In this document: positions 1 to 64,000 of the stretch, one piece after another
Layout: every line of letters begins with the position of its first letter
Numbering within the stretch: position 1 is the stretch's first letter
Source of the DNA: Fuerstiella sp.
Lineage (GTDB): Bacteria; Planctomycetota; Planctomycetia; Planctomycetales; Planctomycetaceae
Length of the DNA: 64,000 nt
NCBI GenBank assembly: GCA_022447225.1
Contig: JAKVAZ010000013.1
Location: 1 to 64,000, forward strand
Reading direction: 5' to 3'
Translations under genes and position numbers: made by a program
Notes under the pieces: generated by a model
What the model saw: only the letters and a program-made list of their open reading frames with translations
Databases searched by the model: none
Told to the model about the DNA's origin: nothing

Positions 1-456
<456 letters not shown>

Positions 457-597
457 GACTAATGGGAGGCAGATTAGACGTTTCTTTCGAGGGGCGTTTG
501 GCTGTCAGACCATCCAAACCAGCAGTTTCGGGATTGATTGATTACCTGCTTTCAATCTGCCGAAACTCACAACTTCAGATCTCAACCTGTTGCTATA

Positions 598-640
598 TGC
601 AAAGCCGGTGGACGGTTAATACTGTCCATCGGCTTTTGCA
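598..640 (+). terminator. Hairpin downstream of 16S rRNA, probable terminator
   Basis: A long inverted repeat about 150 bases after the 16S 3' end. The left arm TGCAAAGCCGGTGGACGGT (598-616) pairs with 621-640 around a TAAT loop, with one bulged A and two G-U pairs. The right arm contains only a TTTT run and is not followed by a clean T tract, so it is an imperfect intrinsic terminator. It could also be an rRNA processing stem. Its position after a 16S gene with no 23S makes a transcript end the simplest reading. Confidence 0.55.
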
Positions 641-1297
641 TGCGCAACGGCGAAATTTGGGGAGTGCCATGAGCGTTGCAGTTAGCAGGTTGCCGGCGAG
701 CCCCAAAAAGTGTGTGTTGGTGTCGGCAGGTCGGGTGCGTCAGGATTCCCTTTTGTCTGTGGAATATTTTTTGAGAGACAGCAGGAACTGGATTCGTGGT
801 TGTTTCAGAACTGTTTCACCAGGGGAAGCCGTAGCCAAACCACGGTTCAGTGTTTAAGGCTGACCTTGACATTGGTGACCGTTTACGGTTTAGCATGCAG
901 GTTTGGTGGTACAGCCATTCGATATTTTCAGGTGCGATGACCGGAATCACGGATTTCGTTCTTAATCAGGTCGGACCAGTTTCTGTGTTAGGACTTAGTC
1001 AAATCGATAGATTGTTCTCTCGCAACCTGGATAACCTGGATTTTGGTGGTGCCCGGCGGCAGCAGGTCTACGACTCTGACGGCGACTTCCATAAAAATGG
1101 GGTCAATGTCCACGTTACGCCGGTTCAGGACTTCAAAAAGGAAACGTGAATGAATCGTCACACAACACAGGAGTCAGGGGCCCATCACCAGCCAAGCCAT
1201 GGACCTCGTTGTTCCATCAGATGACGATGATTTTTGTGGCTGAGCCACTTTGCCATCATGTTCAACATTTCGATCTACCAGAGGCAACCCTTCTTCC
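641..1297. other. Intergenic stretch, no gene seen
   Basis: About 650 bases between the 16S hairpin and the helicase. The open frames here lack family resemblance and overlap one another. No 23S, 5S or tRNA sequence is visible. It probably holds the helicase promoter, but no clear -35/-10 pair was found. Confidence 0.5.
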
Positions 1298-2665
1298 GTG
1301 CCAGATTTCAAACAATTCAAGCTGATTGCTCCGCTGGAACGGGCTATCGAGGAAGAGGGCTATGTGACTCCAACGCCCATTCAGGAACAAACGCTTCCCG
1401 CTGCACTGGAAGGGCACGATATTCTTGGGTGTGCTCAGACAGGTACCGGGAAGACGGCAGCATTTCTGTTGCCAATTCTGGATTACCTGGCGGACCAGGA
1501 TTTCAAACCGGTCGCCAGACGTCCGCTGGTACTGGTTCTGGCGCCCACGCGTGAACTGGCGATTCAGATTGGTGAGAGCTGCACAACATACGGGCGTTAT
1601 GTTGATGTGAAGCAGTCGCTGATTTACGGAGGAGTCGGACAGAGCGGGCAGGTGAAAGCTGTTCAGCGGGGCGTCCAGATTGTGATCGCGACACCTGGCC
1701 GTCTACTTGATCTGATGCAACAGGAACATATCCATCTGAATCGTTTGCAAATCTTTGTGCTCGATGAAGCGGACCGCATGCTGGACATGGGATTTCTGCC
1801 GGACCTGAAGCGAATCATCAGATCATTACCGATCCGCAGACAGTCGATGTTTTTCTCTGCGACAATGCCTCAAAGCATCAGCAGGCTGGCAGAGAAGCTG
1901 CTGCATCATCCTGTCAGGGTAAAAATCAACGCTGAGCAAACTAATGTGGAACTTATTGACCAGCGAGTGATTTTCGTCTCGCATCGTCAAAAGAAACCAC
2001 TGCTTGCCGTGTTGCTGAAGGCGAATGACGTTGGTCAGGCGATCGTATTCACCCGGACCAAACGTGGTGCCAACTATGTGGCCGAATATCTGCGTCGGGA
2101 CCACATTGAAGCTGTGGCGATTCACGGGAACAAATCACAAAATGCTCGCCAACAGGCGCTCACAGCGTTTCGTGCCGACAAAGTCCGGGTGCTTGTCGCT
2201 ACAGATCTTGCCGCACGTGGCATTGATGTTGAGGGAATTACTCACATCATCAACTTCGAAATTCCGGTTGAACCGGAAAGCTACGTTCATCGGATTGGGC
2301 GAACCGGACGAGCCGGTGCGCACGGTATAGCGATTTCGTTGTGCAGTCCGGATGAAGAAGGTCGTCTGAAGAGTATTGAGCGACTCATCGGATTCAAACT
2401 GCTTGAGGATGGTCGGACACCCGACCCATTGCCCGAATCTGACGCGAAAAACAAATCGGATGGTGGTACTTCACCGCCGGGCAATCGCAATCGCAACCGC
2501 CGCCGACGGAGACCTCGAACACGAAGTCCTGTCGCGAATGTCCGGAGTGACAGTGATTCCGGGGCAACAGAGTCAACGACAGCAGACAGTTCCCGGAAGA
2601 AAACCAGGGGCAAGGGGCGTCGAGGGCGACGGCGGCGTCCGAACGATGGTGCGGATGTAAAGTAG
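1298..2665 (+). CDS. DEAD-box ATP-dependent RNA helicase (RhlE-like)
   Basis: A 455-residue DEAD-box helicase that would unwind RNA duplexes, for instance in ribosome assembly or RNA turnover. All core motifs are visible in order: the Q-motif region (TPTPIQEQ), Walker A AQTGTGKT, PTRELA, TPGR, DEAD in VLDEADRMLDMGF, SAT, ARGID and HRIGRTGRAG. The last 90 residues form a low-complexity basic tail rich in Arg, Asn and Lys, typical of RhlE-type proteins that bind RNA non-specifically. The GTG at 1298 is preferred because the conserved N-terminus (VPDFKQF) begins there and AGAGG lies upstream at 1280-1284, though at a rather long spacing. An ATG at 1250 would add 16 residues without family resemblance. 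It sits just downstream of the 16S gene but is separated by a hairpin, so it is probably transcribed on its own. Confidence 0.93.
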   Translation: MPDFKQFKLIAPLERAIEEEGYVTPTPIQEQTLPAALEGHDILGCAQTGTGKTAAFLLPILDYLADQDFKPVARRPLVLVLAPTRELAIQIGESCTTYGRYVDVKQSLIYGGVGQSGQVKAVQRGVQIVIATPGRLLDLMQQEHIHLNRLQIFVLDEADRMLDMGFLPDLKRIIRSLPIRRQSMFFSATMPQSISRLAEKLLHHPVRVKINAEQTNVELIDQRVIFVSHRQKKPLLAVLLKANDVGQAIVFTRTKRGANYVAEYLRRDHIEAVAIHGNKSQNARQQALTAFRADKVRVLVATDLAARGIDVEGITHIINFEIPVEPESYVHRIGRTGRAGAHGIAISLCSPDEEGRLKSIERLIGFKLLEDGRTPDPLPESDAKNKSDGGTSPPGNRNRNRRRRRPRTRSPVANVRSDSDSGATESTTADSSRKKTRGKGRRGRRRRPNDGADVK

Positions 2666-2735
2666 CAGTTGCTCCATCTGCCAGGCTGTTTTGACATTGA
2701 CCCGGATGGTCACTGATGAAAATCCGACAGAGCAG

Positions 2736-3983
2736 TTAGCCCTGATTGACTGCCTGTCGTGGATTTTGCAACAGTTTTGACAGTGTCTGCAGCCAGCGTG
2801 CGGCGGGTGCGCCATCAATGACGCGATGATCAAATGTCAGACTCAGTCCCATTGTTTCACCAGCCACGATGTTATTGCCGCTTACCACCGGTTCACGAAC
2901 GATGCGTCCGATACCAAGGATTGCCGCCTGGGGCAGATTAAGAATAGGGGTGAAAAAATCGACGTCAAACATACCAAGACTGGTGACGGTGAACGTACCG
3001 CCCTGCAAATGGCTTTGCGACAGCGTTCCTTTGCGAGCCTGTTCCACCAGTGACAGTGACTGGCGGGTGATTTCTGGCAGTGTAAGAGAACTGGCGTGGT
3101 TGAGGACCGGAACCACCAGGCCCTCCTTCGTATCGACAGCAATTCCAATGTTGATGTCGTCATAAACAAACACACCCTCGTTGTACCAGCACGCGTTGAG
3201 TTCAGGGCATTCTTTCAACGCTGTGGCTGCCAGCCCGACAACGATGTCTGTGTAACCAGGAATCACAGAAATGCCGGCATTGGATTTCAGCGCACTGCGA
3301 AACGCCACAATCCCGGCAGCATTCAGCTTTGTGGTGAGTGTCACCGGGGCCGCCTGTCGCATTGCCGCAGTCATACGTTCCGCGACCGCTCTGCGGATCT
3401 TTGAAGCCGGGTGATGAGTTCCGGGCGACGCGGGAGAAAATTCAGCCGACCGATGCGCACGATCGATATTGCTCCTGCCAATTATATCTCGCTCGCGAAC
3501 CCGCCCGTTACGACCTGTTCCGCGAACACCAGTCCAGTCAATGCCCAGTGCCTGCGCTGTGCGACGAGCTCTCGGTGATGCGATCCTTCCGGCCCGTTTT
3601 CTGCTGTCGGAGACAATATTCTGTTTACTGACGGCTTCAGCAGTTACTGAAACGTTGGCCGGGCTCACCGGTGTTTTTTCTTCACCGGAAATGTCGGGTG
3701 ATGAAACGGTGGACTGAAGCGAGGTCGGAGGAGCATCTCCATCGGCCAGCAAATAGCCGATCAGTTGTCCAACCACCACGGTATCTCCTGGCTGTGGAGC
3801 ATCCGGGGGAAGGTGAAGTGTTCCGGAATCGAATGTCTCAATTTCGTGAATAGCCTTCTCTCCTTCCAGTTCGAAGACCATGTCTCCCGCTGCGACAAAT
3901 TCGCCCGATTTTTTTAACCAGCTGCCAAAGGTCCCCTCGTCCATCGACCAGCCAAGACGCGGCACTGTGATTTCGACAGGCAT
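2736..3983 (-). CDS. 2-oxo acid dehydrogenase E2, dihydrolipoamide acyltransferase
   Basis: A 415-residue E2 core enzyme that moves an acyl group from the E1-bound intermediate to coenzyme A via a lipoyl arm. The N-terminal 75 residues are a lipoyl domain with the lipoylated lysine in EGEKAIHEIE. A flexible linker follows, then a peripheral subunit-binding domain at about 128-165 (SPRARRTAQALGI...GRNGRVRERDI), then the catalytic acyltransferase domain ending with the DHRVIDGAPAARWL active-site motif. It starts two bases after the E1 stop, with GAAGAG upstream inside the E1 end, so it is translationally coupled to E1. No E3 (dihydrolipoamide dehydrogenase) gene is adjacent. The acyl substrate cannot be read from sequence; acetoin, pyruvate or branched-chain acids are all possible. 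Confidence 0.92.
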   Translation of the reverse strand: MPVEITVPRLGWSMDEGTFGSWLKKSGEFVAAGDMVFELEGEKAIHEIETFDSGTLHLPPDAPQPGDTVVVGQLIGYLLADGDAPPTSLQSTVSSPDISGEEKTPVSPANVSVTAEAVSKQNIVSDSRKRAGRIASPRARRTAQALGIDWTGVRGTGRNGRVRERDIIGRSNIDRAHRSAEFSPASPGTHHPASKIRRAVAERMTAAMRQAAPVTLTTKLNAAGIVAFRSALKSNAGISVIPGYTDIVVGLAATALKECPELNACWYNEGVFVYDDINIGIAVDTKEGLVVPVLNHASSLTLPEITRQSLSLVEQARKGTLSQSHLQGGTFTVTSLGMFDVDFFTPILNLPQAAILGIGRIVREPVVSGNNIVAGETMGLSLTFDHRVIDGAPAARWLQTLSKLLQNPRQAVNQG

Positions 3984-3985
3984 GG

Positions 3986-5995
3986 TTACTCTTCCAGCAA
4001 ATTCTGCAAAGTCGCAACAATTTTATCGACGTTGGGTACGACCGCCTGCTCCAGGGTCGGAGCATAAGGTGTCGGTGTGAAGGCTCCGTTGAGTCGTTTG
4101 ATCGGAGCATCCAGGTCATCGAAGCCGGAGTCGGCAACATGGGCCACGATTTCGGATGCAACACTGCACGGCTGAAACGCTTCGTCGACAACCAGTAACC
4201 GACCGGTTTTTGCTACGGACCGCAGAATCGTTTCTGTGTCCAGCGGTGAAACGGTTCTTGGATCGATAACTTCAACTGAAATACCGTTGTTTTCAAGCTG
4301 TTCCGCCGCGTTAAGGGCATGCTGCACCATCAGTGAAACGGCCACAATCGTGGCATCGGTTCCCTCACGCACAACGGCCGCCTGTCCAAACGGAATTTCA
4401 TAGTCTGTTTCCGGCACAGGACCTTTTGTGGCCATTAATTCCCGGTGTTCGAGGAACAAAACGGGATCGTTGCAGCGGAGCGCGTGAGCGAAAAGTCCTT
4501 TTGCGTCGTAGGGAGTTGACGGCATGACAACTCGCAGACCGGGAATGTGCGAATAGATCGAATGATACAGTCCGGAATGGTGTGTGGCGGCCGAATGCCC
4601 GATACCGCCACAGCCGCGGAGCAAAATCGGCATCTTCAGACGACCGCTGCTCATGTACTGCATTTTGGCGATCTGATTGATCACTTCGCCGAACGCATCA
4701 TTAATGAAGTCAATGAACATGAAGTCGATGATCGGGCGGGTTCCGGTCATCGCAGCGCCACAGCCCAGTCCCACGAATCCACGTTCGCAAATAGGAGTAT
4801 CACAAAGCCGCTCCGCTCCGTACTTGTCGAACAGTCCGGTTGTCGTGGCAAAATTACCACCACGTGCTCCAATCCCTTCGCCCATCACCCAGATGGCCGG
4901 ATTGACTTTCATTTCCTGTTCCAGGACCTCGTGTGTTGCCGCCGTATAACTCAGGATGCGTTCGCCGGGAGCTGGTGGGCCCGGCGGGTTCGGTCGGGAA
5001 TCTTCAAAATAGACATGTGTCGTGGCCGTGGCTGCATCAGGCCAGGCGGCCGTATCTGCGGATGTGGCTGCATCGGCCACCCGAGTTTTGATTTCTTCAT
5101 CGATATCTGTCAGTTGCTGTTCTTTTGCCAGATCATTCGACTGAACATGTTCTGCAAACCTGCGGATGGGGCAGCGTTCTTTCCATTTGGCAACGTCCTC
5201 ACGAGTCCGATAAGTGAAATCGCCCATTCCTTCAGCGTGAGCTCGTGTCCGGTAGGTCCTGCATTCAATGAGTGTCGCTCCCCCGCCGGACCGGGCACGC
5301 TCGACGGCCTCCTGAGCTGCCTGATAAACGGCCACGAGATCATTACCGTCCACCTCACTGCCGGGCAGGCCATAGTTTGCAGCTCGTCGTCCGACATCAG
5401 GAATACCACTGGAGTATTCGAAGGCAACCTCCGTGGCGAACTGATTGTTCTCGCACACAAAGACAACGGGCAGATTCCAGATGCTGGCCATGTTGAGACC
5501 TTCATGGAATGCGCCATTGTTGACGGCTCCATCCCCAAAAAATGCCACGGCGACTCTGTCCTGCTGCAGGATTTTGAAACTGTAACCGCCGCCGCACGCC
5601 TGCAGGATACACGGACCGACAATCCCGCTGGTTCCCATCAGACCTATCTCGGGTGCAAACAGATGCATACTGCCGCCTCGTCCGTACGAAACGCCGGTAC
5701 TGCGACCAAAAAGTTCTGCAATCAGTTTTTCTGGTTCCAGACCCTTGGCCAGTGCATGGCCGTGACCGCGGTGTGTACTGAACACCACGTCCTCATGATT
5801 CAGGTGAGCGCAGATTCCGGTGGCAATCGCTTCTTCACCAACATAGGTGTGACACGCGCCGAGTACGGTTCCTCGCTGGTGACACCGCGCCAGGTGTTCC
5901 TCGGTTTGCCGAATTGTCTGCATTGTTCGATAGAGCGACAGTGCTGTTTCGTGATCGAGACTTACAGATGATTCAGATGCTGTGCTGTTACTCAT
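3986..5995 (-). CDS. 2-oxo acid dehydrogenase E1, alpha and beta fused
   Basis: A 669-residue thiamine-diphosphate enzyme in which the alpha and beta halves of E1, usually two genes, form one chain. The alpha half (about 15-320) carries the ThDP/Mg motif GDGAVNNGAFHEGLN near residue 155. After a linker rich in Pro and Gly (about 320-345) the beta half runs to the C-terminus, with ERGFVGLGCGAAMTG and the transketolase C-domain signature VIDPRTVSPLD. The ATG at 5995 is chosen because GGAGA lies five bases upstream; an ATG at 6034 would add 13 residues and extend further into the SDR gene. It overlaps the SDR stop by 8 bases and runs 2 bases from E2, so SDR-E1-E2 is one operon. It decarboxylates a 2-oxo acid and passes the acyl group to the E2 lipoyl arm. 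Confidence 0.92.
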   Translation of the reverse strand: MSNSTASESSVSLDHETALSLYRTMQTIRQTEEHLARCHQRGTVLGACHTYVGEEAIATGICAHLNHEDVVFSTHRGHGHALAKGLEPEKLIAELFGRSTGVSYGRGGSMHLFAPEIGLMGTSGIVGPCILQACGGGYSFKILQQDRVAVAFFGDGAVNNGAFHEGLNMASIWNLPVVFVCENNQFATEVAFEYSSGIPDVGRRAANYGLPGSEVDGNDLVAVYQAAQEAVERARSGGGATLIECRTYRTRAHAEGMGDFTYRTREDVAKWKERCPIRRFAEHVQSNDLAKEQQLTDIDEEIKTRVADAATSADTAAWPDAATATTHVYFEDSRPNPPGPPAPGERILSYTAATHEVLEQEMKVNPAIWVMGEGIGARGGNFATTTGLFDKYGAERLCDTPICERGFVGLGCGAAMTGTRPIIDFMFIDFINDAFGEVINQIAKMQYMSSGRLKMPILLRGCGGIGHSAATHHSGLYHSIYSHIPGLRVVMPSTPYDAKGLFAHALRCNDPVLFLEHRELMATKGPVPETDYEIPFGQAAVVREGTDATIVAVSLMVQHALNAAEQLENNGISVEVIDPRTVSPLDTETILRSVAKTGRLLVVDEAFQPCSVASEIVAHVADSGFDDLDAPIKRLNGAFTPTPYAPTLEQAVVPNVDKIVATLQNLLEE

Positions 5996-6824
5996 GTGTC
6001 TCTCCGCGAAACGACTGTATGACGCTGTGTTCATGACCCGGTGTTCCGCCGGCGTTCATTGCCATATTGCCGCCATCCATGGGAATGATGGCACCGGTGA
6101 TCCACTCTGATGCATCGGAGGCGAGCAGCGCTGCCAGGCCCATGATGTCCCTCGGTCGTCCGAGTCGTCCCACCGGTATGCCTTTGAGGAATCGGGTTTC
6201 AAGTGTGGGGTCATCTTCCATGCGAACTTTCAGGCTGGGATTGGTTACCTGGGCAGGTGTCACACAATTGACGCGCACACCGCGATGGCTCCATTCGGTG
6301 CTGAGTTCCCGCGTCATCTGAATTACGGCTCCCATTGCCATGCTGTACGCAATATGACCTCGGCCGAGTGCGGTGGAACTTGCCAGCGAACCAATGTTCA
6401 TGATGGAACCGCTTCCCTGATCCAGCATGCGACGTCCGGCTTCCCGACACATGACAAACCGACCAACGACCAGGTTCTGCAGCACTTTGAGCAGGTCGGG
6501 GACCTGGAGATCTTCCGGTTTCACCAGGTGACCGTCACCTGCGATGTTTCCCAGAAAGTCAACACGACCGAATCTGGAGTCTACCTGCTGAAACAGTTCT
6601 GCAATTGCTTCCGGGTCAGAGGTGTTGGTTCCGGAAACGAACGCGTTTCGGCCCATCGACCGAATTTGTGCGGCGGTTGCTTCCGCTCCGTCGACATTTC
6701 GATCAACCAGTGTGACGTCGGCGCCGCACTGAGCCACAGCAATGGCTGTCGCCTGTCCGAGCCCCTGGGCTGCGCCCGAAACCACTGCGACTTTACCATC
6801 AAGGTTAAACAGTGGATGTGTCAT
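5988..6824 (-). CDS. SDR family oxidoreductase with altered active-site motif
   Basis: A 278-residue short-chain dehydrogenase/reductase. The Rossmann dinucleotide motif is present near the N-terminus (VVSGAAQGLGQ), as are NIAG and the catalytic-serine region (NIGSLAS). The active-site motif, however, reads AYSMAMGA: tyrosine is followed four positions later by methionine where the family has lysine (YxxxK). The codon is ATG, so a sequencing error from AAG would have to be checked. The C-terminal part (GRPRDIMGLAALLASD...TGAIIPMDGG) is normal for classical SDRs. It is the first gene of the SDR-E1-E2 operon, overlapping E1 by 8 bases, so it may supply or remove a keto substrate of the dehydrogenase complex. 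The substrate is unknown. Confidence 0.88.
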   Translation of the reverse strand: MTHPLFNLDGKVAVVSGAAQGLGQATAIAVAQCGADVTLVDRNVDGAEATAAQIRSMGRNAFVSGTNTSDPEAIAELFQQVDSRFGRVDFLGNIAGDGHLVKPEDLQVPDLLKVLQNLVVGRFVMCREAGRRMLDQGSGSIMNIGSLASSTALGRGHIAYSMAMGAVIQMTRELSTEWSHRGVRVNCVTPAQVTNPSLKVRMEDDPTLETRFLKGIPVGRLGRPRDIMGLAALLASDASEWITGAIIPMDGGNMAMNAGGTPGHEHSVIQSFRGETHE

Positions 6825-7126
6825 TGATCGTGTGGCAGTTTGTTTATGCGGGTTTAGTTTTATTTGATTCTTGGCAATCGTAGCAAACCAGTGACGGGTC
6901 AGCGCTTCCAGGCGGCGGGAGAGTCATGAATCGATGTGATTGCCGAATCGTCTCTGTCACTGCTGGCCAGGCCGTACGGTTTTCAAATATCGTTTTCCTC
7001 ACGGAACCTCACTGCGCCCGTTCCGTCAACGCAGAGAACGTCAAAAAAACGGATACGGATTCCGGTACCGGATCATTTTTTGCGACGGCCGACAGGAGAT
7101 TTGCCGGTGAGTTACCAGCAGCATTG
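6825..7126. other. Intergenic stretch upstream of the SDR-E1-E2 operon
   Basis: About 300 bases between two minus-strand genes. It must hold the promoter of the SDR-E1-E2 operon, but no convincing promoter, operator or terminator hairpin was identified. Confidence 0.4.
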
Positions 7127-8851
7127 TCAGTACAAAACAATCGCCCGTCCGGGACCTCCGTGACAGTCCCGGACTTTCACAGCAGCGAACAGGAAATATG
7201 GGTTGCTGTCAGGGATGTTACCGGCGTTGTGCAGGAATTCGACGCCCACCATTTCCCGGCTGCCCAGGGTCCAGTAAGTCATGAGTGCCTGCCTGGGATC
7301 AACGCCGCCCAGATTGGGAGCGTCGGTCGCAACACAGCGGATTTTCTTTTGTTTGAGGTACAGAATTGCATCCGGGCCGGGCGCAGGCCAGCCTTCGGAA
7401 TTTCCGCTGAGGGGGTCCAGCCACAGTGCCCGATCAGCCGGATGGGGTGTGAGATGAGTATCGATGTGTCCGGTGTGAAAAATGACCACGTCGCCTGGGT
7501 TTAGTGAGCCGTGTTTCTTTTCAAATGCCTGGATATGACGGGGCGTAATTTCGGGTGAAGCAGGCCACTGCTGACGTTCGGTTGTACCAACGAGCGATCG
7601 TACGTCGATCACTCGTGCCTCACCGCAGGTCCAGGAAAGCGGAACCTTCTCCGTGGTCATCGAACTGGTGCCGCGTTTGCCGTACTTGGTCTCGAATTCC
7701 TCCAGCCAGCCCCGAACTTCCGGGGCATATGCGGGCTGCTCATCCGCTGTTGGCAGAGTATACGAGGGCGGTACCAGGTGTGTGCCGGCCATCGAATCCA
7801 TCAGATGCCCGTGGTGCCAGAAGTCCAGGTATTCAATAAACAGAAAATTGATCTGCAGATAGGTTTGCCGGTGATCTCCCGTGGTGAAGCCGGGTGACGT
7901 TACAGGAGTGTCGGTTGAGAGTGTGGGGGAAAGATCAATGGCACGCTTGTTGGTGCAGGACGCAATCAGTCGTTTTGGCAAATCGCCTCCCACAATCGAA
8001 AATGCCCGACCTTCGCCATAGGCTCCGTCTTTGTGTTTCGGACCAAGCAGACAATAGAAGGCCCCGGTAGGAGGTATTGCTCCCAGGTTGGTTGCTCCTT
8101 CGGTCCAGATCATGCCGTATTTCAGTCCGGCGTAATGAGTCGGCTCACCCAGCGTTGGGAGCGGCCCCATGCTCGCGCTGTCGGTGCCCAGCGTCATCAC
8201 ACGTCGTTTTGCCAGGAATTCCATACAGTCCGGGTCCGGGTCCGGATATCCGGGCGCTTTACGTTCCAGAATGTCTGTGATGTAACGGTGACCCTCCGGA
8301 AACGGACGGTAGTAGCGGTCTGAATAATCACTGCGGAACAGGACAACATCGCCGAAGTGCAGTCTGCGATGTCTCTGTTCGAATCGTTTGACATGTCGGG
8401 CGGTGACCAGCGGGCTGACACCATTCGATTCCTGATCCAGCAGGTCGCGCACATCGACCACACAGGCTTCCCCTCCAAACTGCCAGGCTTCGATCCGATC
8501 CGTATACGCCAGACCATATGGTCCGGATTTTTCACGATTCAGCTCCGGCCTTGCCACCGAATGTGGCGGCACATCCAGCTGGGTTGCTGTGTTTCCGTCG
8601 ATCAACAGTACGTCGACGTTGTAGGCGGAATCGAGTCCGAGGCGACGTTGATGTGTAATTTGAAAACGAGGGAATGGATACGACGGCCAGGTGCAGGGGT
8701 ATTCCGGGGCCACCAACAGCGAATGATCCACAAATCGTGGTTCGTCGGCAGTCGCAGTAGCCGGATTAATCATTGCGCAGGCTGGTATCAGCAGACAGGC
8801 ACAAAAAGTACGCGTTATAACACTGTGGCTTTTGTGAGTGTCGAATTGCAT
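7127..8851 (-). CDS. Secreted protein with two cyclase-family (kynurenine formamidase-like) domains
   Basis: A 574-residue exported protein with an N-terminal signal peptide (hydrophobic core near residues 14-30, then TATADEP). Two domains of the cyclase family (PF04199, relatives of kynurenine formamidase and isatin hydrolase) follow in tandem, about 40-300 and 310-560. Each ends in a half-like module (CVVDVRDLL...GDVVLFRSD; ARVIDVRSLV...GDVVIFHTG) with the GTDSAS/ATDAPN motif. The metal-site motif, usually HxGTHxDxPxH, is incomplete in both: the first reads NTATQLDVPPH and the second MAGTHLVPPSY. AAGGA lies 7 bases before the ATG at 8851. Family members hydrolyse amide or cyclic bonds with a divalent metal; whether this one is active is unclear. 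It may be an independent unit from the downstream SDR operon. Confidence 0.8.
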   Translation of the reverse strand: MQFDTHKSHSVITRTFCACLLIPACAMINPATATADEPRFVDHSLLVAPEYPCTWPSYPFPRFQITHQRRLGLDSAYNVDVLLIDGNTATQLDVPPHSVARPELNREKSGPYGLAYTDRIEAWQFGGEACVVDVRDLLDQESNGVSPLVTARHVKRFEQRHRRLHFGDVVLFRSDYSDRYYRPFPEGHRYITDILERKAPGYPDPDPDCMEFLAKRRVMTLGTDSASMGPLPTLGEPTHYAGLKYGMIWTEGATNLGAIPPTGAFYCLLGPKHKDGAYGEGRAFSIVGGDLPKRLIASCTNKRAIDLSPTLSTDTPVTSPGFTTGDHRQTYLQINFLFIEYLDFWHHGHLMDSMAGTHLVPPSYTLPTADEQPAYAPEVRGWLEEFETKYGKRGTSSMTTEKVPLSWTCGEARVIDVRSLVGTTERQQWPASPEITPRHIQAFEKKHGSLNPGDVVIFHTGHIDTHLTPHPADRALWLDPLSGNSEGWPAPGPDAILYLKQKKIRCVATDAPNLGGVDPRQALMTYWTLGSREMVGVEFLHNAGNIPDSNPYFLFAAVKVRDCHGGPGRAIVLY

Positions 8852-9296
8852 GGATTGGTCCTTGCTTCTGCGGGGAGCCCAAACGTACAGCCAAGTTTCA
8901 CCCAGGATCTGTCATTTCACAATATCATGAATCATGGCCGTAATCACAATCGACGAATCACAGAACGTCTTACAGCTATGATCTGATGATTTGTTAAGGA
9001 TCATGTCCCCTGTGTCTGACAACAAGAAGTGAATCGAGACCACTGTCCACCGGTGACACGAGCGAATCATCCTGCGTTCATTCGTGCGTCGTGATGCCTC
9101 AATCCTGTAAAATTGCCTTTGATTGACACATAAAAAGAAGATCGGGGCCTCTGGACACCTGTGTCGATTGCACGATACTGCAGTGGCGACGTTCGAAGCC
9201 ATCACATTTGTCAGATGCACTTTGGTTGTGCCCGACTGGTGGTCGGTGATTCTTCGGACGTACCGTATCCGGGTGTCTGTTGAAAATTCGAAGAGA
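8852..9296. other. Intergenic region between divergent genes
   Basis: About 445 bases separating the leftward cyclase gene from the rightward FG-GAP gene, so promoters of both should lie here. A TTGACA occurs at 9123-9128 but without a matching -10 at 16-18 bases. No RNA gene or repeat stands out. Confidence 0.4.
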
Positions 9297-10490
9297 ATGG
9301 TTTTTGAAATGCAGCCGCGGTCTCACCTTCTCCTGAATCACTGTTCCCTGTTCATTGCCATTGCTGCTGCAGTGGCACTAATACCGTCAGCGACAGCAGG
9401 CGATCCGGTCCAGTGGCAAAAGCACATTGTGATGGACCAGGGACACTGCAATACCGCAGTCGCACTGGATGTCAACGGAGACAAACCTCTTGATGTGATT
9501 ACCAGTGTCAACGGGAAAGTCAGTCTGTTCATCGGGCCTGGCTGGCAGAAGGAGGTAGTTCTGCATCGGTTCTTCGGCGGAGGCACGTGTATTCACAGCA
9601 CAGTCATCGATGCCGACGGTGACGGCGATCTGGACTGGGCCGGCGCCCTGGCCAGTGGTCATCCGTTTTGGCTTGAGAATCCAGGAAAAAACAAGGCGCT
9701 GCAGGGAGCGTGGACACCTGGAGTGATCGATCCCGATATCACTGCCATTCACTGTCTGACAACGGCGGACATCGATAATGACGGGCGCGATGATTTGATT
9801 ATCAACAATTTTGACCCGCAACAGGGAATTGGAGATTCCATGGCGTGGTTCAGCGTTCCCCGTAATCTTCGAACGGCAAAGCACTGGAACCGCCACGTCT
9901 TTGCTGACCGTGACGCCCGCGGCGGCAGTCACTATATGGGCGCTGGTGACATCGACGGAGACGGGTGGAAGGAGATTGCTGTTGGAGCCAAGGGCCAGCC
10001 GTTTGCCGACGGCAACTGGTTTGGCTACTGGAAAAACCCGGGCGCTGAGCGGGTAAACGATGCCTGGGAGAAAGTCGTTCTGGCTGATAAACAAACCGGG
10101 GCCACCAATATACTGCCGGCCGACGTCAATGGCGACGGCCGGGTTGACTGGCTGGCCTCACGCGGCCACGGAATCGGCGTCCTTTGGTTTGAAAATCCGA
10201 CCTGGAAAATGCACGAGATCGATACGGATCTTGAATTCCCTCATGATCTGACCGTTGCCGATCATGATCAGGACGGTGACCCTGATGCTGCCGCCTGCGG
10301 TTACGGCAGTGAGCGTGTCATGTGGTATGAAAATGACGGTACGGGAGGTTTCACTGCTCACACGCTCGACAGTGGTCAGCAAAGTTACGATCTGAGATCG
10401 ATCGACATGGACCGCGACGGCGATCTGGATCTGCTCAATGCGGGGCGGGCGACGGCCAATGTTGTCTGGTACGAGAACCCACTGAAGTGA
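9297..10490 (+). CDS. Secreted FG-GAP/VCBS repeat beta-propeller protein
   Basis: A protein of about 397 residues with a signal peptide (hydrophobic stretch LFIAIAAAVALIPSATAG) and then seven calcium-binding-type repeats of the form DxDxDGxxD: DVNGDKPLD, DADGDGDLD, DIDNDGRDD, DIDGDGWKE, DVNGDGRVD, DHDQDGDPD and DMDRDGDLD. Seven repeats filling the whole chain suggest a seven-bladed propeller of the VCBS/FG-GAP class. Such proteins are common in planctomycetes, often at the cell surface, with binding roles that are mostly unknown. The start is uncertain: ATG at 9297 or at 9309 both precede the signal peptide, and neither has a strong ribosome binding site. The longer frame from 9123 begins with TTG and lacks family-like sequence, so it was not used. 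Confidence 0.82.
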   Translation: MVFEMQPRSHLLLNHCSLFIAIAAAVALIPSATAGDPVQWQKHIVMDQGHCNTAVALDVNGDKPLDVITSVNGKVSLFIGPGWQKEVVLHRFFGGGTCIHSTVIDADGDGDLDWAGALASGHPFWLENPGKNKALQGAWTPGVIDPDITAIHCLTTADIDNDGRDDLIINNFDPQQGIGDSMAWFSVPRNLRTAKHWNRHVFADRDARGGSHYMGAGDIDGDGWKEIAVGAKGQPFADGNWFGYWKNPGAERVNDAWEKVVLADKQTGATNILPADVNGDGRVDWLASRGHGIGVLWFENPTWKMHEIDTDLEFPHDLTVADHDQDGDPDAAACGYGSERVMWYENDGTGGFTAHTLDSGQQSYDLRSIDMDRDGDLDLLNAGRATANVVWYENPLK

Positions 10491-10538
10491 GTCGTGCGAG
10501 TCAGGCTGATCATAGAAGCCGGATTGAGAGGCAGCGGA

Positions 10539-11024
10539 ATGGCGACAACAGACGACAACGAAGTGTTTCAGCGGATCAAGCAGTTTCTGGACACTGCGGA
10601 AGTTAGTTACGAGATGAGGGAACATGCGCCCACATTTACTTCCGCACAATCTGCGGCCGCCCGGGGAGAAGATTTGAGTACCGGAGCAAAAGCCCTGCTC
10701 ATCAAATGCGACGGCGATTTTCGACTTTTCGTGATTCCGGCCGACCGAACGCTGGATTCAAAGGCGGCTAAGAAATCTCTGGGTATCAGAAAGATGCGCT
10801 TTGCAACAAAGGAGGAGTTATTGGACAAGACCGGCCTTGTTCCCGGCGCTGTTCCGCCGTTTGGCGAGCCGGTGCTTCCGTTTCCGCTGCACATCGACCA
10901 ACAACTGAATCAAAACGAGCGCGTTGCCTTCAACGCGGGAATGCTGACTCGTTCAATCATTATTTCCGGTGCCGATTACGCTCGTGTGGCCGGGGGGCGC
11001 ACCGGAACATTTGCCACTTCGTGA
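10539..11024 (+). CDS. YbaK/EbsC-type aminoacyl-tRNA deacylase
   Basis: A 161-residue cytoplasmic protein of the YbaK/ProRS-INS family, which hydrolyses mischarged tRNAs (for example Ala- or Cys-tRNA-Pro). Seen are the N-terminal helix region with EMREHAPTFTSAQSAA, the conserved ALLIKCDGDFRLFVIPADR strand, and GLVPGAVPPFG, which matches the family's GxxPGxxPPFG loop. The ATG at 10539 is preferred to a GTG at 10494 because the family begins there and AGAGG sits just upstream (10527-10531). The gene begins 48 bases after the FG-GAP gene and could share its transcript, though the two have no evident functional link. Which misacylated tRNA it acts on cannot be told from sequence. Confidence 0.85.
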   Translation: MATTDDNEVFQRIKQFLDTAEVSYEMREHAPTFTSAQSAAARGEDLSTGAKALLIKCDGDFRLFVIPADRTLDSKAAKKSLGIRKMRFATKEELLDKTGLVPGAVPPFGEPVLPFPLHIDQQLNQNERVAFNAGMLTRSIIISGADYARVAGGRTGTFATS

Positions 11025-11157
11025 CAGGGGCCGACTGCACACACTGATTAGTGTATGAACTTTCCTGTTAAAGCAGCCCGTTGAGGTCTGTTTGCGGACC
11101 GCGTTTCATTGCGGGCAGGCAGGCGCGAACGGTGATTTCCCTAACCCTGTCCGTTCG

Positions 11158-12012
11158 TCAGTTTTCCACGCTGCGTCTGAGCACGGATTCGTCTCGCCAC
11201 GGTGGAATATGTTTCTCAAGTTCCCGGGTTTCACGTGCGAGTCCCGAACAATTTGAGGCCAGTACTTCAAAAACCTTATTGGCCACAATCCGATGACCCA
11301 GATCATTGGCATGCACGGCGTCGTGATGGACCAGCCAGTTTGCGTTGCCATAAGCTGAAAGCAGATCGACAAACAAACAGTCTTTATTAGCTGCCACCTG
11401 CGATGTGACCTCGTTGAACACATGAAACTGCTGCAGTGTGGCTTTGTTCCAGTGCGGCCCAAACTGATCGAAGGCCGTCATGTAGTAGGGGCCGAGCAGT
11501 ACGATCAGTGGTTGAATCCTGGTGCGAACGTGATCGATCAGTTTTCGCATGTTCTCCGCAAACCGGTCAGGCTGCGTGCCGCCGCGGGCGTCGTTGAGTC
11601 CGTATGAGACCACGAGCAGGTCGGGTTTGTGCCGGATCACGTGCTGATCAAGTCTTTCCAGTGCGGCCGGTTTTCCGCTGTGTTCATACGAAGGACTCTG
11701 CGTGGAGATCACATTTGCACCGATCCCGACATTGACCAGCTGGACGGGGATGCGCTGGAAGTCGTTAATAAGATCAGGCAGCAGATGAGCCCAGGCACGT
11801 TCTCTGTGACTCGCCCATCCGCCGGCTGTTGTGCTTTCGCCAAGCGTTACCAGCGTTCGAAATTCTTTATTCCACCAGTCTCGTTTGCCGGCGGGGTCAG
11901 TCGTGTCGGCTGTCTTCGGTGCCTGACCGACCGACGATTCGATCAGGCCTGCTGTTACAGCCCCGGCGGTTGCAGTGGATGTAATGATTTTTCGCCGTGA
12001 AACTCCGGTCAT
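11158..12012 (-). CDS. SGNH/GDSL-family esterase, Tat-exported
   Basis: A 284-residue protein starting with a Tat-type signal (SRRKIITSTATAGAVTAG). SGNH blocks are visible: block I as LGESTTAGG (GES in place of the usual GDS), a central GIGANV glycine block, GLNDARGG as the block III Asn-Asp region, and the C-terminal DAVHANDLGH containing the catalytic Asp and His three apart. These enzymes are serine esterases or lipases that in planctomycetes often deacetylate carbohydrate. The gene is convergent with the YbaK gene and divergent from the DUF1501 gene to its right, so it probably has its own promoter in 12013-12305. The substrate is unknown. Confidence 0.87.
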   Translation of the reverse strand: MTGVSRRKIITSTATAGAVTAGLIESSVGQAPKTADTTDPAGKRDWWNKEFRTLVTLGESTTAGGWASHRERAWAHLLPDLINDFQRIPVQLVNVGIGANVISTQSPSYEHSGKPAALERLDQHVIRHKPDLLVVSYGLNDARGGTQPDRFAENMRKLIDHVRTRIQPLIVLLGPYYMTAFDQFGPHWNKATLQQFHVFNEVTSQVAANKDCLFVDLLSAYGNANWLVHHDAVHANDLGHRIVANKVFEVLASNCSGLARETRELEKHIPPWRDESVLRRSVEN

Positions 12013-12305
12013 CGCGATTGTCTCTGTTTCGACTCAGGGGGCACCAAAGAATATCACGTGAGTTTATACCGGTTCCCGGTTTTTGACGAATGACCTGTCG
12101 GGTCGTTCGTCTGTGTGATGTTGCGTTTGCTGCAGCTGTTTTCTTAGGCAACGTGCAGTGGTGAAGGCGTTGCCGGCTGTATGAAATCGGTGTTGCCGAC
12201 AACTGAGTGCTATCGCACGGAACTGTCGTCCGTATTGAATCAGGCTCGGTGCAATGTTCTAATGTGCTTTCAAGCCTGTCACTCCGGCCGAAAGTCTGCG
12301 CGACC

Positions 12306-13658
12306 ATGTTTCATCGTCGTGAAGTTCTGCAAATCGGATACTCTTCCTTCTTCGGGCTCGGCCTGTCCGGTGTCCTGGAGTGTCAGGCGGCAGCGGCTTC
12401 CGGGGTGCGACGTGCCAAATCTGTCGTCCTGATTTATCTGACGGGAGGCGGCAGCCACATCGACATGTTCGATCCAAAGCCGAAGGCGTCTGAGGTCAAA
12501 GGCGAATACGACTCGATTGCAACCACGCTTTCCGGTGTGCTGTTTTCGGAAAAAATGCCCGGGCTGGCGAAACGAACGGACAGGCTGGCGATTGTTCGTT
12601 CGATGTCTCACGGTGACAATCGACACCTGTCGAGTTCACACAATGCACTGACCGGAGCCGTCCAGCCGTTTCGTGGATCATCGAACCAGGAAAAAACGCT
12701 GAACCGAGCCGACTGGCCTTCATTTGGGGCGACTGCTTCACGGCTGCGACCTCGAAGTGACGGACTGCCGAGTCAGGTCACGCTGCCAAATTCACTGATC
12801 GAAGGTCCTTTGGTCTGGCCAGGCCAGCATGCCGGTTTTCTTGGTCCCCGACATGATCCGCTGGTGTTGCAGGGCGATCCCAACAGTGAAAATTATCAAG
12901 TGCGAGGTCTTTCGCTCATCGAAGGTATGAGTGCGGTGCGACTCGATCGGCGACGCCTGCTTCTGGACAAAATCAACCGCCAGTGCCACTCGCTCGATCA
13001 GTCGCAGCAGGCGATCCGATTCGGCGGCGAACGGGAACGAGCCTTTTCGATGCTGACATCACCGGGTCTTCGGGGGGCGCTTGATATTAACGCGGAATCT
13101 GCCGCGACCCGGGATCGTTACGGTCGGCATCAATATGGTCAGACGCTGCTGATGGCGCGGCGGCTGGTTGAACTGGAAATGCCGGTGATCCAGTGCAACA
13201 TGGGGCACGTCCAGATGTGGGATACACATGTCAATCATTTCCCCAGACTGAAGACGATGCTGCCTGCACTGGATAACGGCTTCAGTGCACTGCTTGATGA
13301 TCTGGAACAGCGCGGACTGCTGGATCAGACACTGTTGGTCTGTGTGGGCGAATTTGGTCGCACGCCGACCATTTCGCCACTTCCGGGACAAACCGTACCG
13401 GGACGGCATCACTGGGCCTCTGTGTATACGGCTGTCTTTGCCGGCGGTGGTGTTCGGGGTGGACAGGTCATCGGTCAGTCCGATCGTATCGGCGGTTCTC
13501 CGCTGACGTCCCCTTTCCATCCCAATGACATTGGTGCCACGATTTACAATGCTCTGGGGATCAATCCGCATCAGACGATCATCGATCGCTTTGATCGTCC
13601 ACGTCATCTTAACCTGGGAAACGCGATGGATGTCCTGTACACCGGGGCTGTGGTCTAG
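12306..13658 (+). CDS. DUF1501 family protein, Tat-exported
   Basis: A 450-residue member of the DUF1501 family (PF07394), a sulfatase-like fold very common in planctomycetes. The N-terminus HRREVLQIGYSSFFGLGLSG is a Tat-like signal. Family hallmarks are VVLIYLTGGGSHIDMFDPK, EFGRTPTI, GRHHWASVYTAVFAGGGVRGG and the C-terminal ALGINPHQTI segment. The ATG at 12306 is used because the signal starts there; the frame is open to 12207 but that extension is not family-like. DUF1501 genes usually lie beside a DUF1549/DUF1553 cytochrome-like partner; none is present here. The molecular function of the family is not established; an extracytoplasmic enzymatic or scaffold role is inferred from the fold. 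Confidence 0.9.
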   Translation: MFHRREVLQIGYSSFFGLGLSGVLECQAAAASGVRRAKSVVLIYLTGGGSHIDMFDPKPKASEVKGEYDSIATTLSGVLFSEKMPGLAKRTDRLAIVRSMSHGDNRHLSSSHNALTGAVQPFRGSSNQEKTLNRADWPSFGATASRLRPRSDGLPSQVTLPNSLIEGPLVWPGQHAGFLGPRHDPLVLQGDPNSENYQVRGLSLIEGMSAVRLDRRRLLLDKINRQCHSLDQSQQAIRFGGERERAFSMLTSPGLRGALDINAESAATRDRYGRHQYGQTLLMARRLVELEMPVIQCNMGHVQMWDTHVNHFPRLKTMLPALDNGFSALLDDLEQRGLLDQTLLVCVGEFGRTPTISPLPGQTVPGRHHWASVYTAVFAGGGVRGGQVIGQSDRIGGSPLTSPFHPNDIGATIYNALGINPHQTIIDRFDRPRHLNLGNAMDVLYTGAVV

Positions 13659-13829
13659 CGGTTAGTTGCTCACAAAGAAGACCGGACCGAAGGCCATGTT
13701 TCGAAACGATCGTCGGATCAGGGAGGTGATGCTTCCAAAACAGCGGTTGCCCCGGTTCGTTTTGACACCAACAGGCCCGCAGTCGTACAGCACCTGGCGT
13801 GCGGCTGAGCATTTCGGATCCCCGACCGG

Positions 13830-15284
13830 TCAGTCGGAGTGGAAGCGGACTGAATAAAGGTCGGCATCTTTCATTTCAAAACGCAAACGAATGGTCTGAC
13901 CGGCCAGGTTGCTTACGTCGCTGCTGCCACGCCATGACACCACCCGTTCAATTTCATCGCCGATGATCTCCTGGCAGTCACTCAACCGGAAGCCCGGCAG
14001 GGCCTGGCCGGCATTGTTCTGGATTTCAACGCGGATTCCTCCGGCAGCGGATGAGGCATAGTTGATTACCAGTTGTCTGCCAGAGAAGGTTAGGGGCTTG
14101 GTCGTCATTTGGCCGCCGCGATAGGGGGCCCAAACCGAGGCAAAGCCATCGGTCCGCAGCGTCAGACGTTCAATATGGGCCGTGGGCTGGCCATAGTGTC
14201 GTTTCACATACAGGGACATTTCCGTTTTACCGGTTGGGACGACACCACGTGCCAGATAATTTGACCGGGCGACCCAGTCCTGCAGATCCTGGCCAGGACG
14301 AAGGAACGATTCCAGGAATGTTCGTTCAAAACGCCGGCCCCCCCGGCTGCTCAGCAGTACGCAGTCCGAGAGTGCCGCACGCAGATTCAGGTAATCGTCA
14401 AGGCCAGGCAGGTTGAGCTGTTGTTCCTGAGCGTCCGTCAGTGCCCGGCGGCGGGGCATAAAGCGGGCCGCCATTCCCAGGTAAATATGTGGGGCGCGAA
14501 AGTACGGTTCGGTCTGGTTGGTGTAGATATGTTCAGCCGGTGCATCACCAAAGTCCGCTTCTACGGCCGGTTGCCAGTTAAGAAAATCCAGTGATGTGGA
14601 GCGTGAGACCCAGCGTATTCCGTCTTTCATTGTCCGGAAGTAGCAGACATAGCACTGTTCACTTTGCGACCAGAAGGCGTTGTTCTGCGAGTCGAATGTG
14701 CCTGCGGTAATGATTGGTTCGTCCCTCAGCTTCTTCCAGCGCAAACCGTCTGCCGACACATAGGCAAACAATCCAGCAGGGGGGAGCCCTCCAATCGCTT
14801 TATAGCGTTCCGCGGCCGGCGCGTCGGGCCGTCGGTCGATGAAGGGAGCAAAGTTGACGGCATCGTGACCGACATCAGTCAGGATCACGTTGTTATTCTT
14901 CGTACCGAACACGCGGTGAAATCCAAGATTTGGCCGGGTCCAGCTAATCCCGTCATTACTCTCTGCATAACAACCGACCTCCTGTGACCGGGGTGTTCGG
15001 ACGCGAGGTGCCCGACCGCGGTAGTACATTTTGTACTTTCCCTGATCGAGGATTACGGTGATGTAGGCTCCCATCATCGGTTCCCAGGGGCGGTCCATCT
15101 TCAGCGCCACACCGGCACGTTGTGGATGGTGCAGTCTAAGCCGGGTGCCATTGAGTTGATCGATGAGAAAGTGATCGACGAACAGTTCCCGGCGTGAACC
15201 GATTTCAAGCGTCTCGACGGTGAATGCAAACGGAGCGAACCCAATCGTGATCAATCCGAAAAAAATCCAGTGGACGTATCGCAT
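13830..15284 (-). CDS. Secreted beta-propeller glycosidase-like protein (family uncertain)
   Basis: A 484-residue protein with an N-terminal signal peptide (WIFFGLITIGFAPFAF). The body resembles planctomycete proteins related to five-bladed propeller glycosidases of the GH32/43 type: RELFVDHFLID near the start, GKYKMYYRGRAP, YAESNDGISWTRPNLG, NNVILTDVGHD, and FAYVSADGLRWKKL with the repeated SxDGxxW pattern of such propellers. The C-terminal 120 residues look like a beta-sandwich. No catalytic residues can be assigned with confidence, so glycosidase activity is a guess from fold. It is convergent with the DUF1501 gene, 171 bases apart, and has an upstream GAAGG about 12 bases before the ATG. 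Confidence 0.65.
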   Translation of the reverse strand: MRYVHWIFFGLITIGFAPFAFTVETLEIGSRRELFVDHFLIDQLNGTRLRLHHPQRAGVALKMDRPWEPMMGAYITVILDQGKYKMYYRGRAPRVRTPRSQEVGCYAESNDGISWTRPNLGFHRVFGTKNNNVILTDVGHDAVNFAPFIDRRPDAPAAERYKAIGGLPPAGLFAYVSADGLRWKKLRDEPIITAGTFDSQNNAFWSQSEQCYVCYFRTMKDGIRWVSRSTSLDFLNWQPAVEADFGDAPAEHIYTNQTEPYFRAPHIYLGMAARFMPRRRALTDAQEQQLNLPGLDDYLNLRAALSDCVLLSSRGGRRFERTFLESFLRPGQDLQDWVARSNYLARGVVPTGKTEMSLYVKRHYGQPTAHIERLTLRTDGFASVWAPYRGGQMTTKPLTFSGRQLVINYASSAAGGIRVEIQNNAGQALPGFRLSDCQEIIGDEIERVVSWRGSSDVSNLAGQTIRLRFEMKDADLYSVRFHSD

Positions 15285-15655
15285 CGTCGATTCGACCTTC
15301 GGTGAGTGAAAAGGGAAGTTTTGCGCCGGAGTGAAATCACCGGCGTTTCCGCAGGGAAACGGATCCGATAACCACCGTTGGATGTTACCGGGCAGTTTGA
15401 CCCCGATTCGAACGCCACGGCTGCAGAAAGATGTGTCGATACTGTTCCGGCCGGAGCACTAATTTACTCCACAGGCCGGGTGTATGGAATGAACTCCTTT
15501 GCGTTGACCTGTTCGGTGAGTGGCTGCCGTCACAATCCATGGGCAACAGAATGGAGTCAGCCTCTTCATTTGTTTGAGCAGCAGCGGGCTGTTAATGTTT
15601 ACTGAAATTTGACCGATTGAACACGGGTGCCTACAGCGGAACATCAGCGAATTCT
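15285..15655. other. Intergenic region between divergent genes
   Basis: About 370 bases between the leftward propeller gene and the rightward icd gene. A T-loop-like CGTTCGAATC occurs on the minus strand near 15408-15418 but its flanks do not pair as a tRNA arm. No clear promoter was picked out. Confidence 0.4.
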
Positions 15656-17905
15656 ATGTCAGTCCCGACAGCAAAAATCATCTACACACTCACTGACGAA
15701 GCGCCAGCTTTGGCGACCGCGTCACTGTTACCGATTATTCGCGCTTACACATCAACGTCCGGTATTGAAGTGGAGCTCAAAGATATTTCACTTGCCGGAC
15801 GAATCATTGCCGCGTTTCCGGAGAATCTTAAAGAGGAACAGCGACAGACCGACGCTCTGGAGCAGCTGGGTGTGCTGGTAAAGCAGCCAGGGGCCAATGT
15901 AATCAAGCTGCCCAACATCAGTGCATCCATACCTCAGCTTACGGCTGCGATCAGTGAGCTTCAGCAGGACGGTTACAATATTCCGGACTTTCCGTCTCAG
16001 CCGCAGTCCGATACAGAGAGAGACATTCGGACCCGTTACGCGAAGGTCCTTGGAAGTGCTGTGAATCCCGTTCTTCGGGAAGGAAATTCAGACCGTCGGG
16101 TTGCCGCGCCCGTAAAGAAACACGCTCAGAGCCGTCCCCATTCCATGGGAGAATGGAGTAGCGATTCAAAGTCACATGTGTCACACATGGATCAGGGGGA
16201 TTTTTTCGGAAGTGAGCAGTCCTGTGTGCTGGCCGATGCCGGCGGCGTGAAAATGCTTCACACTGATTCCACAGGTCATGTGACGGAGCTTCGGGACCAG
16301 GTTGGTCTGGAGGCCGGTGATGTGATTGATGCCTCGGTGATGAGCTGCCAGGCGTTGCGGGAGTTCCTAGCGAACTCCATTAAAGATGCCAAAGAACAGA
16401 ATGTGCTGTTCTCACTGCACCTCAAGGCCACCATGATGAAGGTGTCCGATCCGATTATTTTTGGTCACGCGGTCAGTGTGTTCTTTGAAGATGTATTCGA
16501 AAAACACGGATCAACACTGAATGAACTGGGCTTCAAACCGGCAAACGGCGTGGGAAATCTGTACGCTCGTTTGGGCCAGTTACCTGAGGATCAAAAGTCC
16601 GCTATTCTCGCCGACATAGAGGCTGTTTATAAAGAACGGCCGCAGATGGCGATGGTCAATTCCGACAAAGGGATTACGAATCTGCATGTTCCGAGTGACG
16701 TGATCATTGATGCGTCAATGCCGGCGGCCATTCGAACTTCGGGCCGCATGTGGGGGCCGGATGGTGAGTTGCATGACACAAAATTCGTGATACCGGATCG
16801 TTCCTATGTGGGTGTGTATGAAGAAGTGATCAATTTTTGCCGGGAACACGGGGCTTTTGATGTAGCCACCATGGGGAATGTCTCCAACGTAGGACTGATG
16901 GCTCAAAAAGCCGAAGAGTACGGATCTCACGATAAAACATTTGAAATTGCTGCCGCCGGCACGGTGCAGGTTGTGGACGACGCCGGCACAACGCTGATGA
17001 AGCACACTGTCGCCGCAGGCGATATCTGGCGAATGTGCCGGACGAAAGATGCTCCGATTCGAGACTGGGTGAGGCTGGCTGTCAGTCGGGCCCGGGCAAC
17101 CGGGGCTACCACGGTCTTCTGGCTGAATCCAGGTCGGGCTCACGATCGAAATTTGATTGCGCTGGTTAAAAAATATCTGAAAGATCATGACACCGGCGGA
17201 CTTGATATTCAAATTCTGTCACCTGTCAAAGCGACTCGTCTTTCCTGCGAGCGAGCCAAAGCGGGGCTGGATACAATTTCTGTGACGGGAAACGTGCTGA
17301 GGGATTATTTGACGGACCTGTTTCCGATACTGGAGTTAGGGACCAGTTCCCGCATGCTCTCGATTGTGCCTTTGCTTGCAGGAGGCGGCTTGTTCGAAAC
17401 GGGTGCCGGCGGGTCGGCACCGAAGCACGTCCAGCAATTCAGTGAAGAGGGCCACCTGCGCTGGGATTCACTGGGTGAGTTTCTGGCGCTGGCGGTTTCA
17501 CTGGAGGATCTGGCGGAAAAAACGGAGAACGCCAAACTCTCTGTGGTGGCCAAAGCGCTTGATACTGCCACAGACAAATTTCTGAAAAACAACCGTTCCC
17601 CGTCGCGCAAAGTCCACGAACTCGACACGCGGGGAAGTCATTTTTACCTGGCGCTGTACTGGGCTCAGGCCTTGGCGGAGCAGGGCGATCACCTCGAACT
17701 GCAGCAGGAATTCAAAGCACTGGCAGAATCGTTAAGCAACAGCGAACAGACCATTATGGATGAGTTGAATTCTGTTCAGGGTCTGCCTCAGGATATCGGC
17801 GGGTACTATTCGCCCGACAGTGAACAGGTGCAGCGAGCCATGCGACCAAGCCTCACACTGAATGCTGCACTTGCCGCGCTGCTTCCCACAGAACAACCTG
17901 CGTGA
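15656..17905 (+). CDS. icd: NADP-dependent isocitrate dehydrogenase, monomeric type
   Basis: A 749-residue enzyme of the monomeric IDH family (usual length about 740), converting isocitrate to 2-oxoglutarate and CO2 with NADP in the TCA cycle. Diagnostic conserved segments are [14 protein letters not shown] at the N-terminus, [19 protein letters not shown] in the active-site region, [33 protein letters not shown] and [20 protein letters not shown]. The ATG at 15656 fits the family start ([12 protein letters not shown]); the frame extends to 15617 only by a TTG. The stop overlaps the tsaB start in GTGA, giving translational coupling. The monomeric form is unrelated in length to the dimeric enzyme. 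mdh lies 1.6 kb downstream on the other strand. Confidence 0.97.
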
Positions 17906-18579
17906 TAATTCTTGCCATAGAAACATCGGGACTGGATGCATCTGTTGCCCTGGCGGATACAGGCCGGCTTGTCGAAGAGAATGTTCTGGACACTGCCGGA
18001 CGTCGTAGTGCGCGACTGCTGGTGCCGGCGGTTGACGAGATGCTTCGGCAGGCCTGTTTGCGGCCGGCACAGGTCGATGTGGTTGCCGTGAGTGTGGGAC
18101 CGGGGAGTTTTACCGGTCTGCGCGTCGGAGTTGTGTTTGCCAAGACATTCGCATGGATCAATCAAACAAAACTGGTCGCGGTAGACACGCTGCAGGCAAT
18201 TGCTCAACGTGCTTCACCGACCGACAGAACGGTCACTGTTATCGCTGATGCCCAGCGCGGGGATGTCTTCGTCAATTCATATCGGGGACAGGAAACCGTT
18301 CAGCCGCTGGGAACGGTACGGATAGAAAGTCTGGAAAGTATTCTGGAAACACAGCAAGGGCAGGCTGATGGTCTGCTCACAGGACCGGGAGTTGACAGGT
18401 TCAGTGACCGGATTGCCGAATCCGTTCCGGTTGTCGCACCTGATTGTCGATCACCTCGGGCATCGGCTTTGTTTCCACTGGCGTCTGAAAGGATTGATCA
18501 GCAAAGCTGGTCGGACCCGGACACGCTCGAGCCGGTGTATTTGCGGCGCAGCTACGCGGAAGAAAAGCGGGACACATGA
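17902..18579 (+). CDS. tsaB: tRNA threonylcarbamoyladenosine biosynthesis protein TsaB
   Basis: A 225-residue protein of the TsaB/YeaZ family, the partner that dimerises with TsaD to install t6A at position 37 of ANN-decoding tRNAs. The ASKHA-fold N-terminus [15 protein letters not shown] and the highly conserved [14 protein letters not shown] motif are clear. TsaB itself lacks catalysis and acts as a scaffold for TsaD, which is not in the window. It starts with GTG at 17902 inside the icd stop (4-base overlap GTGA), so it is probably translated from the icd message. The C-terminal third is less conserved, as usual. Pairing with icd looks positional rather than functional. Confidence 0.94.
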
Positions 18580-18699
18580 CGGCAGTGGACGTGTGGACGG
18601 ACCAGAGGGCAGTTAACCATTGAGCCGGCAGTGACTGAGTGTCGTCCGTCGCAAAATTGCGGACAGGAAAAAAGTTTCGCTCCGGCAAAGAGCAACATT

Positions 18700-19392
18700 A
18701 TGAAAGTTCTTGTCGCCGAAGATGATCGCCACACACGTGAGGGGCTGGTGGAGGTCCTGCAGTCTGAGGGGTACGATGTTGTTTCGGCCGCAGACGGAAT
18801 AACGGCGATAAGACTGTTCAGGGATTCTACGCCGGATTTCGTGTGTCTGGACATCATGATGCCGGGGGCCAGCGGATACGAAGTGTGTAAATCAATCCGG
18901 GAGAATTCACCGGACCTGCCGATTATTTTCATCAGCGCCAAAGCCGAAGAGATTGACCGGCTGGTTGGATTTGAACTTGGAGCAGATGATTTTATCATCA
19001 AACCATTCAGTGTGCGGGAAGTCGTGGCACGTGTGCGTGCGGTGTCTCGCCGCTGTTATGCCCGGCAGGACTCCCCACCCGAGGAATTTACGATTGATGA
19101 TCTGCTGGTGATTCCGGCGGAGCTGCGAGCTCGCCGGGGAGACAGCATTGTGGAACTGAGTCCCCGTGACGTGAAGTTGTTACAGCTTCTTCACGAGAAC
19201 GTCGGTAAAGCGCTCGATCGTAACACGTTGTTTCGTCAGGCCTGGGGAGAAGATTACCTCCCCAGCAGCCGCACGCTGGATCAGCATATTTCACAGCTTC
19301 GCAAGCGTGTCGAAGTCGATCCCAAACATCCACGAATCATCAGAACGGTTCACGGGGTTGGCTATCGATATGACAGACAGTCGTCACCCTAA
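18700..19392 (+). CDS. OmpR/PhoB-family response regulator
   Basis: A 230-residue DNA-binding response regulator. The receiver domain (1-120) has the acidic pair in VAEDDRHTREG, the phospho-acceptor Asp in FVCLDIMMPG, and the lysine in FIIKPFSVRE. The C-terminal winged helix (about 135-228) ends with the typical RTLDQHISQLRKRVEVDP and RTVHGVGYRY. The ATG at 18700 is chosen because the receiver begins there and AAAGAG lies a few bases upstream; the frame is open to 18631. No histidine kinase gene is adjacent, so the partner lies elsewhere. It follows tsaB by 120 bases and may be read from the same transcript. Confidence 0.94.
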   Translation: MKVLVAEDDRHTREGLVEVLQSEGYDVVSAADGITAIRLFRDSTPDFVCLDIMMPGASGYEVCKSIRENSPDLPIIFISAKAEEIDRLVGFELGADDFIIKPFSVREVVARVRAVSRRCYARQDSPPEEFTIDDLLVIPAELRARRGDSIVELSPRDVKLLQLLHENVGKALDRNTLFRQAWGEDYLPSSRTLDQHISQLRKRVEVDPKHPRIIRTVHGVGYRYDRQSSP

Positions 19393-19486
19393 CGGTTCAG
19401 AGCGGACCTGCAGTGTTCAGCATTGCAATACGTCCGGATTCTGCTGGTTCACCAACACACAGTCTTCGTTTGACAAAAGGGCTGCT

Positions 19487-20476
19487 TCAGTTCAATAGAT
19501 CCTTAACGGTATCTCGTTCTTCACGAAGTTCGGCGATGGTTGCGTCGATTTTGGTCTGGGCAAATTCATTGTGGACCAGACCCTGTTCGATGGACCATTG
19601 GCTGCCGTTACTGGTGAGCGGGAAGCTGCTGATTAGGCCTTCGTCCACACCGTAGCTGCCGTCACTACAGACGGCCGCACTGAATGTTTCACCTGCCGTT
19701 GTGGCCCCCGAAATGGCTTTCACGCTGTCGATGATCGCGTTTGCTGCTGAGGCCGCACTGGAGGCCCCTCGGGCTTCGATGATTGCTGCCCCGCGTTTTT
19801 GTACCGTACTAATGAAGTCGCCCTGCAGCCAGGCTTCATCACTGATGGCATCCGCCGCAGGCTGGCCGTTGATTTTTGCATTATAAAAATCCGGATACTG
19901 GGTTGCCGAGTGATTGCCCCAGATGGTCATATTGGAAACCGCCGCCACCGGCTGACCCGATTTCTGAGCCAACTGGGAGACGGCGCGGTTCTGGTCCAGC
20001 ATCGTCATGGCGTACCACCGGTCGTTGGGAACGTTGGGGGCGTTATTCATCGCGATCAGGCAGTTGGTGTTGCAGGGATTTCCAATCACCAGCACGCGAA
20101 CGTCGGTGGCGGCCGCATTGGAAATCGCTTTGCCGGTACTGGTGAAAATGGGTCCGTTGGTTCTGATCAGGTCACCGCGTTCCATGCCTTTTTTGCGAGG
20201 CACACTGCCCACACACAGGACATAGTTGCAATCGCCGAACCCGTCTTCCAGATGATCGCTGTCGGCCTTGACCACACCGGCCAAAGTTGGAAACGCGCAA
20301 TCGTCCAGTTCCATGTGCACGCCGTCCAGTGCCGACATCACGGGCGGAACTTCAACCAGGTGCAGAATCACGGGCTGATCCGGACCAAACACCTGACCCG
20401 ATGCGATACGAAAAACGAGCGAATAACCAATCTGACCGGCAGCACCAGTGACAGCAACTCGAATGGGAGACGACAT
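19487..20476 (-). CDS. mdh: Malate dehydrogenase
   Basis: A 329-residue NAD-dependent malate dehydrogenase of the longer cytosolic-like type (MDH group near 325-330 residues). Seen are the N-terminal Rossmann motif [34 protein letters not shown] with the substrate-binding arginines, GNPCNTN, the LDQNRA segment, and the catalytic histidine in IWGNHSATQ. It interconverts malate and oxaloacetate in the TCA cycle. The gene is convergent with the response regulator gene (94 bases between stops). Its promoter should be in 20477-20840. With icd nearby, two TCA-cycle enzymes lie within 5 kb, but on opposite strands. Confidence 0.97.
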
Positions 20477-20840
20477 AGATTCAACTTTCTTTTCGTGCAG
20501 CCTCTGAATTCAGGCAGGCCGTTTGTCCGTTGCTTACGATGCCCCTGTTGCATCCGGACGACAAATCCCGACCATTCAGCAACCAGCCGAATGATTCCGG
20601 CAACATTTCCGAATTGTAGCGTTGGCGCCTCAGGTCTGCCAAATAGGCCTGGCTTTCCCCACAGGCAGGAATGCCGCTTTTCCACAATCCTGCTGTCAGC
20701 CTCACTGCAAAGCAACCTGGTCCGGTATCATGACCTGAAGCGGGTCATCAGCAATACTGTCTGCCGCGCCGGTACGCCGAATCTTGTTCTGTTCAGACTG
20801 CCCTGTGTCTCTTCGAAAAGTCACGCGAGGGTTCCCGGAT
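20477..20840. other. Intergenic stretch upstream of mdh
   Basis: About 360 bases between two minus-strand genes, expected to hold the mdh promoter and the end of the LolD/LolC transcript. No promoter, terminator hairpin or RNA could be assigned. Confidence 0.4.
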
Positions 20841-21590
20841 TCACATCGCCGCACCGACACCCACGTTGGCGACTGTTGCTTTTTCGATACGACCTTCTTT
20901 AAGTCGTACGATGCGGTGTGCCTGACCGGCGATTGCTTCGTCGTGAGTCACCATCACAATCGTCAGCCTGGTTTCTTCGTTCAGATTTTTTAGCAGAGCC
21001 ATGATCTCCTGACCGGTTTCGGCGTCCAGATTGCCGGTGGGTTCGTCTGCAAGCAGGATTCGAGGCCGGGTGATCAGTGCTCTTGCAATGGCTCCTCGCT
21101 GGAGTTCACCGCCGGAGAGCTGTGACGGTCGATGTTTCGTGCGGTGTTCCAGACCGACCTGTGCCAGCATTTCCTGTGCCTGCTGTTTGATGCTCCTGCG
21201 GTGTTTCCAGTAGTTCCACAGCGAGTATCGAATCATGAGGGGGGCCATTACGTTCTCAAGCAGTGAGAGTTCCGGCAGCAGATGGTAGAACTGGAAGATG
21301 AACCCGAAGACACGATTGCGCAACAGGTCACGAGCCTTTTCATTCAGGTTGTCGATACGCCTGCCTTCGTAGAGGACTTCGCCGACGTCCGGGGCATCCA
21401 GCAGGCCCAGCACATGCAGCATTGTGCTCTTGCCTGATCCACTCTGGCCGATCACTGAAATGAATTCCCCTTCAGACGCCGAAATGCCGGCGCCACGCAG
21501 GACCCGCACTTCATGCTGCCCGGTTTTGTATGTTTTCTGGATGGCTTTGGCGCTGATCAGTGGTGTGGTCATTTTAATGGTTTGCGACAT
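20841..21590 (-). CDS. ABC transporter ATP-binding protein, LolD/MacB-like
   Basis: A 249-residue ATPase of the LolD/MacB/FtsE class. Walker A is GQSGSGKST, the signature is [15 protein letters not shown], Walker B is [12 protein letters not shown], and the switch histidine is in VMVTHDE. Together with the FtsX-type permease upstream it would form an exporter that pulls lipoproteins from the inner membrane or acts mechanically on the envelope. It lies 54 bases downstream of the permease gene and is surely co-transcribed. The ATG at 21590 is used; another at 21572 is possible. The C-terminus extends a little past the usual LolD length. Confidence 0.9.
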
Positions 21591-21644
21591 GAGTGAGATT
21601 CCGTCGACAATGAGAGTGGAAAACGACTGAGCTGATAGACATCT

Positions 21645-23276
21645 TTAGTCGAATCGCAGGGCCCTCACGGGATGGAGTCGGGACGCTCGGCGTGCCGGCA
21701 ATACACTGGCCAGTACAGCAATACCAATTGCACCGACAGCCACCCAGAACACCATCATTGGGCTGACCTGTGTCGGAATACTCGAAAAGTAATAAATGTC
21801 CCGATCAAAAACTCTTCGTCCGGTCAGCCAGCTAAGTCCGGCTTCAATCTGATTGATGTGATGCACAAACACCAGCCCCATCGTGACACCGGCCAGGCTG
21901 CCGACCAGTCCGAGACCCAGGCCATAAGACAGGAAGATCGACATGACACCCTGCGAACTGGCACCCAATGACTTGAGGATTCCGATGTCACGCGTTTTCT
22001 CAACAACGATCATGAAGAAAATCGCCAGGATGCCGAATCCTGCCACGGTGATGATCAGAAACAGCAGTACGTTCAGGATCGCGGTTTCCATTTCCACCGC
22101 TGACAGCAGCAGGCCCTGCTTGGACTCCCAGGTTCGGACAGTCACCATTCCTGGAGGAAATACGGCTTTGAGTCGTCGGACAACCGTTTCGGAATCAGCG
22201 TAGTCTTTGAGTTTGATTTGAATCGATGTAACGGCATCACCTGCGATATTGCCGTTTTCGTCAAGTGTCAGCATGCCGCGATTCTTCTGCAGTTCTTCCA
22301 GATTCATCAGTACGAGCTGGCTGTCGTATTCGCTCATGCCGCTGCGGAAAACATCACAGATTGTGGCCTCAAAGCTGACGGGCTTTGGTGGTCGACCCCG
22401 GGTTACCGTGGTCAAGGTCACGTCTTCGCCGGGCTGAAGCATCATGACTTTTTCGAGGTTCCCGGTCTCCGGATTACGAACCTGATAGCTGACCAGCTCT
22501 TCACCTATGTAGATACGAGCGTCCTGTGGTTCCTTGCGAATGCCGGAGGCCACATCATCGAAGGCGACGTCTTCAAAATCTTCAAAAGGATTTTGGTCAT
22601 CAAATGGAGAAGCAGCCTGGCTGTCGGTGGTTGCTGGTTCGTCGAAATCAGGTTCCTGGAGTGTTTCTGATTCTGTCGCATCCGCGACAATGGAATGCTG
22701 CGGGCCCGGTTCGGTGAGGCCTGAGGTTTCAAGGAGTCCCTGATTGCGCAGCAGGGATTCTCTCTGCTGCATAATGGCCCGCCGCCGTTCGGCGGCATCG
22801 CCGGTGAGCTCCCAGCCGACCGGTACATCGCGGGAACGAAGAGCAGGTCGAGCGCTGCCGTGTTCTGTCCCTGGGTTGTAACTGGCGAGACAGTCCAGCA
22901 GTGGGCCGACTCTGGCTTTCTCCGATGGCACAATTCCAATAATCGTCACGGGGGTTGTGTACGTCTCGCCTCTGATGTCCATCGACACCACACCTGGCAT
23001 CTCAACGGTGCACGTTGCCGCTTCCACATGCTCCCCGACAGCATCATCAACCCGCTTCAGCAGATCTGCGGAGTCCGGAATCCCGTCTGCATTGCGCGAT
23101 TCAATCAGAACATCGGCAAGATAACCGTGGATTCGATCTCGCATTTCAGTCGTGAAACCGGCCATCACGCTGTTCACGACGATCATCGTGGCCACGCCCA
23201 GCATCACGCTGATAATGCTGGCCAGAGCAATGTAGCGAGTCCGCAGATAACGGATGCAAAGCAGCAATTTGTACAT
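21645..23276 (-). CDS. FtsX-family ABC permease, LolC/LolE-like
   Basis: A 543-residue inner-membrane protein with the LolC/E layout: one N-terminal transmembrane segment (about 15-38, IALASIISVMLGVATMIVV), a large periplasmic domain (about 40-400), and three C-terminal segments beginning with AILNVLLFLIITVAGFGILA. The family motif GILKSLGAS is present after the second segment. Compared with LolC/E of about 400 residues, the periplasmic domain holds an extra stretch near 150-260 that is acidic and low in complexity (FDDQNPFEDFEDVAFDD). AAAGGAG sits 7 bases before the ATG. It partners with the LolD-like ATPase. A single permease gene suggests a homodimer (LolF-like) rather than a LolC/LolE pair. 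Confidence 0.87.
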   Translation of the reverse strand: MYKLLLCIRYLRTRYIALASIISVMLGVATMIVVNSVMAGFTTEMRDRIHGYLADVLIESRNADGIPDSADLLKRVDDAVGEHVEAATCTVEMPGVVSMDIRGETYTTPVTIIGIVPSEKARVGPLLDCLASYNPGTEHGSARPALRSRDVPVGWELTGDAAERRRAIMQQRESLLRNQGLLETSGLTEPGPQHSIVADATESETLQEPDFDEPATTDSQAASPFDDQNPFEDFEDVAFDDVASGIRKEPQDARIYIGEELVSYQVRNPETGNLEKVMMLQPGEDVTLTTVTRGRPPKPVSFEATICDVFRSGMSEYDSQLVLMNLEELQKNRGMLTLDENGNIAGDAVTSIQIKLKDYADSETVVRRLKAVFPPGMVTVRTWESKQGLLLSAVEMETAILNVLLFLIITVAGFGILAIFFMIVVEKTRDIGILKSLGASSQGVMSIFLSYGLGLGLVGSLAGVTMGLVFVHHINQIEAGLSWLTGRRVFDRDIYYFSSIPTQVSPMMVFWVAVGAIGIAVLASVLPARRASRLHPVRALRFD

Positions 23277-23664
23277 TCGGGCACTCCTTTGCCTGAATCA
23301 GATCATTCCCGCAGGGCGCTCGGTTTCCCGCGAATCGAGCGCACTGTAAATTCTGGCAGAATGTGCTGATCGGAGCAATGCGAGGTTGATTTTTGCGTGT
23401 AAAAGCCGGCTTTCGGACGTCAGCAGCCCCTCGGAAGTTTCCGTAATGCTCCGGCAGACGTTCGGACAAGCCAAAGGTGGGGAATCACTTGACTGCCTTC
23501 AACGTGGCCAGCTCAACTAGGGTCCGTGCAGGCCGCCTTCAGGCGATGTTTTTGAGAACATACCGCCAAATCCGGGTTGTTCACTCCTGCATTGATGGCT
23601 GATGCCGGAACCGGGGAAACTAACATTCCCTGCTCACCAGACAAAATCTGTTCTTCCGGTTTTT
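23277..23664. other. Intergenic stretch upstream of the LolC/E-like gene
   Basis: About 390 bases between two minus-strand genes. It should carry the exporter promoter. Nothing specific was recognised. Confidence 0.4.
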
Positions 23665-24459
23665 TTACATGGGATAGGGATCTGCAAACGCAGCGAATGC
23701 ACCGAGACCCCCGTCGACCTCAAGATCCGCTCCGGTAACGAACGAGGCGTCACCGCTCGCCAGCCATACTACAGCCTGTGCCACTTCATTTGGTCGGCCA
23801 ATCCGACCGAGTGGATGCCGATTGGCCAGCTCAGCTTCACCTCCCTGAGCTTCAGCACTGGCTTGAACCAGTGGAGTGTCAATTGCTCCGGGGGATACAG
23901 ACACAACGCGAATGCCTTCGCGTGCGTATTCGACTCCCCATTGTCGCGATTGCAGCACGTTGGCTGCTTTGATCGGACCATAAGCGCCAACACCCCGTGC
24001 CGTTCGATGAGCCTGCGCGCTGGCGATATTCACAACAACACCGGATTGTTGTTTTTTCATCACACTCAGGGCGTGCCTGGCGAGCAGGGTGTAACCCGTG
24101 AAATTAATTCGAACAATGCGGTCCCAGATTTCGATTGGCAGTTCATCCACCGGTCGATAGGCCTCCACAGGCTGAATCGCCGCGTTGTTGACCAGTACAT
24201 CCAGACCTCCGTGAGTCTCCACGGCGTGGTCAACGGCTCGTCGACAATCGTCATCCGAACCCACGTCGCCGCGAAGGTATTCCACGCCGTCAGACAAAGG
24301 GACATCTGTACAGGGTTCTGCGATATCCAGACAGATGACGATTGCTCCTGATTGAGCAAATGCATCACAAATGGCTTGTCCGATTCCTGAGACGCCTCCA
24401 CTGACGAGAACTATGCGCCCCTGATTGTCGTAGGTGACTCTGCCCACAGACCTGCCCAT
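23665..24459 (-). CDS. SDR family oxidoreductase (classical)
   Basis: A 264-residue short-chain dehydrogenase with an intact active site. Seen are the cofactor motif VSGGVSGIGQ, the acidic residue after the second strand (CLDIAEP, suggesting NAD preference), NNAA, the serine region NIASAQAH, and the catalytic AYGPIKAAN (YxxxK). The tail GRIGRPNEVAQAVVWLASGDASFVTGADLEVDGG is family standard. The start at 24459 has GGGAAA about 8 bases upstream. Unlike the SDR at 5988-6824, the catalytic lysine is present. Substrate unknown; no operon partner is evident, with 135 bases to the next minus-strand gene. Confidence 0.9.
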   Translation of the reverse strand: MGRSVGRVTYDNQGRIVLVSGGVSGIGQAICDAFAQSGAIVICLDIAEPCTDVPLSDGVEYLRGDVGSDDDCRRAVDHAVETHGGLDVLVNNAAIQPVEAYRPVDELPIEIWDRIVRINFTGYTLLARHALSVMKKQQSGVVVNIASAQAHRTARGVGAYGPIKAANVLQSRQWGVEYAREGIRVVSVSPGAIDTPLVQASAEAQGGEAELANRHPLGRIGRPNEVAQAVVWLASGDASFVTGADLEVDGGLGAFAAFADPYPM

Positions 24460-24594
24460 CGCGATTGTTTCCCTTAGATTTCGAAACCCGTTAACACCAC
24501 AAAGCCCGGTAACAGGGCCGAAACTGTGCAGAGAGTCTGCTGTTTCACACGTTTACCGGCTGATGCTGTCATGTGGCAGTCGGGTCACCATGTT

Positions 24595-25365
24595 TTAATC
24601 GTTGCGTGCAAGATAGTCTGCGATGATTTCGTCCGGCGCATCTTCGAAGGCCTGACGACAGCCGTCACAACACACATACCACTTCCTGCCGTTGTGCACC
24701 ACTGAAATCGTTCCCTGACCGCCGGTGACCACGCATTCCCGCTGATTTCCGGATGTCTGCGCAAGTTTGTATCCCGATCGGGTGTAACCGATTCCGGCGA
24801 TCCGTCGGAAACTGCCCGTGGAGACGGTCTGTCGCTCGAACAGCATTACCAGACGAATGTCTCTGAGTTGCTCAATGGTGCATCGATAACGTGAGCCGTC
24901 CTCTGCGGGTGGAGTAACGAGTCGGATCCTGGCCGGCAATGCAGCGGGAATGTGACCACGGTAGGTCCGGGCAGGCTTTCCATCAATCTGTTGGTGCAGG
25001 ATCAGCTGTTTGCCGTCAGTCGAAATCGTGAGCGTGAGTCGTGAGAATTGACGACCGTCTTGAGTATCAAACCGGACCGCGGGCTGATTGGCTGAAAAGT
25101 CCCAGCGGCAAACGGTTTTTTCCTGCCAGGCGCCTTTTCGCGAACCATGTTTGGGTTGTCCAATGCCACGCCATGATCCGATGACGGAATTGAATGGCTG
25201 TAGTCGTCCGGGACGCCCGGTGTTTTTGGTGGAATCTATCACGGATTCCTGTTCGTTTGCTCCGATGGCCAGCGAGGAAATAACTACAGCGGAAATCAGC
25301 AGAATTCCACCTGCTGTCACTGACGAAAACAACCACTTCGGGTTGTGACCTGAATATTGAGTCAT
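24595..25365 (-). CDS. Membrane-anchored protein with C-terminal TRASH/YHS-like cysteine motif
   Basis: A 256-residue protein of unknown function. One hydrophobic segment near the N-terminus (about 11-35, LFSSVTAGGILLISAVVISS) would anchor or export it. The middle (about 55-195) is a predicted beta-rich domain without a recognised family (FNSVIGSWRGIGQP at its start). The last 45 residues have the pattern C-x2-TGG...WYVCCDGCRQAF, resembling TRASH/YHS-type metal-binding modules that hold copper or other soft metals. Such tails are common on planctomycete envelope proteins. A role in metal sensing or binding is inference only. The neighbours give no functional hint. Confidence 0.7.
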   Translation of the reverse strand: MTQYSGHNPKWLFSSVTAGGILLISAVVISSLAIGANEQESVIDSTKNTGRPGRLQPFNSVIGSWRGIGQPKHGSRKGAWQEKTVCRWDFSANQPAVRFDTQDGRQFSRLTLTISTDGKQLILHQQIDGKPARTYRGHIPAALPARIRLVTPPAEDGSRYRCTIEQLRDIRLVMLFERQTVSTGSFRRIAGIGYTRSGYKLAQTSGNQRECVVTGGQGTISVVHNGRKWYVCCDGCRQAFEDAPDEIIADYLARND

Positions 25366-26171
25366 GTTTTAATCCAGTCGGATGTTATCAGTCGGTTCGA
25401 TACTGATCCTGCAGTGGATTGACCGCAGATTCGGGAAGTGAGTAAAGATTGGCGACGAATTATTCTCAATCGTTCCGTTCTGTCTGCCGAAATTGTGGCC
25501 TGTGTGAAACAGGTCAGTCCGGCTAAATTCCTGAAAATTTTGCGATCCTCTCATGCTGCGACCTGTGTATGGAGTTGGTGTGTGTCCCGTGACCACGACG
25601 TTCCTGCCGGTTCGACACAGAGCTTTTCCGTCCGCAGGCGAACAGGTGTTTGGTGCAGATCGCCTGTTTTTTCGGCTCTGTTCCGCCTTGTTCCTTGCCT
25701 GTGCCAGATTGACGAACCTGGTTCTCTGCTGTCGGAATCAACCCGTTTACCGGTGCCAGGTGTCGATTGAATCCTGTTATTCAGCTTGCGGCAATTCGTC
25801 ACAGTGTCGCGTACGGGACTTGTGGTTACCTAGATGATGATTCGTGTGGGCGGTGTGGTTACTGCTTCCCCGGTGTGTTGGGTATGGCACACCGTCGGAC
25901 TGCCCCCGTAAAATGTGCTCGTTCTGTCACCCCTCCCCGCTTTGGTTGCGAACAAACCCGCTGATGGAATTTTTCAGAACTTCCGACATGCAGCACGTGG
26001 GACACAGGCAACCGCAACCAGGCAGCTGATAACAATTCGTCTACAGCCCGTTAATACACTGCCCCGCGTCTTTGTTGTGCAAATTCGGGTTGTGCGAATC
26101 GCTCGACTGAACCACAACAGAACGTGCTACGCTGTTGCGGCTTATGCGCTCCCGGCGATCGCAGGGCGTTC
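25366..26171. other. Long intergenic stretch, no gene seen
   Basis: About 800 bases between two minus-strand genes. Several overlapping frames of 60-110 codons exist but none has a plausible start site or family-like sequence. No tRNA or small RNA was recognised. Presumably it includes the 3' end of the metK transcript and the promoter of the TRASH-like gene. Confidence 0.45.
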
Positions 26172-27311
26172 CTATGAGACTGCCGACTTCAGCTGGTCTG
26201 CCTTGTCTGTGGATTCCCAGGTGAATTCCGGTTCATTTCGGCCAAAGTGACCACCATGTGCTGTATTTTGGAAGATAGGTCGGCGCAACTGCAGATGGTT
26301 GATGATCCCTTTCGGATTCAGCGGAAAGATTTCTCTGACAGCTTCCTGGATTTTTTCTTCAGAATAATCTGACGTTCCGTTGGTATCCACACGCACACTC
26401 ACCGGATCTGCCACACCGATGGCATAGGCCAGCTGAACTTCACATTCGGTTGCAAGTTCCGCGGCTACGATGTTCTTGGCAACGTAGCGGGCGATGTAGG
26501 CGGCAGATCGATCGACTTTGGTTGAATCCTTGCCGGAAAAGGCTCCACCACCGTGCCGTCCCCACCCGCCATAGGTGTCCACGATAATTTTGCGGCCGGT
26601 GAGACCTGTGTCACCATGCGGGCCGCCGATTACGAACAAACCGGTTGGATTGACATGGTACTTGGTGTTGGCATCCAGCAGTTCGGCAGGAACGGATTCC
26701 GGAACGACGTTATTCACAATATAATCACGAATGTCCTGCTGGGAAACGTCGGGTGAGTGCTGGGTCGACACCACAATCGCGTCGATCCGGATCGGACGGT
26801 TGTCCTGGTATTCGACTGTGACCTGACTCTTGCTGTCAGGACGCAGCCAGTCTACGTCGGCGTCCTGTCGCTTCTTTGCCAGCAGATTTATGATGCGGTG
26901 AGACAATGCGATCGGCAATGGCATCAATTCTTCGGTCTGGTTACATGCGTATCCAAACATCAGGCCCTGATCACCAGCTCCGTCACGATCCACTCCCTGA
27001 GCAATATCTGTGCTCTGGTTGTGCAGTGCCGAGAAGACACGACAGGAATCAGCATCGAAACCAATATCATCACTCACATAGCCAATTTCACGAACGACTC
27101 GACGGGTCACATCGACGTAGTCGATCCTGGCATCCGTTGTGATTTCCCCGGACAATACGACCAAATCCGTCGTGCACAGGGTTTCGCAGGCCACGCGAGA
27201 CTTCGGATCCTGTTCCAGCAGCGCATCCAGGATGCCATCCGAAATCTGATCGGATACCTTATCGGGGTGACCCATACTGACCGACTCACTGGTAAATAAG
27301 TAGCTGGTCAT
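26172..27311 (-). CDS. metK: S-adenosylmethionine synthetase
   Basis: A 379-residue enzyme that makes S-adenosylmethionine from methionine and ATP, with the usual family length. Diagnostic motifs are [20 protein letters not shown] at the N-terminus, the [12 protein letters not shown] signature, [24 protein letters not shown] and [19 protein letters not shown]. The enzyme works as a tetramer in the cytoplasm. It stands alone on the minus strand, divergent from the acyltransferase gene. No known SAM- or SAH-type riboswitch consensus was recognised in the upstream region. Confidence 0.98.
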
Positions 27312-27888
27312 AACCTGTGGCTTTCGTTCAACCGTAGATTTCGGAGGGAATTCAAAGGAGAGAGAATGATGATGACCGTCAGTCTACGCCGGTAATACAA
27401 CAGACTCAACGGTCGCAGCCGATCTCGAAATCGAGATTCCGTGAAGTGGCTTGTCCTGTCTCGCCGGCTGAAAATAATGGCGAACACGGACCGCACCCTC
27501 ATGGGGGTGAGACATTATTATGTTTGAGCGTCCTGCGACCTGAAAAATGTTCTGGCGGTAGAAGACCGTGCTGGAACGTCATCAGGGGCAGCGTTTGGTT
27601 GAGGGAAACGGCGTGTGGCTTCTGATCGGTATTGTCAGTGTCGGGAAAGTTGTCGGTTGCGATGCTGCACCGGAGCAGCTGGTGGTTTGTAGAGGTGTTC
27701 TCATGGAATACGATGGTTTTGCAGAGCCGTGAGAACTGGTGATCTAAACGTTTGTCTGCAACTGGCCCGGTTGTGGTGGTGTTTTCTATAGTTATCACTG
27801 TGTGTGACTCACTGCCGCACTTTTCACTGAACACTGTTTGACTCCGACTCAGAAAAATTAACTCCGACTCAGAAAAACGGATGTTTCG
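27312..27888. other. Intergenic region between divergent metK and plsC-like genes
   Basis: About 580 bases that should hold promoters for both flanking genes. It contains a short perfect hairpin, ATCTCGA/TCGAGAT at 27422-27437, and a 17-base direct repeat described separately. No gene was recognised. Confidence 0.45.
27841..27877 (+). repeat. 17-base direct repeat just before the acyltransferase start
   Basis: ACTCCGACTCAGAAAAA occurs at 27841-27857 and again at 27861-27877, with a 20-base period. The second copy ends 11 bases before the ATG at 27889, in the position where a ribosome binding site would sit, and no normal Shine-Dalgarno is seen there. Confidence 0.9.
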
Positions 27889-28704
27889 ATGGAATATGTT
27901 TACTACACGCTGTTAGCACTGGCATGTGTCCTGATCTGGGCTGCCTGGCGCGTTCACGTGTGCAGATGTGGTTTTCAGGCCTGGGTTCTGCACGCGATCG
28001 CCCGGGGTTACACGCGTTTGATGTTTCGCGTGAAGGCGGCTGGCCCGCGAACGATTCCGGAAGACTCCGCCGCCATCATTATTGCCAATCACACCAGTCC
28101 GGTGGATCCGATGCTGATGTGGGCAGACCACTGTCGCGAATTCAAAAAATCCCGGATTCGCCTGCCAGGATTTATGACGGCAAAGGAATACTGTGAGATG
28201 CCCGGAATCGTCGGCTGGATTTGCGGTGTGATGGAATCCATTCCTTTGGCCCGCAGTGGTCGCGATATGGGACCAACCCGTGTTGCGCTCCAACGTCTCA
28301 AAAACAACCAGCTCGTTGGTGTCTTCCCGGAAGGCAAGCTGAACGACGTTGCGCCGGATGTCCAGTTGATTGAAGGAGATACCGGTGCAGCATGGCTGGC
28401 CCTTAAGTCCGGTGTGCCTGTGATCCCCGTTTATATCCACGGTGCCCCGCGTGGGAAATCGATGCTGCGTTCATTTCTTGTTCGGACACAGACAACGCTG
28501 CACTACGGACAGCCGATTGACATCAGCCGGTGGTTTGGTCAGCGACTGACTCAGGACATGCTGCGTGAAGTGACCGATGAACTGATGACCCAGCTGGCCA
28601 GACTTGGGGGGGTCCGCCCGCCGGCTCCCCGTGGCGGTAAGATCTCAATGCTGGCATCCCGTCAGACGTCTGAACAGCCGGTCGACGCCGGCCATCCGGT
28701 GTAA
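27889..28704 (+). CDS. 1-acyl-sn-glycerol-3-phosphate acyltransferase (PlsC-like)
   Basis: A 271-residue membrane acyltransferase. One transmembrane segment lies at the N-terminus (about 3-20). The acyltransferase motifs follow: IIANHTSPVDPM (the HX4D catalytic motif), the FPEG substrate motif in GVFPEGKLND, and VPVIPVYIHG. It would transfer an acyl chain to lysophosphatidic acid, or to a related lipid acceptor, at the cytoplasmic membrane face. The last 40 residues, rich in Pro, Gly and Ser, are not conserved. prpD begins 45 bases after its stop, so the two may share a transcript, but no pathway link is obvious. Confidence 0.88.
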   Translation: MEYVYYTLLALACVLIWAAWRVHVCRCGFQAWVLHAIARGYTRLMFRVKAAGPRTIPEDSAAIIIANHTSPVDPMLMWADHCREFKKSRIRLPGFMTAKEYCEMPGIVGWICGVMESIPLARSGRDMGPTRVALQRLKNNQLVGVFPEGKLNDVAPDVQLIEGDTGAAWLALKSGVPVIPVYIHGAPRGKSMLRSFLVRTQTTLHYGQPIDISRWFGQRLTQDMLREVTDELMTQLARLGGVRPPAPRGGKISMLASRQTSEQPVDAGHPV

Positions 28705-28749
28705 CCGGAAATCCATTTCAATTCGTGCCTTTATGAGAAACCCGTCATA

Positions 28750-30198
28750 GTGTCCGGCCGCGACCAAAGAAGTTCTGTCCGTCCTGAGTTCGATCAGGTG
28801 ATTTCCCGGCTTGCGGACTACGTCCTGGATCCTGACGCGACTGTTTCCTCGCTGGCGCTGGAAACGGCGCGGTATTGCTGGATGGATACGGTCGGTTGCG
28901 GACTGTATGCCCTCAGATATCCGGCCTGTACAAAGCTGCTGGGGCCCGTTGTTCCTGGTGCCGAAATGCCAGGTGGTGCACGTGTTCCGGGTACTGCCTG
29001 GGAGCTGGAACCGGTTCGTGCAGCCTGGAATATCGGGGCGATGGTCCGCTGGCTGGACTACAACGATACCTGGCTGGCGGCAGAGTGGGGGCATCCCTCC
29101 GATAATCTGGGTGCCATTCTGGCACTTGCCGATTTTCAGGCACGCAGCAGCTGCCCCGAGCTCACCATGCGCGACGTGCTTGTCGCGATGATTCGTGCTC
29201 ATGAAATTCAGGGCGTGCTGGCGCTGGACAATTCGTTCAACCGGGTTGGCCTTGATCACGTGTTGCTGGTTCGGGTTGCCTCAACAGCTGTGGCGGCTGC
29301 GATGCTGGGATGCTCGCGCGATCAAATTCGCAGTGCTGTGTCTCATGCATGGCTAGACGGATCTTCATTAAGAACATATCGACATGCTCCCAATACGGGT
29401 TCCAGGAAATCATGGGCTGGCGGTGATGCTTCAGCTCGGGGGCTGTTTTTGGCACTGGTGGCTCAGCGCGATGAAATGGGATACCCGTCGGCTTTGTCCG
29501 CACCGCACTGGGGGTTTCAGGAAGTCAGCTTTGGTGGGAATCCGGTTAGATTGTCACGGGCTCTGGGAAGCTATGTGATGGAAAACATCCTGTTCAAAAT
29601 TTCGTTTCCCGCTGAATTTCATGCACAGACGGCGGTTGAGTGTGCATTGCAGTTGCACCCCGTCGTTAAAGACCGACTGGACGAAATTGAACGCGTTGTG
29701 CTGGAAACGCAGGAATCAGGAAATCGAATCATTAACAAGACCGGTCCGCTGGACAACCCGGCAGATCGCGATCACTGCCTGCAGTACATGGTGGCTGTGC
29801 CACTGATCTTTGGGCGACTGACTGCCGACGACTATGAGGATGATATTGCAGCGGATCCTCGAGTCGATGCTCTGCGGGCCAGGATGGTGTGTTCTGAAAA
29901 CGAAAGATTTACGCGGGAATATATGGAGTCCGGCAAACGTGCCATAGGAAATTCTGTGCAGGTCTTTTTCGGTGACGGCACATCCACGGAACGTATTCGG
30001 GTGGATTATCCGATCGGCCACCGACGTCGCCGCGATGAAGGCATTCCATTACTGATCAGCAAATTCGACCGTTATCTTCGGGGTGCGATTGAATCAGACG
30101 CGGCCGACCGGATTCTGAATCGGTGCAGCGATCAGACCTCATTTGAATGCTGCACCGTGAACGAGATGATGAAGTTGCTCACGCCACCTTCTAAATGA
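28750..30198 (+). CDS. prpD: 2-methylcitrate dehydratase PrpD
   Basis: A 482-residue member of the MmgE/PrpD family, nearly the length of the well-studied PrpD (483). It dehydrates 2-methylcitrate to 2-methyl-cis-aconitate in the methylcitrate route of propionate use. Conserved segments include LLGPVVPG, NIGAMVRWLDYNDTW, AAEWGHPSDNLG, HEIQGVLAL, SLRTYRHAPNTGSRKSWAGG and NPADRDHCLQYMVAVPL, all strongly PrpD-like rather than generic MmgE. The start is GTG at 28750. No prpB (lyase) or prpC (synthase) gene is adjacent, so either the pathway is scattered or the enzyme serves elsewhere. The stop codon lies inside an 18-base tandem duplication. Confidence 0.95.
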   Translation: MSGRDQRSSVRPEFDQVISRLADYVLDPDATVSSLALETARYCWMDTVGCGLYALRYPACTKLLGPVVPGAEMPGGARVPGTAWELEPVRAAWNIGAMVRWLDYNDTWLAAEWGHPSDNLGAILALADFQARSSCPELTMRDVLVAMIRAHEIQGVLALDNSFNRVGLDHVLLVRVASTAVAAAMLGCSRDQIRSAVSHAWLDGSSLRTYRHAPNTGSRKSWAGGDASARGLFLALVAQRDEMGYPSALSAPHWGFQEVSFGGNPVRLSRALGSYVMENILFKISFPAEFHAQTAVECALQLHPVVKDRLDEIERVVLETQESGNRIINKTGPLDNPADRDHCLQYMVAVPLIFGRLTADDYEDDIAADPRVDALRARMVCSENERFTREYMESGKRAIGNSVQVFFGDGTSTERIRVDYPIGHRRRRDEGIPLLISKFDRYLRGAIESDAADRILNRCSDQTSFECCTVNEMMKLLTPPSK

Positions 30199-30227
30199 AT
30201 CTAACTGACTAAATGAACCTAACTGAA
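30192..30227 (+). repeat. 18-base tandem duplication over the prpD stop
   Basis: TAAATGAATCTAACTGAC (30192-30209) is followed directly by TAAATGAACCTAACTGAA (30210-30227), 16 of 18 bases the same. The prpD TGA stop lies in the first copy and a second in-phase TGA lies in the second copy because the period is a multiple of three. Confidence 0.85.
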
Positions 30228-30718
30228 CGGTAATTGAAATGACCTGACCGGTTGTCTGAACGGCGTTCAGCAAGCTGAATCGCACCATCCGGCTCGTCTT
30301 GGTTGTCGATGCTGACAATAGTTCGAATTTTGTGGGTTTGTTACAGCTTTGTGTACTTCAACGCGGGACTGTGTTCTGTCGGCGGATCACCGGGTGTACC
30401 GGAAATGACGTCATCGGTTTGGAGCATTAACAAACCCGTGCTGTGGCACCAGCCGCATCCCTGCGGTGGCCTGTTGCCCGTCGCTCCACTCAAGAGGCAC
30501 CTGGATTGCACACATGGCCGGCCTGTCACTGTCGTGCCAACGACTTATGTTCATTTATTTTGTGCCAGTTCAGACATCCAGGAGGTCGGGCCTCATGAGC
30601 AGCAGACTCCAAGCATTTCACTGGTGGGTCCCACTGTCGGGCAGTTTTTTTCAATAAAACACAAGGATGTGGAACAAAACGGACGAGTGAAAGTCATCGA
30701 TTGTAATTATTCCATTTA
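30199..30718. other. Intergenic stretch, no gene seen
   Basis: About 520 bases after prpD. An open frame at 30303-30722 has a weak start and no family-like features. The stretch becomes AT-rich toward the promoter of the DUF1559 gene. Confidence 0.45.
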
Positions 30719-30747
30719 TTGACTTGCACAACATTATATGGTAATAA
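30719..30747 (+). promoter_or_regulatory. Sigma-70-type promoter for the DUF1559 gene
   Basis: TTGACT at 30719-30724 and TAATAA at 30742-30747 are separated by exactly 17 bases in an AT-rich stretch. Transcription would begin near 30755, leaving a leader of about 100 bases. This is the best promoter match noticed in the window. Confidence 0.6.
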
Positions 30748-30780
30748 GGGGAACATGAGGATCTTGTGTTTGTAGGGTTA

Positions 30781-30804
30781 AGCTTCGTGTCTATACACGT
30801 AGCT
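30781..30804 (+). promoter_or_regulatory. Hairpin in the 5' leader of the DUF1559 gene
   Basis: AGCTTCGTGT (30781-30790) can pair with ACACGTAGCT (30795-30804) around a CTAT loop with one T-T mismatch. It lies in the predicted leader, about 50 bases before the start codon, and could stabilise the message. No riboswitch class is recognised. Confidence 0.45.
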
Positions 30805-30853
30805 GCACCTTTGCTGTCATGTTTTTTTATGTTCTAAGTACAGAGGTGGTTTG

Positions 30854-31888
30854 ATGTTAACAAAAAAACAGTTGAAGTCCGGAAAGTCGCCGGGGTTCAC
30901 ATTGATCGAATTGTTGGTCGTGATTGCGATCATCGCGATTCTGATTTCCCTGCTTTTGCCGGCCGTTCAGCAGGCCCGCGAAGCGGCCCGACGGACTCAG
31001 TGTAGAAATAACCTGAAACAAATTGGATTGGCGTTACACAACTATCACGACGCTCACAATACCTTCCCTTGGGGACTTTATGCCGATGACACTTTCGGCT
31101 GGGGCGTCTACATTCTGCCGTTCCTGGATAACGGCGACGTGTATGATGCACTCAGTCCTGGAGATCCGACCGTCTGGACAATTATTGACTCGGACCCCGG
31201 AGATGATGATGCAAGTCACCAAACCCGAGGCATGATTCCGGACTGTGCGAACGGACCGGCGGCCATCCGTCAGCAGCTACCTGCCTTTATTTGTCCGTCT
31301 GTCATCTGGGCTCTTAACGACGCTCCAGCCGCAAGTTCATGTGGTGTTTCGGATTATTGCGGCAATCGTGGTTCCGGCAACATGACTGACGGTATCGGGG
31401 ACGACGACCGTGGTAATACCCATGGAATGCTTGGTCAGCTGTTGGACAAAAATGCAAACGTTGGCGGTGAAGGGATTGTCAAAATTCGTGACGTCACCGA
31501 CGGAACCAGCAATACCATCTTCGTGGGCGAAGTAAGGAATCACGATGACGACACGGGTAATCCAGCTGCCACAATTAATGACGACGACCTCCCGAATGCC
31601 GGTGGAAAGCGTTCCTTTTGGGCAGGGGTTTCCGGCGGTTTTGGCGGACGGCTTTGGGACAAACACATTCGTATGACCAATACCGAACATAGCATCAATC
31701 AGCTTCCGAAAGGTCTTAACCCCACTGGACCCAAAGACGGTGACTGGAGCTTTGGTAGTTTTCATCCAGGTGGAGCACAGTTTGCCTTCGGCGACGGCTC
31801 GGTTCATCTCTTGAGTGAAATGATGGCTGGCTCGGTTTACGAAAGACTTGGCTGCCGTGACGACGGTTTAATCGTCGGTGAATATTAA
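30854..31888 (+). CDS. DUF1559 family protein with prepilin-type N-terminus
   Basis: A 344-residue protein of the large planctomycete DUF1559 family. The N-terminus has a type IV prepilin signal: a basic leader, the cleavage site [20 protein letters not shown], and the long hydrophobic helix that packs in pseudopilins. It continues with the family's [15 protein letters not shown] and [15 protein letters not shown] segments, and ends with the conserved [11 protein letters not shown] motif. It is expected to be processed by a prepilin peptidase and to sit at the envelope; the function of the family is not established. AGAGGTGG at 30842-30849 sets the ATG at 30854 as start. A good promoter lies upstream and strong hairpins downstream, suggesting high expression. 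Confidence 0.95.
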
Positions 31889-31908
31889 AAGTACGTTTTC
31901 TCAAAGAC

Positions 31909-31935
31909 GACTTAGCTGCTGATTGCAGCTAAGTC
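31909..31935 (+). terminator. Hairpin after the DUF1559 gene (first of two)
   Basis: GACTTAGCTGC at 31909-31919 pairs perfectly with GCAGCTAAGTC at 31925-31935 around a TGATT loop. The 11-base stem begins 20 bases after the stop. No T tract follows, so alone it may protect the 3' end rather than terminate. Confidence 0.55.
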
Positions 31936-31955
31936 AGTTGAGACTGATTTCGCTG

Positions 31956-31989
31956 AGAAGTTCCGTCTTTTTTTAAAGGCGGAACTTCT
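31956..31989 (+). terminator. Long hairpin after the DUF1559 gene (second of two)
   Basis: AGAAGTTCCGTCTTT (31956-31970) pairs with AAAGGCGGAACTTCT (31975-31989), a 15-base stem with one G-U pair and a TTTT loop. A short TTCCTT follows. It is the likely terminator or attenuator between the DUF1559 gene and the lipoprotein gene, reducing but perhaps not blocking read-through. Confidence 0.6.
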
Positions 31990-32043
31990 TTCCTTGAACC
32001 GTTTCCGCTTGTTATTTTGTCAAATTAGTGAAGAGAGTAAAAA

Positions 32044-32607
32044 GTGAAAAGCCAGCTGCTATATTTGCCGTATCGGTTCATTACAACGGTGTTGCTCGGA
32101 ACGATGTGTGTGTTCGGTGCAGGTTGTGGCGTAGAAGGTGAAACCTTTGAGTACGTAACGATTCGCGGCACGGTGACTTGTGAGGGGAATCCTGTTCAAT
32201 CTGGTGAAGTGCGGTTTGCGCCTAGGGAGAAGCCCATAAACCAACCAGGGTCGCACCTGACCGGCAAGCCCGCCTATGCCAGCATCAAGTCGGACGGGAC
32301 GTATGTCCTCACCACGAGTACGGCGGGTGGCGTGCCGCAGGAAGGTGTTGTTGTTGGTGCGCATCGTATTTCCATCACCCCGTCCAGCAGACCGGTCACG
32401 GAAGTGCTGATGGTGGATGATGCGGATTCGGTGGAGGCGGAGGAGCTCGAAGAGGAGGCCGAGGAGGCTGGTTTCGATAATCCGCTCTTGATTCCGCTTC
32501 CCTGTGCCCAGGTGGCCGATCTGGATGTTTTAGTCACTGCGACGGACAGTGTGATTAACATTGAGATGTCCGGCGGAGGGAAGATCACCAAGGGCACTTC
32601 CGAATAA
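32044..32607 (+). CDS. Small lipoprotein with carboxypeptidase-regulatory-like domain
   Basis: A 187-residue protein with a signal peptide (hydrophobic FITTVLLGTMCVFGAG) ending in a cysteine at GAGC, likely a lipobox. The rest resembles the small Ig-like lipoproteins that follow DUF1559 genes in planctomycetes: an early beta strand VTIRGTVTCEGNPVQSGEVRF, SDGTYVLTT, and GAHRISITPS. A Glu-rich segment (EAEELEEEAEEAG) near residues 130-142 interrupts the domain. It starts with GTG at 32044 with AAGAGAG upstream. The pairing with DUF1559 is recurrent in this phylum, but the role is unknown. Confidence 0.8.
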   Translation: MKSQLLYLPYRFITTVLLGTMCVFGAGCGVEGETFEYVTIRGTVTCEGNPVQSGEVRFAPREKPINQPGSHLTGKPAYASIKSDGTYVLTTSTAGGVPQEGVVVGAHRISITPSSRPVTEVLMVDDADSVEAEELEEEAEEAGFDNPLLIPLPCAQVADLDVLVTATDSVINIEMSGGGKITKGTSE

Positions 32608-32726
32608 TCTAATAACCGGCTGCTCTGAAGAAATTCACGAGTGATGTCGTCGGTGTATCATCAGACATCGGATCAAGGCGTGTGTTATTCTGAACAGTTT
32701 GGTGCGCAGCTGTGAGCCGGAACCGT

Positions 32727-34313
32727 TTATCTGTCATCGGTTGATACCGGCTCGTCGGCTGAAGATTCCCAGTCGGTGCTGTAGATTCGCGGGTGATTCC
32801 TCAGAAACTGTGACCAGCCTTCGAGATTCGGTCCCCAGGGTGGTTCAGCAAGTGGCTCTGTGAGCGGTACGATCCAGTCTGCCGGCCAGATGTTGTAGGG
32901 CTCTCGTGCAAGATCAACCGTGGGATCAATCAGTCTTTGCGGACGGCGTCCGTTGATTGAAAGCCATCCGTCGACACGTATTTCGATCGGTCCCTTCAGC
33001 CCGCGACGACGCAACTCGTTCTGAATGTCGGCGTTGCCTGCCAGAAACCTGGCAAACTGCTGAATCATCCGTGGCTTACCCGCATATTTTTGGATTTGCC
33101 GTTTATTTAGGTATCCGCCTGGGTCGAGTTCCAGGGATCGACCGGTTGCCGGTTCATGAGCGAAAAAGCGGGCGACTCCGCGCTTGGAGCGAAGCATCAT
33201 GTGCCAGGAAAAACGGTGACCTTCTTCAGTCCAGTTGACATCTCCGGGATACAGATGGTGGCGAAAGGGGACGAGACACTGTAATCCCAGATACAAGGTC
33301 AGAATTGCAATTACTAATTTTTGTGGAGCTCCGAGTGTCACAACGGTCGAGTCTGCGATTTCGGCGGGCCGTACCTGTGTAAACCTGGACAGCAGGCGAC
33401 GAGGGACGTCGATTGGAAAGTAGATCAACGTTGCCAGCATCATCAGCCACGGAAAAATTCCAATATTGAACAGCAGGGTGTTGGTCATATGAAAGAAAAT
33501 CGTGACCGCGTAAGCCAGCAGGCGGGTTCGTCGCCACAGGATCATCGGGATCACCAGGAGGTCGTAAAACAGTCCTCCGTAGCTGAACAGGATTGCGGCT
33601 TCCCATGTGCGGAAAAACTCACTGATTGCGCCCGGGAACCAGTGGGCCTTTTCTGACAACCACAGATACATGGGCTCCCCCCGCAGCCAGTCGTGATTGA
33701 TTTTTGCGATCCCTCCGTAGAAGTACGGGATAGCGACCTGGAGCCTCAGTAGCCACAATGACCAGGCGGGCGCTACGTTCGAACGAATGCGGGGTCTGAT
33801 GAGGGCGTCGAGTGAAAATGCCTGGTGTGCAGGAAGAAAGGTCATCACCAGCGTCAGCAGACAGACCAGGTAGAAGTGGTTCAGGTAGTTGATCTGATTG
33901 AGCAGAAACAAATAGGTAAAACCCAGGAAGAACAGAAACATACTCAGGCGGTACATCAGGCCTGCAATGATGAAGACCGACAGAATGCCCATTATTCCAA
34001 GGAGAACCCACATTCCGTTGCCTGGAAGCGGCTGAACCCATTCAAAGCCCTGATATTTGAAAAGGAACGGATTGTTGATATTCCAGGAAAGCCGGTATCC
34101 CGAGTAATGCTTCCAAACCGTGTAGAGCATTTCGATGCCGAACAGGATGCGAAAGTATACCAGCCATCCATTGTCGACCGGTTTGAACAGAGCGCTGCTC
34201 CACGGCATTGATGTCCGTTGCTGCTCTGGCGACTTGTCCGGAACCTGATTTGGGGTCGCGGGTGCGTCAGTCAATGGGGCGGGATCCGTCGGACTGTGCC
34301 GTTTTGAAGTCAA
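32727..34313 (-). CDS. HTTM domain membrane protein (gamma-carboxylase-like), copy 1
   Basis: A 528-residue integral membrane protein of the HTTM family, related to vitamin K-dependent gamma-carboxylase. Many hydrophobic segments are visible, beginning near residue 80-140 (FRILFGIEMLYTVWKHY) with the conserved YLFLLNQINYLNHFYLVCLL and PYFYGGIAKINHDWLRGEPM. The conserved HFY and the GGIAKINHDWL segments are typical of the bacterial family. The C-terminal 180 residues are soluble. The start is a TTG with AGG 7 bases upstream; ATG at 34208 is an alternative. It is paralogous to the protein at 42245-43720: both share YLFLL(N/E)Q, GG(I/T)AK(I/L) and RRPQ(R/A)LIDP. It lies last in a six-gene minus-strand series. 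Bacterial HTTM function is largely unknown. Confidence 0.85.
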   Translation of the reverse strand: MTSKRHSPTDPAPLTDAPATPNQVPDKSPEQQRTSMPWSSALFKPVDNGWLVYFRILFGIEMLYTVWKHYSGYRLSWNINNPFLFKYQGFEWVQPLPGNGMWVLLGIMGILSVFIIAGLMYRLSMFLFFLGFTYLFLLNQINYLNHFYLVCLLTLVMTFLPAHQAFSLDALIRPRIRSNVAPAWSLWLLRLQVAIPYFYGGIAKINHDWLRGEPMYLWLSEKAHWFPGAISEFFRTWEAAILFSYGGLFYDLLVIPMILWRRTRLLAYAVTIFFHMTNTLLFNIGIFPWLMMLATLIYFPIDVPRRLLSRFTQVRPAEIADSTVVTLGAPQKLVIAILTLYLGLQCLVPFRHHLYPGDVNWTEEGHRFSWHMMLRSKRGVARFFAHEPATGRSLELDPGGYLNKRQIQKYAGKPRMIQQFARFLAGNADIQNELRRRGLKGPIEIRVDGWLSINGRRPQRLIDPTVDLAREPYNIWPADWIVPLTEPLAEPPWGPNLEGWSQFLRNHPRIYSTDWESSADEPVSTDDR

Positions 34314-34531
34314 TTGCAGGCCTCATGCGTTGTGTGCAGTCGGGCTAAGTTAAGCGTTGCCACAGAGTGAAACAACAGGCGACGCCCACTTGAAATCTTA
34401 ACACCACCGAGCCGGTGTCGGAATAAACCGCTGAACGAATTTGAGGGCATCTGAAAGCTTCATTCGCAACGTACTGCGAATCCCGTGACCGGATCAGTGA
34501 TGGCAGTACTGATCCGTACGTGTGTTTCGGA

Positions 34532-36355
34532 TTACTCGAGGGGCTCCAGGAACCAGTCCCTTTGATAAAGTGGCGGTACCTCAGGCTCCTGCAGGCCTTC
34601 ACCGGTAATCTGATCAATCGACCAGAGGCTTGTATAACCAATGAGACCGGGAAGCTCATCGTCAGCTGTGAACTGCAGAGCAGGGAGTGCGTCACTGGAC
34701 TTCATGCGGCCCAGACTGACGGACGACATGCGACGCACTTTGGGTTGCTCGGGTTCATCAGGATCTTTGTCGGTCATTCGATCTGCGAAAAGTTCCGTAA
34801 GATCCGAGGGTGCACTTCCGGCATAGAGATGCCCCAGCGACCAGATGGCAGCCGATCGGGGTTCGAAATGGAAACTGTTTTTGGGGATGTAGCGGCGAAG
34901 CAGCGTCTCTGATTCGGCAAATTTCATCTGGCCAAACATCTGAAAGATCTGCGAGACTTGTTCGGCGGTCCGGACATTTCTGCGATTGGAAGCAAGCTTT
35001 GTGTTTGTCATGCGTGTGGCGTAACCAAGCAAAGGATCCAGAGTATCGGGAATCGCCAGTTTTCTCAATGACCATGCTGCCGCCACGAATACTTCCGGAC
35101 GTTCGAATTCAAGCAGTTCAATGAGTCGGTCGGCAGCCGGTTCGTGGTCCAGGTTTGCTGCCAGAATCGCTGCCTGCTCCAGGCCCCGCCAGCTACTGGT
35201 TCTCAGCATATTCATCGTCTGTTCCCGGACCACGGTATCGAAATTTTCCGATGTGGAGAGATCGGCCAGTGACATACGAACGTAGCGTCGCAGGGCGGGA
35301 TGGGGATCATCCAGCATCGTTCCGATTTTCCTGATCGTATCGACCGACGGACGAGCGACGAGGGCCTCTGCTCCCAGTCGACGAACGTTGGCGTCAGCAC
35401 TGCTGATGATCTGATCTGACATAGAGACGATCAGATTGGGGTCGAGTTCCAGCAATCGCTGCAGCGCAACTGCGGCGACCGCCGGTTCCTGGTCAAGTGC
35501 CAGTTTCAGCAACAAGGACCGCGTTTCCTCGCTGCTGTGACGAGTCAAAAAATACGCCGATACCAGTCGGTCAATCAAACCTCTCGAAGATTGGTCAGCG
35601 GCCAGGGCCGCGGCAGGCTCTTCAAGCCCGCTCGTTTGAAGGATTGACACAGTCCTGGCCGCCTCCAGGCGAATGTCTGCCGGCTGCTCACGGTTGGTTG
35701 CCAACTCCAGCAAAGTGGCAGTTGCCCGAGTGTCTCCGACGGTTGCAATTCCGTTGATAGCAAGCAGCAGGGGGCGTCGCAAAAATCCAGGATCCGCCAG
35801 CCGGGCCAGCCAGACATCCCGAGCCGGTTCATAATCCCACCGGGCCAGTGCAGGTTCCACAAACTGTCTCGCGTTGCCGCCGGCAGTGCTGATATATTTT
35901 GAAAGGAGCGGTGCGGACACACGCGCATCGAGGACCACCAGGGCACGGGCGGCCGACAGACGGACGAGGGGGTGCTGCGACGTGTCCGAAAGAGTTTCCT
36001 CGATGACCGGGATTGTTTCTTTGAGTCCTGGCATGCCGAGTCTGTAGGCACGGACAATCGATTCGATCACTTTTCTTTTCAGATCTGCGTTATCGCGTTC
36101 GAGTACCGATAGCCACAGAGGTAAGAGCTTTGGCGAGAACCTGACTTCGCGCTGCGGGACTGTCAGGTCCGGATCCTGATCGAGAATGCTGTCGACGTCG
36201 TTGACATTCTGAGCCCTCAGGATTCCGGGGGTCAGCATCATGAACATGAGTAATGTCCGTATCCCGGCACCCCGAATAAACATAACGGGTGAGCTGAAGA
36301 CGGCCGAAGTCCGCTGGAGGAGTTGATGATTCAAACGTTGTGGATCGTGAAGCAT
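34532..36355 (-). CDS. Secreted HEAT-repeat protein
   Basis: A protein of about 607 residues, mostly alpha-helical repeats of the HEAT type: recurrent patterns such as LVRLSAARALVVLDA, RLEAARTVSILQ, AVAAVALQRLLEL and RRYVRMSLADLS. A signal peptide (GIRTLLMFMMLTPGILRAQ) precedes them. The start is uncertain: ATG at 36355 gives a long N-terminal region, whereas ATG at 36283 places the signal peptide at the very start. HEAT arrays bind partner proteins. The gene starts 17 bases after the ABC permease stop, so it belongs to the exporter operon and may act as its periplasmic partner. The array continues almost to the C-terminus, where a longer segment follows. Confidence 0.78.
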   Translation of the reverse strand: MLHDPQRLNHQLLQRTSAVFSSPVMFIRGAGIRTLLMFMMLTPGILRAQNVNDVDSILDQDPDLTVPQREVRFSPKLLPLWLSVLERDNADLKRKVIESIVRAYRLGMPGLKETIPVIEETLSDTSQHPLVRLSAARALVVLDARVSAPLLSKYISTAGGNARQFVEPALARWDYEPARDVWLARLADPGFLRRPLLLAINGIATVGDTRATATLLELATNREQPADIRLEAARTVSILQTSGLEEPAAALAADQSSRGLIDRLVSAYFLTRHSSEETRSLLLKLALDQEPAVAAVALQRLLELDPNLIVSMSDQIISSADANVRRLGAEALVARPSVDTIRKIGTMLDDPHPALRRYVRMSLADLSTSENFDTVVREQTMNMLRTSSWRGLEQAAILAANLDHEPAADRLIELLEFERPEVFVAAAWSLRKLAIPDTLDPLLGYATRMTNTKLASNRRNVRTAEQVSQIFQMFGQMKFAESETLLRRYIPKNSFHFEPRSAAIWSLGHLYAGSAPSDLTELFADRMTDKDPDEPEQPKVRRMSSVSLGRMKSSDALPALQFTADDELPGLIGYTSLWSIDQITGEGLQEPEVPPLYQRDWFLEPLE

Positions 36356-36372
36356 TGAGAATCGGATGAGGG

Positions 36373-38031
36373 TTACTGAGGACGGGTTAATCGCCAGGTT
36401 TGGGTGAGCAGTACTGCCAGCATGATCGCAGTCAGGCTTCCCATCATCCACCAGTTGGCGGTTACAAGATCATATTGTGTGAATCCGGGTGCCTTGATGG
36501 CTGAAAGTGCAGCCGCCATTGGATTCAGAGCCAGCGCCGTTTCTACGGTCGATCGTCCGAATGGTGCATCCTCGCCCAGCCAAACCAACATTGTGCCGGC
36601 AAACAGACTGAACAACATCACGTAGGTGGTTGTTGTTGCCGGTGCTGTCCGGGCAAACAGACTGCTGACTGTGGCACTGAGAACAACGACAAATCCGGCT
36701 GTTACCAGCAGGCAGGCAATCACCTGCTGGATTTGCAGACGCAGCCCCGGGTCGATGTACATCATCACTGCGTATCCCGGCAGTGTCGCCAGTAGTAACA
36801 GCAGGACCGGCCAGACGACGCTGAGCAGCTTGCCTCGCAGTATGGCGCCGGCAGTCAGAGGAGTCAGCAGCAGCATCCGCCATCCGCCAGTCTCCCGTTC
36901 CGCGCTGATTACTCCGACAGCGAGGCTCGGTGTCACAAGGACAATCAGCGCCACCTGCATCACAACCAGAATCCCTCCAATGGTCTGCACATCCCAGTCC
37001 ATCGTGCCAGTGGTCGTGAGAATCGACAGCGTCAGTGACAGGATGGTGCAGCCGGCAACCATCCGGAGCATCCAGTGCGACCGCCCAAAGCGACGACAGC
37101 GAAACTCCTTAACCATTACCGGATTGGCCCACCTGCTAATGGATGGCTTCCGTCGCTGTGGATCGACCAGATACAGTAATCGCCGTATCAGCCGGGTGGA
37201 TTCGGATTGATCGTCGGTGATGGCTCCCGACGATCGGGGACGATCGAGCATTGAAGAGTTCAGTCGGGTGACTGTGGCCAGCACATAGGCACCGGTGGTT
37301 ACTATCGAAAACAGAACGTAGCGCCAGGACGCGGACACCTCAGTGATTACTCCCTGTGAGCCGATATCTTCCTGTCCCAGTAATTCCATCACGGCCGGAA
37401 TCGGCGATACGCACTGCAACCAGGCAGCAAGTTTTGAGAGCAGGCCTGGCTGACCCTGAAGGAACAGGTGAGGGCCCAGGACAACCACCGTGGTGACCAG
37501 TACGAGTCCGTATGTAATTCGCAGGGAGGAGTCCGATGAGCCGGCGCGTGAACTGACGAACAGTCCCAATGTGGCATACTGAACAGCCACCAGCATCAGG
37601 ATTCCGTACAGGCCAAGCACACCTGTGACGAGGCCGACTCCTCCCATGGCATAACAGGTGACAGCAGCAGGCAGACTCATGACCAGCAGCATCAAAGCGA
37701 ATCCCAGAACGCCCGCCAGTTTGCCGACGTAGATTTTCCAGGGACTCATCAGAGTGTTGATTAAAAGCGCCAGGGTTCTGCCGGTCCGCTCTCGAACAAT
37801 TGATGTCGCCGGAAAAACCGGCACAAGCAGAATGAGCGTGGCCAGTAAGCCGTAACCAAACAAGCGAAACACCTGTCGAGACTGTGAGCCGGAAAGATCC
37901 ACTAACGCGTCCGTCGGCCAGCGCAGCAGTACGAGCAGAGCGAAGAACACAGCCACGCTGACCTGAAGCGCAAACGCTCTGCGTGTTCGCAGGATTCCCA
38001 CTAATTCACGGTGCAGGATCGGATTGTTCAT
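36373..38031 (-). CDS. ABC-2 type permease
   Basis: A 552-residue integral membrane protein with about twelve hydrophobic segments, roughly two blocks of six, resembling two fused ABC-2 permease halves. The first block begins with NNPILHRELVGILRTRRAF, typical of ABC-2 permeases acting with Gld/Nos-like ATPases, and contains ATSIVRERTGRTLALLINTLMSPWKIYVGKL. The second block begins near 300 (NPVMVKEFRCRRFGRSHW) with VISAERETGGWRMLLLTPLT. It overlaps the ATPase gene by 4 bases and is followed by the HEAT gene 17 bases later. The transported substrate is unknown; export of an envelope component is the usual role. Confidence 0.85.
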   Translation of the reverse strand: MNNPILHRELVGILRTRRAFALQVSVAVFFALLVLLRWPTDALVDLSGSQSRQVFRLFGYGLLATLILLVPVFPATSIVRERTGRTLALLINTLMSPWKIYVGKLAGVLGFALMLLVMSLPAAVTCYAMGGVGLVTGVLGLYGILMLVAVQYATLGLFVSSRAGSSDSSLRITYGLVLVTTVVVLGPHLFLQGQPGLLSKLAAWLQCVSPIPAVMELLGQEDIGSQGVITEVSASWRYVLFSIVTTGAYVLATVTRLNSSMLDRPRSSGAITDDQSESTRLIRRLLYLVDPQRRKPSISRWANPVMVKEFRCRRFGRSHWMLRMVAGCTILSLTLSILTTTGTMDWDVQTIGGILVVMQVALIVLVTPSLAVGVISAERETGGWRMLLLTPLTAGAILRGKLLSVVWPVLLLLLATLPGYAVMMYIDPGLRLQIQQVIACLLVTAGFVVVLSATVSSLFARTAPATTTTYVMLFSLFAGTMLVWLGEDAPFGRSTVETALALNPMAAALSAIKAPGFTQYDLVTANWWMMGSLTAIMLAVLLTQTWRLTRPQ

Positions 38032-39068
38032 TCCTGGCCTCCGGATTCGTCACTCCGGCCGGCTGCCGACGTCGACGGTGATTGCTTCCCTCTCTCGTCT
38101 GTTTTTCGTGCAACCGAAAGAAATACGTCCTCCAGATTACTCTGAATTTCACCGAACCGTGAAACAGCAATCCCGGCCGCCACCAGCTGACCCAGCAGCT
38201 TCGTGACATCTGCTTCGGATTTGACGGTCCGAAACCGCACGGTTGCCTCGGCCGCCGATGCGGTGATTTGAGGCGATTTTTCCTGGTCGACGAATTCGCG
38301 AACCACACGTGTGGCCTCATCGAGCTGATCTGCGGACAGGAGCTGTACTTCGATTGTTTGCTCCTGGCTAATCTCCCGCATGATTTCTTCCAGAGTACCA
38401 AATGCCCGCAAACGGCCGTGAGTGATCATCGCCACCTGGTCACAGATTCGTGCCAGTTCCGGCAGGATGTGGCTAGTCACAATCAGTGTTTTGCCCATCT
38501 CGGCCAGTCTCAGCAGCAATTCCCGCATCTCAATTCGTGCCTGGGGATCCAGGCCATTGGCCGGCTCGTCAAAGATCAGCACTTGGGGGTCGTGCAGAAG
38601 GGTACGGGCAATACCGACTTTCTGCTTCATTCCATGACTGAGTGTTTCGACATACCGGTCCTTCATATATGTTGACTGTGTCGTCTCCATCACGGCTTCA
38701 ATTCTCTTTCCGCGTTCTCCGCGGCCGATGCAGAATGCAGCTCCGAAGAAGTCCAGATATTCATGGACTCGCATATTGTCGTACGAGCCGAACGTATCGG
38801 GCATATAGCCCACCAACTGCCGAATCTGTCTTGCGTCACGAACGCAGTCGACTCCGGCGATGTAGGCCGACCCGCTGGTGGGTCGCGCAAGTCCCACCAG
38901 GATGCTGATTGCCGTGGTCTTGCCTGCGCCGTTGGGGCCGATCAAGCCCAGAATCCGGCCTCGATCCAGCTGCATCGACAACGAATCCAGGGCGGTAAAT
39001 TCACCGAAACACTTGGTCAGATTCTCCGTGACGACCACGGGGGAAGACTGTTCCATCCTGATACTCAC
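38028..39068 (-). CDS. ABC transporter ATP-binding protein
   Basis: A 346-residue ATPase of the ABC-2 exporter group (relatives of GldA, NosF and CcmA-like proteins). Seen are Walker A GPNGAGKTT, LSHGMKQKVGIARTL (signature), Walker B VLIFDEPANGLDP, and the switch TSHILPEL. A C-terminal extension after residue 225 of about 120 residues resembles the accessory domain of GldA-type subunits, ending in EIQSNLEDVFL. It overlaps the permease start by 4 bases, so the two are translationally coupled and form one transporter. Charged low-complexity residues close the chain. Confidence 0.92.
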   Translation of the reverse strand: MSIRMEQSSPVVVTENLTKCFGEFTALDSLSMQLDRGRILGLIGPNGAGKTTAISILVGLARPTSGSAYIAGVDCVRDARQIRQLVGYMPDTFGSYDNMRVHEYLDFFGAAFCIGRGERGKRIEAVMETTQSTYMKDRYVETLSHGMKQKVGIARTLLHDPQVLIFDEPANGLDPQARIEMRELLLRLAEMGKTLIVTSHILPELARICDQVAMITHGRLRAFGTLEEIMREISQEQTIEVQLLSADQLDEATRVVREFVDQEKSPQITASAAEATVRFRTVKSEADVTKLLGQLVAAGIAVSRFGEIQSNLEDVFLSVARKTDERGKQSPSTSAAGRSDESGGQE

Positions 39069-39186
39069 GTATTTATTTCGTATTGAAGACTAAAAAAGGG
39101 CCTGTCCTGACAACACGGGACGGGACAGTCTGGTAGAGACTTGGTGATTGCAATCACCGGATTCTTGGGCAGGGCAGTTTCAGCGA

Positions 39187-41835
39187 TCAGGGCTCAAGTG
39201 TCTCTCCCTCCGCCTCGACCCGCAGCGAATCAATCCTCCACAGGTTAATCGAACCCGCATCAATGTTTTCAATTGTCGCTTCGTTACCCTCGGGAACGAA
39301 CACAAAGATCCCCAGCGTTAAACCGCCCTTCTCATCGAGCACCAGTGAATTCGTACGGTCTACTTCCAGTGTCACACTTCCGACAGGAGATTGATTACTG
39401 GCAATCACAACAGGCTCGTCTTCTGTTTCCTGCGCGATTTCAATTCGCGTGACAGGACCGGTAATACGGATCATCACAGCCACCCGGCTAAGTTTCATCG
39501 GGAGAACTTCATCCGGGAACTGCACCCGCAGCCATGTCTTGGTCGAAGTCTGCTTTTCCACCCATTCCCCGGTGCGGTTCATATAGGTGGAAGAAGAAAC
39601 TCTTCCCTGAGCCGTACGATAAGGAAGAAACGGCGACGGTATCGCCACCTGGGTGTTCGGCGATGTGCGTTCCATAACCAGTGGAATGGCAAACAGGGCC
39701 GTACCCAGTATGCGGGTTTGCTCGGGAAACTCGAACCCGGTTGCAACAGATGGTCCCCAGGCAAACAGTGTGGGCCGATCAGGGTAGGGGGTGTCGGTTA
39801 CTCGCGGCATCAACCGTCGATAGATTTCCTGTCGGCGGCGCTGTTCATCACTTAGCAGACTGGTGGAGACGAATTCACCCTGGGCCAGTACGTCATCGCT
39901 GTTGACGGTAAATTCTCCCGTTGACGACATCTGAACCGAGAGACTTTGACGACCGGGGGTCGCAACCACGATATCAGTCAGTTCGTCAGGAGATGATGTT
40001 GATACCTGGCCCTCAAATCCGCCGGGGCCAAAACGGCCTCTGGCCTGAACCGGAGTGGGGGCCGTTGCGGTGAGTTCAAAAGTTGCTGACTGTTCCCCCG
40101 GAGGCAACGTCATGTTCTCCCAGTGCCAGGAGCCCAGATCTGTCGACAGCATACGAATCGCTCTGCCTCGTGATTCATCGGAATGCGGAACCAGGACACC
40201 ACCGTTTGTCGCTGCGATTGTGGACTGCGCGGGACTTTGGTAATACAGACTTGCCACACCGGATACCTGCAGGGCATCGCTGCCCGCAGCGGTCTGCACG
40301 AACTGCATTTGCGCCAGCGTGTTCGGCACGGCCTGTTTTAGGGATGCCCCCTTCAACGCAATTGCCGCCGCCGCCGCGACGGCAATGGTCGGCCCCAGCC
40401 ATCCGAGCTGTTCAAGTCGTCCTCGTCGGATCAGCCAGAGTCCGCCAAAGAGCACTCCACTGCAAAACGAGGCCAGGGTGGCTGCGACAACTCCACGACC
40501 GGCAATGCGGTACCCAATCTGTTCGGCCAGCATCGGGGCGAAATCTTCGGTTGGAACCGGTGGCGGGACCGACGGCTGAAAGAATCGGTCAGCCAGCGTC
40601 TGCAGAGGGAGGGTTGCCAGGTAGTTTGATGAGAACAGCGGCTTGGTGACAACTTTCTCGTCCGGCGGACGAGACCGAAACCACCCTCGGGGGCCGAGCG
40701 TGGTAAACAGAATCTCTCCCTGACCAGCTCTCTTCCAGAAAGCTGCCGGCCAGCCGTTGACTGAATAGGCCACTTCACACCGGCCACTCATGACACGCAG
40801 AAGTTGCACGGGCTCTTCGAATTGACGGAGCTCACCATCAGGTGTTTCGTAACCCTGTTGTTGTCCTTTAATCTGCAGTTCAGTGAGACCGACCTGATCA
40901 ACCACCTGACAGTCAAATGTCTCACCCAGTAACAGGCTAACGGTCTCAGGCTTCAGCTGGTCGAGCATGACCCACAGCCGGCCACCCGAGTGCAGCCAGT
41001 CACGTATCGCTGTCAGCCCCGCCGTATCTTCAGCGATACGGTCGCCGGAGACGATCAGCTGATCCATAGCCTGCAATTCGACCCCTGATGCCGGCAGGAA
41101 ATCGTCTAGGTATTCAGAGACCACGCGCGAGCGTCCCGTTGCAATCCTTGCTGCCATGGACAACTCCATGGCCTCCTCGTCCGCACCGACATCCTGATCG
41201 CTGATTGACTTGGTCACGACGGGTTGCCAGCCGGCGGGAAGAATTCCGTCGTCAAACATCCGTCCCTCGCGGGTCTTCACAACTACACCGTCTCCGTCAG
41301 CCGAATCGAGTAGCATCGTTTTGACGTCGTAGCGATTATTCTCGGGGACTTTCTGTCCCGGAGGCAGGATCATCACTGTCGACCGATGGACACTCAGAGG
41401 TGGTAGCCACAAACTCTTGGCATACTGAAGATTGGGGTCGTTGGCGAAGTGTGTCGCAACGACCACCTCTCTGTCCGTGTCCGCCCTGTTAACGACTTCA
41501 ACACCCATCGTTCCCCATTTTTGCGGCATGTAGTGGCCGACTCCGGCGGGCACGGCCGCCCGACGCAGGGCGGGCGGTCGGACAGTGTTGTTCTGAGCAA
41601 TGCAAAACGGCAGAGAGTGCACAGCAGCTGTGATCCACAACAGGCACAGAACTGGCAGTCGCACGCGAAATCTCTTAACGCGGTCTGTCCTCGCCCGAAT
41701 TTGAGCTAACTCCAGGAAAAACTCCCGACAGTTACTTCGTATATGTGCACAGAACGTTAAGAACCCGGACCAAAAGTAAGTGACCCTCTGCATCATCGGA
41801 CCTGCAGGGAGAGAAAACTTGTCAGCACCCACCAT
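39187..41835 (-). CDS. Large membrane protein with GATase-like domain, exporter-linked
   Basis: A protein of about 882 residues, not assignable to a named family. It has an N-terminal hydrophobic segment (RLPVLCLLWITAAVHS), then a large extracytoplasmic region. At about residue 235-300 there is a segment like the alpha/beta GATase-type domains of envelope proteins (DQLIVSGDRIAEDTAGL, IRDWLHSGGRLWVMLD). Two close hydrophobic segments lie at about 475-525 (VVAATLASFCSGVLFGGLWLI). Its C-terminal 350 residues look beta-rich. The start is uncertain: ATG at 41835 has GGGGAG upstream; ATG at 41796 and 41865 are alternatives. The gene precedes the ATPase gene by 118 bases in the same direction and resembles in layout the GldG-like accessory subunits of ABC-2 exporters, an inference. 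Confidence 0.65.
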   Translation of the reverse strand: MVGADKFSLPAGPMMQRVTYFWSGFLTFCAHIRSNCREFFLELAQIRARTDRVKRFRVRLPVLCLLWITAAVHSLPFCIAQNNTVRPPALRRAAVPAGVGHYMPQKWGTMGVEVVNRADTDREVVVATHFANDPNLQYAKSLWLPPLSVHRSTVMILPPGQKVPENNRYDVKTMLLDSADGDGVVVKTREGRMFDDGILPAGWQPVVTKSISDQDVGADEEAMELSMAARIATGRSRVVSEYLDDFLPASGVELQAMDQLIVSGDRIAEDTAGLTAIRDWLHSGGRLWVMLDQLKPETVSLLLGETFDCQVVDQVGLTELQIKGQQQGYETPDGELRQFEEPVQLLRVMSGRCEVAYSVNGWPAAFWKRAGQGEILFTTLGPRGWFRSRPPDEKVVTKPLFSSNYLATLPLQTLADRFFQPSVPPPVPTEDFAPMLAEQIGYRIAGRGVVAATLASFCSGVLFGGLWLIRRGRLEQLGWLGPTIAVAAAAAIALKGASLKQAVPNTLAQMQFVQTAAGSDALQVSGVASLYYQSPAQSTIAATNGGVLVPHSDESRGRAIRMLSTDLGSWHWENMTLPPGEQSATFELTATAPTPVQARGRFGPGGFEGQVSTSSPDELTDIVVATPGRQSLSVQMSSTGEFTVNSDDVLAQGEFVSTSLLSDEQRRRQEIYRRLMPRVTDTPYPDRPTLFAWGPSVATGFEFPEQTRILGTALFAIPLVMERTSPNTQVAIPSPFLPYRTAQGRVSSSTYMNRTGEWVEKQTSTKTWLRVQFPDEVLPMKLSRVAVMIRITGPVTRIEIAQETEDEPVVIASNQSPVGSVTLEVDRTNSLVLDEKGGLTLGIFVFVPEGNEATIENIDAGSINLWRIDSLRVEAEGETLEP

Positions 41836-42244
41836 TAGACGTGTAGCTCCCCGTTCAATAAACATATTATGACAGGACGTGACAGGACGTGACAGGACGT
41901 GACAGGATTTGAGCAGGGATTGCCATATTGCCGGTGCAGCCAAGCTGGCAGCTCATACACGTCAACAGCAAACCAACTTTGCGAAGTATTGTCAAACAGA
42001 AATGGCTGACGGTTTGAAAGATCGAAAACGAACCTGTAATTGACCATTCGGCGACGTGTCACCACAGCATGATATTCCGGCTGTCCCGGGCGAAAGTGCG
42101 TTTCGGCGTAACTACTCCTGCACTACGTGCACGGATCGCGTTCCGATACAGGACGCCGTTCGAGACCCGGCGCGCGTTGGTTGAAGGTGGCATTGAACCG
42201 TGGTGACAGGCATTCGGTGTCAAACCGTTTGGCGGTCTCAGTTG
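41836..42244. other. Intergenic stretch upstream of the large membrane protein gene
   Basis: About 410 bases between two minus-strand genes. It holds the 10-base tandem repeat. No other feature was recognised. Confidence 0.4.
41871..41910. repeat. Tandem 10-base repeat
   Basis: GACAGGACGT occurs three times in a row at 41871-41900, followed by the degenerate copy GACAGGATTT at 41901-41910. It lies just upstream of the start codons considered for the large membrane protein gene, and could change promoter spacing or 5' leader length by slippage. Confidence 0.9.
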
Positions 42245-43720
42245 TCATTTCTGCGAATTAGTTTTTCCGGTATTCGAATGATGGCTCAGCAGCACGTCCC
42301 ACTGGTGTACGGGCAGCGTCCAGGTTTCCTCGCGCAGCGGCTCTTTCAATGGCAGGATCCATGGTTTGTGCCGCAGTGATCGGTGTTCGGCCGCCAGATT
42401 AATTTTCGGATCGATCAATGCCTGCGGCCTTCGTCCGTTGAGCGACACCAGCATGCTGGCGCGGATCTCAACCTGATCTTCCGGTGATGTTTTTAGTTGC
42501 TGTGCAAGGAATTTGCTGAATTGCAGGACCATATCCGGATCCTGAAGACGAACAGCCTGGTACCTGGCCAGGTAAGGCTTGGGGTTGACATTGACGGTTT
42601 GCCCCGTTTCTGTATGTGTTGCGATAAAATCGAGGCGAACTTTCTTTTCACGCAGCATCATCCGCCAGGCGAATCTGGCGCCTTCTTCCGTCCAGTCGAC
42701 ATTGCCTGTGTAAAGAAAGTGTCGGAACGGAGCCAGCAACTGGACGCTCACGTATGCGCCCAGTCCGACGACAATAAGTTTCTTTTTCAGCGAGAGACTT
42801 CCATTGCCGCTGCTGTCGACCCTTTCAACAGCAGTTCGACGTCGTTGCCGCCAGAGGTACCGGGGCCATTCCGGTCGAAAGAATACCGTCGTCGCTCCAA
42901 TCATCAGCCACGGGAACACACTAATGTGGAACAGCGCCGCATTCGCCAGGTGAAAAGCTACGGACAGAATGAAAGCCGTTTTTTGAGTCCGCTGCCATAA
43001 GAGCAGAGGGACGACGAGCAGGTCAAACGCGAGTGAGCCCCAGGCAAAGAAAAAGATCATCCAGTCCTGATCGACGTAAGGTCCGATCAGCGGATACCCC
43101 CCCTTGTCGGCCAGCAACAGTCGTATGGGAGCTCCCTGCAGCCAGTCGCCGCTGAGTTTTGCCGTGCCTCCAAAGAGATAGGGGATCCCGATCTGAATTC
43201 TAAGGATCCACAGTGCCCATGCCGAAACAGCTGCCGATCGAATTGTCGGTACGCGAATGGCATCGACAGCAAATGCCCGGTGTGCCGGCAAAATTGCCAT
43301 CAGCAGACCAATGAGCACGATCAGGTAATTGTGATTTTGATAGGATGTTTGTTCCAGTAGAAACAGATAACTAAAACACGCACACAGGAATGGGGCAGCG
43401 ATCCGATAGTAAAAGCCGAATGTGACACAGATCGACAGTGCCACCATCACGACAAAGTGAATGTACATGCCGGCACCGGGCCAGGGGCGTATCCACTCAA
43501 AACCGTACCAGGTGAAGTGAAATACGGGGTCGATGTACAGTCGTTTAATCCAGCCTTCATCGCTGATGATTAAAGACGATGCGTACCACAACATTGTCAG
43601 TCCATAGACGATGCGGAAGAACGCCAGAAAAGATATATCCACAGGGACAAAGAGCTGACGCGAGACCGCGTGAGAGACAGAAACCAGACGGTTTTTTAGG
43701 GGACTGCTGACGGATTGCAT
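42245..43720 (-). CDS. HTTM domain membrane protein (gamma-carboxylase-like), copy 2
   Basis: A 491-residue integral membrane protein homologous to the one at 32727-34313. Many transmembrane segments are visible, including FLAFFRIVYGLTMLWYASS at the start, AAPFLCACFSYLFLLEQTSYQ, LLVVPLLLW and HLANAALFHISVFPWLMIGA. Conserved with copy 1: the YLFLL(E/N)Q segment, PAHRAFAVDA, PYLFGGTAKLSGDWLQG and GRRPQALIDPKINLA. ATG at 43720 is preferred to a GTG at 43756. It is the first gene of the minus-strand series that ends with copy 1. Bacterial HTTM proteins have no settled function; a modification reaction similar to carboxylation is inferred only from the family. Confidence 0.85.
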   Translation of the reverse strand: MQSVSSPLKNRLVSVSHAVSRQLFVPVDISFLAFFRIVYGLTMLWYASSLIISDEGWIKRLYIDPVFHFTWYGFEWIRPWPGAGMYIHFVVMVALSICVTFGFYYRIAAPFLCACFSYLFLLEQTSYQNHNYLIVLIGLLMAILPAHRAFAVDAIRVPTIRSAAVSAWALWILRIQIGIPYLFGGTAKLSGDWLQGAPIRLLLADKGGYPLIGPYVDQDWMIFFFAWGSLAFDLLVVPLLLWQRTQKTAFILSVAFHLANAALFHISVFPWLMIGATTVFFRPEWPRYLWRQRRRTAVERVDSSGNGSLSLKKKLIVVGLGAYVSVQLLAPFRHFLYTGNVDWTEEGARFAWRMMLREKKVRLDFIATHTETGQTVNVNPKPYLARYQAVRLQDPDMVLQFSKFLAQQLKTSPEDQVEIRASMLVSLNGRRPQALIDPKINLAAEHRSLRHKPWILPLKEPLREETWTLPVHQWDVLLSHHSNTGKTNSQK

Positions 43721-44614
43721 CGTGGGCACACTATCTTGATCTGGGGTCCGGATCACCGCGACCCGGCTACAGGCGGCTTGTCGCGGACTTTGATTCGTAC
43801 CCCGACCCTTGTGAAGCGACCCGGGTGTCGCTCAAATATTTTGTACTTGGGATATCGCGACACCAATGGATGGGATTCGTACCGAATTCCGGGCCATGAG
43901 TAAAGGGGATCCGTCCGGACGGTACGCTGACAGCCGGCCGCCGGTGAGGACTGGAGCAGGTAGCAATTCTGTTGTTGCCCCTGGCTCACGGTCCTGCAGC
44001 AGAATGGCCTGTCCATGTTTTGTAAGTCTATATTTATAATGAGCTTGCGGCGACAGCGCGGTGGTTGAAGAAGCTGGCAGTGGCTGTGTTGAACGTTTCA
44101 CGCAATGCCGGATTTTTCTGTTCGGTTGACAGAAGTCCACGATCATTTAAAAGCGGTGACTCAGGTATTTCGGGCCTTTGGCCAAATCAGTTTCATTGAT
44201 TTCTAAGTACGTCGCGGCTGTCCCGGTTGCTGTCTGTATCAGGAATCGGTGCGGTGTCTCTACAGCTCAGGCTGCGGCGGAAGATCATGCCGCAGTTACT
44301 TGAGCGGCTTGCCGGTTTGAATCCGGTTGAGCCGGAACGCAGAACTGTTTATGGCGTGTCCAGGATCAGTTGGTGACGTACAAACAAAGCCGAAAGAAGG
44401 CCCGCCGGTGTTGCGAAGAAATTTTGGCTGAATTCCCCGGCTGTCTGACTGATCACACAAGCCGCGGCAACTGACCGGATTGCGGGTCTGGAGTTATCCA
44501 ACGCCGGTTTGCCATCAATGAATCCGGCGGAGAGATTTTCAAAACTGATCGAATAACGTGGCGATACAGCTCAAAAAAGTGGTCACACTAATGAAGCGCG
44601 GAGCAGACTGAATC
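43721..44614. other. Long intergenic stretch, no gene seen
   Basis: About 890 bases between divergent genes, so both promoters should lie here. A 33-codon frame at 44105-44206 reads smoothly but has no ribosome binding site. No repeat, tRNA or clear promoter was found. Confidence 0.45.
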
Positions 44615-47600
44615 ATGAGTGAGAGAAACCGACATCCGTTCGTCAACAGTCCATCGATTGTTGCTACGGTCGCCATCGTTGTCGTGCTTGCACAGGCTGC
44701 CTCACAATCACCGGCAACTGAGCCGGAAGGTCTCGTTGGCCACTGGTCATTCAATGACGGTACGGGCAGGGACTCATCCGGTAACGAGCAGTTGGCCGGG
44801 TTGGGTGGAGCGAAAATATTCTCGCTGGGAGACGGTCAGGCCTGTCTGCAGTTTGCTGAAGAAGTCGATCCTCTGCGGATTCCTGTCTCGCCAGAGTCCC
44901 CGGCTGCTATCGAAAGGGGGACTGTCAGCTTCTGGATGAGTACGTCCAGCGATCGGACCAGCATCATCAGGTTCAATAACCGAGCCGTTGAATTGAATTC
45001 GTATCGTGGCGACTTTCAGGCTCGGTTTCGTGGCAACGACGACTTCAGGTACGGAACGCTGGTGATGGATTATGACTGGCCAAAGTACGACATGCGAGAA
45101 TTCGCCTTCTATGGACATCCTCGGGCGGCCGTTGGCGATGCTGAGTGGCATCATTTTGCGGTTGCTTACGATGATCAGGTGGGAAAGATCATCGGTTGGC
45201 GGGATGGGCAGCTGATCGCGGTCGTTGATCTGTCAACCGTGGGTCCGGAACCGCTGATGCGACAGGGATTGAGCGAAATTACGGCCGGAGAGGAATTCAT
45301 TGGTTTCCTGGATGATTTGCGGATCTACAACAGGGTGCTGTCCGACAGTGAACTGCGGTCTGTCTATTCGTCAACCCGCTCAGTGTATGCCGATCGCCGT
45401 GACACGAATCATCCGGATCGGCCCATGAAGTCCTACAGGTTTCAGGAGCAGGATCGCACGCTGTATCGTGCGTGGCTCCAGTATCACCCGCCTGCACGTG
45501 AACAGGGTCGCGAGTTACTGAAGACCATCGTCGCCGAAGGCCGGCATTCCACAGTCCGGACAGCAGCATCGGAGTTGAAAGATGCCGTCAGATCCATGTT
45601 CTCATTTACGCCGTCGGTGACCGAACAGGCTGATTCCGGCACAAAAGTAGTACTTGGCACACCCGCAACGTCCAGCTGGATTCGCAGTCACGCCGACCAG
45701 TTGGGGCTTGACCGCATCGCGGATGACGGATTCGTGATCAGGACTGTATCGTCAGGGGAAAGTTCCACGCTGGTTGTGGCAGCACGTATTCCGGCAGGTG
45801 TGATCTTCGGCACGTTCGATCTGATCCGGCGCATACAAACCGGACAGGACCCGCGGCAGCTGGACGTGTTCGAGAACCCTGCAATTCCCATTCGCATGGT
45901 CGATCACTGGTCATATTTCCGAGGTGTCTTCGGTGACAGATGGCGCGGTGGCGGCCGGGACAATTCGATCTTCAGCTGGGAGGAGTTAAGGACGGGTGAT
46001 ACCAGGCAGATTCGCGACTGGGTCCGCATGATGGCCTCAGCCGGCTGGAATGCCATTTGTCCCTGCGAAGTGAACTGGCACTACCGAGACAATTTTCTTG
46101 ATCACCTGGACGAAGTCGAAGTCCTTGCGGAAATCCTGCGGGATTACGGCATGAAACTGTACTGGAGCCCCAGTTATCTTCTGGCGCTCGACCAGAGTAC
46201 GGCGGACGCGTTGTATGCGCGCGTCCCTGACTTTGGCGGGTACATGATGAAGCTGGGGTCAGAAAAACAGAATGGCCACCCCGGGCCGCCGATGGTGAAT
46301 CGTATTGCAGACACCGTTATGCCCTGGGGGGGGACGGTGCTTGTTCGCGGGTTCGTTTACGGCAATCTGCGTTACACGCCGGAACCGTATCGCACTTTGA
46401 TTCCCCACGACATTTTTGCGCCGAAAGACGGAGAATATCGAGAGAATGTGATTATTGTTCCCAAGGGCAGTGCCGGTGACTGGGACTACTCCGCGCCCAT
46501 TCCGGCAATTGATGGGGCGCTGCAAAAAAATCTGTCCGGAAGTGAACAGGTCATCGACAAGAAGTTTCCCAGTTCCTGGGTAGAAAAATGGAAATGGTGG
46601 CTGGAGCAGGATCATTATCACGATGGTCCCGGTAGCCTGAACAAGCTGAATGTGGACTGTATCATGGGCGTTTCCATGATCAGTCCCTCACCCTCGTGGA
46701 CATCAACTCCGCTGAATATGGTCAACTACTATGGCCTGGGCCGGCTGGCCTGGAATCCTGATCGAACTGTTGACGAAATTTATACGGAGTGGATTCAGCA
46801 GACATTTGGCCACGACCCGGAAGTGGTTGACATTATCCGGGACATCCTGCTGATTTCGGACGATGCAGCCCGAAAACTTTATATGTACAGGGGTTACCGA
46901 GGAATCTGGATTGACAAAGGTGATGTCGGCCTGGTCGAACGCAAATTACCCTACGTGATCAACCGTCACGGGATCGGGCCGACCAGTTCCCGACTGCAGC
47001 AGCGGGTGCTCAGTCAGTACTCAGCCGGCCTTCGCGATGTTTTCGCTGATCCGTTGCGCAGTGAAGAGTACCTGTCTGCCTTTCACTTCAAACGTCACGA
47101 CTACCGATTGTCCATTGGTCGGACACTGATCGAGGACGTCTACGGGGGTATGGAAGAAGCAGTGGATCTGGCCGCAAAGATGGTTCGTCTCTGGTCGGGG
47201 CTGGAAAACAGGATTGACGACCGTCGATATGAGTACACCCGTGAAGCGCTTGTCGAATTTGCTGAAGACGCACGCATCACTCGCGACGCGACAGCAGCCG
47301 CATTCGAAAAGTACACCGGCCGGGATCGCAAAGAAACTCTGGCTGGTCTGACTGCTGACGGCCTGGCGAGAGTTCAGGTTTGGAATGTACGGCATTTCGG
47401 AGCCGGTGAGCACGCCGCGACGAACGATGCTCCGGCGTTCAACGCGGCGATTGATGCCTGTTCATCTGCCGGTGGTGGTACTGTGTTTGTCCCGACGGGA
47501 ATCTACCCGGTCGGGACCATTCACCTCAAAAGTAACATTACGCTGGTGCTTGATAAGGGGGCCATCCTCAGAGCCGCTGACGGGCACATGGACTCCCGGG

Positions 47601-48799
47601 AGCCCAATCCACATGCCCACGGGCTGACAGATCCTGCGTTCTATCACTGGGAAGCATCACTCATTCGGGGCAGTAATCTGGACAACATCAAAATCTACGG
47701 TCCCGGAACGCTGGATGGTTCCTCGCTGACCGTCGGCAGCGATGTACCGGAGGGGACCGGAGACAAGGGCATTGCCCTGAGAAATTGCCGGGATGTGGAA
47801 ATCCGCAATCTGAATATCCGTAAGGGAGGGTATTGCGCACTGCTGGCGACGGGTTGTCGAAATCTGCTCATCGACAATGTCACCATCAAAACCGACCAAA
47901 ACGGGATCACTCTGGCGCAGTGCAGGGATGTTGACGTCGCTCATTGCCACATTGATGCGGTGCGCTATGACGACGGCTATCCGGCCGGCGGTGAGGATGC
48001 GATCAAGCTGTGCAGTAATCTGTCACTGGGAACGGTACGGCCCACCGAAAATGTGACTGTACGTGACTGCAGTCTGGCTGCTGGCGGTAGTGCGATTCAT
48101 GTGGGTTCCGAGACCGTGGGGCCGATCAGCCACATCGAATTTGACAACATCAGGGTCCATCGCGCCGGCCATGCCGGCATCAGCGTGACGGCCAACGACG
48201 GCAGCGATATCAATGGACTTCGCTTCCGCGGGATCCGTATGGAAAACACATTTGCTGCCGTATTTATCAGGGTGACTGATGCCGCTCGCGTTCCGCCAGG
48301 CACCTATCGCCGTGGTTCCGTTCGCAATGTTTCCTTTGCGGATATGACGGCCACCGGCTGCTCGAGGGCAGGGTCGTGCCGGGAGATGCCCTGTATTATA
48401 TGGGGTAAACCGAATTCTCCTCTGGAGGGAATACGGTTCGATCGTGTATCGATCAGTTCGGAGGGCGGAAATAGACTGTTTGGTGCAGATGGGGATCCGC
48501 AGGAAAACGACATTCATGATCCTCAGCAGCTGAATTCCGTCCCGGCCTGCGTTTTGTACTTGCGGCACGTCAAAGACGTGGCTTTTGCAAATTGCCGATT
48601 TTACCTGCGAAAACCTGATAAACGCCCGGCAATTGTGGTGGACAACGTGCAAAAGATCACGTTAAAATCGACGGAATTACCTTTCGACACAGAGTCAAGT
48701 GCTAGGATTGCTGTGCGCGGAAGGATGACTAATCTTGAAATTATGAATTGCTCTGGTTTTCGCGATATGCAGCTGACCACTGGGCATCGATCGTTTTGA
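44615..48799 (+). CDS. LamG / GH67 alpha-glucuronidase-like / GH28-like fusion protein
   Basis: A 1394-residue exported protein built from three carbohydrate-active modules. After a signal peptide (residues 1-30) comes a LamG/concanavalin-like module (about 40-255, GLVGHWSFNDGTG to DDLRIYNRVLSDSEL). Residues 280-925 match the whole GH67 layout: N-terminal domain, TIM barrel beginning IPIRMVDHWSYF, and the helical C-domain (DYRLSIGRTL...RIDDRRY). The GH67 acid Glu appears as E550 in GGYMMKLGSE, and D605 lies in PKDGEYRENV; the later QEY-type catalytic Glu seems replaced. From about 925 a right-handed beta-helix like GH28 polygalacturonase follows (NVRHFGAGEHAATNDAPAF, GEDAIKL, HVGSE), with the usual DD as ED. 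GGAG precedes the ATG by 11 bases. It would target glucuronic or galacturonic acid polymers outside the cytoplasm. Confidence 0.85.
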   Translation: MSERNRHPFVNSPSIVATVAIVVVLAQAASQSPATEPEGLVGHWSFNDGTGRDSSGNEQLAGLGGAKIFSLGDGQACLQFAEEVDPLRIPVSPESPAAIERGTVSFWMSTSSDRTSIIRFNNRAVELNSYRGDFQARFRGNDDFRYGTLVMDYDWPKYDMREFAFYGHPRAAVGDAEWHHFAVAYDDQVGKIIGWRDGQLIAVVDLSTVGPEPLMRQGLSEITAGEEFIGFLDDLRIYNRVLSDSELRSVYSSTRSVYADRRDTNHPDRPMKSYRFQEQDRTLYRAWLQYHPPAREQGRELLKTIVAEGRHSTVRTAASELKDAVRSMFSFTPSVTEQADSGTKVVLGTPATSSWIRSHADQLGLDRIADDGFVIRTVSSGESSTLVVAARIPAGVIFGTFDLIRRIQTGQDPRQLDVFENPAIPIRMVDHWSYFRGVFGDRWRGGGRDNSIFSWEELRTGDTRQIRDWVRMMASAGWNAICPCEVNWHYRDNFLDHLDEVEVLAEILRDYGMKLYWSPSYLLALDQSTADALYARVPDFGGYMMKLGSEKQNGHPGPPMVNRIADTVMPWGGTVLVRGFVYGNLRYTPEPYRTLIPHDIFAPKDGEYRENVIIVPKGSAGDWDYSAPIPAIDGALQKNLSGSEQVIDKKFPSSWVEKWKWWLEQDHYHDGPGSLNKLNVDCIMGVSMISPSPSWTSTPLNMVNYYGLGRLAWNPDRTVDEIYTEWIQQTFGHDPEVVDIIRDILLISDDAARKLYMYRGYRGIWIDKGDVGLVERKLPYVINRHGIGPTSSRLQQRVLSQYSAGLRDVFADPLRSEEYLSAFHFKRHDYRLSIGRTLIEDVYGGMEEAVDLAAKMVRLWSGLENRIDDRRYEYTREALVEFAEDARITRDATAAAFEKYTGRDRKETLAGLTADGLARVQVWNVRHFGAGEHAATNDAPAFNAAIDACSSAGGGTVFVPTGIYPVGTIHLKSNITLVLDKGAILRAADGHMDSREPNPHAHGLTDPAFYHWEASLIRGSNLDNIKIYGPGTLDGSSLTVGSDVPEGTGDKGIALRNCRDVEIRNLNIRKGGYCALLATGCRNLLIDNVTIKTDQNGITLAQCRDVDVAHCHIDAVRYDDGYPAGGEDAIKLCSNLSLGTVRPTENVTVRDCSLAAGGSAIHVGSETVGPISHIEFDNIRVHRAGHAGISVTANDGSDINGLRFRGIRMENTFAAVFIRVTDAARVPPGTYRRGSVRNVSFADMTATGCSRAGSCREMPCIIWGKPNSPLEGIRFDRVSISSEGGNRLFGADGDPQENDIHDPQQLNSVPACVLYLRHVKDVAFANCRFYLRKPDKRPAIVVDNVQKITLKSTELPFDTESSARIAVRGRMTNLEIMNCSGFRDMQLTTGHRSF

Positions 48800-48870
48800 T
48801 TGGTACCGAGAGGTGGCTTCTCATTCTCAAGTGATAGCCGGTTGCGGTCGATCAACAGTTTAAAGGGCGA

Positions 48871-48886
48871 CCAGTTTTATAACTGG
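48871..48886 (+). repeat. Short palindrome before the second DUF1501 gene
   Basis: CCAGTT (48871-48876) pairs with AACTGG (48881-48886) around a TTAT loop, in the 118-base gap before the DUF1501 start. It could be a hairpin or a small operator; nothing more can be said. Confidence 0.4.
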
Positions 48887-48917
48887 CCTAAGTCTTTTAA
48901 CCGATATAGGTAATGTA

Positions 48918-50324
48918 ATGCTTTCAATCTTTAGTGGGCAAAATCGTGACTGCGAAGGAGTGTCGCGACGAGAGTTGTTTCGCGTTGGAGCTTTAGGGGC
49001 TACTGGACTTTCCTTACCCGGTTTAATGGAACTAAAGGCGGCTGAGGCTGAGGCCGGGGCCGTGAAGGATGTTTCGGTGGTCTTGCTGTGGCTGCAGGGG
49101 GGGCCGTCGCATATTGAGACATTCGATCCAAAAATGACGGCTCCTGTCGAAATTCGTGGAATGTTCGGCGAGGTCAAAACATCGCTGCCCGGCGTCACGT
49201 TTGGCGGGACTTTTCCTAAACTGGCCGGAATGGCTGACAAACTGGCCGTTGTACGCTCTTTCCAGAGTGGGATCAGCAGTCACAAGACAGGTAGTCGTTG
49301 GGTTTCCTCTGGTGGAAATTCAACCGAAGCTAACATGGGTTCGCTGTACGCTCGAATGGCCGGCAATAATAATCCCCATACGGGTATGCCACGCAATGTG
49401 CTGTTACTGCCATCTTCGGCCGGCGAGGAATACAAAGATTTCATCCGGAAGGGGCCCGAGCGATTCACCCAGGTTGGTGAACTTGGGTCGTCCTTCGCTC
49501 CGTTTGACCCCAGTACCGGTTCTGGTGGTCAGGGTGTAGAGAATATGAAACTGCACCTGCCCGATGGTCGGTTTGAGGATCGTCGGACGCTACTGACTGC
49601 TTTGGACCATCTGAAACGGCAAGCGGATTCAAGTGATGTTCTTGCCGGAGCAAATACGGCTGAGCAGCAGGCAACCTCGGTTCTGCTGGGTGGTGTGTCT
49701 GACGCATTTGACCTTTCAAAAGAAGATCCCCGTACAGTGGCCATGTATGACACCGGTCATTGCACGATTCCTGAAAGCGTCCTGAAGAAAAAGAATCCTG
49801 ACATTTGGCAGTATTCGCCCGTGGCTCTGGGCAAGCAGTTGCTGATGGCTCGCAGGCTGTGTGAAGCGGGCGCTGGTTACGTGACCGTGTGCAGTACCGG
49901 CTGGGACATGCACGGAGGTCGCTTTGGTATCGTCGACGGGATCCCCTGTCTTGGTTCTGCACTTGATCATGCCGTGTCGGCCTTCATCACGGACCTTGAA
50001 CAACGGGGACTGACCGACAAAATTCTGTTGGTGATGATGGGTGAAATGGGCCGGACTCCGAGAATCAATCGCAAGGGAGGCCGGGACCACTGGGGTAATT
50101 TGTGTTCGGTGGCCTTTGCGGGAGGCGGTTTGCCAATGGGACAGGTAATTGGCACTTCCGATCGACTTGCGAGTATGCCGGCTTCCGACCAAATCGGTGT
50201 CTCCCACGTGCTGGGAACGATCATGGACAGTGTTCTGGACCGTAATGCGTTGCGTAATGACAAAAGGATGGACGAAAACCTCCTGCGTTCAATCGACGCT
50301 CCAACGATCCCGCAGTTGAGCTGA
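48918..50324 (+). CDS. DUF1501 family protein, Tat-exported (second copy)
   Basis: A 468-residue DUF1501 protein with a classic twin-arginine signal (SRRELFRVGALGATGLSLPG). Hallmarks are VVLLWLQGGPSHIETFDPK, the C-terminal GEMGRTPRIN, GGRDHWGNLCSVAFAGGGL and GQVIGTSDR. Compared with the DUF1501 protein at 12306-13658 it carries an extra central segment (STGSGGQGVENMKL onward) and is clearly a different subfamily. It lies 118 bases after the LamG/GH67/GH28 gene in the same direction and may be co-transcribed. As with the first copy, no DUF1549/DUF1553 partner is present. Its function is not established. Confidence 0.92.
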   Translation: MLSIFSGQNRDCEGVSRRELFRVGALGATGLSLPGLMELKAAEAEAGAVKDVSVVLLWLQGGPSHIETFDPKMTAPVEIRGMFGEVKTSLPGVTFGGTFPKLAGMADKLAVVRSFQSGISSHKTGSRWVSSGGNSTEANMGSLYARMAGNNNPHTGMPRNVLLLPSSAGEEYKDFIRKGPERFTQVGELGSSFAPFDPSTGSGGQGVENMKLHLPDGRFEDRRTLLTALDHLKRQADSSDVLAGANTAEQQATSVLLGGVSDAFDLSKEDPRTVAMYDTGHCTIPESVLKKKNPDIWQYSPVALGKQLLMARRLCEAGAGYVTVCSTGWDMHGGRFGIVDGIPCLGSALDHAVSAFITDLEQRGLTDKILLVMMGEMGRTPRINRKGGRDHWGNLCSVAFAGGGLPMGQVIGTSDRLASMPASDQIGVSHVLGTIMDSVLDRNALRNDKRMDENLLRSIDAPTIPQLS

Positions 50325-50706
50325 TCGGCACTGTTTTGATGTCCCTCCGGGAGCCGAAGGAAACCACTGGCTGCGATCAAGGTTGAGTGACTGCCATATC
50401 AGGCTCGACTGGTTTGCCCTGATCGCAGATGCTTTTTCATTCGGCACGAAGACCGGGTGATTTCTGGCTATGGTTTGCGTCGTTTGGTGTGAGCGGCGAC
50501 GGTTGGGGTTGGGTCAATTGGCAGAGTCTGAGCGTTAGTGTTGCGCCCCGAGTCCTCTTGGCATAGTCAGATCTTCGGGCACTCACAAAATAAGTCGTTC
50601 GAGATACCGCGATTGAACGAATTTAACAGACACTCGAGGAAACGAGTTGCCGACGTGTTCGGGATTGTAGGGCTGTGGTATTCGCCGGTTTTCCGAAGAG
50701 CAACAA
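50325..50706. other. Intergenic stretch, no gene seen
   Basis: About 380 bases between two plus-strand genes. No RNA, repeat or clear promoter was recognised. Confidence 0.4.
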
Positions 50707-51798
50707 GTGGCAGCAGTGATGACTGAACGACATCGAAATATGACCGCCAAACTGGTTCCGGGCGCTGTGGCTGTTATTGTCGCGGTATTGCTGATTCCGG
50801 TCGGGTATTGGATTCGGCCATCAATGGGTGCCGAAGCCATTGTCGACGTCCTGGACAGGTCGGGCGATGAGCTACCTGAGTTCCGGGGCATCCGTAATCC
50901 GCCCGAAGGTATCGAGCATCCGGAACCTGAGGTGGCGGGACACAGGTCAGAATTTGTCTCCAGGTCCGGTGATTTGGGTGCTGTAGAGACTGAGGACAGG
51001 TCGAAAGTCAGTCTGATGCCCGAGGGTGGTGATGCATACGTTCAACTGGACCTGCCTGCAGAGTCCACGGCCGGCAGTCCGAACAAACATCCTGTAATTG
51101 TGAATTCGATCGGCATGTCGTTGAAGTTGGTGCCGGCGGGAAGATTCCAAATGGGATCGATTTCGGGCGACAGTGATGAAAGACCCGTACACGAAGTGAC
51201 CCTGACTTCCCCGTTTTACCTGGGGATCTATGAGGTGACACAGCAGCAGTATGAGCGAGTGACGGGGACAAATCCGAGCAGCTTCAAGGGACGGGCCAAG
51301 AACCCGGTTGAGAATGTCAGCTGGGAAGCTGCTGTAGAGTTCTGCAGCAGGCTGTCGGCGATCCCGGCCGAGAAGTCATTCGGGCGAGTTTACCGGCTGC
51401 CTAGCGAGGCAGAATGGGAGTACGCGTGTCGTGCTGGAACCACCACTGCGTTCAGTTTTGACGATGACCCTGGGCAACTCGCTGATTATGCGTGGTTCAA
51501 AGGTAACTCAGACAGAAGCACGCAGTCGGTTGGCAAGAAGCAGCCTAACGCCTGGGGACTCTACGATATGCATGGAAACGTATGGGAGTGGTGCCAGGAC
51601 TGGAAGAGCGATTATTCGAGCGGCTCAGTGACGAATCCCGTGGGGCCACCATCGGGTTCAACCCACGTGTACCGGGGCGGCAGCTGGCGCAGCAAGATCA
51701 GAAGTTGCCGATCGTCAGACCGATTCAAACACATTCGCCCGCCGGGTTACCGCGACAATCGCGTCGGCTTCCGGGTTGTTCTGGAAACGCCCCTCTAA
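50707..51798 (+). CDS. Formylglycine-generating-enzyme-like (FGE/SUMF) protein
   Basis: A 363-residue membrane-anchored protein. A transmembrane segment (LVPGAVAVIVAVLLIPVGYW) near residues 16-35 is followed by a 90-residue linker, then an FGE-sulfatase domain (PF03781) from about 130. Domain hallmarks are GMSLKLVPAGRFQMGS, PVHEVTLTSPFYLGIYEVT, YRLPSEAEWEYACRAGTTT, GLYDMHGNVWEWCQDW and VYRGGSWRS. The end has only one cysteine (RSCRSSDRF) where copper-dependent FGE has two active-site cysteines, so it is probably not a true sulfatase-activating enzyme. Start is GTG at 50707, with GAAGAG six bases upstream; ATG at 50719 is possible. Such FGE-like proteins are abundant in planctomycetes, with undefined roles. 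Confidence 0.85.
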   Translation: MAAVMTERHRNMTAKLVPGAVAVIVAVLLIPVGYWIRPSMGAEAIVDVLDRSGDELPEFRGIRNPPEGIEHPEPEVAGHRSEFVSRSGDLGAVETEDRSKVSLMPEGGDAYVQLDLPAESTAGSPNKHPVIVNSIGMSLKLVPAGRFQMGSISGDSDERPVHEVTLTSPFYLGIYEVTQQQYERVTGTNPSSFKGRAKNPVENVSWEAAVEFCSRLSAIPAEKSFGRVYRLPSEAEWEYACRAGTTTAFSFDDDPGQLADYAWFKGNSDRSTQSVGKKQPNAWGLYDMHGNVWEWCQDWKSDYSSGSVTNPVGPPSGSTHVYRGGSWRSKIRSCRSSDRFKHIRPPGYRDNRVGFRVVLETPL

Positions 51799-52104
51799 CC
51801 GTCTGCACAAGTGAGCATCCTTTGTTGCCGGTTTTATGTGGGTCCGTTGCTATGTCAGGACTCGACTGTGCGGACAGATTGATGTTTGATCATTTCGTTT
51901 CTCAGATGATTGAGGACACGACCGTTCTCACTCCTCCTTGCCGTACAGATCCATCGCGTTGGTGACCGTACTCCGGTCGGTACACACGCACGCTGGCCTG
52001 GCAATTCTTCAACACGGACGGTTCCGCGGTGGCGTTCCGTCATGAGCTCTTGTTTAGCACCGCGTGATCACAGACCACCATGCCCAGTGGTTCTGGTTTC
52101 GTCA
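51799..52104. other. Intergenic stretch between convergent genes
   Basis: About 305 bases between the ends of the FGE-like gene and the dehydratase gene. No terminator hairpin with a T tract is evident. Confidence 0.35.
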
Positions 52105-53259
52105 TCAGTTAAGAAAACTTCGGCCGAAGACCATGTCCGAGTACAGGCCGTCAGGAATCTCCAGAGGATCTGCAAGGCGGTAGCGGTCAATTGTCGACTG
52201 ATTCAACTCGATTCCCAGACCGGGCGCTGAACTTAGTGTCAGCTGGCCATCGCGGACTTCAGGTGGTTCGACAAGCAGTTGTTCCACAAAAGGATTGCCC
52301 GTCTGGTCCATCTCGACTGTAAGCCCGTGGTCGATCGAGGCAACGACATGAGCATTAGCGGTGATGGTGACAGCGTCGCTCCACGTATGAGGCGCCACAC
52401 GCAGGCCGGCAGTTTTGGCCAGTTCGGCAACGCGCCTGACTTCACTGATTCCTCCGCAGCGACTGGCGTCGGGTTGAACGATATCAACAGCACCGGCACG
52501 GATCAGCTCGCGAAAACCCTGGAAGCCGAATTCGTTTTCGCCCGCAGCCACAGGCACGGGGCAACCGTCGCGGAGGGCTGCATAGGAATCAATATCCTCC
52601 GGTTCGAACGGTTCTTCAAACCACAGTACTTTGCATTCCGCCAAAACATCCGCAAGTTGACGGGCCGTGTCCACGCTGTAACGCATTGAACCATCGACCA
52701 GAACGTTGTCGTCGCCGAGGATTCCGTGCACCGCTCGCACAGCTGCAACATCCAGTTCCGGATCGCGGCCAAGTCGCATTTTTGCTCGGCGGAAACCCCG
52801 CTGTCGGTGTCGTAACGCTTCCTGTTTCAGGTCTGCCACGTCACTCCACAGTAATCCACTGGCATAAGCCGGACATGCTGTCCGGTCGCCACCCAGCAGT
52901 GACCACACTGGTTTGTCCTGATTTTTTCCGCGCAGATCCCAAAACGCTGTATCCAGCGCGCCCAGGGCCGACACTGCGGCACCTTTTCGTCCGTACCAGC
53001 GGGTGACCTGATACATCATCTCCCACAGACGCTCAACATCGGTTGGGTCTTCACCCAGCAGCAGTGGTGCCAGCTGTCGTTCAATAATCAGATGCAGAAG
53101 TCCCGGATGGGAATACCCGGAGCCAAGTCCGACATCACCGGTATCAGTGTGCACCCGTACGAGGGTGGTCACGCGTGCCGAACACCGGCCCCCGGCATAG
53201 ATGTACCCGTTCTCGTATTCGAACCGCAAAGTGATGACTTCGATATGGTCAATTTTCAT
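52105..53259 (-). CDS. Enolase-superfamily sugar acid dehydratase (mandelate racemase group)
   Basis: A 384-residue enzyme of the mandelate racemase/muconate lactonising group, which abstracts the alpha-proton of a carboxylate; many members dehydrate sugar acids such as galactonate or rhamnonate. The N-terminal capping domain (1-125) precedes a TIM barrel. Metal ligands are likely D in NVLVDGSM, E in LWFEEPF and E in AAGENEFG. The KxK-type base region reads AKMRLG (KxR), and the His-Asp dyad is present as VQPDAS and APHTWSD. ATG at 53259 is set by AGGGA six bases upstream. The ADH gene lies 83 bases upstream in the same direction, so a sugar-acid or sugar oxidation-dehydration pair is likely. 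The exact substrate is not readable. Confidence 0.88.
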   Translation of the reverse strand: MKIDHIEVITLRFEYENGYIYAGGRCSARVTTLVRVHTDTGDVGLGSGYSHPGLLHLIIERQLAPLLLGEDPTDVERLWEMMYQVTRWYGRKGAAVSALGALDTAFWDLRGKNQDKPVWSLLGGDRTACPAYASGLLWSDVADLKQEALRHRQRGFRRAKMRLGRDPELDVAAVRAVHGILGDDNVLVDGSMRYSVDTARQLADVLAECKVLWFEEPFEPEDIDSYAALRDGCPVPVAAGENEFGFQGFRELIRAGAVDIVQPDASRCGGISEVRRVAELAKTAGLRVAPHTWSDAVTITANAHVVASIDHGLTVEMDQTGNPFVEQLLVEPPEVRDGQLTLSSAPGLGIELNQSTIDRYRLADPLEIPDGLYSDMVFGRSFLN

Positions 53260-53342
53260 TGGCGATCCCTGTTTGTTGACTAAGACGGAACTACCTGGAA
53301 CCGGGCCTCTGTGCATCAGTCGTTCGATGCGGTCAGTCTGGT

Positions 53343-54395
53343 TCAGTCCGCGGAACCCTCGTGTTGGGGACACAACAGGACCTTCATTGCGTTCGGTTCA
53401 CCTTCGTAGAGTCTGCGAAACCAGTCTGCTCCGTCCTCAAGGGGAGCCCGGGCAGTTATCAGAGGTTCCACCTGGATCGCACCGCTTTCCAGAAGTGCGA
53501 TACATGCCGGGTATTCACCATTGCAGCCACAGGTTCCGTAAAGACTCAGTTCCCGGGTGACGACGTCCTGCAGCGGTAGATCGATTTCCGGCGTTACGTT
53601 GCCGACCAGGGTTACGGAACCACCTTTGCGAGTACCGGCGATTGCGGATTTGATCGTCGGCGTCGTACCGACCACTTCCATTGCCACATCTGCTCCTCGG
53701 CCCTGTGTCAGTTCGTGAATTTTCGCCGGAGCGTCCTCGTCTGCTGCATTGATTGTGAAGTCTGCACCCAAAGTACGTGCGACGTTCAGTCGATGATCAT
53801 TGACATCCGTAGCAATAACGCGACTGCAGCCGGCGAGACGCACGGCCTGAATGACTAACAGTCCGATCATTCCGCTGCCAACGACAACTGCTGTGTCGCC
53901 CAGTCTGATCGGGGTGCGATTGGCTGCGTGAACCGCGACCGAGACAGCTTCGATCAATGCGGCGTGTTCGAACGACAGGGTTTCCGGAATACGGTAGACA
54001 ATGCGGGCCGGCACAGAAATGAATTCGGCGAAGGCTCCGTATCGGCGGTAATCCCCGCATGAGACTCCCAGCACCATTCTGTTCTCACACAGGTTGGCGT
54101 CGCCGTGAGAGCAAAACCAGCAGCTGCCACAGGAAACCATTGAATCGAAGGTGACACGGTCGCCTGTCACAAAATCTGTCACCCGGCTGCCGACGGCAGC
54201 GACAATACCGGACGCTTCATGCCCCATGACAAGTGGAGGGACACGACGTCCGCTGCTGCCGTCCCAGCCGTGGATATCACTGCCACAAATGCCGCACGCC
54301 TGCACCTGAATTAAGACATCGTCGTCACCGATTTCCGGCTGATGAAGTTCAATGAGGTCCAGCTTTTTGTATTCCGACAGCAAAAGTGCTTTCAC
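53343..54395 (-). CDS. Zinc-dependent medium-chain alcohol dehydrogenase
   Basis: A 350-residue medium-chain dehydrogenase of the sorbitol/threonine dehydrogenase group. Catalytic zinc ligands are in ACGICGSDIHGWDG and MGHEASG; the structural zinc lobe CGSCWFCSHGDANLC has four cysteines. The Rossmann motif VVVGSGMIGLLVIQ and ATDVNDHRL with an acidic residue suggest NAD preference. The protein would oxidise a sugar or polyol; the next gene in the operon is a sugar-acid dehydratase of the enolase superfamily, so the pair fits an oxidative sugar route. It is the first gene of that operon, with its promoter in 54396-54856. Confidence 0.92.
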   Translation of the reverse strand: MKALLLSEYKKLDLIELHQPEIGDDDVLIQVQACGICGSDIHGWDGSSGRRVPPLVMGHEASGIVAAVGSRVTDFVTGDRVTFDSMVSCGSCWFCSHGDANLCENRMVLGVSCGDYRRYGAFAEFISVPARIVYRIPETLSFEHAALIEAVSVAVHAANRTPIRLGDTAVVVGSGMIGLLVIQAVRLAGCSRVIATDVNDHRLNVARTLGADFTINAADEDAPAKIHELTQGRGADVAMEVVGTTPTIKSAIAGTRKGGSVTLVGNVTPEIDLPLQDVVTRELSLYGTCGCNGEYPACIALLESGAIQVEPLITARAPLEDGADWFRRLYEGEPNAMKVLLCPQHEGSAD

Positions 54396-54856
54396 GACAA
54401 ACCAATCGATCCGGAGGCTTAAAAATTAAGTTGGCGAAAGACCTGACTACGGGTTAGTTATCGTAGCCTCCGGTCGGTGCGACTCAATGTCGACCCCGGC
54501 AGTCCATCGATTGGGAATCATAGTGAAATCGTGCGGCCTGTTGTCTGGACAGGAGATCATACGAATGATCTGTAAGGGTTCCGCAGTCCCTGCCTGTGTG
54601 GCTTGCCTCGCTGGCGGGGGAACGACATGTTCTGCCGATAAATCCTGGACGCTGCGTGGCAGGCATTGCACCCGGCATGTCCAGGATTCCGGAATGCCGG
54701 ACCGTTCTGTCAATCCCCCTGTCGTGAGACGCCTTCGTCAGGGGGTTGGTCGTATTCCTGTCTTGCACTGTTTTTTTTTGTCGGTAGATTCGGATTTTCC
54801 GTGAAACGAATCTCTCGTGTTACGAACGTATCGTGTCTGGCTTAAGGATCGAAATC
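54396..54856. other. Intergenic region between divergent genes, with two hairpins
   Basis: About 460 bases. CCGGCAT/ATGCCGG (54672-54678 and 54694-54700) and CCCCCTG/CAGGGGG (54715-54721 and 54739-54745) form two successive stems. A run of nine T follows at 54771-54779, but 25 bases after the second stem, so it is not a simple terminator. Confidence 0.45.
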
Positions 54857-55804
54857 ATGGCACGACCTTTATGGCTGGTGATCGTTCTGTTGTTTCAGGC
54901 TCTTTCCGCGTCAGCGAGGGATGAGGGGCCTGTTACGATCGAGCGGCCGTTTCTCTGGGAATTTTGGGAGCCCGGTTCCCGTGTTACGTCGTATCTGTTT
55001 GGTACGATCCATGTCAATGATCCGAACATTACGAAGCTGCACCCCGCTGTGCTTTCGGCGTTTGGTTCTGCTTCAGCAGTCTGGTTTGAAATCGATTTTG
55101 TAAAAGACAATGTTGTTCAAACCAGGGCAGTTTCGTTGCCGCCAGGCCGACATCTTGAATCCTTAATTCCGAAATCCGCAGTTGGTCGGATCGATCGGCG
55201 GCTTAAGAAGCTCAGCCCGTTGCTTACGCGAAACGTTCTTCCGGAATTCCGTGTGGTAATGTGGCCACTGGTTTTGGCCAATCTTGAAGCTCAGATGAGC
55301 CGGCCGGGTACAGCTCCAATGGACATGCAGCTTCAGATGTCCGCTGGTGAGGCTGGTAAGAAGACCGGAGGCCTGGAAGACCCGTCTCGCCAGCTTCAGC
55401 CGCTTCTGGATCTGTCGATTGAAAAGCAAATCGAATTTCTTGAAGCATCGCTCGACATGATGGATGCAGACGATGCCGGCGGCATTCACCCACTTGAGCA
55501 GCTTGTCAAAATTTATGCGTCTGGAGACAGCCACGCTCTGCAGGAGTATTTGCTGCAGGAAATAAATCGCCCTGAAATGTCTGAGGATCTGAAAACTTTG
55601 TTGATCGAGACTTTGTTGATCAGGCGGAATGCCCGTATGGTCCGGGCGATCGTGGCAAATCTGAAGGCGGAACCTGGTGAAGTGCATTTCGTGGCAGTCG
55701 GTACCGCACATTTGCTGGGAAAGGAATCCGTAGTCGAAGGTCTGCGAGAAGCCGGATTTACAGTGCGGCGTGTGTCCGTCACTGATGAGCATAAAAAAGA
55801 ATAG
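54857..55804 (+). CDS. TraB/GumN family protein
   Basis: A 315-residue exported protein of the TraB/GumN family (PF01963), related to Tiki proteases. A signal peptide (LWLVIVLLFQALSASA) precedes the domain. The two GX2H motifs typical of the family are present: YLFGTIHVND near the start and VAVGTAHLLG near the end; the acidic residue region VWFEIDF follows the first. A helical middle part joins them. ATG at 54857 is set by AAGGA about 8 bases upstream; a GTG at 54833 would add 8 residues. Family members are metal-dependent proteases in some cases, but the bacterial GumN-like group is poorly known. Confidence 0.88.
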   Translation: MARPLWLVIVLLFQALSASARDEGPVTIERPFLWEFWEPGSRVTSYLFGTIHVNDPNITKLHPAVLSAFGSASAVWFEIDFVKDNVVQTRAVSLPPGRHLESLIPKSAVGRIDRRLKKLSPLLTRNVLPEFRVVMWPLVLANLEAQMSRPGTAPMDMQLQMSAGEAGKKTGGLEDPSRQLQPLLDLSIEKQIEFLEASLDMMDADDAGGIHPLEQLVKIYASGDSHALQEYLLQEINRPEMSEDLKTLLIETLLIRRNARMVRAIVANLKAEPGEVHFVAVGTAHLLGKESVVEGLREAGFTVRRVSVTDEHKKE

Positions 55805-56138
55805 CGATCGTTATGCTCGTGACTCCCCCCGGTGTTACGGGCTGTTTGCAACGATCTTCCTTATTCGTCACGAACAGGTCACTATTGCACCGGCCTGGAA
55901 TGCGGTTGTTTTCGCGACGGACGATATGCTGATCCATGACCGCAGTGGTTATGGTGGTGATGTGCAGACTGCATCGTTTTCTTCGTAGCTGCGGATCCCC
56001 TTTCAGGTTTGGCGTCCTGCTTCTCAACATCCGTTAAGTTTGTTTTTTGTTATCTCAGCAGGCGAAAACATTCGGAGAGTCTGACTACCATCATTGCTCG
56101 TGGTTTCCATCGCTTCTGCCCCATGCAAGACCTTCTCA
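55805..56138. other. Intergenic stretch, no gene seen
   Basis: About 330 bases between two plus-strand genes. Nothing was recognised. Confidence 0.4.
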
Positions 56139-57497
56139 ATGCGATTTTTCCTGTCTTCTGTGTTGATCGTACTGCTGCTTTTTGTGTCCGTCGGATTACG
56201 GGCAGAAGATCGGGTGTCGTCCGTTCGCGTGACGCCGCTTGTTCCGGTCGAAGAGCAGTGGAAGCCCAGCGCCGTACCTGACCGCATTGTGATCAGCTGG
56301 AGTGACGATCCGTCGACCACGATGTCGGTTACCTGGCGCACAGACACTACGGTCCGACAGGCGGTTGCTGAGATTGCTCCGGCGGAAGGTGGTCCGAAGT
56401 TCGTCACCAGCAGCAAATCCATCGACGCCTCATCGCAGTCGCTGGAAACGAATTTGGGACCTTCGCTGAGGCACACTGTGACATTCCAGGGACTGAAGCC
56501 TCAGCATGAGTATCTGTACCGTGTCGGTGACGGGACCAACTGGAGCGAGTGGGCTGATTTTCGGACGGCCTCGTCGGAAGCTGCACCGTTTAGTTTTGTG
56601 TATTTTGGAGATGCTCAGAATGACGTGAAGTCACACTGGTCACGTGTTGTGCGGCGAGCCTTTCGTGATGCTCCCAGGGCGTCATTCTTTCTTCATGCAG
56701 GTGATTTGATTAACCGATCTGATAACGATGCAGAGTGGGGTGAGTGGTTCTATGCGGGGGGCTTCATTCATCGATCCACTCCGTGTGTCGCGACACCTGG
56801 CAATCATGAATTCGGACGTGTGGGAGATACCGATCAACGTCGTCTCTCTATTCACTGGCAGCCTCAGTTCGCGTTTCCTCAAAATGGTCCGGACGGGCTC
56901 AGGGAGACAGCCTACTGGTTTGACTTCCAGGGAACACGGATCGTCTCACTGAACTCGAATGACAGGATCGAGGAGCAGGCGGAGTGGCTGGATGCTGTGC
57001 TGACAGACAATCCAAATCAGTGGACTGTGATGACGTTCCATCATCCGATGTACTCGGCCAGCGCCGGCCGTGACAATCCCCGTCTGCGCGAGTTGTGGCA
57101 ACCCGTTATCGATAAACACCATGTGGATCTTGTTCTGCAGGGTCACGACCACACGTACGCCCGTTCTCAGCTGATGACAGCTGAAGTGAACCTGATCACG
57201 GGAGTTTCTCATCAGGATCCGAATACGGGGACTGTTTATGTTGTGTCGGTGAGTGGTCCAAAAATGTATGAATTGGGTCGTCGACCGTTCATGCGGCGAG
57301 CTGCCGAGGATACGCAATTGTATCAGATCATCAGGATCGACGGTGTGCAGCTGATCTACGAAGCCCGCACAGCTGTCGGCGAACTTTACGACGGTTTTTT
57401 GCTACGCAAAGACGAGGGCGCGAAACGCACTCTGATCGAACAGATTCCGGGTCTCCGTGAATCACGACGTCCGGAAAGTGAACGTCGGAAAAAGTGA
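56139..57497 (+). CDS. Purple-acid-phosphatase-like metallophosphoesterase
   Basis: A 452-residue exported enzyme. Signal peptide (FLSSVLIVLLLFVSVGLRA), then a fibronectin-like N-terminal domain typical of purple acid phosphatases (about 50-150, RIVISWSDDPSTTMSVTWRT and LKPQHEYLYRVGD), then the calcineurin-like catalytic domain. Metal-ligand blocks appear in order: VYFGDAQND, FLHAGDLIN, ATPGNHEFG, MTFHHPMYS and LQGHDHTYARS, the five motifs of the family. It would release phosphate from organic esters outside the cytoplasm, perhaps for phosphorus supply. ATG at 56139 is chosen for the signal peptide, though no strong ribosome binding site is seen. It stands alone on the plus strand. Confidence 0.92.
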   Translation: MRFFLSSVLIVLLLFVSVGLRAEDRVSSVRVTPLVPVEEQWKPSAVPDRIVISWSDDPSTTMSVTWRTDTTVRQAVAEIAPAEGGPKFVTSSKSIDASSQSLETNLGPSLRHTVTFQGLKPQHEYLYRVGDGTNWSEWADFRTASSEAAPFSFVYFGDAQNDVKSHWSRVVRRAFRDAPRASFFLHAGDLINRSDNDAEWGEWFYAGGFIHRSTPCVATPGNHEFGRVGDTDQRRLSIHWQPQFAFPQNGPDGLRETAYWFDFQGTRIVSLNSNDRIEEQAEWLDAVLTDNPNQWTVMTFHHPMYSASAGRDNPRLRELWQPVIDKHHVDLVLQGHDHTYARSQLMTAEVNLITGVSHQDPNTGTVYVVSVSGPKMYELGRRPFMRRAAEDTQLYQIIRIDGVQLIYEARTAVGELYDGFLLRKDEGAKRTLIEQIPGLRESRRPESERRKK

Positions 57498-57781
57498 GTG
57501 ACGGAAACAACTACAGGCTGGAAATGGTCTGAGGAAACGGTTGAGGGAGGTCGACAGTCGGTTCACTCGCGACGAGCTTCCCGTTGACTGATTTTGGTGC
57601 CGTCGAGCCCGGTCAGGACTGATGCTTATCTCAGTGTCGGAACTGGTTGTGAGTGCACGGAATGTGTCGGTGGGGCCCGTTTCGGTTTTCCGGTTCTGCT
57701 CACCGAAGACTATGCGGATCTTTCATTTTCAACGAGGCCGGGGTCATCCGTCCACGAACGCATTGTGCTGATAAACGACAT
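57498..57781. other. Intergenic stretch before an aminotransferase remnant
   Basis: About 280 bases after the phosphatase gene, part of a 1.47 kb region without an intact gene. Short frames here are not family-like. Confidence 0.4.
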
Positions 57782-57940
57782 GTGAACCGTATACGTGTGT
57801 ACGTGAATGGCGAATACCTGCCCGATACCGACGCCAGATTTCGATCTTCGACCGCGGCCATTTCGAATGGCCGATGGTGTTTACGAAAGTGACCAGCGTT
57901 CTGGGGCAGGTTGATCGATTTCGGCGGCCATGCCGGACGG
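57782..57940 (+). pseudogene. Frameshifted class IV aminotransferase remnant (D-amino acid transaminase-like)
   Basis: The three forward frames together spell the N-terminus of a class IV aminotransferase. Starting at GTG 57782, one frame gives RIRVYVNGEYLPDTDA; a second continues ISIFDRGHF (about 57838-57864); a third gives MADGVYE (about 57866-57886), then VTSVLGG in the earlier frame and LIDFGGHA (about 57912-57935). These are the consecutive N-terminal blocks of D-amino acid or branched-chain aminotransferases, which use PLP. At least three frame changes are needed to read it, and the rest of the gene is missing or unrecognisable, so it is a dead gene. A real product is not possible from this stretch. 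Confidence 0.6.
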
Positions 57941-57949
57941 CGACCGTGA

Positions 57950-58213
57950 TTTCATGTTTTCCGATCCGGTGACCACTGTGCCAATGCCTGTGCTGTTCAC
58001 TCAGGCGAAGCGGGGCTGGTCAACTTCCTGGTATCCAAAACCGGCATCAAGGTCATTTCGATCGAGGATATCCCCCGGGCTTGGGGCTGCCGCGACATCA
58101 AGACAGTTCAGCTGCTGCATCCTTCAATGGGCAGGATAATGGCCAAAACGCAGGACTTTTCCGATGCATGGACGATCGAAGACAACTTCGATACGGCTGA
58201 AATCCGCAGTTAA
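57950..58213 (+). pseudogene. Orphan coding-like remnant without a start
   Basis: An 87-codon open frame between a TGA at 57947-57949 and a TAA at 58211-58213 that reads as plausible protein (SGEAGLVNFLVSKTGIKV, LLHPSMGRIMAKTQDFSDAW, IEDNFDTAEIRS at the end) but has no start codon or ribosome binding site near its left end. It may be the C-terminal part of a gene lost by deletion, perhaps linked with the aminotransferase remnant just upstream. I do not recognise the family. Confidence 0.35.
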
Positions 58214-58965
58214 GGTGTACGGATTGGGCCTTAGCACCAGATACAGCGAACTATATGGATGATGTGGGAGGTCTTTGCTGCTGGTTTTTGCGCAACACTG
58301 GACAGGTTCCGGGTTTGAGCCGCATTGTTCGATAATAGGTGCAACCTGTTACCCTGCAAAAGATTGCGCAATCCGTCCAACTGGTTGCGCGGTCATGGCA
58401 GGAATCGAAAAGATTGTACGTGGCATCTTGCGATTTAACGCGGCGATGCCTAACCTGGACGGGGCACTAGCTTGCCATTTTTGCATTGCGTGAGAAAATG
58501 TCCGGTTCCGGAGTCGGATACGGGTGATACCGGTGTCCTGACGCATCACAATCGATTGACAAATGTCCCGATCAACGACGTATGAGACCAGGTTTCTTCA
58601 AAATCTCTGTGAGAATTGAATTTAATTGTATTGCGCGAATTTTCTCCGTCGATCCGGGATGGAAATCCGGGAGCGTTCGTTGCACGTTCTTCTCCCCACT
58701 TCCCGTGAATCGCTTCGTCGCTGACACGATGTCATATGGTGGGCCGACTCCACAGTTCGAACATTAAGCCTGCCCCAAACACGTTCATGACGTTTTGGTC
58801 AACGCGTTCGATAGAGCACAAAAAGACGGTCTGAAGACAGCACTGCAGACCTTCGACCAGAGTCCGGACGATATCTGCCGCCCTGCGTACCGATGGTTGA
58901 GAACAACCAGTCCGGTTTCTGTTTGGCGGAATAACGACCGGGCTAACTGAACAGGAAAAGACACG
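58214..58965. other. Intergenic stretch upstream of gltB
   Basis: About 750 bases with no recognised gene. It probably includes more decayed sequence on the left and the gltB promoter on the right, but no promoter could be assigned. Confidence 0.4.
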
Positions 58966-61900
58966 ATGGAAGACATTCGAGGAAATGAGTATCCCGCTCA
59001 ATTCAGTGCACCCTTTGGCGCACCGGCGGCACAGGGTCTGTACGATCCGAAAAATGAACATGATAATTGTGGTGTTGGTTTCGTTGCCCATATCAAGGGA
59101 CAGCGCAGCCGGTCCATCATTACGGATGCCGATCGAATTCTGAAGCACATGGATCACCGGGGTGCCTGTGGCTGTGAAGAAAACACAGGTGATGGTGCGG
59201 GGATGCTCACGGCGCTGCCGGTCGAGTTTTTGAAGCGCGTCGCTCTGGAAGATATGGGCGTGGAGTTGCCTGAGTCTGGTCGTTACGGTGCGGGCATCGT
59301 ATTCCTGCCGCAGAATTCCGCTGAGCGCAAAACGTGTAAAAAAGCGGTTGAGAAGATCATTAGTGAACAGGGACAGTCACTGCTGGGCTGGCGGGACGTG
59401 CCTGTTGATTACGATGGTGCCGATATCGGCACGACAGCCCGCGCATGTGCACCGTTCATGGAAATGCTGTTCGTTGCCGCTGCCGAGGATATCGGCCAGG
59501 AGGCACTCGAACGTCAGCTGTTCATTATTCGGAAACGAGCCAGTCATCAGTTGCGGAATAGTGACCTGACAGAGGCACTTCAGTTTTACGTGTGTACCCT
59601 GTCGACGAAGGTCATCGTTTACAAAGGAATGTTGACATCCTTCCAGGTGATTCCGTTTTTCAGAGATCTGCAGGCCGAAGACTACACGAGTCATTTGGCG
59701 ATGGTTCACAGTCGGTTTGCCACTAATACGTTTCCCAGCTGGGATCGTGCTCAGCCACTGCGATTCATGTCCCACAACGGCGAGATTAATACTCTCAAGG
59801 GAAACAGCAACTGGATGTTCGCGCGCCAGGGAAAAATGAAGAGCGAACTTTTCGGGGAGGAACTGGAGAAGCTGTTTCCCATTGTGGAACCACATACATC
59901 TGATTCCGGCTGTTTCGACAATGCAATGGAAATGCTTTACCACAGCGGTCGCACGCTGCAGGAAGTCGTCATGATGATGATTCCGGAAGCCTGGCAGAAT
60001 CACCCGTCCATGCCGGAAGAGAAGCGGGCATTTTATGAGTATCACTCGGCGCTCCAGGAGCCGTGGGACGGTCCGGCGTCGGTGTCGTTCACGGACGGCA
60101 GGTATATCGGGGCGAGTCTGGACCGAAACGGTCTGCGTCCGAGTCGATTTTATGTGACCAAAGATGACCGTGTGGTCATGGCCAGTGAAGTGGGCGTACT
60201 GGATGTTGAGCCGGAGAATGTGGCTTTCAAGGGACGATTGCAGCCCGGTCGCATGTTTTTGGTCGATTTTGAGCAGGGGCGAATCATCGATGACGGTGAA
60301 CTCAAGTCAGACGTCGCATCACGCCGCCCGTATCGGCAGTGGCTTGAAGAAAACCGAATCCTTTCGGATGAAATTCCCGCAGGTACCAAACCGGTCTTCT
60401 ATCAGGATCAGGACCTGTTTAACCGAATGAAGGCGTTTGGTTACACCACGGAAACGCTTGATTTTCTGCTGATTCCGCTGCTTCACGCAAAAAAAGATCC
60501 CATCGGTTCCATGGGAAATGATGCAGCGCTGGCCTGCCTGAGTGATCAGCCGCGTATGCTCTATGATTACTTCCGACAGCTGTTTGCCCAGGTGACGAAC
60601 CCGGCGATCGATTCGATCCGGGAAGAAATCATCATGTCACTTGAATGCTGTATTGGTCCCGAAGGCAATCTGCTGGACACCACTGCGGAACAGTGTCACC
60701 GTCTTGTGGTGCCGCATCCGATCCTCAGCAATCAGCAACTGGCTGATCTCAGTGCGATGGACCATCGAGGCTGGAAATCAAGAGTCATTGATATCACGTA
60801 CGATCGATCCGAGGGATCGGACGGCCTGCGGCCCGCACTTGAGAGGATTTGTGAGGAAGCTCGGCAGTCAATCCGTGATGGTTACAGCCTGATTGTCCTG
60901 TCTGACCGGGCAATTGGCCCGGAGCGTGTGCCCGTGAGTTCTCTGCTGGCGAGCGGTGCGGTGCACCATCATCTGGTCCGGCATGAAGAGCGCACTCAAA
61001 TCGGGATTGTCGTCGAATCCGGTGAAGCGCGTGAAGTGCATCACTTCTGTCTGCTGATTGGATTTGGTGCCGACGCAGTCAATCCGTATCTGGCGCTTTA
61101 TGCGCTGCGGCAGGCACGTGTTGACGGGCGTCTGCCGGACGATTTTACAGACAAAATTATTGTGAAGCGGTATCGCGAAGGTGTTGCCAAGGGAATGCTC
61201 AAGGTGATGGCCAAGATGGGGATCAGTACCCTGGCCAGTTACAAGGGCGCTCAGATCTTCGAAGCCGTGGGTCTCAGGGACGATGTCATCGACCTGGCAT
61301 TTGCGGGAACGGCCAGCCGAATTAAGGGTGTTGGTTTCGATATCCTTGGAAAAGAATCCCTCATCAGACATCACTCCGGTTATCCCGGAAATCCGGAGAG
61401 TGAATCGGCGGAACTGTCGAACCCTGGTCTGTTCCACTGGCGGCGAAATGGCGAGAAACACGCCTGGAATCCGCATACCATCGGTCGTATTCGGCAGGCT
61501 GCTCGATCCGGCGACAAAAACGCATACGTGGATTTCAGCACTCTGGTCAACCGTGAAACCACGCGAGCCTGTCATCTTCGGGGATTGTTGAAGTTCAGGT
61601 CCGGCGCGGCAGTCCCGGTCAGCGAAGTTGAGCCTGCCAGTGAGATTGTTAAACGATTTTGCACCGGTGCTATGAGTTTCGGATCCATTTCAGCCGAAGC
61701 CCATGAAACTCTTGCCATTGCTATGAATCGCATCGGCGGAAAGAGTAACACCGGTGAAGGCGGTGAGAAGTATGAACGATTCAATCCAATGGATAACGGG
61801 GATAGTAAACGTTCGGCCATCAAACAGGTGGCCAGCGGTCGTTTTGGAGTGACCAGCTGGTATCTCACCAACAGCGACGAACTGCAGATCAAGATTTCGC

Positions 61901-63543
61901 AGGGAGCAAAGCCAGGTGAAGGAGGGGAACTGCCGGGACACAAGGTGGACGACGTGATCGCCAACACGCGACTGTCGACGCGCGGTGTCGGGTTAATCAG
62001 TCCACCTCCACATCACGACATTTACTCGATCGAAGACCTGGCTCAACTGATTTATGATCTGAAGAACGCCAATCGACGGGCCCGCATCAGTGTCAAGCTG
62101 GTTTCGGAAGTGGGCGTTGGCACCATCGCCTCCGGTGTCGCGAAGGGGCACGCCGACAATATCCTGATTTCCGGAAGCGAAGGTGGGACTGGTGCGTCAC
62201 CATTGACCAGTATTAAGCATGCCGGTCTGCCATGGGAACTGGGTATTGCAGAAACTCATCAGACGCTGGTGATGAACAACCTGCGCAGTCGAGTACGTCT
62301 GCAGACGGATGGACAGCTCAAGACCGGTCGTGACGTCGTTGTTGCAACATTGCTGGGGGCCGAGGAGTATGGCTTCAGTACAGCACCGCTGATTACGATC
62401 GGCTGCATTATGATGCGCAAGTGCCACTTGAATACATGTCCCGTCGGAATTGCAACGCAGGATCCGGTGCTTCGGAAGAAATTTCGAGGGAAGCCGGAAC
62501 ATGTTGTCAACTATCTGTTCATGGTTGCAGAAGAAGCTCGCGGGATTATGGCCCAACTGGGCTTCCGTACGATTAATGAAATGGTCGGTCGAAGTGACAT
62601 GCTGGAGCTGGACGAAGACGTTGCACACTGGAAAGCAAAGAGCATTGATCTTTCGGCTATCCTCACGCCGGCGAAAAAACTTCATCCGGATGTTCAAACG
62701 TTCTGCACGATCGACCAGAAGCACGGTCTGGAAGATGTTCGAGATATGGAATTACTGGAGAAATGCCGTGAGGCACTTGAGTCCGGTACTTCGGTCAGAG
62801 TCGATACACACATCGAGAACATCGATCGAGCCTTCGGCACAATCCTCAGTAATGAGGTCAGTCGCGCTCACGGAGAAAACGGATTGCCGGACGATACGAT
62901 CCACATCAAAGTCAACGGATCGGCCGGGCAGAGCGTTGGAGCCTGGCTGTCACGGGGCGTTACGATTGAGGTTGAAGGTGACGCCAATGACTACGCGGGA
63001 AAGGGGCTGTCCGGCGGCCGACTGGTGGTTTATCCGCCTAAGACGTCAGATTTTGTCGCCGAGGACAATGTGATTGTGGGCAATGTCGCACTTTACGGCG
63101 CGACAGGGGGAGAAGCCTACTTGCGAGGAATTGCAGCAGAGCGGTTCTGTGTCAGGAATTCCGGTGCCTGGGCAGTCATTGAAGGTGTCGGTGATCACGG
63201 TTGTGAATATATGACGGGAGGGCGCGCTGTCATACTGGGCCCGACCGGGCGGAACTTCGCGGCTGGAATGTCCGGGGGAGTTGCATACGTCTATGACCCG
63301 CATGAGAGGTTTCTGATGAATTGCAATCTGGAACTGGTGGAACTGGAACCTTTGGAGGCAGAAGGTGACGTACATGAACTCAGGCAAATGATCTCCAATC
63401 ACCGGCGCTACACGGGTTCAGAAGTTGCCGACCGTATTCTGAACGACTGGGAGACAGCTCTGAGTAATTTTGTGAAGGTTATGCCGGTGGACTACAGGAA
63501 AGCTCTTGAAGAACTGGCCAGTGAAACAACGATGGCAACATAG
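58966..63543 (+). CDS. gltB: Glutamate synthase large subunit
   Basis: A 1525-residue glutamate synthase large subunit, which hydrolyses glutamine and passes ammonia to 2-oxoglutarate to make glutamate. A short propeptide precedes the catalytic cysteine (residue 35 in NEHDNCGVGFVAH) that becomes the N-terminus on maturation. The type 2 amidotransferase domain (35-430), the central domain (to about 790), the FMN-binding synthase domain (about 860-1240, with ISGSEGGTGASPLTSIKHAG) and the C-terminal GxGxG beta-helix (about 1290-1500) follow in order. Three cysteines in MRKCHLNTCPVGIATQDP hold the 3Fe-4S cluster. CAGGA lies about 9 bases before the ATG. gltD starts 203 bases downstream, an unusually wide gap for this pair. 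Confidence 0.98.
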   Translation: MEDIRGNEYPAQFSAPFGAPAAQGLYDPKNEHDNCGVGFVAHIKGQRSRSIITDADRILKHMDHRGACGCEENTGDGAGMLTALPVEFLKRVALEDMGVELPESGRYGAGIVFLPQNSAERKTCKKAVEKIISEQGQSLLGWRDVPVDYDGADIGTTARACAPFMEMLFVAAAEDIGQEALERQLFIIRKRASHQLRNSDLTEALQFYVCTLSTKVIVYKGMLTSFQVIPFFRDLQAEDYTSHLAMVHSRFATNTFPSWDRAQPLRFMSHNGEINTLKGNSNWMFARQGKMKSELFGEELEKLFPIVEPHTSDSGCFDNAMEMLYHSGRTLQEVVMMMIPEAWQNHPSMPEEKRAFYEYHSALQEPWDGPASVSFTDGRYIGASLDRNGLRPSRFYVTKDDRVVMASEVGVLDVEPENVAFKGRLQPGRMFLVDFEQGRIIDDGELKSDVASRRPYRQWLEENRILSDEIPAGTKPVFYQDQDLFNRMKAFGYTTETLDFLLIPLLHAKKDPIGSMGNDAALACLSDQPRMLYDYFRQLFAQVTNPAIDSIREEIIMSLECCIGPEGNLLDTTAEQCHRLVVPHPILSNQQLADLSAMDHRGWKSRVIDITYDRSEGSDGLRPALERICEEARQSIRDGYSLIVLSDRAIGPERVPVSSLLASGAVHHHLVRHEERTQIGIVVESGEAREVHHFCLLIGFGADAVNPYLALYALRQARVDGRLPDDFTDKIIVKRYREGVAKGMLKVMAKMGISTLASYKGAQIFEAVGLRDDVIDLAFAGTASRIKGVGFDILGKESLIRHHSGYPGNPESESAELSNPGLFHWRRNGEKHAWNPHTIGRIRQAARSGDKNAYVDFSTLVNRETTRACHLRGLLKFRSGAAVPVSEVEPASEIVKRFCTGAMSFGSISAEAHETLAIAMNRIGGKSNTGEGGEKYERFNPMDNGDSKRSAIKQVASGRFGVTSWYLTNSDELQIKISQGAKPGEGGELPGHKVDDVIANTRLSTRGVGLISPPPHHDIYSIEDLAQLIYDLKNANRRARISVKLVSEVGVGTIASGVAKGHADNILISGSEGGTGASPLTSIKHAGLPWELGIAETHQTLVMNNLRSRVRLQTDGQLKTGRDVVVATLLGAEEYGFSTAPLITIGCIMMRKCHLNTCPVGIATQDPVLRKKFRGKPEHVVNYLFMVAEEARGIMAQLGFRTINEMVGRSDMLELDEDVAHWKAKSIDLSAILTPAKKLHPDVQTFCTIDQKHGLEDVRDMELLEKCREALESGTSVRVDTHIENIDRAFGTILSNEVSRAHGENGLPDDTIHIKVNGSAGQSVGAWLSRGVTIEVEGDANDYAGKGLSGGRLVVYPPKTSDFVAEDNVIVGNVALYGATGGEAYLRGIAAERFCVRNSGAWAVIEGVGDHGCEYMTGGRAVILGPTGRNFAAGMSGGVAYVYDPHERFLMNCNLELVELEPLEAEGDVHELRQMISNHRRYTGSEVADRILNDWETALSNFVKVMPVDYRKALEELASETTMAT

Positions 63544-63621
63544 AAATACTGAACGGCATGGTTGCCGATTGTAAAACCGGATCCGATCCACGTGTGAAGC
63601 AACTCAACTGATAGATGCATG

Positions 63622-63656
63622 GGCCGGAACGTATCGTCTTCACGCTGCTTCCGGCC
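63622..63656. repeat. Inverted repeat between gltB and gltD
   Basis: GGCCGGAA at 63622-63629 is perfectly complementary to TTCCGGCC at 63649-63656, a stem of 8 with a 19-base loop, lying within the 203-base gap. No T tract follows. It could lower gltD expression relative to gltB or protect a processed end. Confidence 0.5.
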
Positions 63657-63746
63657 AAAACGCGTTCCTGTTTGCGGGCCGATGGCGGTCAGCGTAACAG
63701 GAAGACCACAATACATTGATGCGACCAACTGACGAAAGAATGGACG

Positions 63747-64000
63747 ATGGGCAAGCCAACGGGCTTCAAGGAAATTGAACGGAAGGTTCCCGGGGATCGC
63801 GACCCGCTTTTGCGCATCCTGGACTGGAATGAATTTCACGATTATATGCCCGCAGAGGATTTGCAGGGACAGGGTGCGCGCTGCATGGATTGCGGAGTCC
63901 CTTTCTGCCACACCGGGGAATTGATGTCAAATATGGCGTCAGGTTGTCCCGTTAACAACCTGATCCCCGAATGGAATGATCTGGTTTACCGTGGCCAGTG
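63747..64000 (+). CDS. gltD: Glutamate synthase small subunit, N-terminal part (partial)
   Basis: The first 84 codons of the small subunit, cut by the right edge of the window. It begins [13 protein letters not shown], the standard start of this protein, and shows the N-terminal iron-sulfur cysteines in [15 protein letters not shown] and [12 protein letters not shown]. The complete subunit passes electrons from NADPH via FAD and 4Fe-4S clusters to the large subunit. AAAGAA lies upstream of the ATG. It follows gltB after 203 bases holding an inverted repeat. Nothing beyond residue 84 can be judged. Confidence 0.95.

Follow-up and report, generated by a model that had tools for sequence, protein, structure and literature searches.

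The two HTTM genes of the window, by which we mean the whole 64,000-nucleotide stretch of DNA analysed here from the marine planctomycete Fuerstiella sp. (contig JAKVAZ010000013.1), encode proteins that are, by their sequences, complete members of the VKGC/GGCX family, with an HTTM domain and a lumenal domain in one protein (VKGC1 and VKGC2, Table 1). We suggest, leaning only somewhat towards this reading, that VKGC proteins of this kind are menaquinol-dependent carboxylases of the cell envelope, and that their partners, perhaps their substrates, are an exported DUF1559 protein and a lipoprotein encoded nearby. The human vitamin-K enzyme, GGCX, activates clotting factors; to our knowledge, no bacterial Gla protein is accepted, and no role has been settled for the GGCX homologues of bacteria. 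A locus that recurs and brings together an enzyme with an intact catalytic centre and two candidate exported partners makes this role directly testable, and the same locus would offer a first handle on the function of DUF1559.

Table 1. Genes of the window discussed in the text, with coordinates, strand and supporting features.
Feature	Position	Strand	Remarks
DUF1559 prepilin-like protein	30851..31888	+	PF07596 172 bits, N_methyl; TIGR04294 and TIGR02532 above cut-off
Small lipoprotein	32044..32607	+	lipobox ...GAGC; beta-sandwich (model); Glu-rich insert, residues 118-154; convergent with VKGC2
VKGC2	32727..34211	-	ATG 34211; ORF open from TTG 34313; HTTM and lumenal domain
HEAT-repeat protein	34532..36355	-	PF13646; ORF 34532-36451, ATG 36355; ABC module member
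ABC-2 permease	36373..38031	-	PF12698, PF12679; ABC module member
ABC ATPase	38028..39068	-	PF00005; ABC module member
GATase-like protein	39187..41943	-	ORF, start uncertain; ABC module member
VKGC1	42245..43720	-	491 aa from ATG 43720; ORF 42245-43756; HTTM and lumenal domain
Purple-acid-phosphatase-like gene	56094..57497	+	Pfam; PAP profile 759 bits

Both proteins score above the Pfam cut-offs for HTTM (267 bits for VKGC1, 256 bits for VKGC2) and for VKGC_lumenal_dom (150 and 148 bits), the latter domain, at E 3e-43 and 8e-44, having been missed by an earlier note on this DNA. That note had related HTTM proteins to gamma-carboxylase, and the relationship proves stronger than it had stated, extending to homology over the whole length, the fold of the VKGC1 model and the retention of Lys218, His160 and Asn159. 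VKGC1 matches human GGCX at E 5e-35 (phmmer), and its predicted structure (pLDDT 89) matches 16 GGCX entries with Z of 23-33, the next chain reaching 7.3; the best match to the human enzyme has Z 33.1 and rmsd 3.7 over 455 aligned residues, with 26% identity. Like human GGCX (PDB 9wfc, 9bur, 9l6q), both copies have the membrane and lumenal domains, the catalytic base K218 with N159 and H160, and most residues of the vitamin-K pocket; unlike it, they are 491-494 aa long and have K217, Y395, H404 and R406 exchanged. The sequence alignment ends near human residue 514 and the structural one near 547; VKGC1 thus lacks the Arch-like part. For both proteins, the orientation in the inner membrane is one that we infer. 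The host genome has two MqnA/MqnD-type menaquinone-synthesis matches.

The motif GRRPQxLIDP, which the earlier note had singled out as shared by the two copies, is indeed present in both, but it is a mark of the whole family: the VKGC consensus at this site is NGRKPQLLIDP (35-row alignment), and human GGCX reads NDRFQQRIFDP (pairwise alignment). Comparison of the copies with each other showed that they are not sisters; they are 40% identical, and in the tree each groups with its Fuerstiella orthologue rather than with the other copy, which rules out a recent tandem duplication flanking the ABC module.

All 53 homologues compared retain N159, H160, K218, D222, W223, F286, H287, N290, F299 and W399, fragments shorter than 380 aa having been left out before the count; the roles of most of these residues are those given in the consulted portion of PMC12589487. 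Since VKGC1 and VKGC2 retain both the pocket for menaquinol and a Lys/His/Asn centre, chemistry of the human type is the likeliest. A less probable alternative, though one to be taken seriously, is that VKGC binds menaquinol and acts on or with the DUF1559 protein and the lipoprotein, Glu carboxylation having been lost, and that it carries out, for example, an oxidation, help in folding or another modification. Such a loss would fit the replacement of the Glu-binding human Tyr395 by Ala in VKGC1 and His in VKGC2 (alignment), the variability of R436, the excess of Asp over Glu in the linked proteins and the altered activity of the Leptospira homologue. Position 395 is His in 37 and Tyr in just 3 of the 53 homologues, so Tyr395 was not treated as family-defining and matters only for the human mode of Glu binding; K217 is Ala in 50 of the 53. 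Against the alternative, it would be hard to explain without base chemistry why all 53 keep K218, N159 and H160 unchanged together with most quinone-pocket residues.

The SdpB/HTTM-only family (TIGR04033) has the HTTM membrane domain and is not known to have the lumenal domain; VKGC1 reaches only 16.9 bits against its cut-off of 178.4, and VKGC2 gives no match. The vitamin-K carboxylase homologue of Leptospira, mentioned in PMC4555120, is likewise a bacterial homologue of GGCX.

The proposed partners were identified from the gene neighbourhood. Of 50 VKGC genes in the class Planctomycetia, 29 have a DUF1559 gene and a lipoprotein gene no more than 3 kb away; the same holds for 7 of 60 random points, a significant difference by Fisher's test (p 4e-7), and for 3 of 18 GATase-like genes. 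The other 21 of the 50, including VKGC1 of the window, are without the pair. The order DUF1559, lipoprotein, VKGC on one strand was found in 19 of 44 loci, and the unit occurs at both loci (2 of 2) from another Planctomycetia family; outside the class the pair was seen in 0 of 17 loci, and near 0 of 6 non-planctomycete VKGC genes. These 44 loci and 50 genes are mostly the best-scoring ones among the 86 matches to VKGC that have E<1e-30, loci L024-L026 having been left out as duplicates before counting, and one scan of genome contigs yielded 9 loci only; among all 86 matches, 40 have a lipoprotein of at least 100 bits within 6 kb. In the window the pair (30851-32607) is convergent with VKGC2 and forms no single operon with it, an arrangement present in both Fuerstiella genomes. 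A lipoprotein profile built on 18 VKGC-linked sequences recovers 18 more linked ones, and its best lipoproteins also occur in 17 of 99 genomes without a strong VKGC match. VKOR was not significantly associated with VKGC as a companion (24 of 51 versus 32 of 99 genomes, p 0.11 for strong VKGC; p 0.08 for all VKGC genomes), and no link between VKGC and DUF1559 was found in the literature searched.

The three genes also vary together. Evolutionary distances correlate between VKGC and DUF1559 (r 0.73) and between VKGC and the lipoprotein (r 0.74), and in 27 non-redundant loci the values are 0.50 and 0.43; 0 of 5000 permutations attain any of the four. The rows marked as the same genome 'G000' for L073-L083 and the window, an effect of missing labels, were left out of this comparison. 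The co-variation extends to divergent paralogous loci within one genome.

The linked proteins differ in composition from their generic counterparts. Three or more Cys occur in 26 of 34 linked lipoproteins versus 5 of 33 generic ones (from 9 loci chosen for high and 20 for middling scores), and the linked ones have more acidic stretches (p 3e-5); Glu density does not differ significantly between them (p 0.087), several linked ones having Asp instead, nor does it mark the linked DUF1559 proteins (p 0.16). Two adjacent Asp columns are present in 26 and 28 of 34 linked DUF1559 proteins versus 0 and 3 of 43 generic ones, so that the VKGC-linked members differ from other planctomycete paralogues in acidic columns rare or absent elsewhere. 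Lipoproteins without a recognised lipobox and DUF1559 proteins without the GFTxxE motif were left out. DUF1559 (PF07596) paralogues are numerous: the consulted portions of the sources give 74 genes in R. baltica (PMC2754498) and 68 in P. limnophila, its largest paralogue group, there described as of unknown function (PMC10632474). The window gene is a full member, with the prepilin N-methylation motif, the DUF1559 body and the H-X9-DG C-terminus. The Glu-rich insert of the window lipoprotein is more conserved than the remainder; a single-sequence search found no paralogue in its own genome at E<0.1, while the profile gave 5 matches at E<=1e-5, that is, 4 others, all weaker. Foldseek with the lipoprotein model returned only weak matches of a transthyretin-like kind, the best at E 1.4e-3 and thus none below 0.001.

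That the VKGC, DUF1559 and lipoprotein genes are a co-inherited cassette with no functional tie appears improbable. A DUF1559 gene paired with its lipoprotein gene is common in these genomes, as the presence of such pairs at some of the random points illustrates, but their enrichment near VKGC, the one-strand gene order, the co-variation of all three genes even among divergent paralogous loci, and residues found in the linked proteins only all argue against this reading.

We envisage the carboxylase reading as follows. Menaquinol and O2 would generate a strong base, which would take a proton from the side chain of Glu (or Asp), and CO2 would add to the deprotonated side chain to yield Gla. The likely partners of VKGC, perhaps its substrates, would be the pilin-like DUF1559 protein and the lipoprotein, with its additional cysteines and its acidic loop or tail, and in Fuerstiella the pair described above would act with VKGC2; modification would enable these proteins to bind calcium on the cell surface. 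It is along these lines that we infer carboxylase activity, substrate identity and calcium binding. More speculatively, and with the balance tipped against it, Planctomycetia may possess a vitamin-K-dependent carboxylation system of their own, in which menaquinol carboxylases dedicated to DUF1559 and a Cys-bearing acidic lipoprotein produce calcium-binding surface proteins containing Gla or carboxy-Asp, with enzyme and substrates encoded in one locus; if so, this would be a bacterial counterpart of the vertebrate Gla proteins.

The earlier note had instead proposed that both HTTM proteins could form one system for envelope modification or export with the ABC exporter that lies between them. 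Its map holds: all six minus-strand ORFs are present in series, the ATPase and permease genes overlap by 4 bases, the HEAT gene lies 17 bases from the permease gene if it starts at ATG 36355, and Pfam confirms the HTTM, HEAT, ABC-2 permease and ABC ATPase assignments; the GATase-like protein matched no Pfam family, so its label is provisional. The ABC ATPase and ABC-2 permease resemble GldA and GldF in type, but the suggested gliding link fails, both falling below the curated cut-offs (203.3 bits against 402.6 for GldA, 35.4 against 288.5 for GldF).

The single system itself is very improbable: the six-gene order is common to two Fuerstiella genomes and dN/dS between them is low in all six genes, but the module recurs without VKGC nearby, the very finding that the earlier note had named as speaking against its proposal. 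Of 150 genomes of the family, 58 have PF22777 and 92 the GATase-like gene, and VKGC (E<1e-30) and the GATase-like gene occur independently of each other (odds ratio 0.97, p 1.0). The six-gene order is not kept across planctomycetes; VKGC and the GATase-like gene adjoin in 2 of the 31 family genomes with both, both of them Fuerstiella (coordinates read by eye), and the nearest pair beyond these is 26 kb apart (G064). Across 392 genomes of the phylum, the window's own genome is the only one with this adjacency (also read by eye); at most two candidates were scored per genome, so the phylum figure of 16 of 392 is a minimum, and as many genomes are fragmented, adjacency may go unseen at contig ends. 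The third Fuerstiella genome carries a module of the ABC/GATase-like type and lacks VKGC. In view of the independent presence and rare adjacency, we reject a unit composed of VKGC and the ABC module. Spacing within the module ranges from the 4-base overlap to 118 bases, whereas the VKGC genes flank it at distances of at least 218 and 301 bases, which does not suggest a single transcript; a promoter and terminator scan performed no better than on shuffled sequence. On the best reading, the ABC/GATase-like/HEAT module is an exporter in its own right, widely conserved, and was brought between the VKGC copies within Fuerstiella.

The purple-acid-phosphatase-like family adjoins VKGC in other genomes, and in the Fuerstiella window its gene lies 12 kb from VKGC1.

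The six minus-strand ORFs of the locus match the description in the earlier note, in which two HTTM genes, here VKGC1 and VKGC2 (VKGC/GGCX, gamma-glutamyl carboxylase), bracket an ABC module of GATase-like, ABC ATPase, ABC-2 permease and HEAT-repeat genes. The 4-base overlap reported at the permease gene is correct, as is the 17-base gap to the HEAT-repeat gene provided that the latter starts at 36355. Among named records Fuerstiella sp. ALOHA_ZT_14 is the closest, the window's genome being a Fuerstiella relative, and this second genome has the identical gene order (70–89% identity), with dN well under dS for all six genes.

Coordinates of features at and around the locus
Feature	Position	Strand
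DUF1559 prepilin-like gene	30851–31888	+
Hairpin	~31950–31995	
Small lipoprotein gene	32044–32607	+
Six-ORF run	32727–43756	−
VKGC2 (copy 2)	32727–34211	−
Three head-to-tail copies of a 10-base unit (CACGTCCTGT)	~41868–41906	−
VKGC1 (copy 1)	42245–43720	−
Single 1394-aa ORF	44615–48799	

GGCX homologues are already known from bacteria, as are HTTM proteins, and the relation of the HTTM proteins to gamma-carboxylase, which the note had drawn from family similarity, is upheld by domains, alignment, fold and active centre. In each copy, HTTM and VKGC lumenal domains score well above Pfam cut-offs, and the copy 1 alignment covers human GGCX residues 56–514 (E 5e-35). The predicted structure of copy 1 (pLDDT 89, pTM 0.88, from 35 aligned sequences) matched 16 GGCX entries at Z 23–33, with the following chain at Z 7.3. 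Among 53 bacterial homologues aligned with the human protein, N159, H160, K218, D222, W223, F286, H287, N290, F299 and W399 are invariant; PMC12589487 gives roles for K218, N159, H160, F286, F299, N290 and W223. Relative to human GGCX, K217, H404 and R406 are exchanged, and Y395 is replaced by Ala in copy 1 and by His in copy 2. Unlike human GGCX, the bacterial copies stop near human residues 514–547, and are therefore compact, lacking the Arch-like part. The two copies share 40% identity. In the tree they are not sister sequences: each groups with its own orthologue from the second Fuerstiella genome.

The further proposal, that ABC exporter and HTTM proteins form one system, did not hold. 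The module recurs as a four-gene set in other Planctomycetaceae genomes: 8 of 17 control loci (L005–L021) have all four genes in the window's order, L019 has them rearranged, and the remainder show GATase-like and HEAT genes alone, fewer genes, or contig-end cuts; none of the 17 contains a VKGC match. Of 150 family genomes, 58 contain PF22777, the Pfam domain counted for VKGC, and 92 contain the GATase-like gene; the presence of one is independent of the other (odds ratio 0.97, p 1.0). The two genes adjoin in 2 of the 31 genomes having both (VKGC taken at E<1e-30), these two being Fuerstiella, and a third genome of the genus lacks VKGC. Phylum-wide, 36 of 392 genomes have VKGC and at least 16 have the GATase-like gene, and the two are adjacent in the window's genome only. 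As there is no genome-level association and adjacency is limited to Fuerstiella, the bracketing is a local arrangement of that genus. In four loci (L013, L016, L018, L009) GATase-like and HEAT genes occur side by side and no ABC ATPase or permease was detected, so this pair may work without the transporter. The repeat at the proposed start of the window's GATase-like gene makes that start doubtful.

When the ORFs around VKGC were clustered, a DUF1559 prepilin-like protein and a small lipoprotein recurred as neighbours, and a purple-acid-phosphatase-like protein did so more rarely. With the same profiles run on all sets, the pair lay within 3 kb of 29/50 VKGC genes (27/44 loci), 3/18 GATase-like genes and 7/60 points in 20 regions chosen without regard to genes (Fisher p 0.003 vs GATase-like, 4e-7 vs points); for the phosphatase the counts were 12/50, 0/18 and 0/60. 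Because VKGC neighbours made up the training set of the profiles, an independent count was needed: over the 150 genomes, 68 lipoproteins score >100 bits and 38 of these have a VKGC lumenal domain no more than 6 kb away, 18 of the 38 being outside the training set. The order DUF1559, lipoprotein, VKGC on one strand occurs in 19/44 loci, with frames overlapping or nearly so in several. The unit is present in both loci from another Planctomycetia family and absent from 17 loci of other classes and 6 non-planctomycete genes. Searches of open-licence papers brought up no report of this link.

L037, L041, L050 and L071 carry a longer array of DUF1559, lipoprotein (not called by clustering in L071), VKGC, phosphatase, an unnamed gene, DUF1501 and a large unnamed gene, and several genomes have two VKGC genes in tandem (L022, L066, L070). 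A third HTTM protein of the window's genome (L172, 6085–7674) has no PF22777 match, and neither DUF1559 nor lipoprotein neighbours it in the stretch read. By eye, the hairpin between the window's DUF1559 and lipoprotein genes is long, with a T run in its loop.

The three genes also co-vary. Pairwise VKGC distances correlate with those of DUF1559 (r 0.73) and the lipoprotein (r 0.74) over 38 loci, and over 27 non-redundant loci (r 0.50 and 0.43); 0/5000 permutations equalled any of these values. The correlation is more than species descent alone, since all three genes diverge between paralogous loci of the same genome (6 pairs whose genome label is known). Lipoproteins beside VKGC more often have at least three Cys than generic ones (26/34 vs 5/33, p 5e-7) and their acidic stretches are denser (p 3e-5); for Glu alone the difference in density is not significant (p 0.087). 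Linked DUF1559 proteins have Asp at two adjacent columns (26/34 and 28/34, vs 0/43 and 3/43 generic) and additional acidic columns. With Fuerstiella excluded from training, the window's DUF1559 was alone among the 18 DUF1559 ORFs read from its own genome in favouring the linked over the generic profile (+5.6 bits, against −7 to −56 for the rest); the corresponding protein of the second Fuerstiella genome scored −2.4 bits. The window's lipoprotein has a predicted core of a helix next to a beta sandwich and a Glu-rich insert (residues 118–154), which is more conserved between the two Fuerstiella genomes than the rest of the protein (29/37 vs 76/148 identical, p 0.003).

We hypothesize that the partner proteins are substrates rather than co-factors. 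By homology, VKGC would lie in the inner membrane with its active site on the outer side, where menaquinol and O2 would generate a base at K218 and Glu or Asp of the exported acidic partners would be carboxylated. The main doubts come from the exchanged Y395, from the many partners that are Asp-rich, not Glu-rich, from the 21/50 VKGC genes that lack the pair, the window's copy 1 being one of them, and from the convergent gene order in Fuerstiella itself. Two MqnA/MqnD-type matches in the window's genome make menaquinone plausible as the co-substrate. The genome has one VKOR-family gene, away from the locus, and VKOR and VKGC presence do not track each other over the 150 family genomes. Elsewhere in the window, the 1394-aa ORF combines a laminin-G-like domain, a GH67 alpha-glucuronidase and a pectate-lyase/GH28-like beta helix.
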